Source of the DNA: Sedimentitalea nanhaiensis DSM 24252
GTDB taxonomy: Bacteria; Pseudomonadota; Alphaproteobacteria; Rhodobacterales; Rhodobacteraceae
Assembly (NCBI RefSeq): GCF_000473225.1
Contig: NZ_KI421509.1
Location: 4,304,336-4,368,335 of the forward strand
Direction of reading: 5' to 3'
DNA: 64,000 nt
Notes under the pieces: model-generated
The model's database searches: none
The model's input: only the letters and a program-made list of their open reading frames with translations
Told to the model about the DNA's origin: nothing
Made by a program: the position numbers and the translations under genes
In this document: positions 1-64,000 of the stretch, piece by piece
Position numbering within the stretch: the stretch's first letter is position 1
Layout: each line of letters opens with the position of its first letter

Positions 1-3000
1 ATCTCGCGCTTCAGCGCCACGCCCATCGCGTACCGGTTGCCGTCGTGGTCGAAATTCTCGCCCCCGATCGAGACCGTTTCAATCAGGCCTGCGATTTCGA
101 CAAATGTATCGCCGGACACCTCGCGCTGCGCACCCATTGCCACACCCCATGTGGTCTCGTCGTATTCGGGGCTTTCGGATTTGGCGTCCTGATGCAGGCG
201 CTCGCCAACCCCCATCACCCAGTTACAGTCATTCTGGCGCAAAAAGCCGGTACCGGCAGATGCCTCAATGGTTGGACAACTTTGCAGCAGCTGGTTCAGC
301 GCATGTGCGTTGGAGACCGCGTTAGAGGCCGCGATCAGGTATTCTTCCGGCGCATGACGCCGATAGGCCGTTTCCAGCTCGGCGATAGAGGCGGTGTTCA
401 GGAACCTGGTGGCCAGCGCAGACAGATCGTCCGATTGCGCATTGCTTGTACCGGCCTCGACTGTTTTTATCACTCGATTGAAGTAATTCGCGTAAGATCG
501 GGCGTTTGCCCCCATCGATGCGCCCGCAGCGCCGCCAGAGTAATCGACAGTATAGGTGGCATAGACGTTCTTTTTGCTGTCATCGGTGCTCAGCGTGTAG
601 CTCACAGTCGACGTGTCGACCGCCGACGCATCAAAGCTGTCGAGGCTGGCGTTGGCGTCCAGGGTGGCGATCAGCAGCTTGCCCGTGTCGCCCGAGGCAA
701 ATTTGGTAGAGCCGGACCAGACGGTTGCGACCTGGCCCGTCAAATTCACCTTGGCCGACGCGCCGAGGCCGGTGAACTGCAACTGGTCGTTGGACAGCTT
801 GCCGTCCGAAGACTGCGCGGCGTCCACATGCAGGGTGCCTGCTTCGGAATAGGTGCCGCCAAAGCTCACTACGCTGGTGCCGATGGTTCCCGCACCATGC
901 GCTGACATCGTACCGCCGCCGGACCCGATATAGTTGCCCAGATTGCCCAGATAGATCTTCGATCCAGCGGCAAAGGTGGCCCCGGATTGGTTCTCGAACT
1001 CGGTTCGGTTGGCGTCGTCCAGCTGCAGCGAGCCGGACAGCAGGCCGCCAGACAGGTTATGGATTCGCAGGCCGCCTTCGGCATCGTTGGCGATTACAAC
1101 GGAATCCGCGTCGGCGCTTTGGATGGTTCCGGCGTTATTAACCAGATTGGAATAGTAGATCGTGCCGTCCGTATTGTAGGTTGTCCGCCCGCCAGAGATC
1201 GCGATGGTCTCGTAGGCCTTTGGGTTGGTCGTTTCGACCACGCCGCCTGATCGCACGTAGATGTGCGCGGTGCCCCGACACAGGGTATCGAAGTCGTCGC
1301 AGGTCTTGCCGGTCGATTTATCGCCTTTCGGGTCGCTGCTCCCCGTTTCCGAGGTCTGCGCCAGAATGGCGCGACCGTTTTCCCCAGCCGCCGAGACGCT
1401 TCCCGTGACATACACCTTGAGACCGCCCGAATAGCTGTCGCCACCAGAGGCGCTTTGCACAAAGGCACCGTGCGATCCGTTGCCCTGAACGTCGATCTTG
1501 CCATCCACATAAAGGTTGATATAGCCGCCGTCGCCGTCTGCCCCGGCGCTGCCGATGACGTTTTTCAAAGTGCTGCCAACGCTCTCGGTCTCAAGCACAC
1601 CCGAGGCGCCTCCGCCACCGCCGACGGTCTGTGCCCAGATGCCATGCGCATTCTCGCCGGTGGTGGCGATGTCGCCTGAACTGTCGATCGTGATATCGCC
1701 GCCGGTGCCACCGGCGCCGCCGTCATCGGTGCCAAACATCTCGGCGCCTGCGGTTTGCACAAAGTCGGCAAATGCAGTGACAAGATTGCCTTCCATGTCG
1801 CCACCGCTGCCGCCGCCGCCGCCAACCGATTGCGCATAAACGCCCATCGCACCGGCACCTTCTGTCTGGATCGACCCCGAGTTGGTCACCCAAACATTGC
1901 CCGCGTCGCCGCCGCCACTACCCGATTGCACGACGGTCAGTGACGTCAACAACCCTTGGCTTGCATCGCCGCCATTGCCGCCGCCGCCGCCGACGGATTG
2001 CGCGAATATGGCTGTGCCACTGTCCCCCGTGGTATGTAGCGTACCACCGTTTTTAACCGTGACGTCGCCGCCGGTTCCGGACGCCCCCGACTTTCCGCCG
2101 ATGTTGATACCGATGCCGACAGAACCTTTCAGAAGTCCGGAAATCTCCTCGTAGGTATCGTAGATGTCATGCGCCCATTCGGCGACTTGCACGATATCGG
2201 CGATCCAGCCTTTGCCATCTGCGGTCCCGTTGCCTGAATTGCCGCCGCCGCCGCCCACCGATTGCGCGTAAATCGCATAAGCGGCCTTGCCGGCTGTTGT
2301 GATGGTGCCTTCGGAATGATCGACGCTGACGTCGCCGCCATTTCCCGATGCCCCGTCGGAGCCGCCCATATCGAACGTGAGCGCAAAGCTGTACTTCGGA
2401 TCGGTCTTTTGCTGGGTTTTCGTATACCCAAAACTATGTGCGCCGCTGCTTCCGCCGTCGCCGCCGCCGCCGCCCACCGACTGGGCAAAAATCCCATAGG
2501 ATGTTTCTGTCTGGGTGCTGATATCGCCCGTGTTGACCACGTTGGCCTTGCCGGCATTGGCACCCTCACCACCGCTGCCGCCAACCGAGGCATCAAGATT
2601 GACCTGCATGGCACCACTGGAGGGTTTCTGGGAATACTCGCCGGCGAACAGAAACCCATAAGCCCCTACCCCGCCATTCCCGCCGATTGACTGAGCCCGG
2701 ACCCCGTGCGCGTTACCGCCTGTAGTGGCAAGCTTGGCGTGGTTTTCGACGCTGACGTTCCCACCGATGGCACCGTCTCCACCGCTGCCGCCAATAGAGA
2801 CAGAGCTTTCGACCGAGCTTGCCTTGCCTGCGTTCAGGCTGAAGGCGTAGCTGCCACCGCCAAGCCCGCCGTTGCCGCCCACCGACTGCGCATAAATCGC
2901 ATCGGAATAGTGGCCGTCGGTGGCGATATCCGCACCTTCGTCATTGACGACCGAGACATTCCCCGCGGTGCCACTGTCACCGCCATCGCCACCGACGGCC

Positions 3001-6000
3001 ACATTCACCGTTCCACTACCATCGGCATCCAGGGACACGATGCCGGCATAGACTGCGCCGCCATTGCCGCCATTGCCGCCCACTGATTGAGCAAAAAGAC
3101 CGACGGACTGATAGCCTTTGGTGGTCACCGCGCCGGAATTGTGAAGCGTTACATCGCGCGCTGACGCACCTGTGCCGCCATCGCCCCCGATCGAAACGTC
3201 CACCGCCCCCGATACCTCTCCGACCGTTATCGAAGTCGACGTGAGCACCCCGCCTGTGCCGCCTGCGCCACCAATTGATTGCGCCAGCAGCCCGACCGCA
3301 GTGCTGCCCTCTGTTGCGACAGTGCCGGTGTTGGTCAGCGTCACCGCATCGGCGCTACCGCCATCGCCGCCATCCCCACCATGCGTGACGCTCAATTCAC
3401 CCACGGACAACTTGCCTGAAAACGTGAGCCCGCCCGCACCGCCGCCGCCACCAACGCTTTGGACCAGAATACCTGTTGCCAGACCGCCAGAGGTCTTGAC
3501 GTTCGCACTGTTGTCAGACGTGACCGTCCCCGCCTGACCGCCATCGCCGCCATTGCCGCCATGCGTGTAACTCAGGCTGAGCGCGACATCCCCGGAAATC
3601 ATCACGCCGGCTTGCCCCCCGCCTCCGGCGATGCTCTGGGCGACGATACCGGCAGACAGATCGCCCTTGGTTTCAATCTCTCCCGACACGGTCAGCTCGA
3701 CATCACCTGCGTTGCCTCCGTCGCCGCCAGAGGCTCCCAGCTTGACCGCGGCGAGCTCGACAGAAGCATCCGCATCGACCGTATGACCACCTTTGCCGCC
3801 ACCACCGCCAACGGACTGCGCCACAACGCCCGATGAATTATCGCCGACGGTCTGCACGGTGCCATCGGCCAGCAGAGTTACCGAACCGCCGTCCCCGCCA
3901 TCGCCGCCCACGGCCCCTTGATTTCCGACAAACTGGCTCATCTCCAGGCCTGAAACATCGGAGTTGACGATGTTGCTGGAATGACCGCCGCCGCCGCCGA
4001 TCGATTGCACCACGATACCGTCGGCATGTTCACTCGTGGTGGTCACGTCGGTTTTCGTGTTGGCCAGCACGATACCGCCATCGCCGCCCGCACCGCCATC
4101 GCTGCCCATCACCTGGTTGAATTCGATCGCAGCACCCGCCTCGATGCTGTTGCCAGAGGACCCACCGCCGCCGCCAACAGACTGGACCAGAACGCCGACG
4201 GCGCTGTCGCCTCCTGTCTTGACCACGCCATTCAGCCCCACGGTATCCTTGTTGCCGATGCTGACGGCTCCGCCCTGGTTGCCGCTGGCGTCATTCTGCG
4301 CACCGGTCTGCTGGTTGAACATCATGCCGATTTCGACATTGACCACATATCCGCCATCGCCACCGCCGCCGCCGATGGATTGGGCCAAAAACCCACTTGC
4401 TTTGGCGCCCATTGTTTCAATGTCTACCGCGCCGCCATCCGATGTGACGGTGACATCCCCACCGTCGCCGCCGCTGCCGCCCGTGGCTCCGACTGCGGGC
4501 TCTACGATCGCGATCGCTTCGACTGTGCCGCCACCATGGCCGCCGCCGCCGCCGATTGACGAAATCAATACACCATCCGCGTTCTCGCCGGTTGTGCTGA
4601 CCTTGAGCGTTCCGCTGCTCAGCGTCAGTGCCGCGCGCCCGCCGTCGCCTCCATCGCCGCCCTCCGCCCCAAAGGCCCATGCACCACCGGGTGACGTTGA
4701 TTTGCCGCCGCCGTTGCCGACGCTGCCCACCAGCACGCCGACCGAATGGTCGCCGCTGGTGGTTATCGTGGTGTCGCCGTCGTTGGTCAGTGCGACACTG
4801 CCGGCATCACCACCGGTTCCGCCCTGCCCGCCCAGGGCGACAACCCCGTCGTTGGCGCCGCCGACACCGCCACCGCCGCCCACGCTGAGCGCGATGATCC
4901 CCGACGAGTCTTCGCCCTGAGTGGTGATCTCGGTATCGCCAGAGAACGCAATCGATACGTCGCCGCCATCTCCACCGGCGCCCGACTCGGACCCCATGGC
5001 GACAAAGCCGGCGTCTTTCGATCCCGTGCCGCCACCGCCACCGGTGCTGATCGCGACGACGCCGCCGGAGAAATCGCCCGCTGTGGTCAGCGTCACGCTG
5101 TTCAGCGTAGCGGTCACGCCAGCGCCATCGCCGCCGCTTTGACCGTTCGCGCCATAGGCCACAAATCCGTCCGCGTCGCCCGAAGCACCGGCAAAGCCAC
5201 CGACACTTTGCAACAGGATCGCCGAGGACTCCGCACCCTTGGTGCCGATCGTCGCCGTATCCAGTGTAAGCGTGACACCTCCGGCGGGACCCGGTCCAGT
5301 AGAAGATCCGCCCTCGCCATTAAAAGCGCTGTCGCCCTCGCCACCGTCGCCACCGGCCCCGCCGATGCTTTGAATGAAGATGCCTTGAGCCTGGGTTCCG
5401 TCCGTGGCGACCGTGCCGGAGAAATCGACGTCGATATCGCCGCCTGCCCCGCCCTGGCCACCGGTACCGCCCTGCCCTTTGCTGGGTCCGTGTCCCTCTC
5501 CGCCTGTACCGCCGTCTCCCGCTTCGCTGATCGCCACGATCCCGTGATGTGCGTCACCGGTGGTCGTGATCGTGTTGCTGCTGGCCGTGGCCTTCAACAC
5601 GACATGGCCGCCATCTCCTCCAAAGCCACCCTCGGCACCGAAACCTTCGTCGCCTGAAAGACCTTCTCCGCCCGTACCGCCAACGCCGCCGATGCTGAAC
5701 AGCCCAAGACCCACGGAACGGCTTGTGGTGACATCGACGAAATGTCCGTCGTCCAGTTCGAGAACAATCTCGCCACCGTCTCCACCGTCGCCGCCTCTGC
5801 CACCTTCTCCCTGGCGAAAGATGCCCTGAACGGTGCCCTTGCCACCCAGACCACCGTCGCCGCCGTCTGTGGCGAGTATCAAACCCGCGCCGTCCTGGGT
5901 GGTGATCGCCGCCGGGGTCTTGCCGCCGCCATCGCTTTTTGCGTTGACCGTCAGCGCCGCGCCATCTCCGCCGTCGCCGCCTCTCCCGCCTTTGGCATGC

Positions 6001-6488
6001 GACCAGGCCTCGCTGTCTTCGTTCGCCTCACCGCCGTCGCCGCCTGTCGCACCAAGGTAAATGCCACCTTTCGCGCTTTGGATGCCATAGCCCAGATCGA
6101 ACGACAGCGTTGCCGAGAGATTCCGGGGCGTGACGCCATCGCCCCCATTCTGGCCATCGTAGTGGTGCGTATCGACACCGCTCTCGCCCGGGCTCCCGGT
6201 CGAGGTCAGGCGCAGGGCGTAATCGGGATCGCTACTGCCGGCTGGCCCGAAGGCCGCAGTCACTTTTGAGTAAGTAATATCCGTATATGTGGCCCCAGTG
6301 GAATCTATGTTGCCGATATCGCTGCCAGAACACGTCGCCTTCAGGTCCGAAACCGCGCATCCCGCGTAACCGGCAACCGGCCAAAGCGTGGCAAATGTCG
6401 CAAATGTGGTCACAAGCGCAGTGGTTGACCATCTATCCGATCGGCTCATGACCGCATTGAACGAAGGTGACGTATTAGAACTGATCAT
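1..6488 (-). CDS. Giant glycine-repeat autotransporter (C-terminus outside window)
   Basis: From the ATG at 6488 the minus-strand frame stays open to the left edge, 2162 codons without a stop, so the gene is cut by the window. Residues 1-42 look like a long signal peptide (basic SRSDRW, a hydrophobic stretch, probable cleavage after VAGYA). Residues ~150-1640 hold about twenty imperfect repeats of 50-80 residues, each with a strand such as TTGDxSxGIxxQS followed by a glycine turn of the type S(V/I)GGGGGxGG. Such sequence is typical of type V secretion passengers folded as a right-handed beta-helix. Near residue 1990 the glycine repeats give way to a helical linker (SYANYFNRV), and from ~2090 the sequence resembles the start of an autotransporter beta-barrel (WVMGVGERL, WGVAMGAQREV). 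A probable surface adhesin; the ligand is unknown. A second in-frame ATG at 6449 lacks a ribosome binding site. Confidence 0.88.
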   Translation of the reverse strand, partial: MISSNTSPSFNAVMSRSDRWSTTALVTTFATFATLWPVAGYAGCAVSDLKATCSGSDIGNIDSTGATYTDITYSKVTAAFGPAGSSDPDYALRLTSTGSPGESGVDTHHYDGQNGGDGVTPRNLSATLSFDLGYGIQSAKGGIYLGATGGDGGEANEDSEAWSHAKGGRGGDGGDGAALTVNAKSDGGGKTPAAITTQDGAGLILATDGGDGGLGGKGTVQGIFRQGEGGRGGDGGDGGEIVLELDDGHFVDVTTSRSVGLGLFSIGGVGGTGGEGLSGDEGFGAEGGFGGDGGHVVLKATASSNTITTTGDAHHGIVAISEAGDGGTGGEGHGPSKGQGGTGGQGGAGGDIDVDFSGTVATDGTQAQGIFIQSIGGAGGDGGEGDSAFNGEGGSSTGPGPAGGVTLTLDTATIGTKGAESSAILLQSVGGFAGASGDADGFVAYGANGQSGGDGAGVTATLNSVTLTTAGDFSGGVVAISTGGGGGTGSKDAGFVAMGSESGAGGDGGDVSIAFSGDTEITTQGEDSSGIIALSVGGGGGVGGANDGVVALGGQGGTGGDAGSVALTNDGDTTITTSGDHSVGVLVGSVGNGGGKSTSPGGAWAFGAEGGDGGDGGRAALTLSSGTLKVSTTGENADGVLISSIGGGGGHGGGTVEAIAIVEPAVGATGGSGGDGGDVTVTSDGGAVDIETMGAKASGFLAQSIGGGGGDGGYVVNVEIGMMFNQQTGAQNDASGNQGGAVSIGNKDTVGLNGVVKTGGDSAVGVLVQSVGGGGGSSGNSIEAGAAIEFNQVMGSDGGAGGDGGIVLANTKTDVTTTSEHADGIVVQSIGGGGGHSSNIVNSDVSGLEMSQFVGNQGAVGGDGGDGGSVTLLADGTVQTVGDNSSGVVAQSVGGGGGKGGHTVDADASVELAAVKLGASGGDGGNAGDVELTVSGEIETKGDLSAGIVAQSIAGGGGQAGVMISGDVALSLSYTHGGNGGDGGQAGTVTSDNSANVKTSGGLATGILVQSVGGGGGAGGLTFSGKLSVGELSVTHGGDGGDGGSADAVTLTNTGTVATEGSTAVGLLAQSIGGAGGTGGVLTSTSITVGEVSGAVDVSIGGDGGTGASARDVTLHNSGAVTTKGYQSVGLFAQSVGGNGGNGGAVYAGIVSLDADGSGTVNVAVGGDGGDSGTAGNVSVVNDEGADIATDGHYSDAIYAQSVGGNGGLGGGSYAFSLNAGKASSVESSVSIGGSGGDGAIGGNVSVENHAKLATTGGNAHGVRAQSIGGNGGVGAYGFLFAGEYSQKPSSGAMQVNLDASVGGSGGEGANAGKANVVNTGDISTQTETSYGIFAQSVGGGGGDGGSSGAHSFGYTKTQQKTDPKYSFALTFDMGGSDGASGNGGDVSVDHSEGTITTAGKAAYAIYAQSVGGGGGNSGNGTADGKGWIADIVQVAEWAHDIYDTYEEISGLLKGSVGIGINIGGKSGASGTGGDVTVKNGGTLHTTGDSGTAIFAQSVGGGGGNGGDASQGLLTSLTVVQSGSGGGDAGNVWVTNSGSIQTEGAGAMGVYAQSVGGGGGSGGDMEGNLVTAFADFVQTAGAEMFGTDDGGAGGTGGDITIDSSGDIATTGENAHGIWAQTVGGGGGASGVLETESVGSTLKNVIGSAGADGDGGYINLYVDGKIDVQGNGSHGAFVQSASGGDSYSGGLKVYVTGSVSAAGENGRAILAQTSETGSSDPKGDKSTGKTCDDFDTLCRGTAHIYVRSGGVVETTNPKAYETIAISGGRTTYNTDGTIYYSNLVNNAGTIQSADADSVVIANDAEGGLRIHNLSGGLLSGSLQLDDANRTEFENQSGATFAAGSKIYLGNLGNYIGSGGGTMSAHGAGTIGTSVVSFGGTYSEAGTLHVDAAQSSDGKLSNDQLQFTGLGASAKVNLTGQVATVWSGSTKFASGDTGKLLIATLDANASLDSFDASAVDTSTVSYTLSTDDSKKNVYATYTVDYSGGAAGASMGANARSYANYFNRVIKTVEAGTSNAQSDDLSALATRFLNTASIAELETAYRRHAPEEYLIAASNAVSNAHALNQLLQSCPTIEASAGTGFLRQNDCNWVMGVGERLHQDAKSESPEYDETTWGVAMGAQREVSGDTFVEIAGLIETVSIGGENFDHDGNRYAMGVALKRE

Positions 6489-7173
6489 GATGATTTTACC
6501 TGGGCTTTAGAAACAGACTTCCCGCAAAACACGTTCTATCCTCGATAAGATCAACCTTAACGTGTGTAGCATTCAACAAAATCGACGGCTGCAGCAAATT
6601 TGCACCACCGCTATCTTCAAATGAGTTCTGATGATGCGACCGCCCTTACGCCATCGCCCTGCGAGGGCGGCCCAAGATGATCCGATATTCGACCGGCAGG
6701 CCCACGCCTTCCTCACCGGTGCGGATTCGCCAGGGCCGCGCCGGCTACCGCGTGAAAACAGACCGTGCAGAAGTTAACCATTTGGCAAAACAAAACTGAT
6801 TTCACATGAACCTGGGAGGCTCTGATTTGAATTGGGCTTCTGTCCTGAAAAACGGCGCGCACAGCCACAAGGGAGCGCAGGTTTGTCGATCTCGTTTGAA
6901 TGTTTGGGCACCCCGTTGGCCGTGAAACCCGCACGCCACATCCCCGGGGGATACAACCGTCGAACGCCACCATGAGGCGCAAATCTGGCGACCTCGTAGA
7001 AATCCATGACCCGGGGCAGACGATATGCTGCCCCCGGTCACACGCCCGGAATTCGAGAACAGCCAACGCCCGCAACTCGCGGGCCCAGGGACAAACAGCA
7101 AACGCAGGTGCCGAACGCGAAGCGGACCAGACCTTCGCAGGAACAAACTTTTTCACGTGACCAAGGACCAGGA
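6489..7173. other. Divergent intergenic region, autotransporter / MscS
   Basis: This 685-bp stretch separates two divergent genes and should hold both promoters. An inverted repeat CCGCCCT/AGGGCGG sits at 6640-6646 and 6664-6670, with a competing smaller hairpin CGCCCT-GCG-AGGGCG at 6655-6669. I found no convincing -35/-10 pair and no gene. A plus-strand frame is open from 7006 into the MscS gene, but its first 56 codons lack a ribosome binding site and precede a proper signal peptide. Confidence 0.5.
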
Positions 7174-9108
7174 ATGAAAGACGTTCTCGCAGCTTGGCGA
7201 ATACCATTCGCCATCCACTACCGGCAGATCCCCCTGATTTCAAAGGTGTTTTCAGGCCTGCTTCTGGCCTGCCTACTAAGCCCCGCGCTTGCGCTGGCGC
7301 AAGCCGCCGACACGCCTCGGGACGCGGCCCTCACCAGCGCCCCCGCCACGGGTGAAGAGAACACGGTTGTCACCTCTTCGGGTCTGCTCAAGACGATCCG
7401 AAGCCAGGTCAAGCAAAGCGCGGTTCTGCAGGACAGGTACAACCGGATCGTCCGGAATCCGATCTCTCCACCCGATACGCGCAGCCCACGCGCGACGCTG
7501 GGCAGTTTCCTGCTGATCATGGACGAAACCAACAGGCTCTGGCTGGACACCCGCGACCGCTACCTCGCAAGCAACGATCTCCAACTGAACCCCGAAGAAC
7601 TCGAGAACGTCGCAAAGGTGAGCGCGCTGATCGACAAGGCCTCCGAGACGCTCGACCTCTCCGACATCCCCGCTTCGTCCCGTGAGAAAACGAGCATCGA
7701 ACTGGTGCTGCAGCTTCAGGAAATCCTGGACCGGATCTATCTGCCCGAGTTGGTCGAAATTCCGGGCGTCGGTGTCGGCGCAGTGCGCACCAAGGAACAG
7801 GCCACGACGCAAGCCAAGTGGACCATCCCCGGCACGAGCCTGACCATCGCACAGCAGACCGAAGGCCCACGGCAAGGAGAATATCTGTTCACCGCGGCAA
7901 GCGTTGACCGGATTCCCAACGACTACGTCACGCTCGCGGGCCTGCCCATCATCGCGGACAATACCGAAGATACCTATCTCTACTACATCTACACGCCCGG
8001 CAATCTGATCCCGCCGCAATGGTACGAGCTCATCCTCGACGGTCCCGACTGGCTTATGTGGCCCTTCGCCGGTCAGACCGTCTGGCAGTGGATCGGACTG
8101 GTCCTGTTGGTGGTCGTCCTGCTGGCCGCGATGACCGTCTATGTGCGCTGGAACGCCCGTCGGGCAGTGCCACTGGGACTGGCCCGCAGGCAATTGCGCA
8201 GCATCGTGCCCCCCCTGCTGCTGTTGCTGTCGGTGAAACTTGCGGAATACATCTGCAACCAGCAGTTCAACATCACCGGCTCGGTGATGTTCTTCGTCAG
8301 CACCCTCGGCAGTCTGGTCTTCTGGGCCACCTCTGCCTGGTTGACCTACCAGGTCCTGCAACTGATCTACATCTGCACGGTACACAATCAGTCACTGAGC
8401 CAAACAAGTCTTGACGCAAGCCTGTTGCAAACCGGGTTCAGGGCGCTGTCCTTCGGCGTGTCGATTCTGGTTCTGGGGTACGGGGCGACGCAGATCGGCA
8501 TCCCAATCTACGGTGTCATCGCCGGTCTGGGTGTCGGCGGCTTGGCCATCGCACTCGCGGCTCAGCCCACGCTGGAGAATTTCATCGGCGGGCTGATCCT
8601 CTATGCCGACGGGATCGTAAGGGTGGGCGAGTTTTGTTCCTTCGACGATCTGGCCGGCACAGTAGAAGAAATCGGCATTCGCTCGACCCGAATCCGGGCG
8701 CTGGACCAGACGCTGATCACCGTCGCCAACGCCGACCTGTCCAAGCGCAAGATCATCAATTACAGCAAGCGCGGAGCGTTCATGTTCCGCCATCGGGTTC
8801 GTCTGCGCTACGACACGCCTTCCGAGACCCTCAAGACGATCACCGCCGACGTGCACCGCTACCTTGCCGCACATGAGCGGGTGCGGGAAAAACCGCTCCG
8901 GGTGCGGCTGGTGGAATACGGCGAGTTCTCCATTGTGATCGACATCTATGCCAACATCTCTGCCGGCAGCATGGACCAATACGTCGCCGTTCAAGAAGAA
9001 CTTCTCTACGAGATCCGCGCGGTGATCGAGGCCAACGGAGCCGGGTTCGCCATTCCGTCCTCGACCGTCTATCTGGCCCAGGACGGTGGCGTCGCCGCCG
9101 GCACGTGA
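7174..9108 (+). CDS. MscS-family mechanosensitive channel with large periplasmic domain
   Basis: The protein has 644 residues. The ATG at 7174 was chosen because it follows AAGGACCAGGA and begins a clear signal peptide (residues ~1-43, ending ALALAQA). A soluble, probably periplasmic domain of ~250 residues follows, then several membrane segments from ~310 (WQWIGLVLLVVVLLA; IVPPLLLLLSV; SVMFFVSTLGSLVFW). The conserved pore helix and beta-domain of MscS come next: GVIAGLGVGGLAIALAAQ, then ENFIGGLILYADG and the region IRVGEF-like to TRIRALDQTLITVANADL. The C-terminal alpha/beta cage ends the protein. It is much longer than E. coli MscS (286 aa), placing it among the extended MscS-like channels that gate ions under membrane tension. 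It is monocistronic. Confidence 0.9.
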   Translation: MKDVLAAWRIPFAIHYRQIPLISKVFSGLLLACLLSPALALAQAADTPRDAALTSAPATGEENTVVTSSGLLKTIRSQVKQSAVLQDRYNRIVRNPISPPDTRSPRATLGSFLLIMDETNRLWLDTRDRYLASNDLQLNPEELENVAKVSALIDKASETLDLSDIPASSREKTSIELVLQLQEILDRIYLPELVEIPGVGVGAVRTKEQATTQAKWTIPGTSLTIAQQTEGPRQGEYLFTAASVDRIPNDYVTLAGLPIIADNTEDTYLYYIYTPGNLIPPQWYELILDGPDWLMWPFAGQTVWQWIGLVLLVVVLLAAMTVYVRWNARRAVPLGLARRQLRSIVPPLLLLLSVKLAEYICNQQFNITGSVMFFVSTLGSLVFWATSAWLTYQVLQLIYICTVHNQSLSQTSLDASLLQTGFRALSFGVSILVLGYGATQIGIPIYGVIAGLGVGGLAIALAAQPTLENFIGGLILYADGIVRVGEFCSFDDLAGTVEEIGIRSTRIRALDQTLITVANADLSKRKIINYSKRGAFMFRHRVRLRYDTPSETLKTITADVHRYLAAHERVREKPLRVRLVEYGEFSIVIDIYANISAGSMDQYVAVQEELLYEIRAVIEANGAGFAIPSSTVYLAQDGGVAAGT

Positions 9109-9218
9109 CCGGCATCGCCAGGCTGCCGGCGATGCGCCCGACCTGGACCGGTCACGTTTCGGTACGGCTCCTTCTTCGGCATCTGTGCACCTGGCGATGC
9201 GCGCCACCGGGTCACGCG

Positions 9219-9254
9219 CCTATGTCGATCAGCGTATGAACTGATCGACATAGG
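9219..9254. terminator. 14-bp perfect hairpin across the cupin stop codon
   Basis: CCTATGTCGATCAG (9219-9232) and its exact complement (9241-9254) enclose an 8-nt loop, and the stop codon of the minus-strand cupin gene lies inside the stem. There is no T-run on either side. It probably ends or stabilises the 3' end of the long minus-strand operon, and could also act for the converging channel gene. A second nested pair (CGTGACCGG 9104-9112 / CCGGTCACG 9148-9156, with GCATCGCC/GGCGATGC inside) follows the channel gene stop. Confidence 0.55.
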
Positions 9255-9750
9255 CCGCGCCCAGCCCAACGGTTTCGTAATGGGCGCGGCACATGTCGAT
9301 CTTGGTGAACACGTCTTCATAACCCGTCTGCCTGCCCCAGGGATCGACGTAACACATCACGCCGTTGACCTGGAACATGGTCATCATCTCCTCGACATCG
9401 TCAGGCACGACCAGGGTATGGGTTTCGCCCGGCGGCTCGTAAACATAGCCCCCCTCCTCGGCCACCCAGTCATGTTCCAGATAGCGCCAGCGCCCCTTGA
9501 GAACATAGCCATGCACGGGCTGCGGGTGGCGGTGGCGGCTCAGCACACCGCCTTTTGTCACCTTCAGCACATTCACCCAATACCCCTGCGAGGCGTTCAG
9601 GCAGAGCGGCCGGAAGAACACGTTGTCGGCCTGGGGCACCCAGATCCGGTCGTCTTGCGGTACCGCGTGAGGGACGACAATATCGACCCCGGCATCCTTT
9701 GGCATGCCGAGCTGATAGGGCATGCGCTTTTCATCATCATTCTGTGTCAT
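9229..9750 (-). CDS. Cupin dioxygenase, 2,4'-dihydroxyacetophenone dioxygenase family
   Basis: This 173-residue protein has a single cupin fold. Candidate metal ligands lie in the HRHPQPVHGYVLKG segment (residues ~72-86), with a second cupin motif PPGETHTLVVP (~109-119). Length and motifs fit the 2,4'-dihydroxyacetophenone dioxygenase-like family of Fe-dependent ring or C-C bond cleaving enzymes, which also contains many members of unknown substrate. It is the last gene of the GntR-TctCBA-SDR-RraA operon, 9 bp after the RraA-like gene, so it probably acts on the carboxylate the Tct system imports or on its product. The true substrate cannot be read from sequence. Confidence 0.75.
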   Translation of the reverse strand: MTQNDDEKRMPYQLGMPKDAGVDIVVPHAVPQDDRIWVPQADNVFFRPLCLNASQGYWVNVLKVTKGGVLSRHRHPQPVHGYVLKGRWRYLEHDWVAEEGGYVYEPPGETHTLVVPDDVEEMMTMFQVNGVMCYVDPWGRQTGYEDVFTKIDMCRAHYETVGLGAAYVDQFIR

Positions 9751-9759
9751 CGGCTATCC

Positions 9760-10455
9760 TTACATTACGCCAAAGGTTTCCAGCGCCTGCGTGGCGGACA
9801 TGCCACCCCGGATCGCTTCACCCACCGCGTCCTCGGTCTCGGTCTTTTCCAGAGCCCGCACGATCACTTCTTCTTCGGCATCACGCGGGATAACCAGAAC
9901 GCCTTCGCGGTCGCCATAGATCAACGTACCGGGCTCGACCCGGATTCCACCGATCTCGACCGCGCTGCGAAAATCCATCACCTTGCCACGCACGCCCTGA
10001 TCCTGCGCATAGACACCGCGGCAAAAGGTTGGAAAACCCAGCGCTTCTATGCCATCCGCATCGCGTACATAGCCGTCCAGAATTGCGCCTGCCGCCTTCA
10101 AGACCAACGCCCGGGCGGTCATCAGCTCTCCCCACAACGCATAGCGCAGCGAAGCCCCGGTCGCGACATAGACCTCGCCCGCCTTCAGATCGTCCAGCGC
10201 CTCCAGCATCAGCCCAAAGGGTTTGCGCGCCAGCGGGCCGCGTGACAATTCGGTGCCATCGTCGAAGATATCCGCCTCAAGCACGGGCATCGCGCGCCCG
10301 GCCATCTTGCTGGTCCGTTGCAACGGGGCGATGCCGGCGGGCAGAAACTGGCGGCGCAGACCCATTTGGTCCATCACATCGCCAATCACGGCCGTGAACA
10401 GGCGTTCGCGCATCAGCTTGAACAGATCGGCATCGCTCTCATAGGGTTTGCTCAT
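9760..10455 (-). CDS. RraA-like aldolase/decarboxylase family protein
   Basis: This 231-residue protein belongs to the RraA / 4-hydroxy-4-methyl-2-oxoglutarate aldolase superfamily. The diagnostic segments are WGELMTARALVLKAAGAILDG with VRDADGIEALGFPTF (the Arg-Asp pair near residue 120 corresponds to the catalytic GxxRD motif) and YGDREGVLVIP near residue 190. Family members are divalent-metal pyruvate aldolases or oxaloacetate decarboxylases; a smaller group inhibits RNase E. Its place in a catabolic operon between a cupin dioxygenase and an SDR favours the metabolic role, probably cleaving a late oxo-acid intermediate. The N-terminal ~40 residues are longer than in E. coli RraA. Confidence 0.82.
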   Translation of the reverse strand: MSKPYESDADLFKLMRERLFTAVIGDVMDQMGLRRQFLPAGIAPLQRTSKMAGRAMPVLEADIFDDGTELSRGPLARKPFGLMLEALDDLKAGEVYVATGASLRYALWGELMTARALVLKAAGAILDGYVRDADGIEALGFPTFCRGVYAQDQGVRGKVMDFRSAVEIGGIRVEPGTLIYGDREGVLVIPRDAEEEVIVRALEKTETEDAVGEAIRGGMSATQALETFGVM

Positions 10456-10474
10456 GGTGTATATCCTTCTCTAT

Positions 10475-11170
10475 TCACGCGGCGGAATACCCGCCATCGA
10501 CCGGCAGGATCGCCCCGGTCACAAAACTTGCGGCGGCGGATGCCAGAAACAGTGCCGGCCCCACGAGGTCCTCGGGTTGGCCCCAGCGGTTCATCGGCGT
10601 GCGCCCCAAAATCACGGCTGACCGTTCGGCATCCTCGCCCAGGGCCTGGGTCAGCGGCGTGGCGATCCAGCCGGGCGCCAGCGCGTTTACGCGGATGCCG
10701 TCCCCCGCCCAGGCCATCGCCAGGGACCGGGTCAATTGCCCGATGCCGCCCTTGGACGCAGCATAGCCCGGTGACACCGCCGAACCGAACCAGGTCAGCA
10801 TCGAGGCGGTGTTGATCACGCAGCCCGAAGCGGCCTTCAACGCCTCATGCGCCGCCGCGCAACAGCGTTGCGACCCATTCAGGTTGATGTCGATCACATC
10901 GGCAAAGCCATCGGCGGTGAACTCGGCCCCGCCGCGCCGGATCACCCCCGCACAATTGACCAACACATCCAGCCGCGAGACCGGTGCAAAAAACGCGGAC
11001 ACCGCCGCTGCGTCCCTCACGTCCAACCTCGCCTGCCCCATTCCATCGGGCAGATCGTCCACCGCCGCATGACCGGTCACCGTGACGCTGTCGCCAGCCT
11101 CCAGAAATCCGGTTGCGATGGCCCGGCCAATGCCGCTTGTGCCTCCGACGACCATTACATTTCGTGTCAT
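10475..11170 (-). CDS. SDR family NAD(P)-dependent oxidoreductase
   Basis: A classical short-chain dehydrogenase of 231 residues. The cofactor motif GGTSGIG lies at 9-15, NCAG at 72-75, and the catalytic Ser123, Tyr136 and Lys140 (YAASK) are all present, as is the C-terminal GAILPVDGGYSA typical of 3-oxoacyl reductase-like SDRs. It overlaps the upstream tctA gene by 4 nt and is followed by the RraA-like gene after 19 bp, so it is translationally tied to the transporter. The likely role is oxidation of a hydroxyl group on the imported acid; the substrate is unknown. Confidence 0.87.
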   Translation of the reverse strand: MTRNVMVVGGTSGIGRAIATGFLEAGDSVTVTGHAAVDDLPDGMGQARLDVRDAAAVSAFFAPVSRLDVLVNCAGVIRRGGAEFTADGFADVIDINLNGSQRCCAAAHEALKAASGCVINTASMLTWFGSAVSPGYAASKGGIGQLTRSLAMAWAGDGIRVNALAPGWIATPLTQALGEDAERSAVILGRTPMNRWGQPEDLVGPALFLASAAASFVTGAILPVDGGYSAA

Positions 11171-12678
11171 GTTGCCGTGTTTCCTCGTCTGGATGTCATG
11201 AAGTGGCGGCGCAGGGACAGAACGAGCATCAGCCCCCAGATCGCAAACGTGATGAACCCCAGCGTGCCGGCAATCGGGCGGCTGAAGAATTCGAGCAAAT
11301 TGCCATCCGCCTTGATCACCGATTTCATGAAATTCTCTTCGATCAGCGGTCCAAGGATCAGGGCAAGGATCATCGGCGCCAGAGGAAAGTCATTCTCCTC
11401 CAGCACAAAGGCGACCAGACCCAGCACCAGCAAGACCCACACGTCGAACAGGGTGTTGTTGGCGGCAAAGGCACCAATCACGCAGAACAGCAGAATGATG
11501 GGAAACAGGATCTTCTGACGTACGGACAACAGATGACGTGACGCCGTGATCGCAACCAGACCCAGGGGCAGCATCAGCAGGTTGGCCAGGATAAAGACCG
11601 CAAAGATCGCGTTGACCAGCCCGGTGTCCATGACAAAAACCATCGGCCCCGGTGTGATACCTTTCATCAGCAACACGCCGATCAGGATCGCGGTAATCGT
11701 ATCGCCGGGAATACCAAACACGAGGCTGGGCACATAGGCCCCCGACAGCGCCGCATTGTTGGCGCTCGATGCGCTGACGATGCCTTCGGGATGACCGGTG
11801 CCGAATTTCTCGGGCTCGCGTGAAAACTTCTTGGCCAGCGCAAAGGCAACCCATGAAGCGATATCCGCACCTGCCCCCGGCAGCGCGCCGATGGCGCTGC
11901 CCATCAGCGACGAACGGGCGACCCCGCCCTTGTATTTCCAGAGGGTGCCCATCACCCCCGACACCGCCGCGCGCAATCGCAACGGCGGTGTGGGCGGCAA
12001 ATCCGACGGAGCCGCAGCCTTGCGCAGGATCTCGGTGATGGCAAACATCCCGATCAGGACGGGAATGATGGAAATCCCGCCGATCAACTCGCTGTCGCCA
12101 AAGGTAAAACGGCGGATCCCCATCACCACGTCGATTCCGATGGTCGAAAGCATCAGCCCGGCACAGAGCGAAAGCACGCCTTTGATGCGGGGCCCGTTGC
12201 TGACCAGGATCGCGCAGGAAAGACCCAGGATCGCCAGAAAGAAATACTCGTAGCTGGAAAAGCCCAGCGAGAACCTGGCAATCTGCGGCGCCGCAATGAT
12301 CAGGATCGCGACTCCGACCAGCCCGCCGATGGTCGAACACATCAGGTTCACACCCAGTGCAAGTTCCACCTGACCGTTCTGGCGCATCTTGTACGCCTCA
12401 TCCGTATAGGCCGCCGAGGCCGGTGTGCCGGGAATGCGCAGCAGTGCCCCGGGGATGTCACCGGCAAAGATCGCCGTGGTGGTGGCCGCCACGATGGCTC
12501 CGATCGCCGGGATCGGGTCAAGGAAAAACGTCAGAGGCACCAGCAGCGCCGTCCCCATGGTTGCGGTCAGACCGGGAATAGAACCGATCAGCAGCCCATA
12601 GGCCGACGCGCCAAGAATGATCAGGAAAACGCCCGGCTGCAGCACCTGTGCAAAACCGGCCAAAAGGGTTCCGTCCAT
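11167..12678 (-). CDS. tctA: Tripartite tricarboxylate transporter, large permease TctA
   Basis: The 503-residue protein is rich in membrane segments (about 10-12) and carries the TctA signature GSIPGLTATMGTALLVPLTF near residue 32 and a second glycine-proline motif (GSAIGALPGAGADIASWVAF) in the middle, which mark the inverted repeats of this family. The start was set at the ATG at 12678, which shares its A with the tctB TGA; the frame is open further upstream to 12999 but that part is antiparallel to tctB sense codons and has no membrane character. It pairs with TctB and uses the solute-binding protein TctC to import a carboxylate driven by ion gradients. Confidence 0.93.
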   Translation of the reverse strand: MDGTLLAGFAQVLQPGVFLIILGASAYGLLIGSIPGLTATMGTALLVPLTFFLDPIPAIGAIVAATTTAIFAGDIPGALLRIPGTPASAAYTDEAYKMRQNGQVELALGVNLMCSTIGGLVGVAILIIAAPQIARFSLGFSSYEYFFLAILGLSCAILVSNGPRIKGVLSLCAGLMLSTIGIDVVMGIRRFTFGDSELIGGISIIPVLIGMFAITEILRKAAAPSDLPPTPPLRLRAAVSGVMGTLWKYKGGVARSSLMGSAIGALPGAGADIASWVAFALAKKFSREPEKFGTGHPEGIVSASSANNAALSGAYVPSLVFGIPGDTITAILIGVLLMKGITPGPMVFVMDTGLVNAIFAVFILANLLMLPLGLVAITASRHLLSVRQKILFPIILLFCVIGAFAANNTLFDVWVLLVLGLVAFVLEENDFPLAPMILALILGPLIEENFMKSVIKADGNLLEFFSRPIAGTLGFITFAIWGLMLVLSLRRHFMTSRRGNTAT

Positions 12679-13145
12679 CAGTAAATCACCTCGGTCAACA
12701 GGCCCAGTGGCAGCGGCACCATCAACAGTTTCGAGAACAGCATCCAGATCGCGCCTGTTGTCAGCAGCGCAATCGGCACCGCCATCGACAGCCGCACCTG
12801 CATCACCCACAGCAGCGCCGTCAGCAGGACCGGGACAAGCAGTGGAAAACCGATCTGCTTGCTGAACAATATGTACAGCACCACGAACGCCACCATGGCT
12901 GTCATCCGCCCGGCCGCTCCCGGCGTACGGATCCAGCCGGACAGGACCAGAACAGGGTCTCTCGACCTGACCCCGTTCAGGATCAGACCGCCGCCACACA
13001 AAAGCATGATACAGGCGACGATAGCGGGAAATGTGCCCGGCCCATAAGGTTGATTGGGCAGGGTGGGAAAGGTCCGCGCCTGAAACAGCACCACGAGTGC
13101 GATCAGAACAAAGATCGTCCCAAGAACGGCATCATTCAGTTTCAA
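12678..13145 (-). CDS. tctB: Tripartite tricarboxylate transporter, small permease TctB
   Basis: This 155-residue protein has four predicted membrane segments (MKLNDAVLGTIFVLIALVVLFQ at the start, then around 35-55, 78-100 and 110-140), the arrangement of the TctB small subunit. The segment NQPYGPGTFPAIVACIMLLCG is typical of the family. It lies between tctC (18 bp upstream) and tctA, overlapping the latter by one base. It is expected to form the membrane complex with TctA and dock the TctC receptor. Confidence 0.9.
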   Translation of the reverse strand: MKLNDAVLGTIFVLIALVVLFQARTFPTLPNQPYGPGTFPAIVACIMLLCGGGLILNGVRSRDPVLVLSGWIRTPGAAGRMTAMVAFVVLYILFSKQIGFPLLVPVLLTALLWVMQVRLSMAVPIALLTTGAIWMLFSKLLMVPLPLGLLTEVIY

Positions 13146-13163
13146 CTGCGGACCTCCCCTTGC

Positions 13164-14126
13164 CTATTGCTTCAGGCCAAGCTTGCCGATGACGTCGGCA
13201 TTGCTGGCCGTCGCATCCATCATGAAGGCTTTGAATTCATCCGCTGGCAGCCAGCTGACGCCAAAACCCCTGTTGGCCATGAACTCCTGAAAGGAGTCGC
13301 TCCGATAGACTTTGGCCAGCGCCTCACCCAATTGTCCGGTCACGTCCTCGGACAGCCCGGCAGGGCCCACAACTCCGCGCCAGGTGCCACCAACCGATAC
13401 GGTGCCAACAGCCTCCTGCGCCGTGGGAATGTCCGGATAGGCCTCAAGACGATCCGCGGACAGTACGGCCAGCGTCTTGACCAAACCCGCGTCGCGCATC
13501 GACGCCGCTTCGGGCAGCGATGAAGGCACGATCGCCACGCCATCCGCAACCAGTTCCTGAAACCCCGGAGCCGCGCCCTGGCTGGGGACGACCGGCACGG
13601 TTGTCGGGTCGATGCCGTTCTGGTTCAGAAAGCTGGCAAAGGCCAGATGGTACGCCGCGCCCACCGGAAAGCCCGAAGCCTTGTATTTGCCCGGATTCGC
13701 CGCGATGTCAGCGAGCGCCGCCTTGGCGTCACCCCATTCGCTGTCGGCGCGCACATTAAAGGCCGAGGCGTCAAAATTCATCAACCCGATGGCGGTCATG
13801 TCAGCCGCCGAGATCTCAGAGGTGCCAATAGCGGCATATGTGGTGATCTCTGCCGTGGCCAGACCCAGCGTGTACCCATCCGGCTCCGCCTCGATCATCG
13901 CGGTGTGCCCCACGATACCACCTGCACCGGTGCGGTTCACCACATTGACCGGCGTGCCCAGTTCATTGCTCAGCCCTTCGGCGATCATCCGGCCCACCGC
14001 GTCGGTGCCGCCGCCCGCCGACCACGGCACGATCAATGTGATCGGACGCTCCGGAAACTCCGCCAGAGCCGGGCCCGCCAATGCGGCTAGCGCGGCAACG
14101 ACGGGAATAAGCGTGGTTCTTTTCAT
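13164..14126 (-). CDS. tctC: Tripartite tricarboxylate transporter receptor TctC
   Basis: A periplasmic solute-binding protein of 320 residues (Bug/TctC family). Residues 1-22 form a Sec signal peptide (MKRTTLIPVVAALAALAGPALA). ITLIVPWSAGGGTDAVGR near residues 29-46 and GIVGHTAMIEAEPDGYTLGL near 70-90 are the carboxylate-contacting loops typical of the family. The ATG overlaps the stop of the upstream GntR regulator gene by 4 nt (ATGA). TctC proteins bind diverse carboxylates such as citrate, aromatic acids, glutarate or phthalate, so the family alone does not fix the substrate. Confidence 0.92.
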   Translation of the reverse strand: MKRTTLIPVVAALAALAGPALAEFPERPITLIVPWSAGGGTDAVGRMIAEGLSNELGTPVNVVNRTGAGGIVGHTAMIEAEPDGYTLGLATAEITTYAAIGTSEISAADMTAIGLMNFDASAFNVRADSEWGDAKAALADIAANPGKYKASGFPVGAAYHLAFASFLNQNGIDPTTVPVVPSQGAAPGFQELVADGVAIVPSSLPEAASMRDAGLVKTLAVLSADRLEAYPDIPTAQEAVGTVSVGGTWRGVVGPAGLSEDVTGQLGEALAKVYRSDSFQEFMANRGFGVSWLPADEFKAFMMDATASNADVIGKLGLKQ

Positions 14127-14902
14127 GGGTCGATCTCCTCATTTTCCATGTTGAACAAGTTGGTTTCTTCCCGCTTGGGCGGGCTTTCGAACAGACGCCG
14201 CGTGTCATCGTGGCTGCGTTCCAGCAGCCGCAGACTGGCGTCAAAGGCTTCTTTCGGGTCTCGCATCGCAATCGCGTCCATCACCAGACGGTGGTTTTCG
14301 AGGTTGCCCGCAAAGTTGTGAGGCACTTCAAACAGCCGCTGAAAGTTCAGGCGCATCGCATGAACGATCGAATATGCAACAGACTTCAGAAAGCGGTTAT
14401 GCGTCGCTTCGGCCACCGCGACATGAAAGGCCAGATCCGCTTCCAGACAGTCCGGCTCGTCCTGTTGGTCCACCAACCGCGCCATGTCCTCAAAGGTCGA
14501 TCGGATGACCGCAATCTCGGCGTCCGTTGCATTCCGCGCGGCCTCTTGTGCTGCGGCCGGTTCGATTGCGAAACGGATCCGAACCAGTTCCTCCATAAAG
14601 CTCGGGTCATTGCGAAACTGCGATGCAGACCAGGCCAGAACGTCACGGTCCAGAATGTTCCAAGCGCCACGCGGACGTACGACGGTGCCGCGCCGCGGCG
14701 CAATCTCGATCAGGTTCTTGGCGGCGAGCAATCGCATGGCTTCGCGCAGCGTGTTGCGCGAAGCGCCGTGTTGCCGCGCCAGATCCGCCTCCAGAGGCAG
14801 TTTCTCTCCCACAGGGTAGGTTCCGTTCACAATGGCGCTGCCAATGCTTTCGGCCACCCGCGCAGAGCCGGACTTCCAGCAACTGTCATTTGGATTTGTC
14901 AC
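14123..14902 (-). CDS. FadR-type GntR transcriptional regulator (FCD domain)
   Basis: The frame is open from 14968, but the GTG at 14902 is preferred because GGAGGAGGGG lies just upstream; this gives 259 residues. The N-terminal winged helix (residues ~10-75, LPLEADLARQHGASRNTLREAMRLL then a wing GTVVRP) is followed by an all-helical FCD ligand domain (~95-235) with its metal-binding Asp/His positions (EADLAFHVAVAEATHN; LENHRLVMDAI). It is the first gene of the tct-SDR-RraA-cupin operon, so it probably controls its own transcription and releases DNA when the imported acid or an intermediate is bound. Confidence 0.88.
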   Translation of the reverse strand: MTNPNDSCWKSGSARVAESIGSAIVNGTYPVGEKLPLEADLARQHGASRNTLREAMRLLAAKNLIEIAPRRGTVVRPRGAWNILDRDVLAWSASQFRNDPSFMEELVRIRFAIEPAAAQEAARNATDAEIAVIRSTFEDMARLVDQQDEPDCLEADLAFHVAVAEATHNRFLKSVAYSIVHAMRLNFQRLFEVPHNFAGNLENHRLVMDAIAMRDPKEAFDASLRLLERSHDDTRRLFESPPKREETNLFNMENEEIDP

Positions 14903-15343
14903 AGCCCCTCCTCCAAAGCCTCTGTGCGAATCTATTGGTAGGATGAATAAACAGACTGGAAAGCGCACGTCAATTGGGAGCCTGCCAACCGACCAATCTT
15001 TGCGCTTCTCGCGATCCCGGTTTCACGAAACTCGGTTGCACCAGCCAGCCATAGCGGCGTAAGCGGCTTTCACCCTTCCCTGAACGCCCTGAAAATCACA
15101 ATCGCCGCTTTCGGCAATAAGACCGGATCCGCAGGAATTTCAGAGCCTGTGACTATGAAATGGCAAGACATCCCGCTACGCTCTCAGGACATCCGCCAGA
15201 GCTCCGGCGGATGGACCGCACCGACCATGAAGTCTCCCGCGGCGCTTAATACCGATAATAAACGAAAAACCGCCGCACCTTATCGATCCCAGTCATGTCC
15301 TATAATCTTGCCTTATCGGATATTTTTTCCTAGTGTCCTCCAC
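14903..15343. other. Divergent intergenic region, tct operon / recombinase
   Basis: The 441-bp region holds the candidate tct promoter near its left end. Near the right end CCTATAATCTTGCC (from ~15298) and an A/T-rich stretch TATTTTTTCC could contribute to a promoter for the recombinase gene. A plus-strand frame open from 15149 into the recombinase lacks protein-like sequence or a ribosome binding site. Nothing else was recognised. Confidence 0.4.
14944..14973 (-). promoter_or_regulatory. Candidate promoter of the GntR-tct operon
   Basis: On the minus strand TTGACG (14973-14968) is followed after 18 bases by TATTCA (14949-14944), about 42 bases before the GTG start. The -35 is good and the -10 is modest. 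ATTGGT (14934-14939) and ACCAAT (14992-14997) flank it as a widely spaced inverted pair. Confidence 0.4.
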
Positions 15344-16402
15344 ATGACCAAAAGCTCCGCAAAATCGCCCCCGAACCGCCCCGAACCCGGCCAGAAAACC
15401 GCCCTGCCCTCACACGTTGCCGGATCCGGCAATCTGGACCGGCTCGCAGACACGGCGCGGGAATATGCCCGCAACGCCACAGCCCAAAACACCAACGCCG
15501 CCTACAAAGCCGACTGGGCCCATTTTGGCCGGTGGTGCCGAATGCGGGGCGCGGACCCCCTGCCCGTTTCACCGGAACTGATCGGTCTCTATATCGCCGA
15601 CCTCGCCGCACCACAGGGCAAGACCCCGGCCCTCTCGGTCAGCACCATCGAGCGCCGTCTCTCGGGGCTGGGCTGGCAGTATCGCCAACGCGGCTTTACC
15701 CTCGATCGCAAGGACCGCCACATCGCCACGGTGCTCGCCGGGATCCGCCGCAAACACGCCCGCCCGCCGCTGCAGAAAGAGGCCATCCTGCCCGAAGATA
15801 TCCTGTCCATGGTGGCCACCCTGCCCTTTGATCTGCGCGGCTTGCGCGACCGGGCAATGCTGCTGCTGGGCTATGCCGGCGGCCTGCGCCGCAGCGAAAT
15901 CGTGTGCCTGGATGCGGGCCGCGAGGACACACCCGACAGCGGTGGCTGGATCGAGATCCTGCAGCCGGGCGCGGTGCTGACCCTGCGCGGCAAGACCGGC
16001 TGGCGCGAGATTGAAATCGGGCGCGGCAGCAGAAGTCAGAGCTGCCCGGTACATGCGCTGGAGCAATGGCTGCACTTCGCCCGGATCGACTTTGGCCCGA
16101 TCTTTGTACGCACCTCTCGCGACGGCAAACGGGCCCTGGAAACACGGCTGAACGACCGGCACGTGGCGCGCCTGATAAAACAAACCGTGCTGGCCGCCGG
16201 CATCCGGTCCGACCTGCCCGAGACCGAGCGTCTGGCGCTGTTCTCGGGCCATTCCCTGCGCGCGGGTCTTGCCACCTCCGCCGAAGTGGATGAGCGATAT
16301 GTGCAGAAGCATCTGGGCCACGCCAGCGTCGAAATGACCCGCCGCTATCAACGCCGCCGCGACCGGTTTCGGGTGAACCTGACCAGGGCTGCGGGGTTAT
16401 AG
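15344..16402 (+). CDS. Tyrosine recombinase (XerC/D-like integrase)
   Basis: The 352-residue protein (start at the ATG at 15344) has an N-terminal SAM-like core-binding domain (residues ~30-125: TAREYARNATAQNTNAAYKADWAHF) and a C-terminal catalytic domain. The catalytic residues are visible: Arg in YAGGLRRSEIV, His-x-x-Arg in GHSLRAGL, His in HLGHASVEMTRRYQR and the nucleophile Tyr in the same segment. It lies tail-to-tail with parB, with a parS-like palindrome between the stop codons. A recombinase next to the partition genes of a plasmid is usually for multimer resolution, but past integration or cassette exchange is also possible. Confidence 0.9.
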   Translation: MTKSSAKSPPNRPEPGQKTALPSHVAGSGNLDRLADTAREYARNATAQNTNAAYKADWAHFGRWCRMRGADPLPVSPELIGLYIADLAAPQGKTPALSVSTIERRLSGLGWQYRQRGFTLDRKDRHIATVLAGIRRKHARPPLQKEAILPEDILSMVATLPFDLRGLRDRAMLLLGYAGGLRRSEIVCLDAGREDTPDSGGWIEILQPGAVLTLRGKTGWREIEIGRGSRSQSCPVHALEQWLHFARIDFGPIFVRTSRDGKRALETRLNDRHVARLIKQTVLAAGIRSDLPETERLALFSGHSLRAGLATSAEVDERYVQKHLGHASVEMTRRYQRRRDRFRVNLTRAAGL

Positions 16403-16408
16403 GCGCGG

Positions 16409-16429
16409 CAGGTTTCGCCGCGAAACCTG
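16409..16429. promoter_or_regulatory. parS-like palindrome 1
   Basis: A perfect 21-bp palindrome with core GTTTCGC-C-GCGAAAC (16412-16426) fills the gap between the recombinase stop (16402) and the parB stop (16430). Its core is repeated at three other places around parAB, which points to a ParB-binding centromere site. Confidence 0.8.
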
Positions 16430-17572
16430 TCAGGGACGTTCCAGCAGATCGCGAATTTCGGCCATCAGCGAATCCATCAGGTCCTGATCCATCCCGGCCC
16501 CTTCGAACCGCAGCAAAAAGCCCTTGTCGTCGCGCATCTTGCGGATGGTGATCCCACCCGAGGTGCGCAGGGTTTCGGCGTTCTGCCAGCCCGATGCGCC
16601 CTGCCCGGCCCGCGGCGCGGACTTGGGCCGCCCGCCGCGGCGCGCATCGCGCGCTGCCGGTTCGGCGGCGGCGATCGCCTGCTCGATGGCCGCCCACTCG
16701 GCCTCGGGCGACTGCGGATCGGCGCTGGCCAGGGCTTCGCGCAACGTGGATTCGCCCCCCCCGCGCAGGGCTTGGGCCAACTGCAGACCCCGTTTTTCCG
16801 ACAGGGATTCCGGAAACGCCAGCATGTCGCCCAATTCCTCGAAAATCAGCGCAAACGAGCGCACCTTGGAGCGCTTGGCCTTGGACGCGGTGGCAAACAG
16901 GCGGTTGACCGCGTCCTCGACATTGACGAACGCGCCCTGCTGGGCGGAAATCACCGCGATGCGGCCGCGTTCGAACTGGCTGAGTTCCGAGCGCACCTCG
17001 TTTTCCTCGACCATGGACACAAAGGCCGCATCGGCCCCCTTGCCTGGTCGGATAATGGCGCGGATGGTGTCGTATTTCGGGTTCTCGGTCAGGTCCCGCA
17101 GGCCCCGCACCGCCATCAGCCGACGATAGCCGGACACCAGCGCATAACGCGCGCCGTCGTCGCGCGGCGGGTCCAGCGCCACCACCTCGATCGGCAGGCG
17201 CAGCCCGCTGGCGGCGATCGACTGACGCAGTTCGACCATCTGATCCTCGTCCAGCACCGTGCGGTCGCGGATCATCGCGTCGCCGTCGATCTGTTCCAGC
17301 GGCAATTCGGCGATCAGCAATCCCTGCGCCTGGGCGTGGCGCAGACGGTCGGCATCGGCGGCATTGCGGGCCTGTTCGGCGCGCCGCGCCGGATCGGCGG
17401 TCTGGGCATGGGCGGCGCTGTCGGCGGCGATCTGGGCGATCGGCGCCACCGCGCGTCCGGCGGTCATGGCCGCCGGGGATGCGCCGACAACTGAGGTTTC
17501 GCGGCGAAACTCATCCTCGATCCGGCTGAGATCTTCGGTGCTGGGGGCCTCGAGCTTTCTACGTTTTGCCAT
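16430..17572 (-). CDS. parB: ParB-family plasmid partition protein
   Basis: The 380-residue protein has a ParB N-terminal nuclease/CTPase-like domain at ~88-190 (LPLEQIDGDAMIRDRTVLDEDQM; SGYRRLMAVRGL corresponding to the GERRxxA box; ENEVRSELSQFERGRI). A helix-turn-helix DNA-binding region follows (~195-265), then a C-terminal part with an Ala-rich linker. It is 10 bp downstream of parA and probably co-transcribed. It would bind the palindromes listed here, spread, and be moved by ParA. One of the palindromes (17496-17510) is inside its own 5' coding sequence. Confidence 0.92.
   Translation of the reverse strand: MAKRRKLEAPSTEDLSRIEDEFRRETSVVGASPAAMTAGRAVAPIAQIAADSAAHAQTADPARRAEQARNAADADRLRHAQAQGLLIAELPLEQIDGDAMIRDRTVLDEDQMVELRQSIAASGLRLPIEVVALDPPRDDGARYALVSGYRRLMAVRGLRDLTENPKYDTIRAIIRPGKGADAAFVSMVEENEVRSELSQFERGRIAVISAQQGAFVNVEDAVNRLFATASKAKRSKVRSFALIFEELGDMLAFPESLSEKRGLQLAQALRGGGESTLREALASADPQSPEAEWAAIEQAIAAAEPAARDARRGGRPKSAPRAGQGASGWQNAETLRTSGGITIRKMRDDKGFLLRFEGAGMDQDLMDSLMAEIRDLLERP
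17496..17510. promoter_or_regulatory. parS-like palindrome 2 (inside parB)
   Basis: GTTTCGC-G-GCGAAAC, a perfect 15-bp palindrome in the N-terminal coding part of parB. It matches the core of palindrome 1 on the opposite strand. Confidence 0.75.
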
Positions 17573-17582
17573 TCATCTGCTC

Positions 17583-18977
17583 CTATTCGCCTGCCGCTTT
17601 TGCGGTCTGGTTTGCCTCTTGCAGGTCGCGCCACCAGGTACCGAGGATCAATTCCTTGACCTCGGCCCAGGTCCGATCAAAGGTCTCGCGGCCGCGCACA
17701 TAGGTGTCGCGGTTGAATTCGCGGTAATCGGCCTCGTAGATGCCGTTGACCTGTTCGCCGGCCTGTCCGACCATGGCGGTCATCTCCTGGCGGTACGTGG
17801 TCATGAAGTCGCCGAAATAGGCCTGAATCACGTTGGCCAGATCGGTCTGCTGCCCGGCGTCGAACCGGGTGATCAGGGCACGCACCGCATCCCATTCGAA
17901 GCGCACCTCGGGCTGGCCATCGCGGCGGCGCACGGCGTTTTCGCCTTCTTCGATGCTGGCAAAGGTCGAATAAAGCATGTCAAAGAACCGCCCGGTGCTG
18001 TCAAATTCCAGAAAGGACGCCCCCAGTGGCACCAACAGAATATCGGCCGCGGCCAATGCGTTGATGGTGAGATAGCCCAGTGCGGGCGGAGTATCGAGAA
18101 AGATGATATCGTAGTCGTCAACGATGCGTTCGTTGATCAGCGCGTTGGACAGTGCGTCCCACAGCGACCAGCTGCGCAGCCCCATGCGCCAGACCGGGAT
18201 CTGGAATTCGGCCCAATACAGGTTCAGCTGCGCGCCAAGCAGGTCGATGTTGGGCCAATGGGTCGACTGGATCAGGTTTCGCGGCGAAACCTTGAGCGCC
18301 TCGGTCAGGGTTTCGTCCAGCGCCAGGGGAGGGGTCCCGGCAGCCTCGCGGACGCTGTTTTCAACCTGCACCGCGTTGGCGTAATCCTTGGCCAGCAGCG
18401 GGAAGGCGGTGGACCATTCATCCGCCACCTCGCCGCCCATGATCGACGTCAGCGATCCCTGGCTGTCGAGATCGATCACCAGCACCCGGTAGCCATCGAG
18501 CGCGGCGGACATCGCCAGATGGGCGGTGGTGGTGGTCTTGCTGGTGCCGCCCTTGAAGTTGGAGACCGCGACGATCTTGGCGGGCAGCCCCTTGGGGCGC
18601 CAGGGCAGGTATTCCTTGTCCGCGGCCCCGCCAGCGGCGAAGTGATGCCGCAGTTGCAGCACCTCGTCGAGGGTGAACCATTTTGAGTTCCCTTCGCCGG
18701 TGCCCTGGGGCAGGTCCGGGTATTTCTTGAGCACCCGACGGAAATGAGCCGGGGCGACCGGGATCAGGTATTTGCAGATCTCCCAGGTTGAAAATCGCCG
18801 CAATCGTTTCTGCCCGTCCGGGGCATATCCGCGCTTGGCCAGATCCTGTCGGCCCTTGGCGGCAAACGCGGCAGCTTTTGCGAATCGGGCAGTGTCGATA
18901 GGGTGGGACAACTTCGCCGCCGCAGCTGCGGGGTCGATGTTGAAATAGGGGGGCAGGGGGTCTTTGCCTGTGCTCAT
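17583..18977 (-). CDS. parA: ParA-family partition ATPase with N-terminal HTH
   Basis: The start at the ATG at 18977 follows GAGGAA and gives 464 residues; the frame is open to 19169 but that extension would run through a parS-like site and AT-rich origin DNA. Residues ~55-115 (RFSTWEICKYLIPVAPAHFRR) form a MerR-like helix-turn-helix as in P1 ParA and RepA of repABC systems, so this is a type Ia ParA that probably also represses its own promoter. The deviant Walker A motif KGGTSKTTT is at 142-150, Walker A' / B motifs at VIDLDSQGSL and IIFLDTPPALGYL. It drives segregation of the plasmid with ParB. Confidence 0.93.
   Translation of the reverse strand: MSTGKDPLPPYFNIDPAAAAAKLSHPIDTARFAKAAAFAAKGRQDLAKRGYAPDGQKRLRRFSTWEICKYLIPVAPAHFRRVLKKYPDLPQGTGEGNSKWFTLDEVLQLRHHFAAGGAADKEYLPWRPKGLPAKIVAVSNFKGGTSKTTTTAHLAMSAALDGYRVLVIDLDSQGSLTSIMGGEVADEWSTAFPLLAKDYANAVQVENSVREAAGTPPLALDETLTEALKVSPRNLIQSTHWPNIDLLGAQLNLYWAEFQIPVWRMGLRSWSLWDALSNALINERIVDDYDIIFLDTPPALGYLTINALAAADILLVPLGASFLEFDSTGRFFDMLYSTFASIEEGENAVRRRDGQPEVRFEWDAVRALITRFDAGQQTDLANVIQAYFGDFMTTYRQEMTAMVGQAGEQVNGIYEADYREFNRDTYVRGRETFDRTWAEVKELILGTWWRDLQEANQTAKAAGE
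18274..18292. promoter_or_regulatory. parS-like palindrome 3 (inside parA)
   Basis: AGGTTTCGC-G-GCGAAACCT, a perfect 19-bp palindrome inside the parA coding sequence, with the same core as the other sites. Confidence 0.75.
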
Positions 18978-19060
18978 CCGGGTTCCTCGGTGATGTTCTG
19001 CATTATTGATGTTTTTGAGAAAACTATCGCACATGAGAATGCGGATGTGAATCGTTTTGC

Positions 19061-19080
19061 TGGGTTTCGCCGCGAACCCA
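19061..19080. promoter_or_regulatory. Degenerate parS-like palindrome 4, upstream of parA
   Basis: TGGGTTTCGC and its near complement CGCGAACCCA form an imperfect palindrome lacking one A/T pair relative to the other three sites. It lies 84 bp upstream of the parA start, where it could serve as the operator for autoregulation. Confidence 0.6.
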
Positions 19081-19082
19081 GT

Positions 19083-19190
19083 AAAAATCAAAGGAAAACA
19101 GCGGCACATAAGTTGTAGAGTCTTTAGTGAATTTAGAGTCTTTGGAAAAGAAAAATCATTATAAAACAATATATTAAATTACTTTGGGTC
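19083..19190. other. AT-rich stretch, probable DNA-unwinding element
   Basis: The sequence is strongly A/T-rich against the GC-rich background and contains the direct repeat TAGAGTCTTT at 19116-19125 and 19134-19143, 18 bp apart. Its position next to iterons and a DnaA box suggests the melting region of the origin. Confidence 0.55.
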
Positions 19191-19300
19191 CCCGAATACA
19201 GGACCAGAGGCACCCGGCTACAGGATCGAGGGCACCCGGATACGGGGGCAGGGGGGCCGATTCGCGGGATTAGGGGGGCCTGAGTCCGGTTTAGGGCCAA
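19191..19300. repeat. 22-bp iterons of the replication origin
   Basis: Units begin at 19191, 19213, 19235, 19257 and 19279, exactly 22 bp apart. The first three share CCCG(A/G)NTAC(A/G)GG near their 5' end and GGCA/GGGG at the 3' end; the fourth and fifth are progressively degenerate. Such a helically phased tandem is the usual binding array for a Rep_3-type initiator, encoded 200 bp to the right. Confidence 0.7.
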
Positions 19301-19330
19301 ATTGGCGTTTCAGCCGCGCCCGAGCCCGAG

Positions 19331-19339
19331 TTATCCACA
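19331..19339 (+). promoter_or_regulatory. DnaA box
   Basis: TTATCCACA matches the consensus DnaA box exactly and lies between the iterons and the Rep gene, as in many iteron plasmids that recruit host DnaA. Confidence 0.75.
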
Positions 19340-19345
19340 GAGTCG

Positions 19346-19415
19346 ATCCCGTAAACAGGTTCCTTACGCACCATACGGGAGGGGGAAAACCCATTAAGGT
19401 TCCCGTTTACGGGAT
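19346..19415. repeat. Inverted repeats upstream of the Rep gene (probable Rep operator)
   Basis: ATCCCGTAAAC (19346-19356) is exactly inverted as GTTTACGGGAT (19405-19415), and ACAGGTTC (19355-19362) is inverted as GAACCTGT (19435-19442). The ACGGG element resembles the iteron core. Inverted copies of iteron halves before a rep gene usually bind Rep dimers for autorepression. Confidence 0.55.
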
Positions 19416-19499
19416 GGCCGGATCGGGGCGAAAAGAACCTGTGGGTGGATTGATCGCGGGTGCCTGAGCGGGCATACTGTGCCAAAAAGGGCAGTAAAC

Positions 19500-20687
19500 A
19501 TGGATGAGATTCCCCGCGACCGGTTGACCGGTTCGCTGCGCCGTGTGGCGGTGAAGAAACACGTGGCAGCGATCCATGTTTCGGGCAAGCTGACGCTGTT
19601 GCAACGCAAACTTTCCAATGTGCTGTTGCTCAATGCCTATGACACGCTGACCAGTCAGCCGCGCCATCAGATCGATGCGCGCACCCTGTGTCTGATGATC
19701 GGGTACAATTCCAACGATCTGGTGACGCTCAAGGCGTCGCTGAAGGGGCTGGCCGAGACGGTGGCGGAATGGGACATGCTGGACAGCGAGGGGCGGCAGG
19801 AATGGGGGGTATCGAGCCTGCTGAGCTATGCGACGCTGAAGGGCGGGGTGTGCGAATACGCCTATTCTCCGGCGCTGGCGGACAAGATGCACGACCCCAA
19901 GGTGTTCGCGCTGATCAACCTGAACATCCAGCGCCGGTTCACCAGCGGCCATGCGCTGGCGCTGTATGAGAACTGTTTTCGCTTTGTGCGCACCGGCAGC
20001 ACCGGATGGTGGTCGCTGGATCTGTTTCGCCGCCTGATGGGGGTGGACGGGTCACAGTATTACGAGAGCTTCAAACATCTGAACGCCAAGGTGATCAAGC
20101 CGGCGGTGGCTGAGGTCAACAAGACCAGCAATATCGTCATTCGCCCCGAAACCCGCAAACGGGGGCGGGCGGTGACGGATATCCGGTTTCTGATCAAGGA
20201 GAACCCGCAGCTGGCGATTCTGGATCTGGATGACGGGGCAGGGGTGCGCCATGGCGCGGTCTATGCGCGGCTGCGTGAGCTGGGGGTCAGCGACCGGCTG
20301 GCGCGGCAATGGCTGACCTCGCATGGCGAGGAGCAGGTGGCGGCCAAGCTGGAGTATGTCGGCACGCGCAAGAACGTCAAAAGCATGGTCGGCTATCTGA
20401 GCGCGGCGCTGGATGGCGATTTCGGCATCGAGGCGCAAGCGGACGCACCGGTGGCGGCCAACAGCGCGCAGGCCCGGCGTCTGGGTCGGGTGCAGGCGGC
20501 GGTGCAGGCGCGTACCCCGACGCAGCGTGACGCCGACAAGCGGTTGTTTCTGAACCAGATTACCGAAGCCGGGCGGCGGGCGGATTTCGAGCGGTTCGGC
20601 TGGATGTCGCCGCTGAACAAGGCGGCGATCCTGGCGTTCTGGGACGAGTTCAGCCCTGGAATATTCGACGGGATCGACGGTGACTGA
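19500..20687 (+). CDS. repA: Plasmid replication initiator protein (RepA/Rep_3-like)
   Basis: The 395-residue protein starts at the ATG at 19500 preceded by AAGGG; a GTG at 19479 is a weaker in-frame alternative. Two winged-helix-like halves are suggested: residues ~15-130 (VAAIHVSGKLTLLQRKLSNVLL; LCLMIGYNSNDLVTLKASLKGL) and ~130-235 (FALINLNIQRRFTSGHALALYENC; FRRLMGV; FKHLNAKVIKPAVAEVNKTSN), which are the landmarks of the Rep_3 / replication initiator family. It is divergent from parA, with iterons, DnaA box and AT-rich DNA between them, so the origin lies in 19083-19499. It resembles the RepA-type replicons of roseobacter plasmids. Confidence 0.9.
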   Translation: MDEIPRDRLTGSLRRVAVKKHVAAIHVSGKLTLLQRKLSNVLLLNAYDTLTSQPRHQIDARTLCLMIGYNSNDLVTLKASLKGLAETVAEWDMLDSEGRQEWGVSSLLSYATLKGGVCEYAYSPALADKMHDPKVFALINLNIQRRFTSGHALALYENCFRFVRTGSTGWWSLDLFRRLMGVDGSQYYESFKHLNAKVIKPAVAEVNKTSNIVIRPETRKRGRAVTDIRFLIKENPQLAILDLDDGAGVRHGAVYARLRELGVSDRLARQWLTSHGEEQVAAKLEYVGTRKNVKSMVGYLSAALDGDFGIEAQADAPVAANSAQARRLGRVQAAVQARTPTQRDADKRLFLNQITEAGRRADFERFGWMSPLNKAAILAFWDEFSPGIFDGIDGD

Positions 20688-20693
20688 GGGCTG

Positions 20694-21359
20694 TCATGGG
20701 GCCCGTGAAACGGCGTCGATTCCGCCCAGACAAAAGGTGATCAGCGTGTCGCGATAGTCCATCGGGCTGCCTGCGTCGCGCCCCGACAGCCCGGCAATGC
20801 GGGCGCGGCTGGCGACCAGCGACAGCATCGAGGCCACGGTCAGGGTGAGGGCGGTGGCCAGTTCCTGCTGTGCGGCATCGGGGCGGGCCTGTTGCATGGC
20901 GTGCAGGTATTCGCGCGCAACCGGATCGTACAGGCCGCCGACCGCCGGATACCAGCGGTCATCGCTGACGATGCGCGCGATCAGGCGGGCATAGGCGCGC
21001 CATTGCGGGTCGCCCTGCGAGGCATATTCCAGATAGGGTGTCAGGTAGGCATCCACCAGATCGCGCAGGGCAGGGGGGGAGCCGGCCGCGCGCAGTTCGG
21101 CCAGACGGGCGCGGCGTTTGGAATTCAGCGCCTCGACCCGGCGTTCCAGAACGGTGCGGATCAGATCCTGTTTTGCGCCGCCGTGAAACCCGACCACGCC
21201 CAGGGTGACGCCCGCCTCTGCGGCGATGCGGCGGATCGAGGTGGCGTCGAACCCCTGGGCGGCAAACAGCCGCTCGGCCGCGTCCAGCACCCGTTCGCGG
21301 GTGGCTTCGCCGCGCAGGATGCGCCCGTCGGTCTGTGTCGATGCGGCCTTGTCGGTCAT
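20694..21359 (-). CDS. TetR-family transcriptional regulator
   Basis: Start at the ATG at 21359 gives 221 residues; the frame is open to 21494 but that would overlap the divergent transporter promoter and start. The N-terminal helix-turn-helix is at ~17-62 (ATRERVLDAAERLFAAQGFDA; SIRRIAAEAGVTLGVVGFHGG), with Gly-Gly replacing the more usual Phe-Gly in the YHFGSK motif. The remaining ~150 residues form the variable ligand-binding domain. It is divergent from the TRAP-cyclase-FAH operon, which it probably represses, and it converges with the Rep gene 6 bp away. Confidence 0.88.
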   Translation of the reverse strand: MTDKAASTQTDGRILRGEATRERVLDAAERLFAAQGFDATSIRRIAAEAGVTLGVVGFHGGAKQDLIRTVLERRVEALNSKRRARLAELRAAGSPPALRDLVDAYLTPYLEYASQGDPQWRAYARLIARIVSDDRWYPAVGGLYDPVAREYLHAMQQARPDAAQQELATALTLTVASMLSLVASRARIAGLSGRDAGSPMDYRDTLITFCLGGIDAVSRAP

Positions 21360-21407
21360 GGCGGGCTTTCGGTTGCGGAGCCGGGCATACGGGTCCTGCA
21401 CGGGGTC

Positions 21408-21436
21408 TTGACAATTTATACGACTGTTCAGATAGT
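21408..21436 (+). promoter_or_regulatory. Candidate promoter of the TRAP operon
   Basis: TTGACA (21408-21413), a 17-bp spacer and GATAGT (21431-21436), 43 bp before the DctP-like start. A small dyad CTGTTCAG just before the -10 could belong to the TetR operator. Confidence 0.55.
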
Positions 21437-21478
21437 TTGCCAAGGCCGGGGAGGACCGGCCCCCAAGGGAGGAACAGG

Positions 21479-22549
21479 ATGGAATTCTTGACACTGCTTC
21501 GTCGCGGCGTGGCCGCCAGTGCGGTTGCCGTTGCGCTGGCCCCGGCGGCGCGGGCCGACAGTTTCGATGCCACGGTTGTGGCCGGGCACCCGCCGGTGTT
21601 TCTGTGGGTGAAAACCCTGTCCGAGACCTTTATCCCGGCGGTGAACGCGGCGCTTGACGGGTCGGGCCATTCGATCGAATGGATGGAGGCCTATGGCGGC
21701 ACCCTGGCCAAGGTCGGCGGCGAGCTTGAGGCGATCGAGGACGGGCTGGCGCAGATCGGCATTGTCAGTTCGCTGTTTGAGCCATCGCTGCTGAGCCTGC
21801 AGAATGTCACCTATGCCACGCCGTTCGGATCGCCCGATGTGGACATCGTGTTCGGCACGGTGGACGGCATGCACAACGAGATCGCGGACATGCGTGGGCT
21901 GTGGGAAAGCCATGGCATGGAATACCTGGGCGGCGGGTTCGGGTTGGAAGATTACCTGTTGATGACGGATTTTCCGGTCGACAGCATCGCGGATCTGCAG
22001 GGGCGCAAGATCAATGCGCCGGGTCCGGCGGTGAACTGGCTGAAAGGCACCGGGGCGGTTGGTGTTTCGGGCAACCTGACCACCTATTACAACGACATAC
22101 AGACCGGTGTCGCCGAGGGCGTGATCGTGTTTCCCACCGCCGCCGCCGCGGCCAAGCTGTTTGAGGTCGCGCCCTATGTCACCCGCACCGGCTTTGGCGC
22201 GCAATATGCCGGGGCCATCGTCGCCAAGAAAAGCTGGTTCGACGCGTTGCCCGCCGAGGTGCGGCAGGCGATCCGCGCCGGGGTCGAGGATTTTGCGCTG
22301 GCCTACCGGGCCGGGTTGGAACAGCGCGTTGTGGGCGCGTTTGCGGCGATGGAGGCAGGCGATGCAAAGATCGGCACGCTGTCGCCGGAGGCACGCGCGC
22401 AATGGGCGCAGGCGCTGCCGGATATTGCCGGAGACTGGGCGCGGGCGCAGGATGAGCAGGGCCTGGCCGGAACCGAGGTGGTCAACACCTATATGCAAAA
22501 GCTGAAAGATGCCGGTGTGGTGCTGCCGCGCGACTGGACGGTGGAGTAA
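21479..22549 (+). CDS. TRAP transporter solute-binding protein (DctP family)
   Basis: The 356-residue protein starts at the ATG at 21479, 5 bases after GGGAGGAACAGG. Residues 1-26 form a signal peptide ending ARA-D. The rest is a DctP-fold receptor: AYGGTLAKVGGELEAIEDGLAQIG near 63-90, QGRKINAPGPAVNWLKGTGAV with the conserved Arg that usually salt-bridges the substrate carboxylate, and YYNDIQTGVAEGVI. Downstream are the small and large membrane subunits. Substrates of such receptors are usually organic acids; the adjacent hydrolases suggest an acid with a hydrolysable ring or C-C bond. Confidence 0.9.
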   Translation: MEFLTLLRRGVAASAVAVALAPAARADSFDATVVAGHPPVFLWVKTLSETFIPAVNAALDGSGHSIEWMEAYGGTLAKVGGELEAIEDGLAQIGIVSSLFEPSLLSLQNVTYATPFGSPDVDIVFGTVDGMHNEIADMRGLWESHGMEYLGGGFGLEDYLLMTDFPVDSIADLQGRKINAPGPAVNWLKGTGAVGVSGNLTTYYNDIQTGVAEGVIVFPTAAAAAKLFEVAPYVTRTGFGAQYAGAIVAKKSWFDALPAEVRQAIRAGVEDFALAYRAGLEQRVVGAFAAMEAGDAKIGTLSPEARAQWAQALPDIAGDWARAQDEQGLAGTEVVNTYMQKLKDAGVVLPRDWTVE

Positions 22550-22553
22550 GTCA

Positions 22554-23090
22554 ATGGCGCGCGGACCGGGCGCAGGTGGGCTGGCCGCGCGTGTTGCCGG
22601 TGGCATCATGTCCGCCGCCAATGTGACCGCGACGATCTGGATCCTGCTGTTGATGGGGCTGATCCTGGCGGATGTGATCGGGCGCAACGTGTTTCTGGCC
22701 CCCATTGCCGGGGTGCCGGAGATGGTCAAATACTCGATCGTCGGCATCGTGTTCCTGCAGATCGCCCATACGCACCGGCACGGGCAGATGGTCCGCTCGG
22801 ATGCGGTGCTGGGGCTGTTGATGCAGCGGCGGCCGCGGATCGGGGCGCTGCTGGATCTGGTGACGCAGCTGGCCGGGGTCGCGGTGGCGCTGATGCTGGC
22901 GCGGGCGGTCTGGCCCAAGGCCGTGCGTGCCTTTGAGCGCGGCGAGATGGAGGGGATTGCGGGGCATTTCCAGATGCCGGTCTGGCCTTTTCTGGCCATT
23001 GTCGCGGGTGGGGCGGCGTTGCTGGCGCTGTCGTTCCTGATTACCGCCGTGCAGGCGGCGCGAAAGGTGGCCGGCCGATGGAGAACCTGA
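22554..23090 (+). CDS. TRAP transporter small permease (DctQ family)
   Basis: The 178-residue protein starts at the ATG at 22554, 4 bp after the receptor gene. It has four membrane segments (around 20-45, 55-72, 95-120, 140-165), with IGRNVFLAPIAGVPEMVKYSIV typical of DctQ proteins. The last 13 nt overlap the large permease gene, indicating coupled translation. It serves as the scaffold between receptor and large subunit. Confidence 0.88.
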   Translation: MARGPGAGGLAARVAGGIMSAANVTATIWILLLMGLILADVIGRNVFLAPIAGVPEMVKYSIVGIVFLQIAHTHRHGQMVRSDAVLGLLMQRRPRIGALLDLVTQLAGVAVALMLARAVWPKAVRAFERGEMEGIAGHFQMPVWPFLAIVAGGAALLALSFLITAVQAARKVAGRWRT

Positions 23091-24382
23091 TGATCGGGTA
23101 TCTGTCGCTGGCGGCGATCGGGGTGGCGATCTATGCCGGGATGCATGTGGCGGTCGCGCTGGCGGGAATTTCGTTCCTGGGCATGTGGGCGATCACCGGC
23201 AAGACGGCCTTGGCGCTGAACTTTGTGGCGCTGGCGGGCACGGATTCGATTGCGGAATACAGTTTTGGGGTGGTGCCGCTGTTTGTGCTGATGGGGCTGG
23301 CGGTCAGTGAATCCGGGCTGGGGCGGGACACTTTTGCCATCATTGCGCGGTCGATGCGGGGCTGGCGCGGGGGGCTGGGCGTGGCGACGGTGCTGAGCAA
23401 TGCGGTGTTTGCCGCCATCACCGGGATTTCCATCGCCTCGGCGGCGGTGTTTTCCAGGGTGGCGGTGCCGCAGATGGTCGCCGCCGGGACCAGCCGGACT
23501 GTGGCCGTGGGCACGGTTGCCGGGTCCAGCGTGCTGGGCATGCTGATCCCGCCGTCGCTGTTGTTGATCCTGTTTGCGATCCTGACCGACAGTTCGGTGG
23601 GCGATCTGTTTCTGGGCGGTGTGGGGCCGGGTCTGGTGCTGGCGCTGGCCTTTGGGGTGTATCTGACGCTGCTGGGGTGGGTGCGCCCGGCGCTGTTTGA
23701 CGGTCCGCGGACCATGGGCGGGGCCGAGGAGACCACGCCGACGGTGTTGATCGTGCCGGTGCTGGGCCTGGCGGCACTGGTTCTGGGGGGTATCTATGGC
23801 GGGGTGTTCACCCCGACCGAGGCCGGGGCCGTGGGGGCGGCGGCGGCGCTGGGGCTGGCCTTTGCCATGCGCCGCATCGGCGGGGCCGGGGCCTGGCGCA
23901 TGGCGGTGCAGACCGGCCATATCACCGCTGCCGTGTGTTTTCTGATCGTGGGCGCGTCGATCTACAGCCGCATGCTGGCGTTTTCCGGGGTTCCCGCCTC
24001 GGTCACGCAATGGGCGGTGGCCAGCGGCATCGGGCCGCTGGGGTTTCTGTTCCTGTTTGCGCTGATCGTGGCGGCGATGGGCACGATTCTGGACAGTTCG
24101 TCGATCATGCTGGTCACCGTGCCGCTGGCGTTTCCGATCACCCAGGAACTGGGGATCGACGTGGTGCATTTTGGGCTGGTGACGGTGCTGGCTGTGGAAA
24201 TCGGGCTGTTGACGCCACCCCTGGGCCTGTCGGTGTTTGTGGTGCAGGCGACGCTGCGCGAGGAGGGCGTGACGCTGGGCGAAGTGTTTCGCGGTGCCGC
24301 GCCGTTTGCCACGATCATGGCGGTGGTGTTATGCGCCGTGATTCTGGTTCCTGAAATTGCAACCGGCCTGGTGGGCCGTTGA
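23078..24382 (+). CDS. TRAP transporter large permease (DctM family)
   Basis: This 434-residue, very hydrophobic protein has about 11-12 membrane segments. The DctM landmarks are ITGISIASAAVFSRVAVPQMVAAG near 115-140, VAGSSVLGMLIPPSLLLILFA and YGGVFTPTEAGAVGAAAALGL, the last close to the sodium/substrate site of the SiaQM structure family. It overlaps the small subunit gene by 13 nt and is followed by the cyclase gene after 11 bp. It imports the ligand of the DctP receptor using a sodium gradient. Confidence 0.92.
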   Translation: MENLMIGYLSLAAIGVAIYAGMHVAVALAGISFLGMWAITGKTALALNFVALAGTDSIAEYSFGVVPLFVLMGLAVSESGLGRDTFAIIARSMRGWRGGLGVATVLSNAVFAAITGISIASAAVFSRVAVPQMVAAGTSRTVAVGTVAGSSVLGMLIPPSLLLILFAILTDSSVGDLFLGGVGPGLVLALAFGVYLTLLGWVRPALFDGPRTMGGAEETTPTVLIVPVLGLAALVLGGIYGGVFTPTEAGAVGAAAALGLAFAMRRIGGAGAWRMAVQTGHITAAVCFLIVGASIYSRMLAFSGVPASVTQWAVASGIGPLGFLFLFALIVAAMGTILDSSSIMLVTVPLAFPITQELGIDVVHFGLVTVLAVEIGLLTPPLGLSVFVVQATLREEGVTLGEVFRGAAPFATIMAVVLCAVILVPEIATGLVGR

Positions 24383-24393
24383 AGGAGAATGAC

Positions 24394-25164
24394 ATGAAAC
24401 TGATTGATCTGGCGCGCCCGCTGGAGAATACGACCTATGCCGATCCGCCGGGTTTGCACCCGCAGATCGAGTATTTTGCCCATGATGACACCGCGCCGCA
24501 GATCCTGGGGTTCTTTCCCGGCGTGGCGCGCGGCGATCTGCCGGGCGGCGAAGGCTGGGCGGTGGAAAAGGTCACCCTGTCGACCCATAACGGCACCCAT
24601 CTGGACGCGCCCTATCATTACCATTCCACCATGGATGGCGGGCAGCGGGCGATCACCATCGACGAGGTGCCGCTGGAGTGGTGCATCGGGCGCGGCGTCA
24701 AGCTGGACTTTCGCCACCTGCCGGACGGGCATGTGGTGACGGCCGACGAGGTTGCGGCCGAGTTCGACCGGATCGGCCATGAGCTGCAACCGGGCGATAT
24801 CGTGTTGGTGAACACGGCGGCCGGTGCGGCCTATGGTCAGCCGCAGTATGTCGCCACCGGCTGTGGCATCGGGCATGCGGCAACCTGCTGGATGACCGAG
24901 CGCGGCATGCGGGTCTGCGGCACCGACGCCTGGAGCTGGGACGCGCCGTTCATCCACACGGCGAAACGGGTGGCCCAAACCGGCGATGCCGGGCTGATCT
25001 GGGAAGGGCATCGCGCCGGCATGGTGCGCGGCTATTGTCACATGGAAAAGCTGGCCAATCTGGAGGCGCTGCCCGCGACCGGGTTCGAGGTGCAGTGCTT
25101 TCCGGTGAAAATCAAGGCGGCGAGCGCGGGCTGGTGCCGCCCCGTCGCCATTGTCAGAGACTGA
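24394..25164 (+). CDS. Cyclase-family metal-dependent hydrolase
   Basis: The 256-residue protein (start ATG 24394 after AAGGAG) carries the HxGTHxDxPxH signature as THNGTHLDAPYHYH near residues 65-78, which binds Zn/Mn in kynurenine formamidase, isatin hydrolase and related cyclases. CGTDAWSWDAPF near 175-186 is the second family motif. The enzyme probably hydrolyses an amide, lactam or lactone. It is longer than bacterial kynurenine formamidase (~210 aa). It sits between TRAP genes and an FAH-type hydrolase, suggesting ring opening of the imported compound as an early step. Confidence 0.87.
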   Translation: MKLIDLARPLENTTYADPPGLHPQIEYFAHDDTAPQILGFFPGVARGDLPGGEGWAVEKVTLSTHNGTHLDAPYHYHSTMDGGQRAITIDEVPLEWCIGRGVKLDFRHLPDGHVVTADEVAAEFDRIGHELQPGDIVLVNTAAGAAYGQPQYVATGCGIGHAATCWMTERGMRVCGTDAWSWDAPFIHTAKRVAQTGDAGLIWEGHRAGMVRGYCHMEKLANLEALPATGFEVQCFPVKIKAASAGWCRPVAIVRD

Positions 25165-25174
25165 GGAGCAGGGC

Positions 25175-26107
25175 ATGAAACTGGCGACATTCGATGCGGG
25201 GCAGGGGGCTCGGCTGGGGGCGGTGACGGATCGCGGGATGGTCGATCTGAGTGCGACCGGGCGGGCTGAGCTGGCCAGCATGCTGGCGCTGATCGAGGCG
25301 GGCGAGGCCGGGCTGGCGCTGGCGCGCGCGGCGGCGGCGAAGGGCGCGGCGCAAGGGATCGAGGGTCTGCGGCTGCTGTCGCCGATCCCGGTGCCGCCAC
25401 AGTTTCGCGATGCGTCGAGCTTTGCGCGCCATATCGTGCAGGCGCCGGTGGGGATGCACAGGCTGGCGGCCCGGATGAAAGGGCAGCCTGTGCCCGATAT
25501 CACGCCGGGCGAGGTGCCCGAGGTGTATCGCCAGCAGCCGATCTTTTATATCACCAACCGGTTCAGCGTGCAGGGGCACGATGCGGATGTGAATTGGCCG
25601 CGCTATTCGCAGGCGATGGATTTCGAACTGGAAGTCGCCTGTGTGATCGGGCGCGGCGGGCGCGATATCGTCAGGGCGGACGCGCTGTCACATGTGTTCG
25701 GGTACACCATCTTTAACGATTTCTCGGCCCGCGACACCCAGTTGATCGAGATGCAGGGGATGTTGGGACCGGCCAAGGGCAAAAGCTTTGACGGCGGCAA
25801 TGTGCTGGGGCCGGTGATTGTCACCGCCGACGAGATCCCCGATCCGCGTGCCCTGAAAACGCGGGCGCGGATCAATGGCGAGACCTATGTGGATACCGAC
25901 ATGTCGGCGATGATCCACGGGTTTGACGACATGATTGCCTTTATCAGCCGCGACGAAACCCTGCATCCGGGCGAGGTGATCGGAGCGGGCACGGTCAACG
26001 ACGGCTGCGGGCTGGAGCATTCGCGGTTTCTGAGCGACGGCGATGTGGTCGAACTGGAGGTGGACGGGATCGGGGTGCTGCGCAACCGGGTGCGCCGGCA
26101 GGCGTGA
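25175..26107 (+). CDS. Fumarylacetoacetate hydrolase (FAH) family protein
   Basis: The 310-residue protein starts at the ATG at 25175 after GAGGAGCAGGG. An N-terminal extension (~1-100) is followed by the FAH catalytic domain: FELEVACVIGRGGRDI with the metal-ligand Glu residues near 150-160, FTIFNDFSARDTQ-like segment GYTIFNDFSARDTQ, then KSFDGGNVLGPVIVT and HPGEVIGAGTVNDGCGLE. Family members hydrolyse or decarboxylate beta-diketo acids. It ends the operon after the cyclase. It converges with the SorC regulator gene with no gap, so the 3' ends must be closely shared. Confidence 0.87.
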   Translation: MKLATFDAGQGARLGAVTDRGMVDLSATGRAELASMLALIEAGEAGLALARAAAAKGAAQGIEGLRLLSPIPVPPQFRDASSFARHIVQAPVGMHRLAARMKGQPVPDITPGEVPEVYRQQPIFYITNRFSVQGHDADVNWPRYSQAMDFELEVACVIGRGGRDIVRADALSHVFGYTIFNDFSARDTQLIEMQGMLGPAKGKSFDGGNVLGPVIVTADEIPDPRALKTRARINGETYVDTDMSAMIHGFDDMIAFISRDETLHPGEVIGAGTVNDGCGLEHSRFLSDGDVVELEVDGIGVLRNRVRRQA

Positions 26108-27175
26108 TCAGGCGGTGTTCACGTCGCTCCAGTCGGACAACAGCACCTGGGCGCTGGCCTCGTCGGTGACCAGATGGCTGGCGTGCCCGCCCATCAGAAG
26201 GGCGCGGGTGGCGTCGTGTTTGGCGCGGCCCGACGACACCAGCATGCGCACCGGCACCGCCTGAAGGGTTTCCGGCGAGATGCCCAACATGCGGTCGCGC
26301 AATGGGCCGTCCAGCCCGTTGCCGTCACGGTCGATGAAATGGCCGCACAGCACCCCCACCGCGCCCCGGCCGCGGGCGTCGTCCAGTTCGGCCAGGGTGC
26401 AGACCCCCGCCGCCACCAGCGTGGTGTCCGGGCTGACGTCGCCGACCGCGAACACCGCCTTGGTCAGCTGCGCGAACTCGGCGATCTGGCGGGCGATGAT
26501 CGGTTCGCGGCGCAGCTGGTCGGCCAGCTCGGGGGTCGAGACCACCGCCGGGGCGTGCAGGGTGCGGCATTCGGCCGATGTTTTGCGGGCGATCTCGATC
26601 GAGCAGGTTTCGGCGGCGAAATGATGTTGCGAATACATCGAACCCAGCATCTGATAGACGGTCAGGCCGGGCACGGCGCTGATGGGAAAGGCGGTGGCCA
26701 GATGTTGCACCGTATGGCCCCAGGCCACGCCCAGCCGATCGCCCGGTTGCAGAATGTCGCACAGCGCCGAGGCCGCCAGTCCGGCGACCCGCAGCTGCAT
26801 GGTGTCGGGGCTGAGCGGGGTTGTGTCGTCATGGGCGACATAGGCGTCGGTCAGCCCGTAGCGCTGCGCCAGACGCCGGGCCAGGGACGAGGCGGCAAAA
26901 CTTTCACCGCGAATGCGGATCTCGACAACGCCCAGATCGCGGGCCTGGCGCAGGTAGTTGACGATGGTCGCCCGCGACACCCCCATGCGGCGCGCGATTT
27001 CCCCCTGGGTCAGCCCTTCGCGGTAGTACAGCATCGCCGCATGGGCCAGCGTCGACGCCGGGGTCTGGGCGTCGTGGCGCGGCCGGGGATCGGGGCGGGG
27101 ATCGGATCGGGGGGCGGGCCGGGGATCAGGAATGGCGGCTCTCCTATCGCAGGGCGGCTTCGATATTGCCGCCAT
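26108..27175 (-). CDS. SorC/DeoR-type sugar-binding transcriptional regulator
   Basis: The C-terminal ~270 residues form the SorC sugar-phosphate-binding domain (LQPGDRLGVAWGHTVQHLATAF; AAGVCTLAELDDARGRGAVGVLCGHFIDRDG). The helix-turn-helix is at about residues 45-75 counted from the ATG at 27175 (YYREGLTQGEIARRMGVSRATIVNYL). The start is uncertain. The ATG at 27175 has no ribosome binding site and overlaps the upstream aldolase gene by 32 nt. AGGAGA directly after that gene's stop is placed for an ATT at 27133. The next ATG, 27034, would cut the first helix of the HTH. The N-terminus has a PDPRP-type tandem repeat. It probably senses a phosphorylated intermediate of the methylthioribose/deoxyribose pathway and controls the divergent operons. 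Confidence 0.88.
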   Translation of the reverse strand: MAAISKPPCDRRAAIPDPRPAPRSDPRPDPRPRHDAQTPASTLAHAAMLYYREGLTQGEIARRMGVSRATIVNYLRQARDLGVVEIRIRGESFAASSLARRLAQRYGLTDAYVAHDDTTPLSPDTMQLRVAGLAASALCDILQPGDRLGVAWGHTVQHLATAFPISAVPGLTVYQMLGSMYSQHHFAAETCSIEIARKTSAECRTLHAPAVVSTPELADQLRREPIIARQIAEFAQLTKAVFAVGDVSPDTTLVAAGVCTLAELDDARGRGAVGVLCGHFIDRDGNGLDGPLRDRMLGISPETLQAVPVRMLVSSGRAKHDATRALLMGGHASHLVTDEASAQVLLSDWSDVNTA

Positions 27176-29186
27176 CGACGGTCATCACATGCGCCGTGGT
27201 GCGCTCGGCCAGGGCCAGTGCGACAAAGGCATGTGCGACATGATCGGCCTGGACCTCGCGGCGCAGCAGGTTTCCGGCCATGTAGCCAGCGGCGTCGGTG
27301 CCGCGTGCGGTGGCCCGCCGGTCGATGAAATCGTCGGTCAGCAGGCCGCTGCGGATCCGGTCGGCGTTGACGCCGTTGACCCGGATACCGAATTCGCCCA
27401 GTTCCAGCGCCAATTGGCGCATCAGAAACATCGTGGTCGCCTTTGGCAGGCCATAGGCACCAAAGTTGCGCCCCGGATTGACCGCCTGTTTGGAGATGTT
27501 GAACAGGATCTGCCCGCCCCGGTTCTGGGTGCGCAACAGCGCGGCGGCGGCGGTTGCAAAGCGGTGATGGGCAAAGAAATTCAGCTCGAACGCGGCGCGC
27601 AGGTCAGCTTCGGGCAGATCCAGCAGGGCACCGGTCAGGGCCGCCCCGGCGTTTGAGACCAGAATGTCGAGCCCGCCGAACGTTTCAATGGCGCATTGCA
27701 TGGCGGCCCTGGCGGATCCGGTTTCGGTCACGTCCAGCGCGATGGCGCGATGGCCGGTGCCCAGTGTCTCCAGTGCGCTTTCTAGGGCCGCCGTGTCGCG
27801 GTCCACCAGCAGGATCTGCGCCCCCCGCGCGGCAAAGGCGCGGGCCGTGGCCAGTCCGATGGCACCGGCGCCGCCGGTGATCATCACCACCCGCGAAGTC
27901 AGCGCGGGCGGGGTGCCCTTGCCCAGTTTGGCCTGTTCCAGCGACCAGTATTCCATGTCGAACAGGTCGTTCTCGGCGATGGGGCGAAAGCCGCCCGCGT
28001 CCTCGGCCACGGCGCGCACGCGCAGGTTCTGTTCGCCGATATCGGCGGCGATGGCGGCGGATTTGGCGTTGGGGCCGATGCCGACGATGCCAATGCCGTG
28101 AATCCACGCCAGATTGGGCAGCGGCGGCAGCATGGTCCTGGTGCCGCCGACACGGGCGTTCTGGCGGGTGAAATAGGCGGTATAGCGGGTGGTGAAATCG
28201 TCGATGGCGGCGGCGATCCCGTCGTGGCCAAGGGCCAGATGATCGGCGGTGATCACCACCGGAATGCCCTTGGTGCGGATCACATGATCGGGCGAGGCGA
28301 CGCCGCGGGTGGACAGGTCGGCCACATCGGGGCGGTCGAGAAATTCCATCACCGCAGGCCCGTTGCGCAGGTCCAGCACCGGCATTGGCGCGTCCGGCCC
28401 GGCGCGGTCGGCCAGGATGCCGCGCAGCAGGGGCAGGGGGTCGGTGTGCGCCAGCGGGTCGCGTTGCCCGAGGCGGGTTTCGCGGTCCATCCCCAGATGG
28501 GCGGCCAGTTCGTTGGTATGCGACACGATACGCTCATAGCTTTGGCGCGCGGTGTCGCCAAAGGCGAAATGGCCATGGTTCAGCAGCAGCAGGCCTTCGA
28601 CATCGGGATTGGCCTCGAACGCCTGGGCGGCGGCCTTGGAGAGCTGAAAGCCGGGCATGATATAGGGCACGATGGCCAGCCGGTTGCCAAAGATCTGCCG
28701 CGCGACGGCTTCGGCATCGGGCAGGTTGGCGAGCACGAGAAAGGCTGTGGCGTGGGTGTGGTCGACGAATTTATGCGGCAGATAGGCATGCAGCAGCGTT
28801 TCCACCGAGGGGTTCGGGGCGCTGCTGTCCAGCAGATTCTGGCGCTGGACATTGATCATCTGTTCGTCCGACAGCGCATCGAGCTGGCGCAGGTCGTGCA
28901 GCGGGGCAAGGCGCACGCCGGGCAGGCCGGGGGCGAGAATGGTGTCCAGATCCCAGCCCGATCCCTTGACGTGCAGCACCTGTTGCGGGGTGCCGAACAG
29001 GTCGGGGCGCGTCACCTTGACCGAGGTGTTGCCGCCGCCGTGCATGACCAGATCGGGGTTCTGGCCGATGAGGCGGCTGGTATAGACCCGCAAGGCAAGG
29101 TCGCGGTCGGCGGGGTCGTCCCCGGCCCTGGCCGCATAGGCCTCGGCTTCGGTGTCGGACCAGCGGTTTGCGATCATGCCCATCAC
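27144..29186 (-). CDS. Class II aldolase / short-chain dehydrogenase fusion
   Basis: The 680-residue protein starts with GTG at 29186 (overlapping mtnA by 4 nt) or ATG at 29183. Residues ~1-400 are a class II aldolase/adducin domain: MHGGGNTSVKV at 48-58 for phosphate binding, and the zinc ligands His143/His145 (DHTHATAF) and a third His in NHGHF (204-206). Residues ~430-680 are an SDR domain with TGGAGAIG at 437-444, Ser565, Tyr578 and Lys582. The architecture is that of rhamnulose-1-phosphate aldolase/lactaldehyde dehydrogenase fusions. No rhamnose isomerase or kinase is present. Next to mtnA and mtnK the likely substrate is 5-methylthioribulose or 5-deoxyribulose 1-phosphate, giving DHAP plus an aldehyde that the SDR half would oxidise or reduce. 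That assignment is inference. Confidence 0.85.
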   Translation of the reverse strand: MMGMIANRWSDTEAEAYAARAGDDPADRDLALRVYTSRLIGQNPDLVMHGGGNTSVKVTRPDLFGTPQQVLHVKGSGWDLDTILAPGLPGVRLAPLHDLRQLDALSDEQMINVQRQNLLDSSAPNPSVETLLHAYLPHKFVDHTHATAFLVLANLPDAEAVARQIFGNRLAIVPYIMPGFQLSKAAAQAFEANPDVEGLLLLNHGHFAFGDTARQSYERIVSHTNELAAHLGMDRETRLGQRDPLAHTDPLPLLRGILADRAGPDAPMPVLDLRNGPAVMEFLDRPDVADLSTRGVASPDHVIRTKGIPVVITADHLALGHDGIAAAIDDFTTRYTAYFTRQNARVGGTRTMLPPLPNLAWIHGIGIVGIGPNAKSAAIAADIGEQNLRVRAVAEDAGGFRPIAENDLFDMEYWSLEQAKLGKGTPPALTSRVVMITGGAGAIGLATARAFAARGAQILLVDRDTAALESALETLGTGHRAIALDVTETGSARAAMQCAIETFGGLDILVSNAGAALTGALLDLPEADLRAAFELNFFAHHRFATAAAALLRTQNRGGQILFNISKQAVNPGRNFGAYGLPKATTMFLMRQLALELGEFGIRVNGVNADRIRSGLLTDDFIDRRATARGTDAAGYMAGNLLRREVQADHVAHAFVALALAERTTAHVMTVDGGNIEAALR

Positions 29187-30286
29187 GCCACCCTGGACGC
29201 GTGTTCGGGGAACATTGCGGCCAGACCGTCGGCGCTGGCGGGGCTGACACCGCGTTCGGTGATCAGCCCGGTGACCAGCCGGGCGGGGGTGACGTCAAAC
29301 GCCGGGTTGCCCACATCCGAACCTTGCGGCGTGACCTGGACCTCGGCGATCGTGCCATCGGAGCCGACGCCCTGCACATGGCTGACCTCGCGGGGGTTGC
29401 GTTCTTCGATCGGGATTTGGGCAACGCCGTCGCGCAGGGTCCAGTCGATGGTGGGCGACGGCAGCGCGACATAAAAGGGCACGTTGTTGTCATGTGCGGC
29501 CAGGGCCTTGAGATAGGTGCCGATCTTGTTGCACACGTCGCCCTGTGCGGTGGTGCGGTCGGTGCCGGTGATGACCATGTCCACCAGCCCGTGTTGCATC
29601 AGGTGGCCACCGGCGTTGTCGGTGACATAGGCATGGCTGACGCCGTGGCTGTTCAGTTCCCACGCAGTCAGCGCGCCCTGATTGCGGGGTCGGGTTTCGT
29701 CGACCCAGACATGGATGTCGATCCCGGCCTCGGCGGCCTGAAACATCGGGCTGGTGGCGGTGCCCCAGTCCACGGTGGCCAGCCATCCGGCGTTGCAATG
29801 GGTCAGCAGGCGCACCGGTTCGCCCGCCGGTTTGCGCGCCGCGATGTCGCGGATGATCGCCAGCCCGTTCTGGCCGATGCGGCGGTTGATCTCGACGTCC
29901 TCGTCGGCCATGTCATGGGCCAGCTGCATCGCGGCGGCGGCCCGGTCGGCAGGCGCCAGCGGGGCCAGATGGGCGCGGCAGCGGTCAAGCGCCCACCGCA
30001 GGTTGATGGCGGTGGGGCGGGTGGCGTTCAGCGCCTCCCATGCGGCGTCCAGATTGGCATCGGACGGATCGCGGGCCATGTCTCCGGCGACGCCATACGC
30101 TGCCGTGACCCCGATCAGCGGCGCGCCGCGCACCCACATCTCGTAGATGGCGGTGGTGAAATCTGCGCGCGATTTCAGGGGTGCGATGCGGAAATCATGG
30201 GGCAACCAGCGCTGGTCGATGATGCGCACTTCGGCGGCGTCGTGATCGTACCAGATAGAGCGATAGGGGGTGCCGTTGACCTTCAT
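29183..30286 (-). CDS. mtnA: S-methyl-5-thioribose-1-phosphate isomerase
   Basis: The 367-residue protein shows the MtnA signatures: VRGAPLIGVTAAYGVA near residues 51-66, THCNAGWLAT near 163-172 with the catalytic Cys, VDETRPRNQGALTAWEL near 197-213, and GTDRTTAQGDVCNKIGTY near 240-258 with the catalytic Asp. It opens the ribose ring of 5-methylthioribose 1-phosphate to the 1-phospho-ketose, and homologues accept 5-deoxyribose 1-phosphate. It overlaps mtnK and the aldolase gene by 4 nt each, so the three enzymes are translationally linked. Confidence 0.94.
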   Translation of the reverse strand: MKVNGTPYRSIWYDHDAAEVRIIDQRWLPHDFRIAPLKSRADFTTAIYEMWVRGAPLIGVTAAYGVAGDMARDPSDANLDAAWEALNATRPTAINLRWALDRCRAHLAPLAPADRAAAAMQLAHDMADEDVEINRRIGQNGLAIIRDIAARKPAGEPVRLLTHCNAGWLATVDWGTATSPMFQAAEAGIDIHVWVDETRPRNQGALTAWELNSHGVSHAYVTDNAGGHLMQHGLVDMVITGTDRTTAQGDVCNKIGTYLKALAAHDNNVPFYVALPSPTIDWTLRDGVAQIPIEERNPREVSHVQGVGSDGTIAEVQVTPQGSDVGNPAFDVTPARLVTGLITERGVSPASADGLAAMFPEHASRVA

Positions 30287-31548
30287 GGAAAAACTCTTTC
30301 GTTATAGCGTTGGGCGAGGGCGACCAGATCGCCGGGTGTGGCGATGTCGGCCCGGTTCAGGATCAGATCGCGCCCCATCATCAGATTGCGCGCCTCAAGC
30401 CGGGCGCGCAGGGCGGTGTCGGCGATGGTTTCGAACTCGGCGTTATGGGCCAGCGACAGCACCCGGCGGTGCATTTCGATACCGCAGAAACCCATGGCGT
30501 CCTGCCAGATCGCCGCCAGCCGGTCCGCCAGCGCCGGCCCGGAACTGTGGCCCTGATCTTCGAACAGGGCGGGCGGGTACAGGATGCCGGTGCGCTCATG
30601 GTGCCAGAGGTGGCCGAATTCGTCGCCATAGCTGGCGGCGATGTCGCGGATCACCGACAGGATCCAGGTCTGGAACGCGGGCAGGTCGCTGGCGCTGCGG
30701 TGGGCCGGTTGGCTGAGATAGGCCATCAGGAAGTTGGCCAGCATCATGCCCAGATCGAACCCCATCGGCCCGTAGCAGGCAAATTCGGGGTCGATCACCC
30801 GCAGGTCGTCATCGGTACACATGACCGACCCTGTGTGCAGATCGCCGTGCAGCATGGTTTCGCCGTGGCTGGCAAACCGGGTCAGCATGTGCTGGACCTG
30901 GGTTTTCATCGCTACGTCGGCGCGCAGGGTGGCGACAACCGGGCCCAGCTCCGGCGTGTGGTGGTTGCGCGGGGCATCGAAATAGGGGTCGGTGAACACC
31001 AGACTTTCGGTGATGTCACAGAGGGCCACATTGTCCAGAAACAGCGCCGCGTCGGCCTTGCGTTGCGCGGTCGGCATCGCCAGATCCGAGCCGCGAAAGG
31101 CGGTGCGGGCGGCAAACCGGCCCAGCGTGTCGGCCAGCCCGGCGGTTTTCTGGCCGGCGATCAGCCGCCCGCGCAGGATGGTATGGGGCGACAGGAATTC
31201 CATCACGATCAGCGCCTGGGAGTCGTCGAAATAATGCACCTGCGGCACCCGGCCCGGATCGCGGGCGGCCTGACGGATCAGGGCGTGATATTCAAAGAAC
31301 GCACGTTTCAGCGGCAGGGGCCAGCTGTCGCCGACCAGCCGAACGTATGGCAGCGCCTGTTTGACCACCACGCTGCCCGCCGGGCCGGTGACGATGAACA
31401 CCAGGTTCAGATTGCCGTCGCCGACTTCGCGCACGTCCCATGCACCGGGGTCGCCGCCGATGCGCGTGGCGACATCGGCCAGGCCGCCCAGCCGGGCGCC
31501 CAATGTGTCCACGGTCAGGGGGTCATAGCCTGCGGGCAAATCGCTCAT
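30283..31548 (-). CDS. mtnK: S-methyl-5-thioribose kinase
   Basis: This 421-residue protein has the aminoglycoside-phosphotransferase-like fold of MtnK: ATP-binding EVGDGNLNLVFIV near 41-53, catalytic MLHGDLHTGSVM near 231-242, and metal-binding VIDPEFACYGPMGFDLG near 249-265. The C-terminal GIEMHRRVLSLAHNAEF is also typical. It phosphorylates 5-methylthioribose (and in some bacteria 5-deoxyribose) at C1. First gene of the minus-strand operon, it diverges from the ABC importer across a 114-bp regulatory gap. Its presence indicates that the free sugar, not MTA, is the entry compound; no MTA nucleosidase or phosphorylase lies in the window. Confidence 0.93.
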   Translation of the reverse strand: MSDLPAGYDPLTVDTLGARLGGLADVATRIGGDPGAWDVREVGDGNLNLVFIVTGPAGSVVVKQALPYVRLVGDSWPLPLKRAFFEYHALIRQAARDPGRVPQVHYFDDSQALIVMEFLSPHTILRGRLIAGQKTAGLADTLGRFAARTAFRGSDLAMPTAQRKADAALFLDNVALCDITESLVFTDPYFDAPRNHHTPELGPVVATLRADVAMKTQVQHMLTRFASHGETMLHGDLHTGSVMCTDDDLRVIDPEFACYGPMGFDLGMMLANFLMAYLSQPAHRSASDLPAFQTWILSVIRDIAASYGDEFGHLWHHERTGILYPPALFEDQGHSSGPALADRLAAIWQDAMGFCGIEMHRRVLSLAHNAEFETIADTALRARLEARNLMMGRDLILNRADIATPGDLVALAQRYNERVFP

Positions 31549-31604
31549 CGGTGGTCCTCCATCCTCCGTCTGTCGCGGACCGACTCTGACTTGTGGCTGT
31601 CATT

Positions 31605-31621
31605 TGTCAAGGGTGTTGACA
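31605..31621. promoter_or_regulatory. Operator/promoter between mtnK and the ABC importer
   Basis: TGTCAA-N5-TTGACA is a perfect inverted repeat in the 114-bp divergent region. The right arm is also a consensus -35 for the plus operon, with a weak -10 near TAACGA (~31638). ATTTGTC is repeated on both sides (31602-31608, 31621-31627). It is a plausible SorC-regulator site controlling both operons. Confidence 0.5.
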
Positions 31622-31662
31622 TTTGTCGCGTTGGCCATAACGATCCGCTGCGGGAGGATGAG

Positions 31663-33174
31663 ATGAACGGCGCAGCCTGCACCATGGTCGGAATCGAAAA
31701 GGCGTTCGGGCCAAACCGGGTGCTGCGGGGCATCGACATGGTTCTGTGGCCCGGTCAGGTGACAGTGTTGATGGGGGCCAACGGGGCGGGAAAATCGACG
31801 CTGGTCAAGCTGTTGTGCGGGGTGCATCAGCCCGATGGCGGGCGGATCGAGCTGTTCGGCCGGCCCTATGCGCCGCTCACCCCGGCCGAGGCGATCAACG
31901 CGGGCGTGGTGACGGTGCATCAGTCGATCAACGACGGGGTCATTCCCGATCTGGATGTGGCGTCCAATCTGATGCTGGACCGGTTGACCGATGCGCGGTC
32001 GGGGTTCTTTGTGCGCGGTCGCGCCCTGCGGGCCGAGGCGGCCAGGATCGCCGGCGCGATGGGGCTGGATCTGGATGTGCGCGCCACGGTGGGCGATCTG
32101 GGTGTGGCCGAGCGGCAGTTGATCGCCATTGCCCGCGCGATGGCGCGCGATCCCAAAGTGCTGATCCTGGACGAGCCGACCTCGTCCCTGTCGGCGACCG
32201 AGGCCGAGCGGTTGTTTGCGCTGCTGGACCGGTTGCGCGACCAGGGGGTGGCGATCCTGTATATTTCTCATCGCATGTCCGATATCCGCCGGATTGCCGA
32301 CCGGATCATTTCGATGCGCGACGGGCAGATTTCCGGCACCTTCGAGGACGCGCCGCTGGATTACGAAGGCGCGGTGACGGCGATGCTGGGCCATGGGCTG
32401 ACCCAGGTCGATATCACCATTCCGGTGCCCGGTCCCGAGGTGTTGCGGCTGGACGGGCTGTGCCTGTCATCGGGGGGGCAACCGATCGATCTGAGCCTGC
32501 GGCGCGGTGAGGTGGTGGCCGTGACCGGGTTGCTGGGCAGCGGCAAGACGGCGCTGGCCTCGATCCTGTTCGGGCTGATGCAGGCGACGGCGGGTACGGT
32601 CACGTTGAACGGGGCGCGGTTTGCGCCGCAATCTCCGGGCGATGCGATCCGGGCCGGTGTGTTCCTGTGTTCCAAGGACCGCGCCAGCAACGGGGTGATT
32701 CCGGATTTCGACATCACCGGCAACCTGACCTTGCCGTTCACGCGGCGGCATGCGCGGCTGTCGTTTCTGTCGGGCACCAGCGAGCGGGCGGCCGCGCGGG
32801 CGATGATCGAGCACCTGGGCATTATCTGTCAGGGGCCGGGCGATGGCATCGACACCCTGTCGGGGGGCAATCAGCAAAAGGTGATGGTGGGGCGCTGGCT
32901 GGCCCAGACCAGCCAGGTGCTGTTGCTGGACGAACCGTTTCAGGGTGTGGATATCCGGGCGCGGCGCGACATCGGCAACCGTATCCGCGAGGGGGCGGCA
33001 GAGCGGGCCACCATCGTTTTTGCCGCCGAACTGGACGAGGCGCTGGAAATCGCCGACCGCATCGTGGTGCTGAACGAAGAGGCGCTGGTGGGCGAACACC
33101 GAAATGAAAATGTCGATCTCAACCGGATGCTGGCGCAGGTCTCCGGTCAGGAAATCGCAACGGGGCAGATCTGA
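31663..33174 (+). CDS. Sugar ABC transporter ATPase (RbsA-like, two ATPase domains)
   Basis: The 503-residue protein starts at the ATG at 31663 after GGGAGGA; the frame is open from 30310, but that part is antisense to mtnK. Two nucleotide-binding domains are fused, as in RbsA/XylG. The first has Walker A GANGAGKST near 36-44, signature GVAERQLIAIARAMA and Walker B LILDEPTSSLS. The second has Walker A GLLGSGKTA near 284-292, signature LSGGNQQKVMVGRWLA and LLLDEPFQGVD. It powers import by the following permease and receptor. Confidence 0.93.
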   Translation: MNGAACTMVGIEKAFGPNRVLRGIDMVLWPGQVTVLMGANGAGKSTLVKLLCGVHQPDGGRIELFGRPYAPLTPAEAINAGVVTVHQSINDGVIPDLDVASNLMLDRLTDARSGFFVRGRALRAEAARIAGAMGLDLDVRATVGDLGVAERQLIAIARAMARDPKVLILDEPTSSLSATEAERLFALLDRLRDQGVAILYISHRMSDIRRIADRIISMRDGQISGTFEDAPLDYEGAVTAMLGHGLTQVDITIPVPGPEVLRLDGLCLSSGGQPIDLSLRRGEVVAVTGLLGSGKTALASILFGLMQATAGTVTLNGARFAPQSPGDAIRAGVFLCSKDRASNGVIPDFDITGNLTLPFTRRHARLSFLSGTSERAAARAMIEHLGIICQGPGDGIDTLSGGNQQKVMVGRWLAQTSQVLLLDEPFQGVDIRARRDIGNRIREGAAERATIVFAAELDEALEIADRIVVLNEEALVGEHRNENVDLNRMLAQVSGQEIATGQI

Positions 33175-33178
33175 AATC

Positions 33179-34192
33179 ATGCAGAACCAGAAGCTATTGA
33201 ATTTCGCCATCCGCTATGGGTTTCTGATCCTGCTTGTGGGTCTGGTGACCTATTTCAGCGTGGCGGCCAGCGGCTTTGCCGGGCCGCGCTCGGCCGTGTT
33301 CATCTTTCAGTCGGTGGCGATCACCGGAATTCTGGCGCTGGGGGTGACCTGTACGCTGGTGGTGGGCGGGTTCGATCTGTCGATCGGGTCGGTCGCGACC
33401 TCGGCGCTAATGCTGTCGGCCTATATGATGGTGGTGCTGGAGCAATCGGCGCTGGTTGCGGTGGGCGCCTGTCTGCTGATGGGGGCGCTGGTGGGGCTGA
33501 TCAACGGGCTGTTGATCGTGCGTATGAAGGTGCCCGATCTGCTGGCGACGCTGGGAATGATGTTCCTGCTGATCGGGTTGCAGCGCATTCCGACCGAGGG
33601 GCGGTCGATTTCCACCGGCATGACCCTGCCGGACGGGTCCACTGCCGAGGGGGTGTTTTCGCCCGCCTTCCTGTGGCTGGGGCGGCATCGGTTCGATCTG
33701 GTGCTGGAGAATCTGATTCCGGTGCCGGTGGTGCTGTTTCTGATCGTCGGGGTGCTGGTCTGGGTGTTTCTGGAACTGACCCGCCATGGGCGGCTGATGT
33801 ATGCCATCGGCTCTAACGAGCGCGCCGCCGGTTTGGCCGGCACCAACGTCAACCGTTACAAGATCCTTGCCTATATGATCTCGGGGGTGCTGGCGTCGGT
33901 CGGGGGTATTCTGCTGGCGGCGCGGCTGGGGCGGGGCGATATTGCCAGCGGCAACAACCTGTTGCTGGATGCGGTCGCTGCCGGGCTGATCGGGTTTGCG
34001 GTGCTGGGTGCGGCCAAGCCGAATGCGTTTGGCACCGCCATCGGGGCGCTGTTTGTCGGCATCCTGCTGCAGGGGCTGACGATGATGAACGCACCTTATT
34101 ATACGCAGGATTTTGTCAAAGGGGCGGTGCTGGTCGTTGCCCTTGTGTTCACCTTTGCGCTGTCGTCAAAGCGGCGCGGCGGCGGGCACTGA
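33179..34192 (+). CDS. Sugar ABC transporter permease (RbsC-like)
   Basis: The 337-residue protein starts at the ATG at 33179, 4 bp after the ATPase gene. It has 8-10 membrane segments and the RbsC/BPD_transp_2 motifs: GVTCTLVVGGFDLSIGSVAT near 57-76, NGLLIVRMKVPDLLATLG near 108-126, and GSNERAAGLAGTNVNRYKILAYMISG near 215-240. It would form a homodimeric channel for a pentose-like sugar. Start upstream of this ATG is excluded by overlap with the ATPase reading frame. Confidence 0.92.
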   Translation: MQNQKLLNFAIRYGFLILLVGLVTYFSVAASGFAGPRSAVFIFQSVAITGILALGVTCTLVVGGFDLSIGSVATSALMLSAYMMVVLEQSALVAVGACLLMGALVGLINGLLIVRMKVPDLLATLGMMFLLIGLQRIPTEGRSISTGMTLPDGSTAEGVFSPAFLWLGRHRFDLVLENLIPVPVVLFLIVGVLVWVFLELTRHGRLMYAIGSNERAAGLAGTNVNRYKILAYMISGVLASVGGILLAARLGRGDIASGNNLLLDAVAAGLIGFAVLGAAKPNAFGTAIGALFVGILLQGLTMMNAPYYTQDFVKGAVLVVALVFTFALSSKRRGGGH

Positions 34193-34229
34193 TCGCGGGC
34201 AACCGCATAATCGTCCATGGGAGGACAAA

Positions 34230-35282
34230 ATGGAACTTTTCAGACGCGGATTTTTCAAGCTGACCGGTGCGGCAGTGCTGGCCACCACGGCCCTGGGGGG
34301 GGCGGCGCAGGCGGCGGACATGCCCGCCCCGTTCGACAATCCGGGCGAGGTGCAGATCGCCCTGGTGCGCTATTTGTCCACCGGCGATTTCTTTCAGGCC
34401 TATCTGGGCGGGGTCGAGGCGCAGGCCAAGGCGCTCGGTGTCGATCTGCGGGTGCTGGACAGCCGTCAGGATGCGGCCTTGCAGGCCGATATGGTCGATC
34501 AGGCGATTGCCCTGGGGGTCGACGGCATCATCATTCAGCACGGGCTGACCGAGTCGATGCAAGAGGCCGCGCAGCGTGCGGTGGATGCGGGGATCAAGGT
34601 CGTGGCCTTTGACGTGAACGTCGAAAACCCGGCGATTCCGCAGATTGAGCAGTCCGATTACCTGCTGGGCAAACTGGCGCTGGAACAGGCCGTCAAGGAC
34701 AATGGCGACAGCTGGAACGCCGCCTATGTCTATGTGCCGGGCATTGCGCCGCTGGATCGGCGCGATCAGGCGTGGCAGGATATTCGGGCGGAATATTCCG
34801 GTATCCAGGAGGTCGCGCAATTCGGCACGCTGGACAATCCGATTGCCAATTCCAACGCCAATCAGGCGCGCTCGGTGTTGCAGGCCAACCCCGATATCAG
34901 CGTGATCTTTGCGCCCTATGACGAATTTGCCAAGGGGGTAAAAATCGCCGTGGACGAGGCCGGTCTGTCGTCTGACATCAAGATCTATTCCGCCGATGTG
35001 TCCACTGCGGACATCTCGGCAATGCGCGAACCGGACAGTGCCTGGGCCGCCACCGTGGCGACCAACCCGGCGGTGGTGGGCGAGGTCAGCGTGCGCGCAT
35101 TGGCGATGATGCTGGCGGGTGAAGATCCGGGCGCGTCGGTGATCGTGCCGCCGACTTTGATCACCCAGGATTTCCTGAACGAAAAGGACATCACCAACAT
35201 GGAAACCCTGTCGGCGCAGATGCCGCAGTTTGCCCATGCCGATGTGGCAACGCCGGACTGGATGCCGCTGCCGCCGCGCTGA
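34230..35282 (+). CDS. Sugar ABC transporter substrate-binding protein (RbsB-like)
   Basis: The 350-residue receptor starts at the ATG at 34230 after GGGAGGAC. It has a twin-Arg-like or Sec signal peptide (MELFRRGFFKLTGAAVLATTALGGAAQAA, residues 1-29). The mature part is a type 1 periplasmic binding protein: ALVRYLSTGDFFQAYLGGVEAQAKALGVDL near 44-73, DQAIALGVDGIIIQHG, then GIKVVAFDVNVEN. The hydrophobic residues needed for a methylthio or methyl group cannot be assigned without a structure. It probably binds 5-methylthioribose or 5-deoxyribose, judged from the neighbours mtnK and mtnA. Confidence 0.9.
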   Translation: MELFRRGFFKLTGAAVLATTALGGAAQAADMPAPFDNPGEVQIALVRYLSTGDFFQAYLGGVEAQAKALGVDLRVLDSRQDAALQADMVDQAIALGVDGIIIQHGLTESMQEAAQRAVDAGIKVVAFDVNVENPAIPQIEQSDYLLGKLALEQAVKDNGDSWNAAYVYVPGIAPLDRRDQAWQDIRAEYSGIQEVAQFGTLDNPIANSNANQARSVLQANPDISVIFAPYDEFAKGVKIAVDEAGLSSDIKIYSADVSTADISAMREPDSAWAATVATNPAVVGEVSVRALAMMLAGEDPGASVIVPPTLITQDFLNEKDITNMETLSAQMPQFAHADVATPDWMPLPPR

Positions 35283-35295
35283 CGCGCACAAACGG

Positions 35296-35326
35296 GCGGG
35301 GGGCTGTCGCGGCCCTCTGCCCCCGC
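35296..35326 (+). terminator. Intercistronic hairpin after the receptor gene
   Basis: GCGGGGG (35296-35302) pairs with CCCCCGC (35320-35326) and is followed only by TTTG. Hairpins directly after binding-protein genes commonly stabilise the upstream mRNA or attenuate downstream genes, raising receptor dosage over the enzymes. Confidence 0.5.
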
Positions 35327-35356
35327 TTTGCCGACCGATACCAAGAAGGTTCCGCC

Positions 35357-36310
35357 ATGCTCGACACTCTGCGCCGCAACGACAAATCCACCGAGGAGGT
35401 GGCCTTGGGCATCCGCCGCCGGGTGTTTGAGCATGCCATGCGCAACAATGGCGGTTACCTGTCGCAGGCCTGTTCCGCCGCCGAGCAGCTGGCCTGGCTG
35501 TATAACGAAGAACTGTCCCTGGGCGCGCCGACCCTTCCGATGATCCCGAAACCGTTTGGCGGCGTGCCGTCGGCGGACAACCCCGAGTATCACACCGGCG
35601 CCGGGTACAATGGCCCTGCCGCGCCGGAATTCGACCGGCTGTTCATTGCGCCGGCGCATTACGCGCTGGTGGCCTATGCCACTCTGATCGAGGTGGGCCG
35701 CATGGCACCGGAGGGGCTGGAGATGTTCAACAGGGACGGATCCAGTGTCGAGATGATCGGGGCCGAGCACAGCCCCGGCATGGAGGTGCATAATGGCACG
35801 CTGGGCATCGGGTTTTCCACCGCCGCCGGGCTGGCCTGGGGCCGCAAGCGCCGGGGCGAACCGGGCCGCACCTGGGTCTATATGTCGGACGGCGAGGTGC
35901 AGGAGGGCCAGACCTGGGAAGCGATTGCCGCCGCCGCCCATCACCGGATCGACAATCTGTATGCGATCATGGACGTCAACCGGCAGCAATGCGACGGGGC
36001 GATGAGGTCGGTGATGGACGTGGGCGACATCGGGGCCAAGATCGAAGCCTTCGGCGGGGTGGCCGTCTGGGTGGATGGGCACGATCTGGACCAGATGCGC
36101 GCGGCGGTAAAGACGCCGCACCGGGGCAAGCCGTTGATCATACTGGCAAACTCAAGCCCGTTTAGAGGCATGCCGACCTTGCAGCTGCGGTTTCCACGGC
36201 TGCATTACGTGCGGTTCAAATCCGAAGCCGAGCGTGCGCGGATGAACCGCGATATTGCCAGATCGCTGGGTGTTTCGCCCGTCGATTACGGTCAGACAGG
36301 GGGCAAATGA
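35357..36310 (+). CDS. Transketolase, N-terminal (ThDP pyrophosphate-binding) subunit
   Basis: The 317-residue protein matches the first domain of transketolase. AEHSPGMEVHNGTLGIGFSTAAGLAWG near 137-165 and the ThDP motif SDGEVQEGQTWEAIAAAAHHRIDN...DVN (GDGE-like start near 175) bind thiamine diphosphate and Mg. Splitting of transketolase into two genes is known in archaea and in carbohydrate cassettes such as apulose-4-phosphate transketolase. It overlaps the C-terminal subunit gene by 4 nt. The ketose substrate is unknown; the context suggests a product of the RuBisCO-like protein. Confidence 0.9.
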   Translation: MLDTLRRNDKSTEEVALGIRRRVFEHAMRNNGGYLSQACSAAEQLAWLYNEELSLGAPTLPMIPKPFGGVPSADNPEYHTGAGYNGPAAPEFDRLFIAPAHYALVAYATLIEVGRMAPEGLEMFNRDGSSVEMIGAEHSPGMEVHNGTLGIGFSTAAGLAWGRKRRGEPGRTWVYMSDGEVQEGQTWEAIAAAAHHRIDNLYAIMDVNRQQCDGAMRSVMDVGDIGAKIEAFGGVAVWVDGHDLDQMRAAVKTPHRGKPLIILANSSPFRGMPTLQLRFPRLHYVRFKSEAERARMNRDIARSLGVSPVDYGQTGGK

Positions 36311-37314
36311 TGGTCGAGATGGTGTCGCGCCCTTACGAGCGGGCGTTTGAAAAACATGCGCTGGCCAATCCGGATGTGCTGTGCCTGTCCGCCGATCTGA
36401 CCAGTTCCTGCGAGATCGACAGGTTTCGCGACACTCATCCCGAGCAGTTTCTGAGTCTGGGCATGGCGGAACAGAACATGATGAGCTTTGCCGGGGGGCT
36501 GGGGCTGGCGGGGTTTCGTCCGTTCATCCACACCTTTGGCGTGTTCCTGTATCGGCGGCCCTATGATCAGCTGATGGCCTCGGTCGCATATCCCCGGCGC
36601 AAGGTGCGGCTGATGGGGTTCCTGCCGGGCATCACCACGCCGGGCGGCATGACCCATCAGGCGATCGAGGACATCAGCGTGATGCGGTCGATCCCCAATA
36701 TGACGGTGCTCGAAACCGGCGATGCCACCGAGGTCGAGAGCATCTGCGAAGCCGCCGACAGCATCGATGGCCCGGTTTATTGCCGGGTGCTGCGCGGGTC
36801 GGTGCCGCGTCTGTTCGACACGCCGATACAGGTTGGCAGGATGCGCGAGCTGGCATTGGGCGACGACGTTCTGATCGTCACCTCGGGCATCACCACCGAG
36901 GAAGCCCTGCGCGCGCGGGCGGCGCTGGAGGGGGCGGGCGTGTCGGTGCGGCATCTGCATCTGAATACGATCAAGCCATTCGATGCCGCCGCGATGCTGG
37001 ATCACATCGGATCGGTACGCCACGGGGTGGTGACGCTGGAAAACCATGTCACCGAGGGCGGCATCGGATCGTTGCTGGCCGAGATCATGGCCGACAACGG
37101 CACCGGCAAGCGGCTGGTGCGGCTGGGGCTGAAAGACACCTATGCCCATGGCGGTTCGCGCCCCTATCTGATGAAACACTACGGGCTGGATGCCACCGCG
37201 CTGGTGGCCGGGGTCGAGCGGGTGATGGGGGCTGCCCTTGACATTGGCGAGGCCGATCTGGCCGCCGCGCGCATCGAGGCGGTGCATTCCACCGTCAAGG
37301 CCGAGGGGCTATGA
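36307..37314 (+). CDS. Transketolase, C-terminal (pyrimidine-binding) subunit
   Basis: The 335-residue protein corresponds to the second and third transketolase domains. SLGMAEQNMMSFAGGLGLAG near 54-74 includes the Glu that activates ThDP, and GMTHQAIEDISVMRSIPNM near 115-134 is a strongly conserved family motif. The C-terminal domain (from ~200, GDDVLIVTSGITTEEAL) is shared with DXP synthase and pyruvate dehydrogenase E1-beta. It overlaps both neighbours by 4 nt and so is made in step with the N-terminal subunit and the RuBisCO-like protein. Confidence 0.9.
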   Translation: MMVEMVSRPYERAFEKHALANPDVLCLSADLTSSCEIDRFRDTHPEQFLSLGMAEQNMMSFAGGLGLAGFRPFIHTFGVFLYRRPYDQLMASVAYPRRKVRLMGFLPGITTPGGMTHQAIEDISVMRSIPNMTVLETGDATEVESICEAADSIDGPVYCRVLRGSVPRLFDTPIQVGRMRELALGDDVLIVTSGITTEEALRARAALEGAGVSVRHLHLNTIKPFDAAAMLDHIGSVRHGVVTLENHVTEGGIGSLLAEIMADNGTGKRLVRLGLKDTYAHGGSRPYLMKHYGLDATALVAGVERVMGAALDIGEADLAAARIEAVHSTVKAEGL

Positions 37315-38423
37315 CCGCACGGTTTACCGTCACCTATCGTCTTTTTGCCGCCGACCGGGCCGAGGCGCTGGCCCGCGCCGAGGGTATCGCGCTGGAGCAG
37401 ACCGTGGAAATTCCGCGTGACGTGGTGCCGCCGGGATTTATCGAGGATGAGATTCTGGGCCGGGTCCAGGAGATCGGGACCGAGGCCGAGGGACAGTGGC
37501 GTGCCACGGTCAGCTACAGCCCGCAAAGCTGTGGCGCCGAGTTGCCGCAACTGTTGAATGTGGTGTTTGGCAATTCCAGCATCCAGCGGGGGATCAAGGT
37601 GATCGGGCTGGATCTGGGTCCGCTGACCAAGGCCTTTCCGGGGGCGCGGTTCGGGGTCGGGGGGCTGCGCAGGCTGGCGGATCTGGAGCGGGGGCCTTTC
37701 ATTGCGCCGGTGCTGAAACCGCAGGGCTCCAGTGCGGCGCAGCTGGCGGAAACCGCGTACCTCTGTGCCATGGGGGGGGCCCATATCGTCAAGGAAGATC
37801 ACGGGTTGACCAACCAGCCCTGTGCGCCGTTTCGTGACCGGGTCGAGGCCATCGCCGAAGCGCTGGCACGCGCGCGCGCGCGGACCGGGCGGCCCTGTCT
37901 GTATTTTGCCGGGCTGGCCGGGCACAGTGAGGAGCTGGACGACATGGCGGCGTTTGCCGTGCGGGCCGGGGTGGACGGCCTGTTGCTGATGCCGGGGCTG
38001 TTTGGTTTTGACACGGTGCATCGGCTGGCGCGCAATGACCGGATCAACCTGCCGATCATGACCCACCCCAGCTTTTTGGGGCCTTATGTCCTGTCGTCCG
38101 ATACCGGGTTCAGCCACGCGATGATGTTCGGCACGTTGCAGCGGCTGGCGGGGGCGGATATTTCGGTGTTTCCCAACGTTGGCGGGCGGTTCGGATTCAC
38201 GGCGCAGGATTGCGCGGCGATTGCTGCCGCCTGCGGCGATCCGGCGGGCATCGGCCGGGCGATCCTGCCCAGCCCGGGCGGGGGCATGAGTCCCGAGCGG
38301 GGGGCCGGGATGCTGGCGATGTACGGTGAGGATGCGGTGTTCCTGTTGGGCGGCAGCCTGTTGCGCCACGGGGCACGTATCGGTGAGGCGATCGCCGATC
38401 TGCGCAACGGCCTTGCCGGGTGA
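37311..38423 (+). CDS. RuBisCO-like protein (form IV, RLP)
   Basis: This 370-residue protein has the RuBisCO large-subunit fold, N-terminal domain ~1-110 and TIM barrel ~120-370. LKPQG (Lys136) corresponds to RuBisCO Lys175. The metal/carbamate motif, KDDE in RuBisCO, reads KEDH (161-164), keeping the Lys and middle Asp but replacing Glu204 by His. THPS (His252), SPGGG (321-325) and LGGS (346-349) match the barrel histidine and phosphate-binding loops. The loop 6 Lys334 is not evident, so it should not fix CO2. Length is like the Rhodospirillum rubrum RLP, which isomerises 5-methylthioribulose 1-phosphate. Position with mtnK/mtnA supports a similar isomerisation; 3-oxo-isoapionate-4-phosphate decarboxylase is the main alternative. 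Confidence 0.88.
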   Translation: MTARFTVTYRLFAADRAEALARAEGIALEQTVEIPRDVVPPGFIEDEILGRVQEIGTEAEGQWRATVSYSPQSCGAELPQLLNVVFGNSSIQRGIKVIGLDLGPLTKAFPGARFGVGGLRRLADLERGPFIAPVLKPQGSSAAQLAETAYLCAMGGAHIVKEDHGLTNQPCAPFRDRVEAIAEALARARARTGRPCLYFAGLAGHSEELDDMAAFAVRAGVDGLLLMPGLFGFDTVHRLARNDRINLPIMTHPSFLGPYVLSSDTGFSHAMMFGTLQRLAGADISVFPNVGGRFGFTAQDCAAIAAACGDPAGIGRAILPSPGGGMSPERGAGMLAMYGEDAVFLLGGSLLRHGARIGEAIADLRNGLAG

Positions 38424-38651
38424 TCCCTGATCGAGCGGCACCCTGACATTCGCGATCACGGTGGCTCGTTGTCCGGCCTGTGACGATCAGCGCGATCCTA
38501 TCGGTCTCATTCGAACCCTTGCGGTTGGGATCGCCCGAGCGCATTGACGCCAGCGGCGACTGGAAGCGGTCGCAGACCGATCAGAAGCTCTCTGTGTCAG
38601 AGCGGTCCGCCCGACGGTCACGGGCGAACTCTGTTGGCGGGCCGTAGCCGG
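38424..38651. other. Intergenic region without recognised gene
   Basis: The 228-bp gap separates the convergent RLP gene and DUF883 gene. Translation in both directions gives no recognisable domain or gene remnant, and no T-tailed terminator was found. Confidence 0.4.
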
Positions 38652-38981
38652 TCATTTCCGGCTGGTGATGACCCCGAGAAGAAAACCCAGGCCAACCGCG
38701 ATCCCCACTGCCATCGCGGGCTGATCGCGGACAGCGTTCTCGGCTTGCTGAGTCACATTCTGGGCGCGCGCCTGCGCCACCTTCAGGGATTGTTCGCCCT
38801 GATCGCGCAGGGCCTGGGCAGAGCCGCGCAGACTTTCGACCGCCGCTTCGCTGCGTTTGCTGCCCATCTCGGCCAGTGTGTTGGTGATCTTGGTCAGATC
38901 CGCCCGCAAGTCGGCAAGCTGCTGCGCCAGGTCTTCAGTTTCACCGTCGCTCGGTTTCAGGGCGGTTTTCGTCTGGGCCAT
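38652..38981 (-). CDS. DUF883 (ElaB/YqjD-like) small membrane-anchored protein
   Basis: Start at the ATG at 38981, after AAAGGAGAG, gives 109 residues. A hydrophilic, coiled-coil-rich N-terminal part (~15-80, DLAQQLADLRADLTKITNTLAEMG) is followed by a single C-terminal membrane helix with glycine (MAVGIAVGLGFLLGVITSRK), the plan of the ElaB/YqjD/DUF883 family. E. coli relatives associate with ribosomes at the inner membrane in stationary phase. A GGAAC-N17-CGTT promoter lies 30 bp upstream, so it probably belongs to the general stress response. Confidence 0.88.
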   Translation of the reverse strand: MAQTKTALKPSDGETEDLAQQLADLRADLTKITNTLAEMGSKRSEAAVESLRGSAQALRDQGEQSLKVAQARAQNVTQQAENAVRDQPAMAVGIAVGLGFLLGVITSRK

Positions 38982-39010
38982 GATACTCTCCTTTGGTTTT
39001 TCATGACCCC

Positions 39011-39036
39011 AACGCGCCGTGACATGGGATGGTTCC
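39011..39036 (-). promoter_or_regulatory. EcfG-type stress promoter of the DUF883 gene
   Basis: On the minus strand GGAAC (39036-39032), a 17-bp spacer and CGTT (39014-39011) match the alphaproteobacterial EcfG consensus exactly, 30 bp before the DUF883 start. Confidence 0.75.
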
Positions 39037-39080
39037 CGGCCAACGCCGGAAACGGCAGAAAATTTTTTGGCGCGCGAAAT

Positions 39081-39106
39081 GGAACTTTGGGCATCGCGGC
39101 GGCGTT
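39081..39106 (+). promoter_or_regulatory. EcfG-type stress promoter of the DUF1328-dps genes
   Basis: GGAAC (39081-39085), 17-bp spacer, CGTT (39103-39106), 38 bp before the DUF1328 start. It diverges from the DUF883 promoter. Confidence 0.75.
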
Positions 39107-39144
39107 TCACTGTCAATTGCACCATCACTGGAAAGGAGGGCGTC

Positions 39145-39306
39145 ATGCTCTATTGGGCACTAATATTTCTGATCGTCGCGATTGTCGCCGGCGTGTTTGG
39201 GTTTGGCGGGATCGCCTCGGCATCGGCCGGGATCGCGCAGATCCTGTTCTTTGTATTCCTGGTCCTGTTCGTGATCGCGATGATCGCGCGGGTGGCCCGG
39301 CGCTGA
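39145..39306 (+). CDS. DUF1328 (YtjA-like) small membrane protein
   Basis: A 53-residue protein starting at the ATG at 39145 after AAAGGAGGG. It has two hydrophobic helices: [21 protein letters not shown] and [21 protein letters not shown]. The length and the [15 protein letters not shown] linker are characteristic of the DUF1328 family, small stress-linked inner membrane proteins of unknown function. It precedes dps by 54 bp and shares an EcfG-type promoter. Confidence 0.88.
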
Positions 39307-39360
39307 TCGACGCAGTGCCTGAACACCCCTGAATTGAATGACCTACGACAGGAGACTGAC

Positions 39361-39858
39361 ATGAAAGACGTTATGGAGACTAAACCGAGTTCAACCGAGG
39401 TCCAGACCGGCGTGCGCGACACCGAGGCGCTGGCCAAAGGTTTGACCGAGGCGTTGGCCGATACCTATCGTCTGGTGTTCAAGACCCATGCCTATCATTG
39501 GAATGTTACCGGGCCGCTTTTCTATTCGATCCACAAGCTGACCGAAGAGCAATACCAGGATATGTTCGGCGCTGCCGATGTGCTGGCTGAACGCATTCGC
39601 GCACTGGGTCAGCTCGCGCCGATGCAACTGTCGGTGATCACCCAGAGTTCTGAAATCGAAGACCTGGGCGATATGCCGACGACACGCGAGATGATTCAGG
39701 ATTTGGTCGGCGATCACGAACGGATGGCCAGCCGGATGCACGAGCTGGTCGATCTGGCGGGCGCGCACAAGGACGCGGTGACCGACGATCTGGCCACAAG
39801 CCGGGCCGCATTTCACGAACATGCCGCCTGGATGCTGCGGGCCATCGTCGCGGACTGA
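39361..39858 (+). CDS. dps: Dps-family ferritin-like DNA-protection protein
   Basis: The 165-residue protein starts at the ATG at 39361 after AGGAG. The Dps ferroxidase ligands are visible: KTHAYHWNVTGPLFYSIHKLTEEQY near 41-65 contains the His and Asp/Glu-type positions of the inter-subunit iron site, with ERIRALGQLAP following. Dps dodecamers bind DNA, oxidise Fe(II) with peroxide and protect stressed cells. It follows the DUF1328 gene behind an EcfG-type promoter, which agrees with stress induction. Confidence 0.92.
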   Translation: MKDVMETKPSSTEVQTGVRDTEALAKGLTEALADTYRLVFKTHAYHWNVTGPLFYSIHKLTEEQYQDMFGAADVLAERIRALGQLAPMQLSVITQSSEIEDLGDMPTTREMIQDLVGDHERMASRMHELVDLAGAHKDAVTDDLATSRAAFHEHAAWMLRAIVAD

Positions 39859-39897
39859 CGCGCCGCGCGCAAATCGGATGCGTCCACCTATGGGGAG

Positions 39898-39951
39898 GCC
39901 GGGCAGGGTAAGCGGAGGGAGTGCTGCAAATGCGGCATTACCCTGCCCGGC
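39898..39951. terminator. Perfect 14-bp inverted repeat between convergent genes
   Basis: GCCGGGCAGGGTAA (39898-39911) is exactly complemented at 39938-39951, enclosing 26 nt. It lies between dps and the converging permease gene and probably acts as a bidirectional terminator, although T-runs are missing. Confidence 0.6.
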
Positions 39952-39996
39952 GTAAACACGGGTGCGGTGGCACGCTGGCCTGTCGTGATCCCGCCG

Positions 39997-41070
39997 TCAT
40001 GTTTCGCCGAGCGGTTCGGGGTCGGTTTTTGCCCTGAGCGGCAACACACCCCCAATCACCAACAGCCACAGGGCAAGCGGAATCGCCACGATCCCGCCCA
40101 GCGGACCCCACAGCCAGATGCCAAAGACCAGTGCGAGGAACACGAGCAACGGGTTCAACTGCATGTGACGTCCAACCAACGTCGGCGTAACGATCTGCCC
40201 TTCGGTCGCATTCAGGCCAAGAAACGTCAGGGCAGGCAACAGGACCATCACGCCATCAAAGGTGCCAACCCCCGCGAACAGCAGTGCGCAGAAAAAGATT
40301 GCCGGCCCAAGGTAGAGGATGAAGTTCAGCAGGAACGCCACCACGCCGAGGCTGACAGCCCCGGGCATTCCATACAGGTGCAGCATCGCGGCGGTGATAA
40401 ACCCAAGCCCGGCATTGATCAGTGTGACGGTCAGGAAATAGCGCGAAACCAGACGTTCTGCTTCGCGCAGCGTTTCAGCGGATCGCGCCGCGTTGCCGCC
40501 CGGCAGGTTTTTTGCCATCCATTCGTACAGATCCCGACGGGTCAGCAGAAAGAAAAACAGGACACCCGCAAAAATCACGATCCGCGACAGGATCGCTGGC
40601 GCCAGCAACAGCGCGTCCGACACGCTGGGCAGAGGCAATCCGTCGTCGCTGGGGGCGTCTTTGGGCGCGGCAACCAGGTTGGCGACATTCGGTTCGGCTG
40701 CGACCGCTTTTTCAACTTCGCCACGCGCTTCTTCGATCCCCCGGACAAGTCCCTGCACGACGTCGATCGCCTGTTGCATGTCGGCCCAGACCTTTGGTGC
40801 CTGATCGATCAACTGGCTGACAACCGGTTGAAAAATAAGCACCAGACCGGCTGTTATCACCAGCGTGCCGACCAGACCGATCAGCGCGCCGATCGATGAG
40901 GGAAGACCGTGCCGTTCCCAAAAATAGGACAGTGGCGACAGCACCACGCCAGTCACCAGCGCCAATACGACAGGCGCTGCAATTGCTTCCAGCGCATCCA
41001 TCGCAGCGACGGTGACGATAACGCCCACGGCAATCATCGCCCATTGCGCCGGTCTATTCAGATGATCCAA
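39997..41070 (-). CDS. AI-2E family transporter (PerM-like)
   Basis: The 357-residue membrane protein has about 7-8 helices and the AI-2E/PerM arrangement: two N-terminal helices (VLALVTGVVLSPLSYF), a soluble loop of ~80 residues (~85-165), then GVLFFFLLTRRDLYEW, and the C-terminal cluster ITAAMLHLYGMPGAVSLGVVAFLLNFILYLGPAIF with VGRHMQLNPLLVFLALVFGIWLWG. The family includes the TqsA autoinducer-2 exporter and Na+/H+ antiporters, so transport of AI-2 should not be assumed. A GGAAC-N17-CGTT promoter precedes it. Confidence 0.9.
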   Translation of the reverse strand: MDHLNRPAQWAMIAVGVIVTVAAMDALEAIAAPVVLALVTGVVLSPLSYFWERHGLPSSIGALIGLVGTLVITAGLVLIFQPVVSQLIDQAPKVWADMQQAIDVVQGLVRGIEEARGEVEKAVAAEPNVANLVAAPKDAPSDDGLPLPSVSDALLLAPAILSRIVIFAGVLFFFLLTRRDLYEWMAKNLPGGNAARSAETLREAERLVSRYFLTVTLINAGLGFITAAMLHLYGMPGAVSLGVVAFLLNFILYLGPAIFFCALLFAGVGTFDGVMVLLPALTFLGLNATEGQIVTPTLVGRHMQLNPLLVFLALVFGIWLWGPLGGIVAIPLALWLLVIGGVLPLRAKTDPEPLGET

Positions 41071-41095
41071 ACCTGTTCCCTCGCCAACCGGTCAA

Positions 41096-41121
41096 AACGC
41101 GCCGCACTGCGGTTTCGTTCC
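41096..41121 (-). promoter_or_regulatory. EcfG-type stress promoter of the AI-2E-family gene
   Basis: On the minus strand GGAAC (41121-41117), 17-bp spacer, CGTT (41099-41096), 26 bp before the start codon. This is the third such promoter within 2.1 kb. Confidence 0.72.
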
Positions 41122-41259
41122 CGATGTCAAATATGATATCAGATCGATGTTACACCAGACAGGGTGACGGCTGTCATTAGTCCATGACATCGACCAGGTA
41201 GATTATTTACCACCGGCCAGTGCGGGCCGGGTACAGTCCGCGACCTTGATCCGCAGGCG

Positions 41260-41943
41260 TCAGAGCTCGGTCGCCTCGTCGCGCAAAGCGATGAATCTGG
41301 TGGTCAGGTGGGCCTGCATGGCGGCGCGCGCGGCCTCGGCTTTACCTGCGGCAATCGCGTCGATGATGCGGGCGTGCTGGCGCAGGGTCTGCTGGAATGA
41401 TCCGGGCGCGCGGGCACGGGCGCGAAACGCCACCCAATCTGCATTGGCGCGAATTTCGTCGAGCATTGCAAAACAGGTCAACAGCGGTTTGTTGCACGCC
41501 TGTTCCGCGATCAACCGGTGCAGTGCACTGTCCCAGAGTTCGTTTTCGGGGTTTGGCAGGCAAGGATCCATACGCCCGGCCAGCGCGCGCAGCTGGGCCA
41601 CGGCATTGGGTTGAATCCGCGTTGCACAAAGCGCGGCCAGCTCGGGTTCTACGCACAGGCGTGCCTCCATCACCTGAAGGGCGTTGGTTTCCCCGGCAAT
41701 CCGCGCCGCCAATGCGCCGGTGGGATCGACCGCGCGCCCGGCAAAGGTGCCGGCCCCCTGTTTGCGCCAGATCAGCCCTTCTGCTTCAAGCTGGGCCAGC
41801 GCGTCGCGAACGCGTCGTCGACCGATGCAAAACCGTTCGGACAGGGCGCGTTCGCTGGGCAATCGCCCGCTGCCGCCCAGTTCGCCGGTGTCCAGCAGGG
41901 ACAGGATTTTCTGTTTGGCCTCAAAGTCAGGGTCAGAGTTCAA
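41260..41943 (-). CDS. FadR-type GntR transcriptional regulator
   Basis: A 227-residue regulator with an N-terminal winged helix (~8-72: GRLPSERALSERFCIGRRRVRDALAQLEAEGLI, wing KQGAGTF) and a helical FCD domain (~85-220) with conserved polar/metal positions (ALHRLIAEQACN; RQHARIIDAIAAG). It is the last gene of the oligopeptide ABC-GGT-DUF1028 operon, 21 bp after DUF1028. The palindrome GAACCA-N9-TGGTTC at the operon promoter (50064-50084) is a likely binding site, which would make the operon autoregulated. Confidence 0.87.
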   Translation of the reverse strand: MNSDPDFEAKQKILSLLDTGELGGSGRLPSERALSERFCIGRRRVRDALAQLEAEGLIWRKQGAGTFAGRAVDPTGALAARIAGETNALQVMEARLCVEPELAALCATRIQPNAVAQLRALAGRMDPCLPNPENELWDSALHRLIAEQACNKPLLTCFAMLDEIRANADWVAFRARARAPGSFQQTLRQHARIIDAIAAGKAEAARAAMQAHLTTRFIALRDEATEL

Positions 41944-41964
41944 GGGCGGCTCCAGTCCGTTGGA

Positions 41965-42711
41965 TCAGGGGTCGGAGGCCAGCGAACGGCTGGCTTGTCC
42001 GGCCTGCTGCCGCCGTTTTTGTTCAGAGTCAATACGGGTGTCCAGTTCCGTGCGGGTCGGCAGGCCCGAAAACCGCTCGGCTGTGGGCATTTCATCCGCC
42101 ACGAACAGGTATCGCTCGCCTGCCACGTCGAGCAGACGATCCAGTTCTGTCAAGGGGTCGCCGTGGTCATCCGCCCGCAGGTCGAGCCAGGGATGCGCCT
42201 GACCGCGATGGATGGTCAGACCGGCGGCTTGCTTGCCGCGCTTGTCGCCGCCCGCGTCCTCGCCTGCGTGCATGGCGGCCAGCAAGCGGTGGGCAAAGGG
42301 CAGCTCGGAATGTGCCGCAAAGGCGGCGGCGGTGGCCTCTATCACCTCCGATCCGGTCAGCATGTTGCCAGCGACGCAGAACCCGTCGCCGATCAGGTGC
42401 CCGGCCCAATCGGTGCAGCCGCTGCCGGTGTGGGCGGCGAACCGGCCCGATGCATCCATCATGTGGCATTGACGAATGGCTTGCCCCGCGTCACGCGCAA
42501 CCAGGTCGTCCAGGACTGTCCGGGCCTCTTCGCCGGCCTCTAGCCGGTTGCGCCCTTCGGTGCCCCAGACCGGGTTGCAAAACGCCTGGCTGGCCACAGC
42601 AGAGCGCCGCCCGACATAGGGCACCGCCGCACCGCAGGCAAAGAACCGGCTGGCTACGGCGATGCCGATGGCTCCGTCAGCCGGATCGCGGGCAATGATG
42701 GACCAGGTCAT
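41965..42711 (-). CDS. DUF1028 family (Ntn-hydrolase-like) protein
   Basis: Start at the ATG at 42711, overlapping the GGT stop by 4 nt, gives 248 residues; the frame is open to 43020 but only as antisense-like sequence within GGT. The family motifs are IIARDPADGAIGIAVASRFFACGAAVPYVGRRSAVASQAFCNP (given here as its two ends, MTWSIIARDP and VASQAFCNP) and DGFCVAGNMLTG near 115-126. DUF1028 proteins have a beta-lactamase-unrelated Ntn-type fold and often accompany gamma-glutamyltransferase or peptide transporter genes. A peptidase/amidohydrolase role is likely but unproven. Confidence 0.85.
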   Translation of the reverse strand: MTWSIIARDPADGAIGIAVASRFFACGAAVPYVGRRSAVASQAFCNPVWGTEGRNRLEAGEEARTVLDDLVARDAGQAIRQCHMMDASGRFAAHTGSGCTDWAGHLIGDGFCVAGNMLTGSEVIEATAAAFAAHSELPFAHRLLAAMHAGEDAGGDKRGKQAAGLTIHRGQAHPWLDLRADDHGDPLTELDRLLDVAGERYLFVADEMPTAERFSGLPTRTELDTRIDSEQKRRQQAGQASRSLASDP

Positions 42712-44498
42712 CTGCCCACCGCATAGGCCTGCATCAGGCGCGGCGTGGCTGCGGCGCGCAGAATCCCGTTGGCTTCGCGCATCGCAGCGGTCAGACGGCC
42801 CACCGCCCAGGGATCGGACACGGTGACGATATGGCCCCGGTTGCGCAGATCGGCGATCACCGTCTCGCCGAAGGCCGGTTCCAGCATCATCTCGCCGGGT
42901 TTCACCTCGCGCGGAAAGAACGAGCCCTGGAAATGCATGGTGTGAAACAGCGGCGCATCCATGCCCTGTTGCAGACCCAGCCCATGATGCACGAAGCGCA
43001 GGAACCAGATCAGTTGCCATTGGTCCTGTTGGTCGCCGCCCGGCGTGCCAAAGGCCAGCCGCGCGCCGTCCTTTTCGGCAAAGGACGGTGTCAGCGTGGT
43101 GCGTGGCCGTCGTTTCGGACCCATCGAGGTCGGCAAGCCGTCGGTCAGCCAGAACATCTGCGCGCGCGAATTCAGCGGAAAGCCAAGGCCGGGAATGACC
43201 GGGCTGCTTTGCAGCCAGCCGCCCGAGGGCGTCGCCGCCACCATGTTGCCCCAGCGGTCGATCACGTCCAGATGCACGGTATCGCCGCGTTTCTCGGTGA
43301 GATGTGCCATGGTGGGTTCCTGTGCGGCCACCCCCGCGACGCCGAAATCCTGAACCGAACGGGCCAGATAGGCGTCGGCCAGATGCTCGAATCCCGGCAC
43401 CCGGCCCGGACGTTGATCCATCGACGCCGAGGCACCGATCAATTTGGCCCTTTCCGCGCCATAGTCATCGGAGAGCAGGCGATCCATCGGGATCTCGCTG
43501 AAATCCGGATCGCCGTAATAGGCTTCGCGGTCGGCATAGGCCAGTTTCATCGCCTCGGTGACCACATGCACAAATTCGGCGCCGTTGGGGTCCATCGCCG
43601 CAAGGTCGAAATTTTTCAGGATCGAAAGCGCTTGCAGCAACACCGGTCCCTGGCTCCAGGCCTGGGTCTTGTGGACAGTCCAGCCGTGGTAGTCCAGCGT
43701 CAGGGTTTGCTCGTAGCTCGCGCGCCAGTTGGCCATGTCGGCAGGGGCAAGCAGGGCGCCGTGCTTTTTCTCGGAGACATCCATCACATGGGCGTCCTTG
43801 AGATAGTCGAAAATCGCCTGTGCCACAAAGCCGGTGCGCCATTCGTCCCGGGCGGCGTCGATCCGGGCGGCGCGGTCGCCGTCGGCGGTGTCAGCCACCG
43901 TGGCCAGCCGGTCATAGGTTGCGGCAAGGTCGGGGTTTTTGAACAGCGCGTTGGGGGCCGGGGACTGTCCGCCGGGAGTCCAGACGGCGGCGGACGTGGG
44001 CCATTCGGCCTCAAAGAACCCACGCAGATCCTCGATGGTGGCGGCCACGCGCGGCAGGATCGGGTGGCCGTCGCGGGCATAATCGATTGCCGGTTGCAGC
44101 ACCTCGCGCAACCCCATGGTGCCGTGATCGCGCAGCATCAGCAACCAGCCATCGAACGCCCCGGGCACGACGGTTGCCAGCAGGCCCGAACCGGGCACCA
44201 GCGTCAGCCCCTGATCGGTAAAGGCCTCGATTGTGGCCGCCTCCGGGCTGACACCCTGGGCGCAGAGCACGGTGGTTTCGCCGGTTTGCGCCGAATGCAG
44301 GATCGCGGGCATGTCGCCCGCCGGCCCGTTCAGGTGCGGTTCGACGATTTGCAGGGCAAAGGCGGTGGCGACGGCGGCGTCAAAGGCGTTGCCGCCCTTT
44401 TCCAGAATGCCAAAGCCCACTGCAGAGGCCAGCCAGTGAGTCGAGGTCACGACGCCAAAGGTGCCGCGAATTTCCGGTCGGGTGGTAAAGTCTGACAT
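42708..44498 (-). CDS. ggt: Gamma-glutamyltransferase family protein
   Basis: Start at the ATG at 44498 gives 596 residues. The N-terminal part has VVTSTHWLASAVGFGILEKGGNAFDAAVA near 16-45, as in large subunits of GGT. The autocatalytic Thr is in GDTVHLDVIDRWGNMVAATPS near 400-420, followed by LNSRAQMFW and the substrate-site RRPRTTLTP. No signal peptide is evident, so unlike E. coli Ggt it is probably cytoplasmic, acting on gamma-glutamyl peptides or related acylated amino acids after import by the ABC system encoded upstream. Relatives annotated as cephalosporin or glutaryl acylases are an alternative. Confidence 0.9.
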   Translation of the reverse strand: MSDFTTRPEIRGTFGVVTSTHWLASAVGFGILEKGGNAFDAAVATAFALQIVEPHLNGPAGDMPAILHSAQTGETTVLCAQGVSPEAATIEAFTDQGLTLVPGSGLLATVVPGAFDGWLLMLRDHGTMGLREVLQPAIDYARDGHPILPRVAATIEDLRGFFEAEWPTSAAVWTPGGQSPAPNALFKNPDLAATYDRLATVADTADGDRAARIDAARDEWRTGFVAQAIFDYLKDAHVMDVSEKKHGALLAPADMANWRASYEQTLTLDYHGWTVHKTQAWSQGPVLLQALSILKNFDLAAMDPNGAEFVHVVTEAMKLAYADREAYYGDPDFSEIPMDRLLSDDYGAERAKLIGASASMDQRPGRVPGFEHLADAYLARSVQDFGVAGVAAQEPTMAHLTEKRGDTVHLDVIDRWGNMVAATPSGGWLQSSPVIPGLGFPLNSRAQMFWLTDGLPTSMGPKRRPRTTLTPSFAEKDGARLAFGTPGGDQQDQWQLIWFLRFVHHGLGLQQGMDAPLFHTMHFQGSFFPREVKPGEMMLEPAFGETVIADLRNRGHIVTVSDPWAVGRLTAAMREANGILRAAATPRLMQAYAVGR

Positions 44499-44512
44499 GG
44501 GGTCTCCGATGG

Positions 44513-45379
44513 TCAGTGTTCGCGCGGGTCCAGCGCATCGCGCAGCCCGTCGCCCAAAAGATTGAACCCCAGCACCACGAGAAAGATCGCAATGCCCGGC
44601 CACATGGCCATCCAGGGGGCTTGGTTCAGAAAGTTCTTGGCGGTGTTCAGCATCGACCCCCAGCTGGGTGCGGGTGGCTGTTGGCCAAGGCCCAGAAAGG
44701 ACAGCGAGGCTTCGGCGATGATGGCGGTGGCGATGGTCAGGGTCGCCTGCACCAGGATCGGCGGCAGTACGTTGGGGAAGATATAGCGCGACAGGATGCG
44801 CCAGTTTGGCAGGCCGATGGCATGGGCGGATTCCACGTAATCGGCGGTCTTGATGTTCAGAACCTGCCCACGCGTCAGGCGCACAAAGATGGGCATCGCG
44901 GAAATACCGATGGCGATCATCGCATTGGTCAGGGACGGTCCCAGAAAGGCCGCCAGCGCAATCGCCAGGATCAGGAAAGGCGCGGCCAGCAATGCTTCGG
45001 TGCAACGCGAGATAATGGCGTCGGTCCAGCCCCCGAAATACCCGGCCAGAATGCCCAGCGGCACGCCGAGCATCAGCGCAATGCCCACCGACACGACGCC
45101 CGCCAGAAGTGAGGCTTGCGCGCCCCAGATCATCCGGGCCAGAACGTCGCGACCGATTTCATCGGTGCCCAGCCAGTGTGCCGCGGATGGCGCTTTGCGC
45201 ACGGCTCCCCAGTCGGTCGTTGCCGGGTCGGGGATCGGCAGGATGGGGGCCGCCAGCGCGATCAGGATGAAAAAGCTGACCAGAAAACCGCCCAGCATGG
45301 CGCTGCGGTGGCCGCGGAACTTTTTCCACACACGGTTCTGGGGCCTGGCGGCAAGGATGGGATCGGGTTGCGCGACCAT
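44513..45379 (-). CDS. Oligopeptide-type ABC transporter permease (DppC-like)
   Basis: The 288-residue protein has the DppC/OppC layout: an N-terminal helix (GGFLVSFFILIALAAPILP), then a loop with HWLGTDEIGRDVLARMIWGAQASLLAG near 68-94 and the five-helix permease core with the EAA motif (YVESAHAIGLPNWRILSRYIFPNVL). It follows the DppB-like gene after 1 bp and precedes GGT by 14 bp. Together with DppB it forms the channel for peptides or glutathione-like compounds. Confidence 0.9.
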   Translation of the reverse strand: MVAQPDPILAARPQNRVWKKFRGHRSAMLGGFLVSFFILIALAAPILPIPDPATTDWGAVRKAPSAAHWLGTDEIGRDVLARMIWGAQASLLAGVVSVGIALMLGVPLGILAGYFGGWTDAIISRCTEALLAAPFLILAIALAAFLGPSLTNAMIAIGISAMPIFVRLTRGQVLNIKTADYVESAHAIGLPNWRILSRYIFPNVLPPILVQATLTIATAIIAEASLSFLGLGQQPPAPSWGSMLNTAKNFLNQAPWMAMWPGIAIFLVVLGFNLLGDGLRDALDPREH

Positions 45380-45380
45380 G

Positions 45381-46325
45381 TTATTGCCCCCTCAGACGCG
45401 GGTTCAGCAGGACGTAGAGCACATCGGCCAGCAGATTCATCAGGATAAATCCGATGGCGGTGACCAGAACGATGCCCTGCACCACGGCGTAGTCCCGGTT
45501 GAACACCGCATCGACGACCAGTTTGCCAAAGCCGGGGATGGTAAAGATCTGTTCGGTCAGGACCGCGCCCGCGACCAGTTCGCCAAACAGCAGCGCGGTC
45601 AGCGTCACGATGGGGGTCAGCGCATTGCGGAACGCGTGTTTCAGCACCACGCGTTTTTCCAGCACCCCCTTGGCGCGGGCCGTGCGGATATAGTCTGCGG
45701 TCAGCACCTCAAGCATGGCAGACCGGGTGTGGCGCATCAACGTTGCCGCCAGCGCCGTGCCCAGCACAAAGGCTGGCATGATCATCGTGGTGATGGATTT
45801 CAGCGGATCTTCGGACAGGGGCACATAGCCCGAGGCCGGCAGCAGCTGCCATTTCACCGAGACCAGCAGGATCAGCATGATCCCCAGCCAGAAGTTCGGG
45901 ATCGACAGGCCCGACAGCGCCACGATATTGGCGATGTAGTCGGTGATCGTGCCCTTTTTCACCGCCGACAGGATGCCCGCCGGGATGCCTATGAGCAGCG
46001 CGAAACACATCGCCATCACCGCCAATTGTATGGTCACCGGCAGTTTCTGGCCGATGAGCTCCATCACCGGCTGGCTGGTGCGCAGCGAAATTCCCAGGTC
46101 GCCTGTCAGCGCATTGCCGACCCAGGTGATATATTGCACCGGGATCGGATCGTTCAGGCGGTATTTCTCGCGCAGGAATTCCAGCACCTCGGGGTCGCGC
46201 TCTTCGCCGGCCATGGCCAGAATCGGGTCGCCGGGCAACAGCTTTTGCAGGGCAAAGACGAACATCGAGATCAGGATGATCGTCGGGATCGCAATCACGA
46301 TGCGGCGCAGGATGAAGGGCAGCAT
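45381..46325 (-). CDS. Oligopeptide-type ABC transporter permease (DppB-like)
   Basis: The ATG at 46325 gives 314 residues starting with the typical N-terminal helix MLPFILRRIVIAIPTIILISMF; an open frame to 46418 adds only low-complexity Pro/Arg sequence. Landmarks are FLREKYRLNDPIPVQY near 50-65, GDLGISLRTSQPV and the EAA loop YIRTARAKGVLEKRVVLKHAFRNALTP near 205-232. It is the partner of the DppC-like permease. Confidence 0.9.
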   Translation of the reverse strand: MLPFILRRIVIAIPTIILISMFVFALQKLLPGDPILAMAGEERDPEVLEFLREKYRLNDPIPVQYITWVGNALTGDLGISLRTSQPVMELIGQKLPVTIQLAVMAMCFALLIGIPAGILSAVKKGTITDYIANIVALSGLSIPNFWLGIMLILLVSVKWQLLPASGYVPLSEDPLKSITTMIMPAFVLGTALAATLMRHTRSAMLEVLTADYIRTARAKGVLEKRVVLKHAFRNALTPIVTLTALLFGELVAGAVLTEQIFTIPGFGKLVVDAVFNRDYAVVQGIVLVTAIGFILMNLLADVLYVLLNPRLRGQ

Positions 46326-46390
46326 GAAACCAACTTTCGGGCGGTGTCGGGAGGTTGGACGGGGACGGGGCGGAGGGTTGGAAAGGGGTG

Positions 46391-46414
46391 GGCCCGCGCA
46401 CCGGCGCGCGGGCC
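46391..46414 (-). terminator. GC-rich hairpin after the binding-protein gene
   Basis: GGCCCGCGC (46391-46399) and GCGCGGGCC (46406-46414) form a 9-bp stem with a 6-nt loop, directly downstream of the solute-binding protein stop (46422) and before the DppB-like gene. It lacks a T-run and probably stabilises the binding-protein mRNA or limits readthrough. Confidence 0.55.
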
Positions 46415-46421
46415 GCAAGGG

Positions 46422-47945
46422 TCATTCGTCTTTCATCATGCCTTCGAGACGGATCATGCCGTCGGGATAGGGCACAAAGCCCTTGATCGAGTCATCCAGC
46501 GCCCAGATCCAGGTTTGATGATAAATCATCATGCGCGGCAGGTCCTCGTTCAGGATGTCGCGCGCCGCGTCATAGCTGGCTTTGCGCTCGGCGATATCAT
46601 TGCTGGCGCGCGCGGCGTTCATCAGGCGGTCGACGTCGGCGTTGGAATACTCGCTGTCGTTGATGCCGCCATTGGTGGTGACGAACTGGTGATTGTTGCC
46701 ATCCGGATCGACCCGGCCCGACCAGCCGATCTGGCTGGCCTGATAGTCGCCCGCCGACTGGTCCGCCAGCAAGGTTGCGAATTCCTTTGAAGTGATGGTG
46801 ATGTTGATCCCGGCCTCGGCGGCCATGGCCTGTACGACCTGCATCAGCTGCAGGGGAACGGTGGTGTTGGGCACCTGAACCTCAAGATCGATGCCATCGG
46901 GATATCCGGCTTCGGCCAGCAACGCCCTGGCCTTGTCCAGATCGCGGGCAGGCACCGGATGGTTGCTGTTGTACCAGGGCGAATTCGGCGGTACCGGCTG
47001 GTTGCCGGCGGCAAAGGCACCGTCAAACACCACCTGGTTGATCGCCTCGCGGTCGATTGCATAGCTCAGCGCCTGGCGCAGCCGTTTGTCGTTGCCCCAG
47101 GGATTATCGCCTTTTTCGCCGTTGTTAATGTTAAATGTAATGCCTTGATATCCCAAGGAAATTGCGCTTTCAACCTGTATGCCATCGTCCGATTTCGCCT
47201 GTGCCAGATCGGTGGCGGCCAGACGTTCCAGCATGTCGATATCGCCAGATTGCAGGTTGGCGAGACGCACGGTGGTGTCCGGGATCGGCAGATAGGTGAC
47301 GCTGTCGAAATGGATCTGATCGGCGTTCCAGTAGTCGGCGAATTTGTTCAGCACGATGCGGTCCTGCGCCACCCGCTCGCCAAAGGCAAAGGGACCGGAG
47401 CAAACCGGGTTCAGGCCAAAATCGGCCCCTGCCGCGGTCGCGGCGGTAGGCGATACCATCATGCCCGCGCGATCCGCCAGCTGCGCCAGCAGGGTGGCAT
47501 CGGGTGCGGTCAGGTTCAGCTTGATCTCGTGGCTGCCCAATACCTCGGTGCTGGCAATCGATTTCAGTTCGGACTTGCGGCGGGATGCTTCCATGGTCTG
47601 GCTGCGGGTGATGTTGTCGGCCACGGCCTGGGCGTCAAACGGGGTGCCATCGTGGAACACCACGCCTTCGCGCAGCGTCATGGTCAGGGCGGTGCCGTCA
47701 TCGGACCAGGACCAGCCGGTGGCCAGTTGCGGGATGATCTCCAGATCCGGTGTTATGTCCACCAGTTTGTCGCACAGCGCGGTATAGACGATGCGCCCGA
47801 CAAAGGTGCGAGACTGGTCCGGGTCCAGAACATCGGCATCCGATTGCAACGCGATACGCAGATCGGCGGCCATTGCCGGGGCGGCAAGCCCAACCGATGT
47901 GGCACCCAGCAGGGCGGCCAGAAGAGAGGATTTCAGATGGGTCAT
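46422..47945 (-). CDS. ABC transporter substrate-binding protein, family 5 (DppA/OppA/GsiB-like)
   Basis: The 507-residue receptor has a signal peptide (residues 1-27, LLAALLGATSVGLAAPAMA) and the SBP_bac_5 fold: LDPDQSRTFVGRIVYTALCDKLVDI near 40-65, PQLATGWSWSDDGTALTMTLREGVVFHDGTPFDAQAV in the next part, and RQALSYAIDREAINQVVF near 288-306. Family members bind di- to oligopeptides, nickel, glutathione or opines. With GGT encoded downstream, gamma-glutamyl peptides or glutathione are the most economical guess. Confidence 0.92.
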   Translation of the reverse strand: MTHLKSSLLAALLGATSVGLAAPAMAADLRIALQSDADVLDPDQSRTFVGRIVYTALCDKLVDITPDLEIIPQLATGWSWSDDGTALTMTLREGVVFHDGTPFDAQAVADNITRSQTMEASRRKSELKSIASTEVLGSHEIKLNLTAPDATLLAQLADRAGMMVSPTAATAAGADFGLNPVCSGPFAFGERVAQDRIVLNKFADYWNADQIHFDSVTYLPIPDTTVRLANLQSGDIDMLERLAATDLAQAKSDDGIQVESAISLGYQGITFNINNGEKGDNPWGNDKRLRQALSYAIDREAINQVVFDGAFAAGNQPVPPNSPWYNSNHPVPARDLDKARALLAEAGYPDGIDLEVQVPNTTVPLQLMQVVQAMAAEAGINITITSKEFATLLADQSAGDYQASQIGWSGRVDPDGNNHQFVTTNGGINDSEYSNADVDRLMNAARASNDIAERKASYDAARDILNEDLPRMMIYHQTWIWALDDSIKGFVPYPDGMIRLEGMMKDE

Positions 47946-49036
47946 GGGTGGATCTCCTTGTTGGTTTTATGGCTGATATTGGCGCCATCGGCCGCGGCGC
48001 GGTACAGGTCGAACCGCGCTTGTGCGGCCAAGGTGCGGGATTTGGCACCCGCACGGGGCGCGGCGGCGGCGATCTCGCGCCAGAAGTGGCAGGCCACGCC
48101 ATGTGCTTGGTCGCCCAGAACCGGGCTTTCCGCCTGACAGAGGGCCCGGGCATGGGGACAGCGGGTATGGAACCTGCATCCGGACGGCGGATGCAGCGGG
48201 CTGGGCGTTTCGCCAGCGCTGCGCGCGACCTGCGAGGGGCTGCCGTGTTCGGCCACCGGGATCGAGTCCAGCAGCAGTTGGGTATACGGATGGCGGGCGC
48301 TGTCGAACACCGCGTCTGTCGGGCCGGTCTCGACAATCTGGCCCAGGTACATCACCGCGACCCGGTCGCTCATGTGGCGGATCACGGCCAGGTCATGGGC
48401 GATGATCACCAGCGTCAGATCCAGATCGCGCCCCAGATCGCTGAGCAGATTGATGACCTGGGCCTGCACGGACACGTCCAGTGCCGACACCGGTTCATCC
48501 CCGATGATCAGTTTCGGACCCGAAGCCAGCGCCCGGGCGATGCCGATGCGCTGGCGCTGGCCGCCGGAAAACTCGTGCGGATACCGATCGGCGTGTTCGG
48601 GCATTAACCCGACCTGACTGAGCAATGCGCCGACCCGGTCGCGTCGGCCCGCACCGTCGAGTTCGGGCGCGTGCAATTCCAGCGGTTCGGCGATCAGCTT
48701 GCCCACGGTCAGACGCGGGTTCAGCGAGGAAAACGGATCCTGAAAGATGAACTGGAGATCGCCCCGCAGGCGGCGCAGCTCCGCTCCGCCCGTGGTGCTG
48801 ATCGGGGTGCCGTCGAATTTCACTTCGCCCGAGGTCGGTGTCAGCAGCCGCATCATCAGCCGCGCCAGGGTGGATTTGCCGCAACCTGATTCCCCGACGA
48901 TGGCAAAGGTCTCGCCGCGCCGGATATCCAGCGAAACGCCGTCGACCGCGTGCACCGTGTCACCGGGGTTGAACAAGCCGGCATTGACGCGGAAATGCTT
49001 GACCAGGTTTCTGGCCTCAAGGATCAGATCGCTCAT
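47942..49036 (-). CDS. Oligopeptide-type ABC transporter ATPase (DppF-like)
   Basis: Start at the ATG at 49036, overlapping the DppD-like gene by 4 nt, gives 364 residues. Walker [10 protein letters not shown] is near 50-58, the signature FSGGQRQRIGIARALA near 160-175, Walker B LIIGDEPVSALD just after. The C-terminal oligopeptide-specific extension contains PSGCRFHTRCPHARALC, a Cys-rich loop that binds an Fe-S cluster in Dpp-type ATPases. The tail beyond the Cys motif is ~65 residues longer than usual. Confidence 0.92.
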   Translation of the reverse strand: MSDLILEARNLVKHFRVNAGLFNPGDTVHAVDGVSLDIRRGETFAIVGESGCGKSTLARLMMRLLTPTSGEVKFDGTPISTTGGAELRRLRGDLQFIFQDPFSSLNPRLTVGKLIAEPLELHAPELDGAGRRDRVGALLSQVGLMPEHADRYPHEFSGGQRQRIGIARALASGPKLIIGDEPVSALDVSVQAQVINLLSDLGRDLDLTLVIIAHDLAVIRHMSDRVAVMYLGQIVETGPTDAVFDSARHPYTQLLLDSIPVAEHGSPSQVARSAGETPSPLHPPSGCRFHTRCPHARALCQAESPVLGDQAHGVACHFWREIAAAAPRAGAKSRTLAAQARFDLYRAAADGANISHKTNKEIHP

Positions 49037-50040
49037 GCGCTGACCGCCAGGCACTGATCCAGCGGAACAAAATGACAGGCCGCCCCGTGCCCTGCACCAA
49101 GGTCGCGCATTGGCGGGGTGCGCGCACAAATCTCGGCGGCAAAAGGACACCGGGTGCGGAACCGGCATCCCGTTGGCATCGCGTCAATCCCCGGCACGGT
49201 GCCGGGCACCGTCGCCAGCTGCCCGCGCGGCCCGGTCAGCGCCGGCATCGAGGCCATCAGACCGATGGTATAGGGATGCTGGGGATCGTCAAAGATCTGT
49301 CCCACCGGGCCGGTCTCGACGATCTGGCCGCCATACATCACCGCCACGGTGGTGGCGATTTCGGCCACCACGCCCAGATCGTGGGTGATCATGATCGTGC
49401 CCATGCGCGACTGGTTCTGCAGGTCTCGGATCAAATCGAGGATCTGCGCCTGAATGGTGACGTCAAGTGCGGTTGTCGGTTCATCCGCGATCAACAACGC
49501 CGGGTTGTTGATCAGCGCCATCGCGATCATCACCCGCTGGCGCATGCCGCCGGACAGTTGATGCGGATATTCCCGCAGCCGCGCTTCGGGGGCGGGGATA
49601 CCGACGCGCCGCAGCATCTGCGCGGCACGCTCTGTCGCTTCGGACCGGGGAATATCGGTATGGCACAGCATCGCCTCGGCGATCTGATCGCCAATGCGGA
49701 ACGCCGGGTTCAGCGAGGTCATCGGCTCTTGGAAAATCATCGCCATCCGGCGTCCGCGGGCGGAGGTCGGCAGTACCTCGCGCCGCAAGTCATACTCGCG
49801 CCCGTCAAATTGCATCTGGCCGGATTCGATCTGCGCGGCCCCCTTGGGCAGCAGGCCCATGATCGCCATCGAGGTCACGCTTTTGCCACAACCGGATTCA
49901 CCGACGATACACAGGGTCTCGCCGGCGCTGATCGTCAAATCGACCCTGGACACGACCGACGCACCGTGACCGCGAAACCGCAGACTGAAGTCCCGGATTT
50001 GCAACAGGGGGGCATCGGCGGACGATGGGTTTTGGCTCAT
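49033..50040 (-). CDS. Oligopeptide-type ABC transporter ATPase (DppD-like)
   Basis: Start at the ATG at 50040 gives 335 residues; an upstream in-frame extension to 50070 would overlap the -10 region of the promoter. Walker [10 protein letters not shown] is near 46-54, signature [15 protein letters not shown] near 167-181, Walker [14 protein letters not shown]. The Cys-rich C-terminal motif [17 protein letters not shown] is present as in the partner. First gene of the transporter-GGT-DUF1028-GntR operon. Confidence 0.92.
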
Positions 50041-50063
50041 GTGACTCGGGTCTCCCACAGCGT

Positions 50064-50098
50064 GAACCAATTAAGAAATGGTTCGGCGCGGCTGTCAA
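50064..50098 (-). promoter_or_regulatory. Promoter and GntR-type operator of the peptide-ABC/GGT operon
   Basis: On the minus strand TTGACA (50098-50093), 17-bp spacer, CTTAAT (50075-50070) form a strong sigma70-like promoter 30 bp before the start codon. The palindrome GAACCA-N9-TGGTTC (50064-50069 / 50079-50084) covers the -10, which suits repression. A strongly A/T-rich block (~50125-50185) lies just upstream and could act as an UP element. Confidence 0.7.
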
Positions 50099-50299
50099 GA
50101 CGCTTTTTCCCGAGGCGGGGATGGCTGTTATTTTACTTTAATATATTATAGTAATTATTTGATATATATCATTTATTACATTCGGATTATCGCCAGGATC
50201 CCCGCCGGGTGGCTGTGCGCCATATTGGGGCACGGCTCTGAACAGGGCCGGACCCGGTGCACAGACCGCCGGCCACGGTCACGGCGCGTTCTAAAACGC
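50099..50299. other. A/T-rich intergenic region between operons
   Basis: The stretch from the peptide-operon -35 to the arsJ stop holds an exceptional A/T-rich block at about 50125-50185 in an otherwise GC-rich window. No gene and no T-tailed terminator for arsJ were recognised. Confidence 0.4.
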
Positions 50300-51565
50300 T
50301 CATGCCGCGGAGCCCGGCGTTTCCTGGGGGTGCAGCCGTCCCGCAGCCAGTGCCGACAGGGCCACCAGTACCGCCGCAGTGCCCAGGCAGGCGGCAAGCC
50401 CGCCCAGCTGATACGTCAGGCCCGACAGTACCGTACCTGTCAACCGGCCCGCAGCGTTGGCCATATAGTAGAACCCCACATCCATCGTCACCCGCTCTTG
50501 GCGGCTGAAGGCGAGGATCAGATAGGAATGCAATGCGGAATTTATTGCGAACACCCCGCCAAAGACCAGCAGCCCGACGATCAGCGTAACGGTGAGCCAC
50601 GGCGCGGGCTGACCTGCAACCAGCGCCGCCAATGCCAACGCTGCGGGCACCAAAGCCAGCACCGTGGCCCAGGTACGGGCCGAGCCGATCAACTCGGACT
50701 CGGGGCGATCTGCGGCGTGCAACAGACGCGGGGCTGCGGCCTGGACCGCACCGTAAAGAATGATCCAGACCGCCATGAAGCCGCCGATCAGGAAGAACGC
50801 CGCGCGATTGCCCGCGGCGCTGCCATCTGACAGCACGGCGTAGAAATAGATCGGAATGCCGACGACAAACCACACATCCCGTGCGGCAAACAGAAACAGG
50901 CGGGCCGCCGACAGCCAGTTTACATTGGCGGATTTCGAAAACACTTCAGAGAATTTCACTCCTTTGCGCCCACGCGGCAAGCCGGCAGGCATGGCGATCA
51001 GGATGGCCCCCAGGATGACGGACAACACCACGGCCATGGCCAGCACGGACAAGTGGAACCCGACCGTGGCCAGCAGGGCCGCGCCCAGCAGAAAGCCCAG
51101 CCCCTTGACCGCGTTTTTCGACCCGGTCAGCACCGCAACCCAGCGAAACAGCCCGTCGCCTTTGGTCGGGGCCAGCAGCTTGACGGTCGATTTCGCCGAC
51201 ATCTTGGCCAGATCCTTGGCAACGCCCGACAGTCCCTGAACCGCCATCACATAGGCAACCGACAGACCGATGGTCCAGGCCGGATCAAGTTGCGACAGCG
51301 CCAACAGGGCGATGATCTGCAATCCGAGCCCGGCATAGAGCGTGAAGGTCAGCCCGAACCGCGCCGCGATCCAGCCCGCCGACAGATTGGTCGCCATCCC
51401 GGCAAGCTCGTAGAGCACAAACAGCCAGGCCAGCTGTACGGCGCTGAAGCCCAGTGTGTGAAAATGCAGCAGCACCAGCATCCGCAGCGCGCCGTCGGTC
51501 AGCATGAAGGCCCAATAGGCCGCCGTCACCGCGATATAGGCTGGCAGCCCCTGTTGCCGGGTCAC
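50300..51565 (-). CDS. arsJ: Organoarsenical efflux MFS transporter ArsJ
   Basis: The 421-residue protein has about 12 membrane segments and the sequence character of Ars[29 protein letters not shown] at the start, [21 protein letters not shown] in the first half with the following [20 protein letters not shown], and [14 protein letters not shown] near 370. ArsJ exports 1-arseno-3-phosphoglycerate, which falls apart outside to arsenate. Its start overlaps the GAPDH gene by 4 nt, the canonical partner. Confidence 0.92.
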
Positions 51566-52560
51566 AACGACGCGGCCACCATCCGGGCCACATCGACCAG
51601 CCGGTGAGCATAGCCCATTTCGTTGTCATACCAGGCGAACACCTTCACCTGGGTGCCATTGACCACCATGGTCGAAAGCGCGTCGATGATGGAACTGCGG
51701 GTGTCATTGGTGTAATCCGCCGACACCAGCGGGCGTTCTTCATACCCCAGAATGCCTTTCAGCGGACCCTGCGACGCGGTCTGAAACAGGGCGTTGACCT
51801 CTTTGACGGTGGTTTCGCGGGCGACTTCGAACACGCAATCGGTCAGCGAGGCGTTCAGCAGCGGCACCCGCACGGCGTGGCCGTTCAATTTGCCGGCCAG
51901 TTCAGGATAGATCAGGGTGATCGCGGTGGCGCTGCCGGTGGTGGTGGGGATCAGCGAATTCAGCGCCGAACGTGCGCGGCGCAGATCCTTGGCCGGGCGG
52001 TCGACGATTGTCTGGGTGTTGGTCACGTCATGGATCGTGGTCATGCTGCCATGGCGGATACCCAGCGAGTCGTGCAGCACCTTGACCACCGGGGCCAGGC
52101 AGTTGGTGGTGCAGCTGGCCGCCGTGACGATGCGGTGTCGGGCCGGATCATAGACGTCATCGTTGACGCCGATGACGATATTGGCCGCATCGTCATCCTT
52201 GACCGGGGCCGATACCACCACCTTTTTGACCCCGGCGGCGAAATAGGGAGCCAGCGCGGCTTTGGTCTTGAACGCCCCGGTGCAGTCGATCACCACATCC
52301 ACACCCGCCAAGGGCAGATCCGTCAGCTTGCCGGCGCTGTGGACCGCCAACCGGCGGCCATCAATGGTGACCGAGGTTTCATCGGCGCTGAATTCGGCGT
52401 TCCAGCGGCCGTGAACGCTGTCAAACTCAAAAAGATGCGCGTGCATCGCGGGGGTGCCAACGGCATCGTTCAGCCAGGCAATATCGGTGCCGCTGTCCAG
52501 CAAGGGCCTGAGAGCCAGCTTGCCCATTCGGCCCAGGCCGTTGATTGCAAATGTGGTCAT
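51562..52560 (-). CDS. ArsJ-associated glyceraldehyde-3-phosphate dehydrogenase
   Basis: The 332-residue protein has the NAD site INGLGRMGK at 6-14 (usual GFGRIGR), catalytic Cys in [10 protein letters not shown] near 147-156 and a catalytic His region, and [18 protein letters not shown]. In ArsJ operons the enzyme uses arsenate in place of phosphate, making 1-arseno-3-phosphoglycerate for export. It follows the arsR-arsC fusion after 10 bp. Confidence 0.93.
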
Positions 52561-52570
52561 GATGATCTCA

Positions 52571-53413
52571 TTATTTTGCGGTTTCGGGTGTTCGGGCGAT
52601 GTCGTCTATGGCGCGTTGCAGCGAAATACGGTCCAGTTCGCGCAGCGGCAGCGCCGAGAACGCCGCAATCCGGTTTTTCAGGATGCCGTAAGCCTGTTGA
52701 AACGCGAGACTTTTCTGTGCATCCGTGCCGCCGGCCTTGACAGGGTCCGGCATTCCCCAATGGGCGCTGATCGGCTGTCCTTCCCAGGCCGGGCAATCCT
52801 CGTTTGCGGCCTGATCGCAGACCGTGAACACAAAATCGAACTGCGGAGCGTCCGGGCCCCTGAACTGATCGAGGTTCTTTGCACGCAGAGGCGACACGTC
52901 ATGCCCTTTGGAGCGCAGCACCTCCAGCGCAACATCGTTCAGTACGGAATAGGGTCGGGTGCCCGCGGAATAGGCATTGAACCGATCACCCGCATGCGCA
53001 CGAAGGATGGACTCGGCAAAGATGGACCGGGCCGAGTTGCCGGTGCAGATGAAAAGGACGTTGAATTTTGAATCGGTCATGTTGGCAGGGCTTTGTTTCG
53101 GGGTGAAAGCGAGTGGTGAACACAGTTGGGGACGCCCCCGGCAGCAGTCCAGGAACAGGGCGTCGAAGGTTTTTCTGACGTCCTGGACGTTGATCGAATA
53201 CCGCAGCCAGGTCGACTCGCGGGTTTGTTCGATCAGTCCGGCCTGCAACAGCGCGGCAAGATATGAGGACAGGGTACTGGGCCGAAGGTCCAGCGCGGTT
53301 GCGATGTCCCCGGCGGCCACCTGGTCCGGATAGCGCCGGATGAGCAATCGAAAAACCGCCAGCCGCTGCGGGTGGCCAAGGACCGCGAGTCGATCTGCGA
53401 GTGAGTTTTCCAT
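52571..53413 (-). CDS. ArsR-ArsC fusion: arsenic-type repressor and arsenate reductase
   Basis: Start at the ATG at 53413 gives 280 residues; a TTG at 53449 would extend it by 12 residues across the promoter-operator. Residues ~1-95 form an ArsR winged helix ([45 protein letters not shown]) with a Cys pair DCCRG near 87-91 that could bind As(III). Residues ~115-280 are a LMW-phosphatase-type arsenate reductase with the CX5R loop CTGNSARS near 123-130 and the Asp of MPDPVKAGG. It is thus both sensor and enzyme at the head of the operon. Confidence 0.9.
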
Positions 53414-53428
53414 ATTTCGGGAAATATG
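53411..53428. promoter_or_regulatory. ArsR-type operator overlapping the start codon
   Basis: CATATTTC-GG-GAAATATG is a palindrome whose left end is the ATG of the fusion gene. On the minus strand TTGACG (53449-53444) lies 17 bp upstream of TATTTC, so the operator covers the -10 and the transcript may start almost at the ATG. Confidence 0.65.
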
Positions 53429-53494
53429 GAAATATATGATCCGCGTCAATTGGAAAAATGCCGACCGGCCGGCAAGGCCGCCCCGGTATCCAGA

Positions 53495-56400
53495 TCAGGT
53501 GAACAGCGCGTCTGTCCTGGTCCGGGCTTTGGCCAGGGATTGCGAAACCTGCCCGGCAATGCGGGTCATATGGGCCTTTGCCAGCTTTTGCGCCGCCGGT
53601 TCCTGTTTGGCGGGAATCGTGCGTAATTCCTGAGAATAAGCCTCGGCCACATGCGATGCATGGGCCAATGCGCGGGCGCGCAACACCTCGGCGACCTGGC
53701 GCGATTTGCCCGACCGAACCCCGTCCAGTTTGGTTTCAGAACCATCCATCACGTAATCCGCCAATGCGGCAGCATCGGAAAATGTCGCCTTGGCGGCCAA
53801 AGCGGCGGAATCGATGGCCGAGCCGGTCTTGCTGGTCACCCGGCGCGCCAACGGTTTGTACAGCGGGATCGCATAGCCATTGGCATCGGTATAGCGCGCG
53901 ATGCCAGATGATGGTGGGAACAGGCGGGCCGATTTCACCGCGTCCAGACGGGCGGATTGTTTGGCGGAGAGCGGGGCTTTTTCTGCATCCGTGCGGGCGG
54001 TGACCGCCGCTTTCAGCAATGTTTTGTCTCTTTTGCCGAGCAGAGGCAGGGTGGCCGCGTTCTTGGGATAGGCCTTGTCGACGATGTGATCGCGTTCCAG
54101 ATGTTCGCCGCCTGGCAGGCTGCCATACTCTGCCCCCACGCCCTCGATCTGCAGGAAATTAGGCGCGCCCTTGCCGCCCTCGAACCCCAGAACCGACGCG
54201 CTTTGCTCGAACGCACGATCCTTCTTTTCCTCGGCCTTGACCTTGCGCGCGCGGGTCTCTTCCAGCCCGAAGATGCGGGTATTTTCCGCCTTGGCCTTTT
54301 CCAGCCCGGCATTGACCTGTTTCTTCAGCTTCGGGGTGGCCGAGGTATCGGCGGCCATTTTCGCCTTCATCTCCTTGATTTCCAGGTTCATCTGCGCCTT
54401 GAGCGAGGATTTGACATGGGCATGGGGGTCGGGTTTGGTGCGGGCCTGCTCGATGATGCTGGCCTGGCTCTTCAGGCCCTTGTCCTTGACGTGGTTGTGC
54501 CGGTACATCGCCAGCGCCGGAAACGCGGGGGCGGTGTCGGGGATTTTCTTGAATTCGCCCGTACCGATCTGCCCCAGCGGCGGGGCTTCGCCGCCCTGGA
54601 GTGCCGCCGATGCACCGGCGGCGCGCTCGCCCTTGCGCTGACCCTTGGCCTGATCCGCCGCCAACTGCGCGTTAAAGGCCCCGGCACGGTCTGCCCGATG
54701 CTTGCCCTCCTGCACGTCTTCGCCCTTGCGCTGGCTGGCCTTGGCCGGATCAATCAGCGGCAGGTTTTCCAGCACCACCTTGGCAAAGCGTTTTTCGATC
54801 GTGTGATCCATCTCGTAAAACGAGGAAACCGGGTCGGGGATCAGGCTTGAGTATTTTTCCTTGGCGCGCTTCATCAGCCCGCCATGGGTGTCCGATGTAC
54901 CTTCGAACTCCATCAGACGGGGTTCGGCCGCGCGGAACAGGGCGACTTCGGTCTGGCTGGAAATCATCGGGTTGGTATCGGTCGCCTTGCCAGCGGCCTC
55001 AAGCTCCTTGGCGGCCTCGATGATTTCGGCTTCCAATGCCTTGAGCCGCTTGAGCTGGTTGACCTTTTCGTTGTCCGGTTTGACCTTCTTGGCCTCGGCA
55101 CCGACCTCGTCGTCCGCCTCTTCGGTCTGTTTCTGAACCGCCTTGGCGATCGCAAGCGCGGTCTGGACGGCGGGACCTTCGGCCCCTTTGATCTTTTTGA
55201 TCTCGGTCTTGTGGGCCAGCTCCACATCCTGCACTTTCTGGGGGGTTGCGGACGCGATCATCGCCTCCAGCTTCTTGCCTTTTTTCTGTGCAAAAATGCG
55301 GTGTTGCTTGGCGCCGATCTTGAAGTTGGCAGACGGAAACTTGCGCTTGCCGTTGACCTTTCCAATCAGTTTCGAGAACAGTTTCTTGGCCTTTTTCACC
55401 ATGAAGGTCAGCATCTTGCCCATTGCCTTGTCCACCGGCTTGCGCAGCTTGTCGATTACGGTGCGAATCTTTTTGGTGATGCCGCTGATCGGCACCAAGG
55501 CCGCGACAAAGGCGATGACCAGCGGAACGCTGCGCCCGATCGTGTCTTCGATGAAATTGGCCGCCTTGGCGACCTGGCCGCGGGCGATGGCTCCGACCGA
55601 GTCAAAGATCGACTTGGCCACCTCTTTGATCTGGTCGAACCGTTCGATAAAGGTCACGATCATCTGATAGATCGAATAGACGATCTTGACGATGGCCCCG
55701 ACCGGATTTGTCAGGCTGGCCAGCCAGGCGATCCCGGCCTGTACCAGCGAGGAATTGACCATGCTGCTCATGCCGCCGATCAGGGTCTGTTTGAAATTGT
55801 CGATCATGCCCAGCAGTTTCTGCCAGATGCCGACAAATCCCTCTTTCAGCAGCGTCTTCACGACCTCGACGGATTTCTCCATCATGCTGACCATCTTTTC
55901 GCCCTTGGCCCCCAGCCGTTTGACCAGCATCTTGCGGAACTTTGCATAAGATACGCCAATCAGTTGCAGGGCCAAGCTAATCAATCCCTTGAAGTCCAGC
56001 TTGGTGGGCAGCGTGATGCCGGCCCCGTCCAGCGACCCGAACAGCCAGCCCAGCAGGCCCTTTTTGAGATGCTCCAGGATGTTGCGCCCAAACTGCTTGA
56101 AGCCTCCGACCACCGCCTTGATCAGGTTCTTCACAAAGCCCAGCGGGTCTTCAAGGATCGTGCCGATGACCTGCCCGGCCTTTTGCAGGATGCGCCAGAC
56201 ATCTTCGGCCCGGTTTCCGGCCAGTTTGAGTGCGCCGCGCACGATCAGTTCCAGCAGCTTTTTGGCGATCGCCTTGACGAACCGGACGATGTCGCGCACC
56301 AGATTGACCACCATCCGCTTGACGTTGCGGGCCGCTTTGAACGGGTTCAGCGTATCCAGGGCGTCGGACAGATCGCTTTTGATACGGGTCCATGTCAGAT

Positions 56401-57466
56401 TCAGCTCGCCGAGCTTGTCCTTGACCCAGCCAAACGCCTCCTGGATCACCTTGGCCTCTTTCAGCCGATCGAAAATCAGGGTGCCGCCGGGGATCAGCCC
56501 CATAAACCCGCCCAGCAGGTTTTCGGCCGTCATCGACACTTTCTTGCCGCTGATCAGGGTGCGTCCGATCAGCACTGTGATCAGGGTATAGCCGGGGACA
56601 TGGCGCGCGATGCTTTCGGCCTTGTTGGCGAAATAGCCGCGCCGGATCACCGGTTCGCGCGCCAGCGGCAGCGCATCCGAGCCGCGTGTCTGCTGCACGA
56701 CATGGGTCAACTCATGCGCCATCAGGCGGGTGTTGGTTTCGCTTTCGCCTTCGCCAAGCCAGATCCGGTTGCCGTGGGTAAAGGCGCGCGCTCCGATGCG
56801 GGCGGCGGCGCGCCGGTCGGCAGGGGCATCATGCAGGCGCACATGGCGGAACGAGGTGCCGAAATGCGGTTCGATCCGCTGGCGCACCGCGCGCGGAAGA
56901 GGGCGGCCCGGCCCCGGACTGGCGACCAGATTGGCCACATCCCGTGGCGCGGTCCCGCCGCCCCGGCCCACAACGGCGTCGGTCTCGCTGCGTTCGAGCA
57001 CCGGGGGCGGTGCGTCCTCGATGGGGGGCGTGTCGGGGGCTGGCGCTTCGCCCGCGGTGTCCTGGGGCTGGCCGCTGTCCAGCTCGCTTGTGTCGTCGCC
57101 ATCCAGCCCGGTGGTGTCCACATCCTCGGAGCTGGCGACCGTCACATCCGCCTGCGCGGCAGGCAGGTCGGGAGTCTTGAGCTCGTCCAGGTTGGGCTGA
57201 TCGTCGACCCCACGCCGCAGCGGCAATGCCGCCGATCCCTGTGCGCGAGGGGCATCGGGCGTATCCATGGCCGGGGCGGACGAGGCGACGACCCGTGAGG
57301 CCATCGCCTCGGCCTCATGTTCGGCCGGATCGTTGACCGCCCCGACCCGCAGCGCCGGTTGCAGGATCGCAGCCCCGTGATGCTGGCGGGGTTTCAGGAT
57401 CGCGGGGGCCGGGCGGGGACGGGATTGCGCCTTGGCGGGCAGCTTTATCTTGTGCCCCTCGGACAT
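53495..57466 (-). CDS. Very large DUF4157 protein, probable injection-system cargo
   Basis: The 1323-residue protein begins with NDPAEHEAEAMA (46-57), typical of DUF4157 N-termini, an acidic/Pro-rich linker (~60-170), then the DUF4157 domain (~185-262) with HELTH at 251-255. Residues ~280-780 are amphipathic, Lys-rich and hydrophobic helices with possible membrane-active segments. ~780-860 is coiled coil. The C-terminal third has two similar Asp-His elements, YEMDHTIEKRF (~930) and HLERDHIVDKAYP (~1160), reminiscent of HNH-type nuclease cores. DUF4157 proteins are commonly encoded in extracellular contractile injection system loci as cargo. The toxin activity is unproven. Confidence 0.72.
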   Translation of the reverse strand: MSEGHKIKLPAKAQSRPRPAPAILKPRQHHGAAILQPALRVGAVNDPAEHEAEAMASRVVASSAPAMDTPDAPRAQGSAALPLRRGVDDQPNLDELKTPDLPAAQADVTVASSEDVDTTGLDGDDTSELDSGQPQDTAGEAPAPDTPPIEDAPPPVLERSETDAVVGRGGGTAPRDVANLVASPGPGRPLPRAVRQRIEPHFGTSFRHVRLHDAPADRRAAARIGARAFTHGNRIWLGEGESETNTRLMAHELTHVVQQTRGSDALPLAREPVIRRGYFANKAESIARHVPGYTLITVLIGRTLISGKKVSMTAENLLGGFMGLIPGGTLIFDRLKEAKVIQEAFGWVKDKLGELNLTWTRIKSDLSDALDTLNPFKAARNVKRMVVNLVRDIVRFVKAIAKKLLELIVRGALKLAGNRAEDVWRILQKAGQVIGTILEDPLGFVKNLIKAVVGGFKQFGRNILEHLKKGLLGWLFGSLDGAGITLPTKLDFKGLISLALQLIGVSYAKFRKMLVKRLGAKGEKMVSMMEKSVEVVKTLLKEGFVGIWQKLLGMIDNFKQTLIGGMSSMVNSSLVQAGIAWLASLTNPVGAIVKIVYSIYQMIVTFIERFDQIKEVAKSIFDSVGAIARGQVAKAANFIEDTIGRSVPLVIAFVAALVPISGITKKIRTVIDKLRKPVDKAMGKMLTFMVKKAKKLFSKLIGKVNGKRKFPSANFKIGAKQHRIFAQKKGKKLEAMIASATPQKVQDVELAHKTEIKKIKGAEGPAVQTALAIAKAVQKQTEEADDEVGAEAKKVKPDNEKVNQLKRLKALEAEIIEAAKELEAAGKATDTNPMISSQTEVALFRAAEPRLMEFEGTSDTHGGLMKRAKEKYSSLIPDPVSSFYEMDHTIEKRFAKVVLENLPLIDPAKASQRKGEDVQEGKHRADRAGAFNAQLAADQAKGQRKGERAAGASAALQGGEAPPLGQIGTGEFKKIPDTAPAFPALAMYRHNHVKDKGLKSQASIIEQARTKPDPHAHVKSSLKAQMNLEIKEMKAKMAADTSATPKLKKQVNAGLEKAKAENTRIFGLEETRARKVKAEEKKDRAFEQSASVLGFEGGKGAPNFLQIEGVGAEYGSLPGGEHLERDHIVDKAYPKNAATLPLLGKRDKTLLKAAVTARTDAEKAPLSAKQSARLDAVKSARLFPPSSGIARYTDANGYAIPLYKPLARRVTSKTGSAIDSAALAAKATFSDAAALADYVMDGSETKLDGVRSGKSRQVAEVLRARALAHASHVAEAYSQELRTIPAKQEPAAQKLAKAHMTRIAGQVSQSLAKARTRTDALFT

Positions 57467-57467
57467 C

Positions 57468-59093
57468 TCAGCTCAGATCCCGGCAGCAGGCCCCGGTGCC
57501 ACCGCCGCCGGTCACGTTGGCATTGGCGCGCGCGTTGGTGCAGATCGCATCCGACACGTTCTGCGCGGCGGCGCGGTTATGCGCTCCTGTGGGCCGAGCG
57601 ACGGTGCTGGTGCCGTCGGCCCGCACGCCCAGACCGTGGTGCACGTTGAACGCATGGCCCAACTCATGCGCCACGATGGATGGCAAAACACCGCGTACCA
57701 CAAAGATCTTGGCGTTTGCCGAACTGGAATTCTTGGTGGTTCCGCCTCCGGCCACATGGGTGCCTGCGTCGGTGCCCCGGCGGATGGTGTCGACAAAGAA
57801 CACCTCGACCGCTGCGCTTTCGCCGGTCAGGGCGAACAGATCGTTCTGTTCCGCAGTCGGTGCGGCCCCTGACCCCGCATCTTCGATCTCGCGAAAGCGG
57901 GTGCCGTTGATGGTCTGGGTCGCGTTGATCGTTACATCGATGCAGCAGCGGCCCCAGATGTCTGCGACTTCTTGCAGGTTGGGCACCGTGGTGGGCGAGC
58001 TGCCGTCGTCATTGGCTATGGCCACCGGTTGGATCGAGGCCGTGGCCTGTGACACCAGATTGCCCGACCCGCAGGAGCTGGGCGCAAAGACCTGATCCGA
58101 ACGCACCGTGGCGCGCCGGTTCAGCACCCGGTTGGGTGAAAATTCGCTGGTTTCGCCATGGGCCGATGTGGTCAGGTTGGCCGGAGTGATGCCGGGCGTG
58201 CCGTCCGATGGCGCGGCCAGTTCGTTGCGCACGGCGGTGGCGCGGCTGCACGACAGGGTCCAGTTGGTTTCGTCCGGGCCATCCGTGCTGGCGAATCCGT
58301 CGACCCGCAGGTTGGGGCTGGTCCCGAGCGCATGGAACCCGGCGGCCACGCCGGAGAGCCGGGCGCGCGCGGGTGCAGTCAGGGTCGACCCACCGACCGG
58401 GAACATGATGTCCTCGACATGATGACCGGCGACCCCACTGCTGGCCACGGGGCAGGCCATGCTGCCGGGCAATTTGGACAGATCGCCGAGGCGGCGCAGC
58501 TTGCGACTGGCGCGGCCATTGTCCTGCACCACATGCGCAAGTTCATGGGCCATGGTTGCGTGTGATTTCTGCCCCGGCCCAAAGGCCACATCAGCCCCGT
58601 GCGCAAAGGCGCGCGCATCCAGCGCCGCCGTGGCCCGGTTGGCCGCCGGACCTTCGTGGATCCGCACATCGCCCAGATCCTGACCAAAGCGCGGTTCAAA
58701 AAATCCGCGTTCCGCTGCCCCGAGGGGGCGGCCCGTGCCCATGTCGTTCACCGCGCGTGCGGCAGAGCGCGGCGCGGGTGCAGACCCAGCCCCCGGTGCG
58801 ATGGTCGGGCCGGTCTGGGCCGATCGCTGCGCCTTGTCGCCTTTGTCCTCGGCCTCGCAACCGGCGCATTTGCGGTGTAGCGCACCGCCACCGCCCGCCG
58901 ATGCGGCCGACATCGCGGGGCTGCCACCTGACAGCACCTGTGCAGCCATGCGATCGGCGGCCTTTTCCGCCGGATCGTGAGCGCCCCCAACCATCAGCCC
59001 GGACTGTTGTCCGCCAGACCCGGCAGCGGCAGGGCGGCGGACGGCCGGGGCTTTGCGGCGGATCTTGCGGCGGATCTTGCGTTTCAGGGCCAT
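57468..59093 (-). CDS. DUF4157 / OmpA-like / zincin multidomain protein
   Basis: Start at the ATG at 59093 gives 541 residues. A basic N-terminus (KRKIRRKIRRKA) and HDPAEKAADRMA (39-50) precede the DUF4157 domain with HELAH at 183-187. An OmpA-like peptidoglycan-binding domain follows (~227-332: FPVGGSTLTAPARARL; SCSRATAVRNEL; NRVLNRRATV). The C-terminal part holds a second metalloprotease motif, HELGH at 476-480 with a third ligand His486 (HExxHxxxxxH), suggesting a metzincin-like zincin. It ends CCRDLS. One base separates it from the 1323-residue gene. A cell-wall-directed cargo or loading factor of an injection system is inferred. Confidence 0.75.
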   Translation of the reverse strand: MALKRKIRRKIRRKAPAVRRPAAAGSGGQQSGLMVGGAHDPAEKAADRMAAQVLSGGSPAMSAASAGGGGALHRKCAGCEAEDKGDKAQRSAQTGPTIAPGAGSAPAPRSAARAVNDMGTGRPLGAAERGFFEPRFGQDLGDVRIHEGPAANRATAALDARAFAHGADVAFGPGQKSHATMAHELAHVVQDNGRASRKLRRLGDLSKLPGSMACPVASSGVAGHHVEDIMFPVGGSTLTAPARARLSGVAAGFHALGTSPNLRVDGFASTDGPDETNWTLSCSRATAVRNELAAPSDGTPGITPANLTTSAHGETSEFSPNRVLNRRATVRSDQVFAPSSCGSGNLVSQATASIQPVAIANDDGSSPTTVPNLQEVADIWGRCCIDVTINATQTINGTRFREIEDAGSGAAPTAEQNDLFALTGESAAVEVFFVDTIRRGTDAGTHVAGGGTTKNSSSANAKIFVVRGVLPSIVAHELGHAFNVHHGLGVRADGTSTVARPTGAHNRAAAQNVSDAICTNARANANVTGGGGTGACCRDLS

Positions 59094-59109
59094 GTTGCGT
59101 CCTTTCCGT

Positions 59110-62100
59110 TCAGCGTTTGATGAATTCGGTGGCCAACCCTTTGATTTCAGTTCCACTCATACCGGCGCGCCGCAGAATTGCCGTCAGGCCCGTGGTGGGG
59201 TTCTTCTGAATGTCCGCCACGGTCAGGATGCCTTTGCTGCGCAACAGCTTGGCGGCGTCGGGATTGTCTGCCAGCAGAACATCCACCGGTTGTTCATTGC
59301 GCAGGCTGACGACAAGTTCGCCCTGTGCCTTGCGCATCGACTCCAGTTCGGTTCTGGCATCGGCGATGGTGCGTTCGCTTTCGGCCCGGCGGCTTTCGAT
59401 CTGGTCCAGATCCTCCATGCTTTTGCGCAGCCCTGCCTGCAGGGTTCCCAGTTCGGCAGCCAGTTTGTTGCGGTCCTCGGTCAGGCGGATCACTTCGGTC
59501 TCGGTTTCGGATTTCATCACGACCAGTTCGTCCAGTCGCTTGGCAAAAGCATCCAGCTCGGCGGTGGGCAAGGTCGGGCGTTCGACCCCGGCACCGCCGT
59601 CCGTGTCGATCCCGGCCTTGCCGTCCCTGCCGGGCAGGTCGATTTTGGAAATCACCTTTTCCACCCGCAGTTCGGTCTGGGCGTCGGTTTCGTAGGGCAG
59701 CTTTCCCGAGCCCTTTTGGATCACCACAAAATCGACAACCTTGCCGCCGCTGGTCATCATGACCACCTTGTCACCCGGCTCGGGCGCACGTTTGCCCAGC
59801 ACCTCGCCGCTCGCGCCGCCCAGTTCGGCGATCTTGACCAGCGGATTGCCGACATCGTCCAGATCGATGACATCCTTGCTGACGTCAAACCCGTTGCCGG
59901 TCAGAATTTCGTTGGCCGTCGCGGGGGGCAGGCGCGTTACATCGGGTTTCACGTTCACCACCTTGCCCGACAGATCGGGCTGATAAACCAGCGGGCCGGA
60001 CGGATCGTACAGCACGTCCGGACGGTATTTGGGCGGCCACAGCGGATCGGGTTCGGGGACGGGTTTGGGTCGAGGGATCGGTTTGAACAAAAGGTCGTCC
60101 CACTTGTCCAGCCATGGGCCGATATCGACATTTGGCTTGTCGGGCACAGAACAGCAACGGTCCTGGTTCTTGGCGAACAGATTGTCGATCTGCGAGCCGA
60201 AAAAGTAGCGATGGGCGCGCCAGGTCAGCGCCTGCTTGCGGCAACAGAGCGCACATAGCTCTGCGATGGCACCGGGTCGGTTGTTCCCGCCCGGGTCCAT
60301 CTTGAGACAGCCGACCGGCACAAGATACGGGGCTTTCCCGGCATCTGGCGGGCAGGGCGGCAGCAGGTGCAGGCATTCGCATTCGCTGCGGTCCTCTTCC
60401 TCGGCATTGGCGAGAATACCGATCTTGGTCGCCTCAAGCTGCATCCGACGGCGGTCACGCGCCGCGCCGCGCAGGTCATCCGGGTTCATCTCGGCCTCGG
60501 CGAGTGCGATCAGCTTTTGAATTTCGTCTGCACGTTCCGGCGTCGCTTGGGCGGCATATTCCTGCACCAGTGTCTTGTTCACGGCCTTGGCGACCTTTGC
60601 GTCCTGCTCGGACAGGGGCACCGCACCTTCCAGCGACTTGCGGTTGGCCCAGACATTCAGAACGCTTTCGACGATTTTGCCCTCGGCGGGCTTCAGCGGG
60701 CGATAGACCTTGCCGAAATCCACCTTTTTGCGGCCCGCGATACAGGCATCGACCGCTTCCCTATAGGTGCGGTCGGTGGGGCCAAAGGCGGTTTTGCGGT
60801 CCGACAGGTGCAGCTCCAGAGCGTCGTCCTTGCCCGCCGCCAGGGACAGGCAAATCTCGCCTTCCTTTTCCATGATCTCGTTCAGCTTGCCGTGAATGTT
60901 TTCGGGGGGCAGCTGGGACAGATCGAACTTCCCGGCCTTGACGTCGATCAACTGACCCGCGCGGTTCAGGATGGTGCCGCCGGTCCAGCCGATCATGGTG
61001 GAGAAACGCTTGGGCAGGGTCACGCGGATGCCGCAAATCACGCCCCAGTCCATCATCAGGCGCAACACTCGTGTAATCGCGGTGTCGTCCTGTACTTTAC
61101 ACATCTTTTCAAGTGCTTCGTGGACGGTCTTTACACCATCGAACCGCTCGCATCCTTCGCTGGGGTGATAGGCAACCTGACTTGCGTCCAGATCGCACAA
61201 GCTGTTCAGGGCCTCGGCTACGTTTTCAGCATTATCAAAGAAATCAGGGCATTCCGGATCAAAGCTGATGTGAGTTGCCGGAATATCGGTCAGGGGCGGA
61301 AAGCTGAGCCTGCGGGTATCGGCATCGTTCAAGGCCTGGGGCTTGCCGCTCTCGATGGTGAACAGGGCGCAGAAATGGTGTCGTATCCCTTGTGGCGGTG
61401 CGTTCTTGTTATCGGTTCCGCCGACCAGCCGAATGCGGTCTGATTCCGCCGCGAACCGGCGCAGTTCGACCAGCCAGTAATCGCCCGGCAGGATTTCGGC
61501 ATCCTTGAGGGCCAGCTCCATCGAAAAGGAGTCCAGCGTCAGAACGGCGGTCTGCCCCGACAGCGTCATCTTGCCCGTGCCCATTGCCTTCTTGATCGGC
61601 CCCCCGGACAGATCGACGGTTGCCGCCCCATCCCAGCGGCGCACGTGGGAAAACGGATCCCCCCCGTTTCCGCCGGGCTCCGGATCCGCCACCGGATCCA
61701 GGGTTGCCGACAGCACCGGGCGTTCGGCCTTGTGGTCGGTGTCGAATCTGCCGATTTGCGCTTCGGTCGCGTCCGAGAAAAATTCGTAGACCGATTTGGC
61801 GCGGGCAAAGGCATCCCTTGCGGTCTCGTCCGTCAGTGCCGCAGTGTGCTCGATCGCGGCGGCGTTTTCGTGCGACCAGGCAAATTGCACCGAAGCAGGC
61901 CGCCCGGCAGCGTCGCGCGTGACGCGTATCGCCTCGACGCGGAACAGCGCATTGGGCACGGTTGGGACGATATCGATCTGGTCGGCGCAGGGGTCGCATT
62001 CGTCGACCGCGATTTCCGTGTTCTTGGGTTTGACCGAGGCCAGTGCCGATCCGGTTCGGGCAAAGGCACCCTTGCCTTGGGTCAACTGCTCCAGCAGGGA

Positions 62101-62604
62101 TTTCAGCCCGTCCTCGTCTTCGAACCGGGCGGATTTGATCTGTGTCATCGTCCGGGTACGATAAGTGGTTTCCGCCCCGTGCAGCCCAGGGTCGGCCAGA
62201 TAGGGATCCTGCATCGCAAAGACCGGCCGCTCCCAGATATCGGCATACAGCAGCGCCGGTTTTTCCGGCAGCGCCGGACCCAACGGCAGGTCGGCCTGAT
62301 CGGCGAACAGCCCCAGCGCACCTGCGGGTGTCGTGTCAGACGCGGCCCGCAAGTCCCCCTGTTTGCCCTCGGCGATGACCCAGCCCGGTGCCAGGGCCGG
62401 ACCCTCGGGCGTGATCGCGACCGCGCCGCCGTCGACGGGGGTGCCCGAAGCGACTGTCACGGTATTCTGCGCCTCATCGCGCGCCATGTGGATCTGTCCC
62501 GCTTCGGTCAGATCGGCGTCGGTGACCATGCCGCCCTGAACGTGGGCGGTGTTGGAATAGCGTTGTTGTGGGCGATGGCTGAACCGCGAGTTTGAGCCCT
62601 TCAT
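59110..62604 (-). CDS. 1164-residue DUF6519-like injection-system/baseplate-associated protein
   Basis: The N-terminus (SRFSHRPQQRYSNTAHVQGG then MVTDADLTEAGQI) resembles DUF6519-type proteins found near contractile tail and injection-system baseplates. Cysteine pairs occur at ECDPCADQ, ECECLHLLPPC and ALCCRKQ. A PASTA-like segment lies near 900-950 (LPPATANEILTGNGFDV). The C-terminal ~130 residues form a long coiled coil (KSETETEVIRLTEDRNKLAAE) followed by a small helical module (KGILTVADIQKNPTTGLTAIL). AAGGAGG precedes the ATG. The function is not recognised beyond this family resemblance. Confidence 0.6.
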   Translation of the reverse strand: MKGSNSRFSHRPQQRYSNTAHVQGGMVTDADLTEAGQIHMARDEAQNTVTVASGTPVDGGAVAITPEGPALAPGWVIAEGKQGDLRAASDTTPAGALGLFADQADLPLGPALPEKPALLYADIWERPVFAMQDPYLADPGLHGAETTYRTRTMTQIKSARFEDEDGLKSLLEQLTQGKGAFARTGSALASVKPKNTEIAVDECDPCADQIDIVPTVPNALFRVEAIRVTRDAAGRPASVQFAWSHENAAAIEHTAALTDETARDAFARAKSVYEFFSDATEAQIGRFDTDHKAERPVLSATLDPVADPEPGGNGGDPFSHVRRWDGAATVDLSGGPIKKAMGTGKMTLSGQTAVLTLDSFSMELALKDAEILPGDYWLVELRRFAAESDRIRLVGGTDNKNAPPQGIRHHFCALFTIESGKPQALNDADTRRLSFPPLTDIPATHISFDPECPDFFDNAENVAEALNSLCDLDASQVAYHPSEGCERFDGVKTVHEALEKMCKVQDDTAITRVLRLMMDWGVICGIRVTLPKRFSTMIGWTGGTILNRAGQLIDVKAGKFDLSQLPPENIHGKLNEIMEKEGEICLSLAAGKDDALELHLSDRKTAFGPTDRTYREAVDACIAGRKKVDFGKVYRPLKPAEGKIVESVLNVWANRKSLEGAVPLSEQDAKVAKAVNKTLVQEYAAQATPERADEIQKLIALAEAEMNPDDLRGAARDRRRMQLEATKIGILANAEEEDRSECECLHLLPPCPPDAGKAPYLVPVGCLKMDPGGNNRPGAIAELCALCCRKQALTWRAHRYFFGSQIDNLFAKNQDRCCSVPDKPNVDIGPWLDKWDDLLFKPIPRPKPVPEPDPLWPPKYRPDVLYDPSGPLVYQPDLSGKVVNVKPDVTRLPPATANEILTGNGFDVSKDVIDLDDVGNPLVKIAELGGASGEVLGKRAPEPGDKVVMMTSGGKVVDFVVIQKGSGKLPYETDAQTELRVEKVISKIDLPGRDGKAGIDTDGGAGVERPTLPTAELDAFAKRLDELVVMKSETETEVIRLTEDRNKLAAELGTLQAGLRKSMEDLDQIESRRAESERTIADARTELESMRKAQGELVVSLRNEQPVDVLLADNPDAAKLLRSKGILTVADIQKNPTTGLTAILRRAGMSGTEIKGLATEFIKR

Positions 62605-62626
62605 AGCAATGCCTCCTTCATGTCAT

Positions 62627-64000
62627 TTATCCGCCCGTTCCGGTTAATTCCGGCGGCGTTTGGGCCAGCAACGGGTCGTATCGCAGGGCAATCTGCTGCC
62701 CCAGCGGCAAGAACGTCGACAGCTTCTTTTCCAATGCCCGCCGACCGGCAGCGAGAAAGCGATGGTGACCGGCACCCATCTCGCCCTCGTCTTCGGAGCC
62801 GGCGGTGATCGTGTCAGGCGCGGTGGTGTCCAGCACAGCACAGCCCGGCTCGGCGTAAACCGGCAGTCGCAGCACGCAATGACCATCCTCGTTGGGCAGA
62901 TAACGCGCGACAAACCGGGCCGGATCGCTGGTGTTGTTGGGTGAATTGTGCAGAAAGCAATCGGCCTTGCCCGTCGGGGGGGTGAACCGCGAATAGCGGA
63001 TGCAGCTTGTCGCCGCGTCACAATTCAGGTTTGTGCTGAGGGTGTTCAGCAGGCAGTCCGACGCGTGCAGCCGGGCCAGATCGGTTTCGCCCAGCACGGT
63101 GCAATAGACCAGTTCGGCAAAGCGGTTGGGACCGGTGATCGCACCCAATAGCGAATCCGCAGCACGCAGGGGCGGAACGTCCGGCGCGTCCGCGTTGCCG
63201 TTTCCGATCAGGTTCACCTGCTCGGCGGCCGCGCGCCGCAGCGTCAGGCGGGCCCCGTTCAGAACCCGGATGCGGACCGGGCGTTCCGGACCGTTGTTTG
63301 GTGTCACCCGACCGGTGAACAGGATGTCGTAAAATACGATCCCGGCTCCGTTCGGGATTGTCAGGTCCGCATTCAACTCGACGATCAGACGGTCCGGAAC
63401 CGGCCCCGCATCCCCGACAAGATCCAGAATTTCGCGCGGCCCGATGCGCCGTTCCTTGTCGCTGGCCTGAATCTGCAGATCGCCCGGGCTGGCAAGGGCG
63501 ACCACCTTGAGGCCTGTCTCAAAGAAACCGTCGGGCGGGCGCAGATGGATCAGGCTGCGGCGCGGATGCGGACCGAGAGTGGTGGCAATGGAAGGGTCGC
63601 GCAGATCCGGGCACCGGGCCGTTCCGTCATCGTAGGCGTCGGGAAAACAGGGGGCGCCTCCGGGCGCGCGCGGCTTCCAGAAGAGGCTGCTGCCCTGGGG
63701 GTCGATCACGCCGTTACTGTCGCGCAGCGGGGTGGTCAGGCGAAACAGCGGGTTGGCGCCACCGGGGTCCTGCACCGCCCGGTCCATCCGGCGCAGATCG
63801 GGGCAGCCCATCGGGATGGCGGTTCGGCCCAACGGATCGTTGTCCCCGTCCTGTGCGGGCAACGAAAACGGTGGCAGCGCCGGGCGTGGGCAGGTCAGCG
63901 TCAGCTTCCAGCCCTCGCGTACCACGGTTTCCGCGCCCGAGACCACGTCGCCCACAGCATCGACGCTGTGCAGCGTGCCCTTTGATTTGGACCACAGGAC
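62627..64000 (-). CDS. Large protein of the injection-system cluster (5' end outside window)
   Basis: The minus-strand frame is open from the right edge (64000) to a TAA at 62627, 457 codons, so the start is outside. A GTG at 63955 exists but the upstream sequence (VLWSKSKGTLHSVDAVG) is protein-like and in frame. The middle part has strand-turn repeats resembling a right-handed beta-helix (ADLTIPNGAGIVFYDILFTG; VRIRVLNGARLTLRRAA; HASDCLLNTLSTNLNC). It precedes the DUF6519-like gene by 22 bp. No domain could be named; a structural or fibre-like part of the injection apparatus is a guess from position. Confidence 0.6.
   Translation of the reverse strand, partial: VLWSKSKGTLHSVDAVGDVVSGAETVVREGWKLTLTCPRPALPPFSLPAQDGDNDPLGRTAIPMGCPDLRRMDRAVQDPGGANPLFRLTTPLRDSNGVIDPQGSSLFWKPRAPGGAPCFPDAYDDGTARCPDLRDPSIATTLGPHPRRSLIHLRPPDGFFETGLKVVALASPGDLQIQASDKERRIGPREILDLVGDAGPVPDRLIVELNADLTIPNGAGIVFYDILFTGRVTPNNGPERPVRIRVLNGARLTLRRAAAEQVNLIGNGNADAPDVPPLRAADSLLGAITGPNRFAELVYCTVLGETDLARLHASDCLLNTLSTNLNCDAATSCIRYSRFTPPTGKADCFLHNSPNNTSDPARFVARYLPNEDGHCVLRLPVYAEPGCAVLDTTAPDTITAGSEDEGEMGAGHHRFLAAGRRALEKKLSTFLPLGQQIALRYDPLLAQTPPELTGTGG

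Follow-up and report, generated by a model that had tools for sequence, protein, structure and literature searches.

A split transketolase takes the place of the cupin beside a RuBisCO-like protein in a conserved gene set predicted to act on 5-methylthioribose

What could a transketolase do in a pathway for 5-methylthioribose (MTR)? The question is raised by a 64,000-nucleotide stretch of the Sedimentitalea nanhaiensis DSM 24252 genome (the window), in which genes for a split transketolase and a RuBisCO-like protein (RLP) lie beside those for MtnK and MtnA. The cluster consists of two operons diverging from a 114-bp intergenic region (31549..31662), which we infer to be a promoter site. On the minus strand are encoded MtnK, the 5-methylthioribose kinase (30283..31548; TIGR01767, 456 bits, cut-off 275), MtnA, the 5-methylthioribose-1-phosphate isomerase (29183..30286; TIGR00512, 411 bits, cut-off 279), a class II aldolase-SDR fusion representing the exit of the DHAP shunt (27144..29186; Aldolase_II plus adh_short; PRK08324.1-6, 867 bits, cut-off 639), and a SorC/DeoR-type sugar-responsive regulator (26108..27175; Pfam Sugar-bind, 188 bits), the scores of the three enzymes being judged against curated NCBIfam cut-offs. 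The plus strand encodes the ATPase of a CUT2-type ABC importer (31663..33174; PRK11288.1 AraG, 398 bits, under the cut-off of 689), its permease (33179..34192; BPD_transp_2, 144 bits) and a periplasmic receptor (34230..35282), for all three of which the start codons were chosen in this analysis, followed by TktN, the ThDP-binding half of the transketolase (35357..36310; Transketolase_N), TktC, its pyrimidine/C-terminal half (36307..37314; Transket_pyr plus Transketolase_C), and the RLP (37311..38423). All genes named in the initial annotation are open and lie where it had placed them. The 4-nt overlaps that it described within each operon were confirmed for aldolase/MtnA, MtnA/MtnK, TktN/TktC, and TktC/RLP, but not for SorC/aldolase, which overlap by 32 nt, nor for the importer junctions, which are separated by gaps (i.e., 4 nt for ATPase/permease, 37 nt for permease/receptor, and 74 nt for receptor/TktN).

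Entry through MtnK and MtnA, as initially proposed, is supported; both proteins pass their NCBIfam cut-offs. The nearest solved relative of the receptor, which we predict to bind MTR, is a 5-methylthioribose receptor (4ry8 type); of the five receptor models, four reached a mean pLDDT of at most 63. Because of this kinship, 5-deoxyribose and apiose are disfavored as substrates, contrary to the suggestion that 5-deoxyribose is the main one. Relatives of MtnK and MtnA also accept 5-deoxyribose according to the portion of PMC6079011 consulted, however, and MTR is therefore a probable rather than a certain substrate.

Our comparative data reveal that the gene set is conserved and exclude a chance neighborhood, since the same genes occur together in 39 distinct loci beyond the window. 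Related RLPs lie in 54 distinct loci beyond the window; of these, 39 were adjoined by the transketolase and 14 by a cupin, none had both, and the remaining one (L031) was interrupted by the edge of its contig. More specifically, TktC lay within 39 bases of the RLP gene on the same strand in all 39 transketolase-type loci (in one, L005, the sequence is cut inside TktC), and in all 14 cupin-type loci the cupin was encoded on the RLP strand at a distance of at most 164 bases, with Pfam Cupin_2 present in the six that were scanned. No shunt-type cupin was detected in the 39 transketolase-type loci, and in tblastn the 14 shunt cupins had no relative in the window (best E 0.039). Thus, the proposal that a split transketolase stands where the cupin would be, in a window lacking the latter, was borne out by 39 loci plus the window versus 14 cupin loci.

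Within the fetched stretches of the 39 loci, we found MtnA in 34 and MtnK in 31. Five Hyphomicrobiales plasmid regions were opened out of 23 RLP-matching records, of which two are from Vibrio; all five carried mtnK-mtnA-tktN-tktC-rlp as a single-strand operon, an order also present on one strand in a further locus (L073). One genome (locus L026) encodes a 656-aa MtnA-TktN fusion. The RLP-transketolase set was found in 25 of 389 sampled genomes of the same order, not counting the genome of S. nanhaiensis itself. Across 26 genomes with the set and 20 controls, which were the first listed genomes lacking a match rather than a random draw, MtnA was present in 26/26 versus 5/20 (Fisher P = 3e-8), MtnK in 23/26 versus 1/20 (P = 9e-9), and the aldolase-SDR in 18/26 versus 1/20 (P = 1e-5), kinship being ignored in all three tests. 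Acireductone dioxygenase (ARD), of classical aerobic methionine salvage, was found in none of 51 genomes, that of S. nanhaiensis included.

According to the sections of PMC4958253 and PMC5893883 consulted, the RLPs of Rhodospirillum rubrum and Rhodopseudomonas palustris isomerize 5-methylthioribulose-1-phosphate to 1-methylthioxylulose-5-phosphate in the MTA-isoprenoid shunt. The locus resembles that shunt in combining MtnA with an RLP, and transketolase-type and cupin-type RLPs have 51 columns in common at ≥95%; K136, K161, D163, and H164 (KxDHG), H252, and R293 are shared by the window RLP and the cupin-linked (DeepYkr) RLPs. It differs from the shunt, as there described, in that the cupin methylsulfurylase is replaced by the split transketolase and entry is through an MTR importer and kinase rather than an MTA phosphorylase; the expected end products are likewise not alike. 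Another difference lies in the RLPs themselves: a six-residue segment at positions 264 to 269 of the window protein is missing from 15 of 16 cupin-type rows, with G266 present in 40/40 and H269 in 39/40 transketolase-type rows. Because of this segment, whose G266 and H269 also occur in MtnW, the two groups need not share a product. In the RLP tree, the window RLP and the cupin-type RLPs fall on opposite sides of one branch, and, the branch of the MtnW outgroup being very long, either partner, transketolase or cupin, may be the older. The window RLP scored below the cut-offs for MtnW itself (192 versus 409 bits, NF007095; 146 versus 513.6, TIGR03332), and its H164 occupies the position of a Glu in MtnW. 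Taken by its residues and its place in the tree, the protein is predicted to be a 5-methylthioribulose-1-phosphate 1,3-isomerase.

We then compared TktN and TktC with TktA of E. coli and with another split transketolase, that of Carboxydothermus hydrogenoformans (6yaj/6yak); all have in common the domains, the ThDP/Mg residues, the catalytic Glu, H66, H261, and H473. All 44 family rows retained D178 and N208 of the ThDP/Mg motif in TktN, the equivalents of TktA E411 (the catalytic Glu), S385, H473, and R520 in TktC, and those of H66 and H261 in the pair. In contrast to TktA, all 44 rows carried Tyr for H26 (Y34 in TktN), Ile for H100 (I134), Gly for D469, and Phe for H461. The only counterpart of TktA R358 was an Arg displaced by one column (43/44 rows), and phosphate binding is therefore partly uncertain. 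Five comparison split transketolases put these changes in perspective: all lacked the His of H461 and the Asp of D469, and three (L117 to L119, with Ser at H100) also had Tyr at H26, whereas none had Ile at H100. In these alignments, only the Ile is thus distinctive among the changed residues.

Transketolases of this family also occur in a second gene context. In seven of seven TktN/TktC loci without an RLP, genes for a relative of BisC-family S/N-oxide reductases, a Zn dehydrogenase, and a xylulokinase-like FGGY kinase were adjacent to the transketolase or within about 8 kb of it; in one of them (L098), the BisC and FGGY proteins fall under the TIGR00509 and TIGR01312 cut-offs, respectively. 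In the transketolase tree, loci of both contexts are intermingled. Judging from its gene content, this second context could produce a 1-thio-xylulose-5-phosphate without any RLP, and it points to a 1-thio-xylulose 5-phosphate as the transketolase substrate. The idea that two loci (L006 and L026) draw on an MTA phosphorylase was dropped, since the enzymes encoded there belong to the inosine/guanosine type; at most they imply methylthioinosine or deoxyinosine, or they are mere neighbors.

The initial annotation also held that two exits from the ketose 1-phosphate coexist. Two possible exits are indeed supported: in the window, the gene set of a DHAP shunt (MtnK or MtnP, MtnA, and a class II aldolase in one cluster) is present, as in the DHAP shunt and 5-deoxyribose salvage covered in the consulted parts of PMC10986504, PMC6079011, and PMC5893883, differing in that here the aldolase is fused to an SDR and is one of two exits. 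Coexistence holds for this locus but not generally, for no close aldolase-SDR (E ≤ 1e-120) was found in 8 of the 26 RLP-transketolase genomes in the order sample, where up to 23 candidates were scored per genome and a more distant aldolase is possible. We therefore rejected the aldolase as an obligatory part of the system.

From these data, we infer the following catalytic steps. The ABC importer would take up MTR, MtnK would convert it to MTR-1-phosphate, and MtnA would yield 5-methylthioribulose-1-phosphate, the carbonyl of which the RLP would shift, as in the MTA-isoprenoid shunt, to give 1-methylthioxylulose-5-phosphate. The split transketolase would then attack ketose C2 with ThDP and cut the C2-C3 bond. 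Glyceraldehyde-3-phosphate would be freed, with a methylthio-acetyl carbanion remaining on ThDP; this intermediate would most plausibly expel methanethiol, and the resulting acetyl-ThDP would finally yield acetate or acetyl phosphate. Another exit, not an obligatory one, would be provided by the aldolase-SDR, perhaps for 5-deoxyribose. Phosphoketolase and sulfoacetaldehyde acetyltransferase, in which ThDP intermediates lose hydroxide and sulfite, respectively, to yield acetyl phosphate, offer a mechanistic parallel only, in that a leaving group would likewise be lost beside the carbanion. In favor of the route, genes for an O-acetylhomoserine sulfhydrylase and of PTA_PTB type occur in the S. 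nanhaiensis genome. The product of the RLP is probably the substrate of the transketolase within an MTR/MTA pathway, and we lean modestly toward the whole route being catabolism and sulfur salvage of imported MTR via the RLP and then the transketolase. Methanethiol elimination as the outcome of the transketolase step is proposed by analogy and only tentatively. Since the RLP segment and the comparison transketolases weaken two supports, we have slightly lowered our estimates for both pathway and elimination.

Of the alternatives, one retains the substrate but has the methylthio-acetyl unit protonated or transferred by the transketolase, so that 2-(methylthio)acetaldehyde or a longer 1-methylthio-ketose arises with no loss of methanethiol. 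This would be ordinary transketolase chemistry, with an in vitro precedent in the conversion of 5-deoxyribose to 7-deoxysedoheptulose (in the part of PMC8102628 consulted). However, 2-(methylthio)acetaldehyde is also the product expected of the aldolase (PMC5893883, in the part consulted), which would make the RLP-transketolase branch redundant, the branch is kept in the 8/26 genomes without a close aldolase-SDR, and a longer thio-ketose seems a dead end; we consider this reading unlikely. Less likely again is that the substrate is 5-deoxyribose and that the RLP converts 5-deoxyribulose-1-phosphate directly to 1-deoxyxylulose 5-phosphate (DXP), which the transketolase uses or cleaves. The acceptance of 5-deoxyribose by MtnK/MtnA relatives speaks for it, as do the 153 bits of TktC on the DXS model (TIGR00204) and the lack, as in DXS, of a His at the TktA H100 position; against it stand the receptor, the DXS cut-off of 466 bits, far above the TktC score, and the S/N-oxide reductase relative of the second context. 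Moreover, a full-length dxs lies elsewhere in the genome, a DXP-making RLP would need no transketolase of its own, and a dedicated one would destroy DXP, all of which argues against the initial suggestion of DXP as the aim.

Apiose and apionate pathways also contain split transketolases and RLPs, and the RLP weakly matches the OiaX model. The locus might hence be read as two unrelated neighboring pathways, a plain DHAP shunt (MtnK-MtnA-aldolase-SDR) and an importer-transketolase-RLP module for another pentose. We regard this as very improbable, because the genes form a single operon elsewhere, MtnA and TktN are fused in one locus, and MtnA is present in every RLP-transketolase genome; the match to the MTR receptor, the fusion, the operon order, and the OiaX score (54 bits versus an NCBIfam cut-off of 700) led us to reject its apiose/apionate version. 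Similarly remote is the idea that the same logic serves another 5-substituted 5-deoxyribose, e.g., MTR sulfoxide or an algal arsenosugar. Arsenosugars are 5-substituted 5-deoxyribosides, and the second context includes the S/N-oxide reductase relative, but the window cluster, with its ten genes, includes neither such a reductase nor an arsenic gene, and the receptor again matches that for MTR.

Returning to elimination from 1-methylthioxylulose-5-phosphate, the split transketolases may, more tentatively still, form a new ThDP family cleaving sugar C-S bonds by a phosphoketolase-like elimination, with glyceraldehyde-3-phosphate, methanethiol, and an acetyl unit as the possible products. Two feeders would supply one kind of ketose phosphate: conceivably MtnK-MtnA-RLP from methylthioribose, or phosphorylase-MtnA-RLP from nucleosides, and, equally tentatively, S/N-oxide reductase, dehydrogenase, and kinase from a possibly sulfoxide-bearing pentitol. 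Among the titles listed from open-licence PMC papers, none describes a transketolase working downstream of an RLP in the metabolism of MTR. The exits from 5-methylthioribulose-1-phosphate known from the literature portions consulted are the aldolase and the RLP with its cupin; here, a branch ending in a transketolase is indicated. If this proposal is true, methanethiol would be released without oxygen or glutathione, both carbon fragments would pass to central metabolism, the second gene context would hint at an undescribed sulfur-sugar route, and many genes annotated merely as transketolase and RuBisCO-like protein would gain a function.

The window cluster comprises two divergently oriented operons separated by 114 bp, a minus-strand operon encoding MtnK (5-methylthioribose [MTR] kinase), MtnA (5-methylthioribose-1-phosphate isomerase), an aldolase-SDR and SorC, and a plus-strand operon encoding an ABC ATPase, a permease, a receptor, the split transketolase halves TktN and TktC, and a RuBisCO-like protein (RLP; 37311-38423, +). 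MtnA and MtnK both exceeded curated cut-offs; the RLP fell under the cut-off of every one of its six matching NCBIfam models and is the single PF00016 match at E ≤ 0.001 in the 4.95-Mb genome. The same genome encodes a full dxs, an O-acetylhomoserine sulfhydrylase over cut-off and seven matches to PTA_PTB, a family that also takes in parts of malic enzymes. A single run abutting the SorC gene (21335-26107, +) encodes a TRAP importer, a PF04199 cyclase and an FAA hydrolase. The 4.41-Mb contig also carries a plasmid replication initiator of the Rep_3 type (Rep3_N, Rep3_C; window 19479-20687) near a local GC-skew minimum at ~17 kb, perhaps an integrated plasmid or secondary origin.

The gene set described in the initial annotation is real and conserved: once one duplicate was taken out, 39 distinct loci beyond the window had a transketolase beside the RLP (Tkt-type loci). 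A contig search with the window RLP returned seven loci, six with TktN and TktC adjoining the RLP; the sequence of one of the seven (L005) begins within TktC. Within the order, RLP was detected at E ≤ 1e-40 in 26/390 genomes, own included, and all 25 others carried TktN and TktC. The class yielded RLP at E ≤ 1e-30 in 17/385 genomes, own included, and the 16 others divided into two with Tkt (L026 and L027) and 14 without; the phylum yielded 6/398, of which two were new (L073 with Tkt, L074 with cupin). RLP also matched 23 plasmid records, and the five of these that were opened (four Rhizobiaceae and Mariluticola [Devosiaceae]) all carried mtnK-mtnA-tktN-tktC-rlp on a single strand, adjoined by importer, aldolase-SDR and SorC. 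The fetched stretches of the 39 loci included MtnA in at least 34, MtnK and receptor in at least 31 each, and aldolase-SDR in at least 28, these being lower bounds because contig ends interrupt some stretches.

Fifteen RLP loci lacked the transketolase. Fourteen of them encode a protein of one family (141 to 160 residues) on the same strand and ≤164 bases from the RLP, with Cupin_2 in all six scanned; in the fifteenth, L031, the sequence stops 33 bases past the RLP. The arrangement of the 14 matches the MTA-isoprenoid shunt, in which RLP reportedly forms 1-methylthioxylulose-5-P and a cupin converts it to 1-deoxyxylulose 5-phosphate (DXP) and methanethiol (PMC4958253, PMC5893883). No shunt cupin was found in the fetched stretches of the 39 Tkt-type loci, and none of the RLP loci compared had both proteins, which supports the initial proposal that a transketolase takes the cupin's place. 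Its companion proposal, direct conversion of 5-deoxyribulose 1-phosphate to DXP, was not supported.

Our RLP alignment had 40 rows of the Tkt type and 16 of the cupin type; among the latter are L031 and chain 3qfw from R. palustris, which we infer from the name of 2qyg to be the published DeepYkr RLP1. The groups share the same residue at 51 columns (≥95% identical within each), including K136, K161, D163, H164, H252 and R293; MtnW has Glu at the position of H164. Window residues 264-269 are missing from 15/16 cupin-type RLPs, and this segment has G266 in 40/40 and H269 in 39/40 Tkt-type rows, as does MtnW. A single branch (96/91) separates the groups. L074 (G1014), from outside the class, has an RLP 41% identical to the window RLP with an adjoining cupin; it keeps the segment's length and lies on a long branch. 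The simplest reading of these sequences is that both groups catalyze the same 1,3-isomerization, although their products may differ.

As the transketolase step, we propose that ThDP would attack a ketose whose C2 carbonyl adjoins CH2-SCH3, and that C2-C3 cleavage would release glyceraldehyde-3-P and leave a carbanion next to a leaving group; this carbanion would be expected to expel methanethiol and give acetyl-ThDP, with phosphoketolase and sulfoacetaldehyde acetyltransferase as parallels for leaving-group loss. Such an elimination would account for the need for the RLP step and for the ability of a transketolase to replace the cupin. Relative to E. coli TktA, the 44 rows of the family (38 from RLP loci, 6 from loci with TktN/TktC and no RLP, the second context) all retain the Mg/ThDP Asp and Asn, H66, H261, S385, E411, H473 and R520, and all 44 carry H26→Tyr, H100→Ile, H461→Phe and D469→Gly. 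H26 and H100 lie at the C1 end of the donor, and an apolar C1 pocket would accommodate CH3-S-CH2 more readily than CH2OH. Five other split transketolases served for comparison: both His are present in L120 and in L121, which is apulose-like, and L117 to L119 have Tyr and Ser at these positions; in all five, the H461 and D469 positions hold residues other than His and Asp. Because Tyr recurs and the latter two positions are changed in all five, Ile is the one distinctive change, and the argument from residues is therefore modest.

We surveyed 51 genomes (26 RLP+Tkt, 5 second-context, 20 controls). Acireductone dioxygenase was found in 0/51. MtnA occurred in 26/26, 0/5 and 5/20, respectively, MtnK in 23/26, 0/5 and 1/20, and aldolase-SDR in 18/26, 0/5 and 1/20. 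Three of the five controls with MtnA were opened, and in each the gene that follows MtnA encodes a relative of class II aldolases/AraD (27-31% identity). This gene arrangement, seen at L131 to L133 (G252, G331 and G390, genomes of the taxonomic order without RLP/Tkt), is that expected of a plain DHAP shunt.

Locus variants were also found. L026 encodes MtnA and TktN as a natural fusion in one 656-residue open frame (7149-9119). SorC lies beside it, as do, in divergent orientation, genes for a nucleoside transporter of the NupC type and a purine nucleoside phosphorylase. In Oceaniovalibus guishaninsula, locus L006 carries MtnA, TktN, TktC and RLP; its 21-kb stretch lacks MtnK, MTR importer and aldolase-SDR, and its RLP is adjoined by a phosphorylase and an ABC importer whose receptor is of the Bmp/PnrA type. 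The phosphorylases of L026 and L006 both belong to the inosine/guanosine type and could provide the 1-phosphate without a kinase. At L081 (G403) and L087 (G400), RLP-TktC-TktN is isolated, with MtnA, MtnK and importer not nearby; both genomes encode MtnA elsewhere, and MtnK was not found in either.

TktC at E ≤ 1e-110 occurred in 31/390 genomes of the order, namely the 26 that have RLP plus five more; MtnA was absent from those five at E ≤ 1e-60. These five and two plasmids (L097, L098) provide seven second-context loci (L097, L098, L112-L116), all encoding, adjacently or within ~8 kb, a relative of S/N-oxide reductases of the BisC family (for L098, 810 bits to TIGR00509, under the cut-off of 1017.6), an FGGY kinase most similar to xylulokinase (for L098, 262 bits, under the cut-off of 380) and a Zn dehydrogenase; five encode an AraD-like epimerase. 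Often a sulfatase and an ABC importer of the sulfonate type are present as well. The joined TktN and TktC tree requires at least three changes between contexts, so the transketolase has probably moved between them. Dehydrogenase and xylulokinase would yield a ketopentose 5-phosphate directly, and the reductase relative suggests a sulfur (or nitrogen) substituent; the second context, which looks like an undescribed sulfur-sugar pathway, thus points independently to the candidate 1-thio-xylulose-5-phosphate. None of the titles listed by searches of open-licence PMC papers describes the transketolase ending. MTR/MTA salvage via MtnA and RLP is of an already known kind; what is new is the proposed ending by a transketolase, together with the second context of that enzyme.
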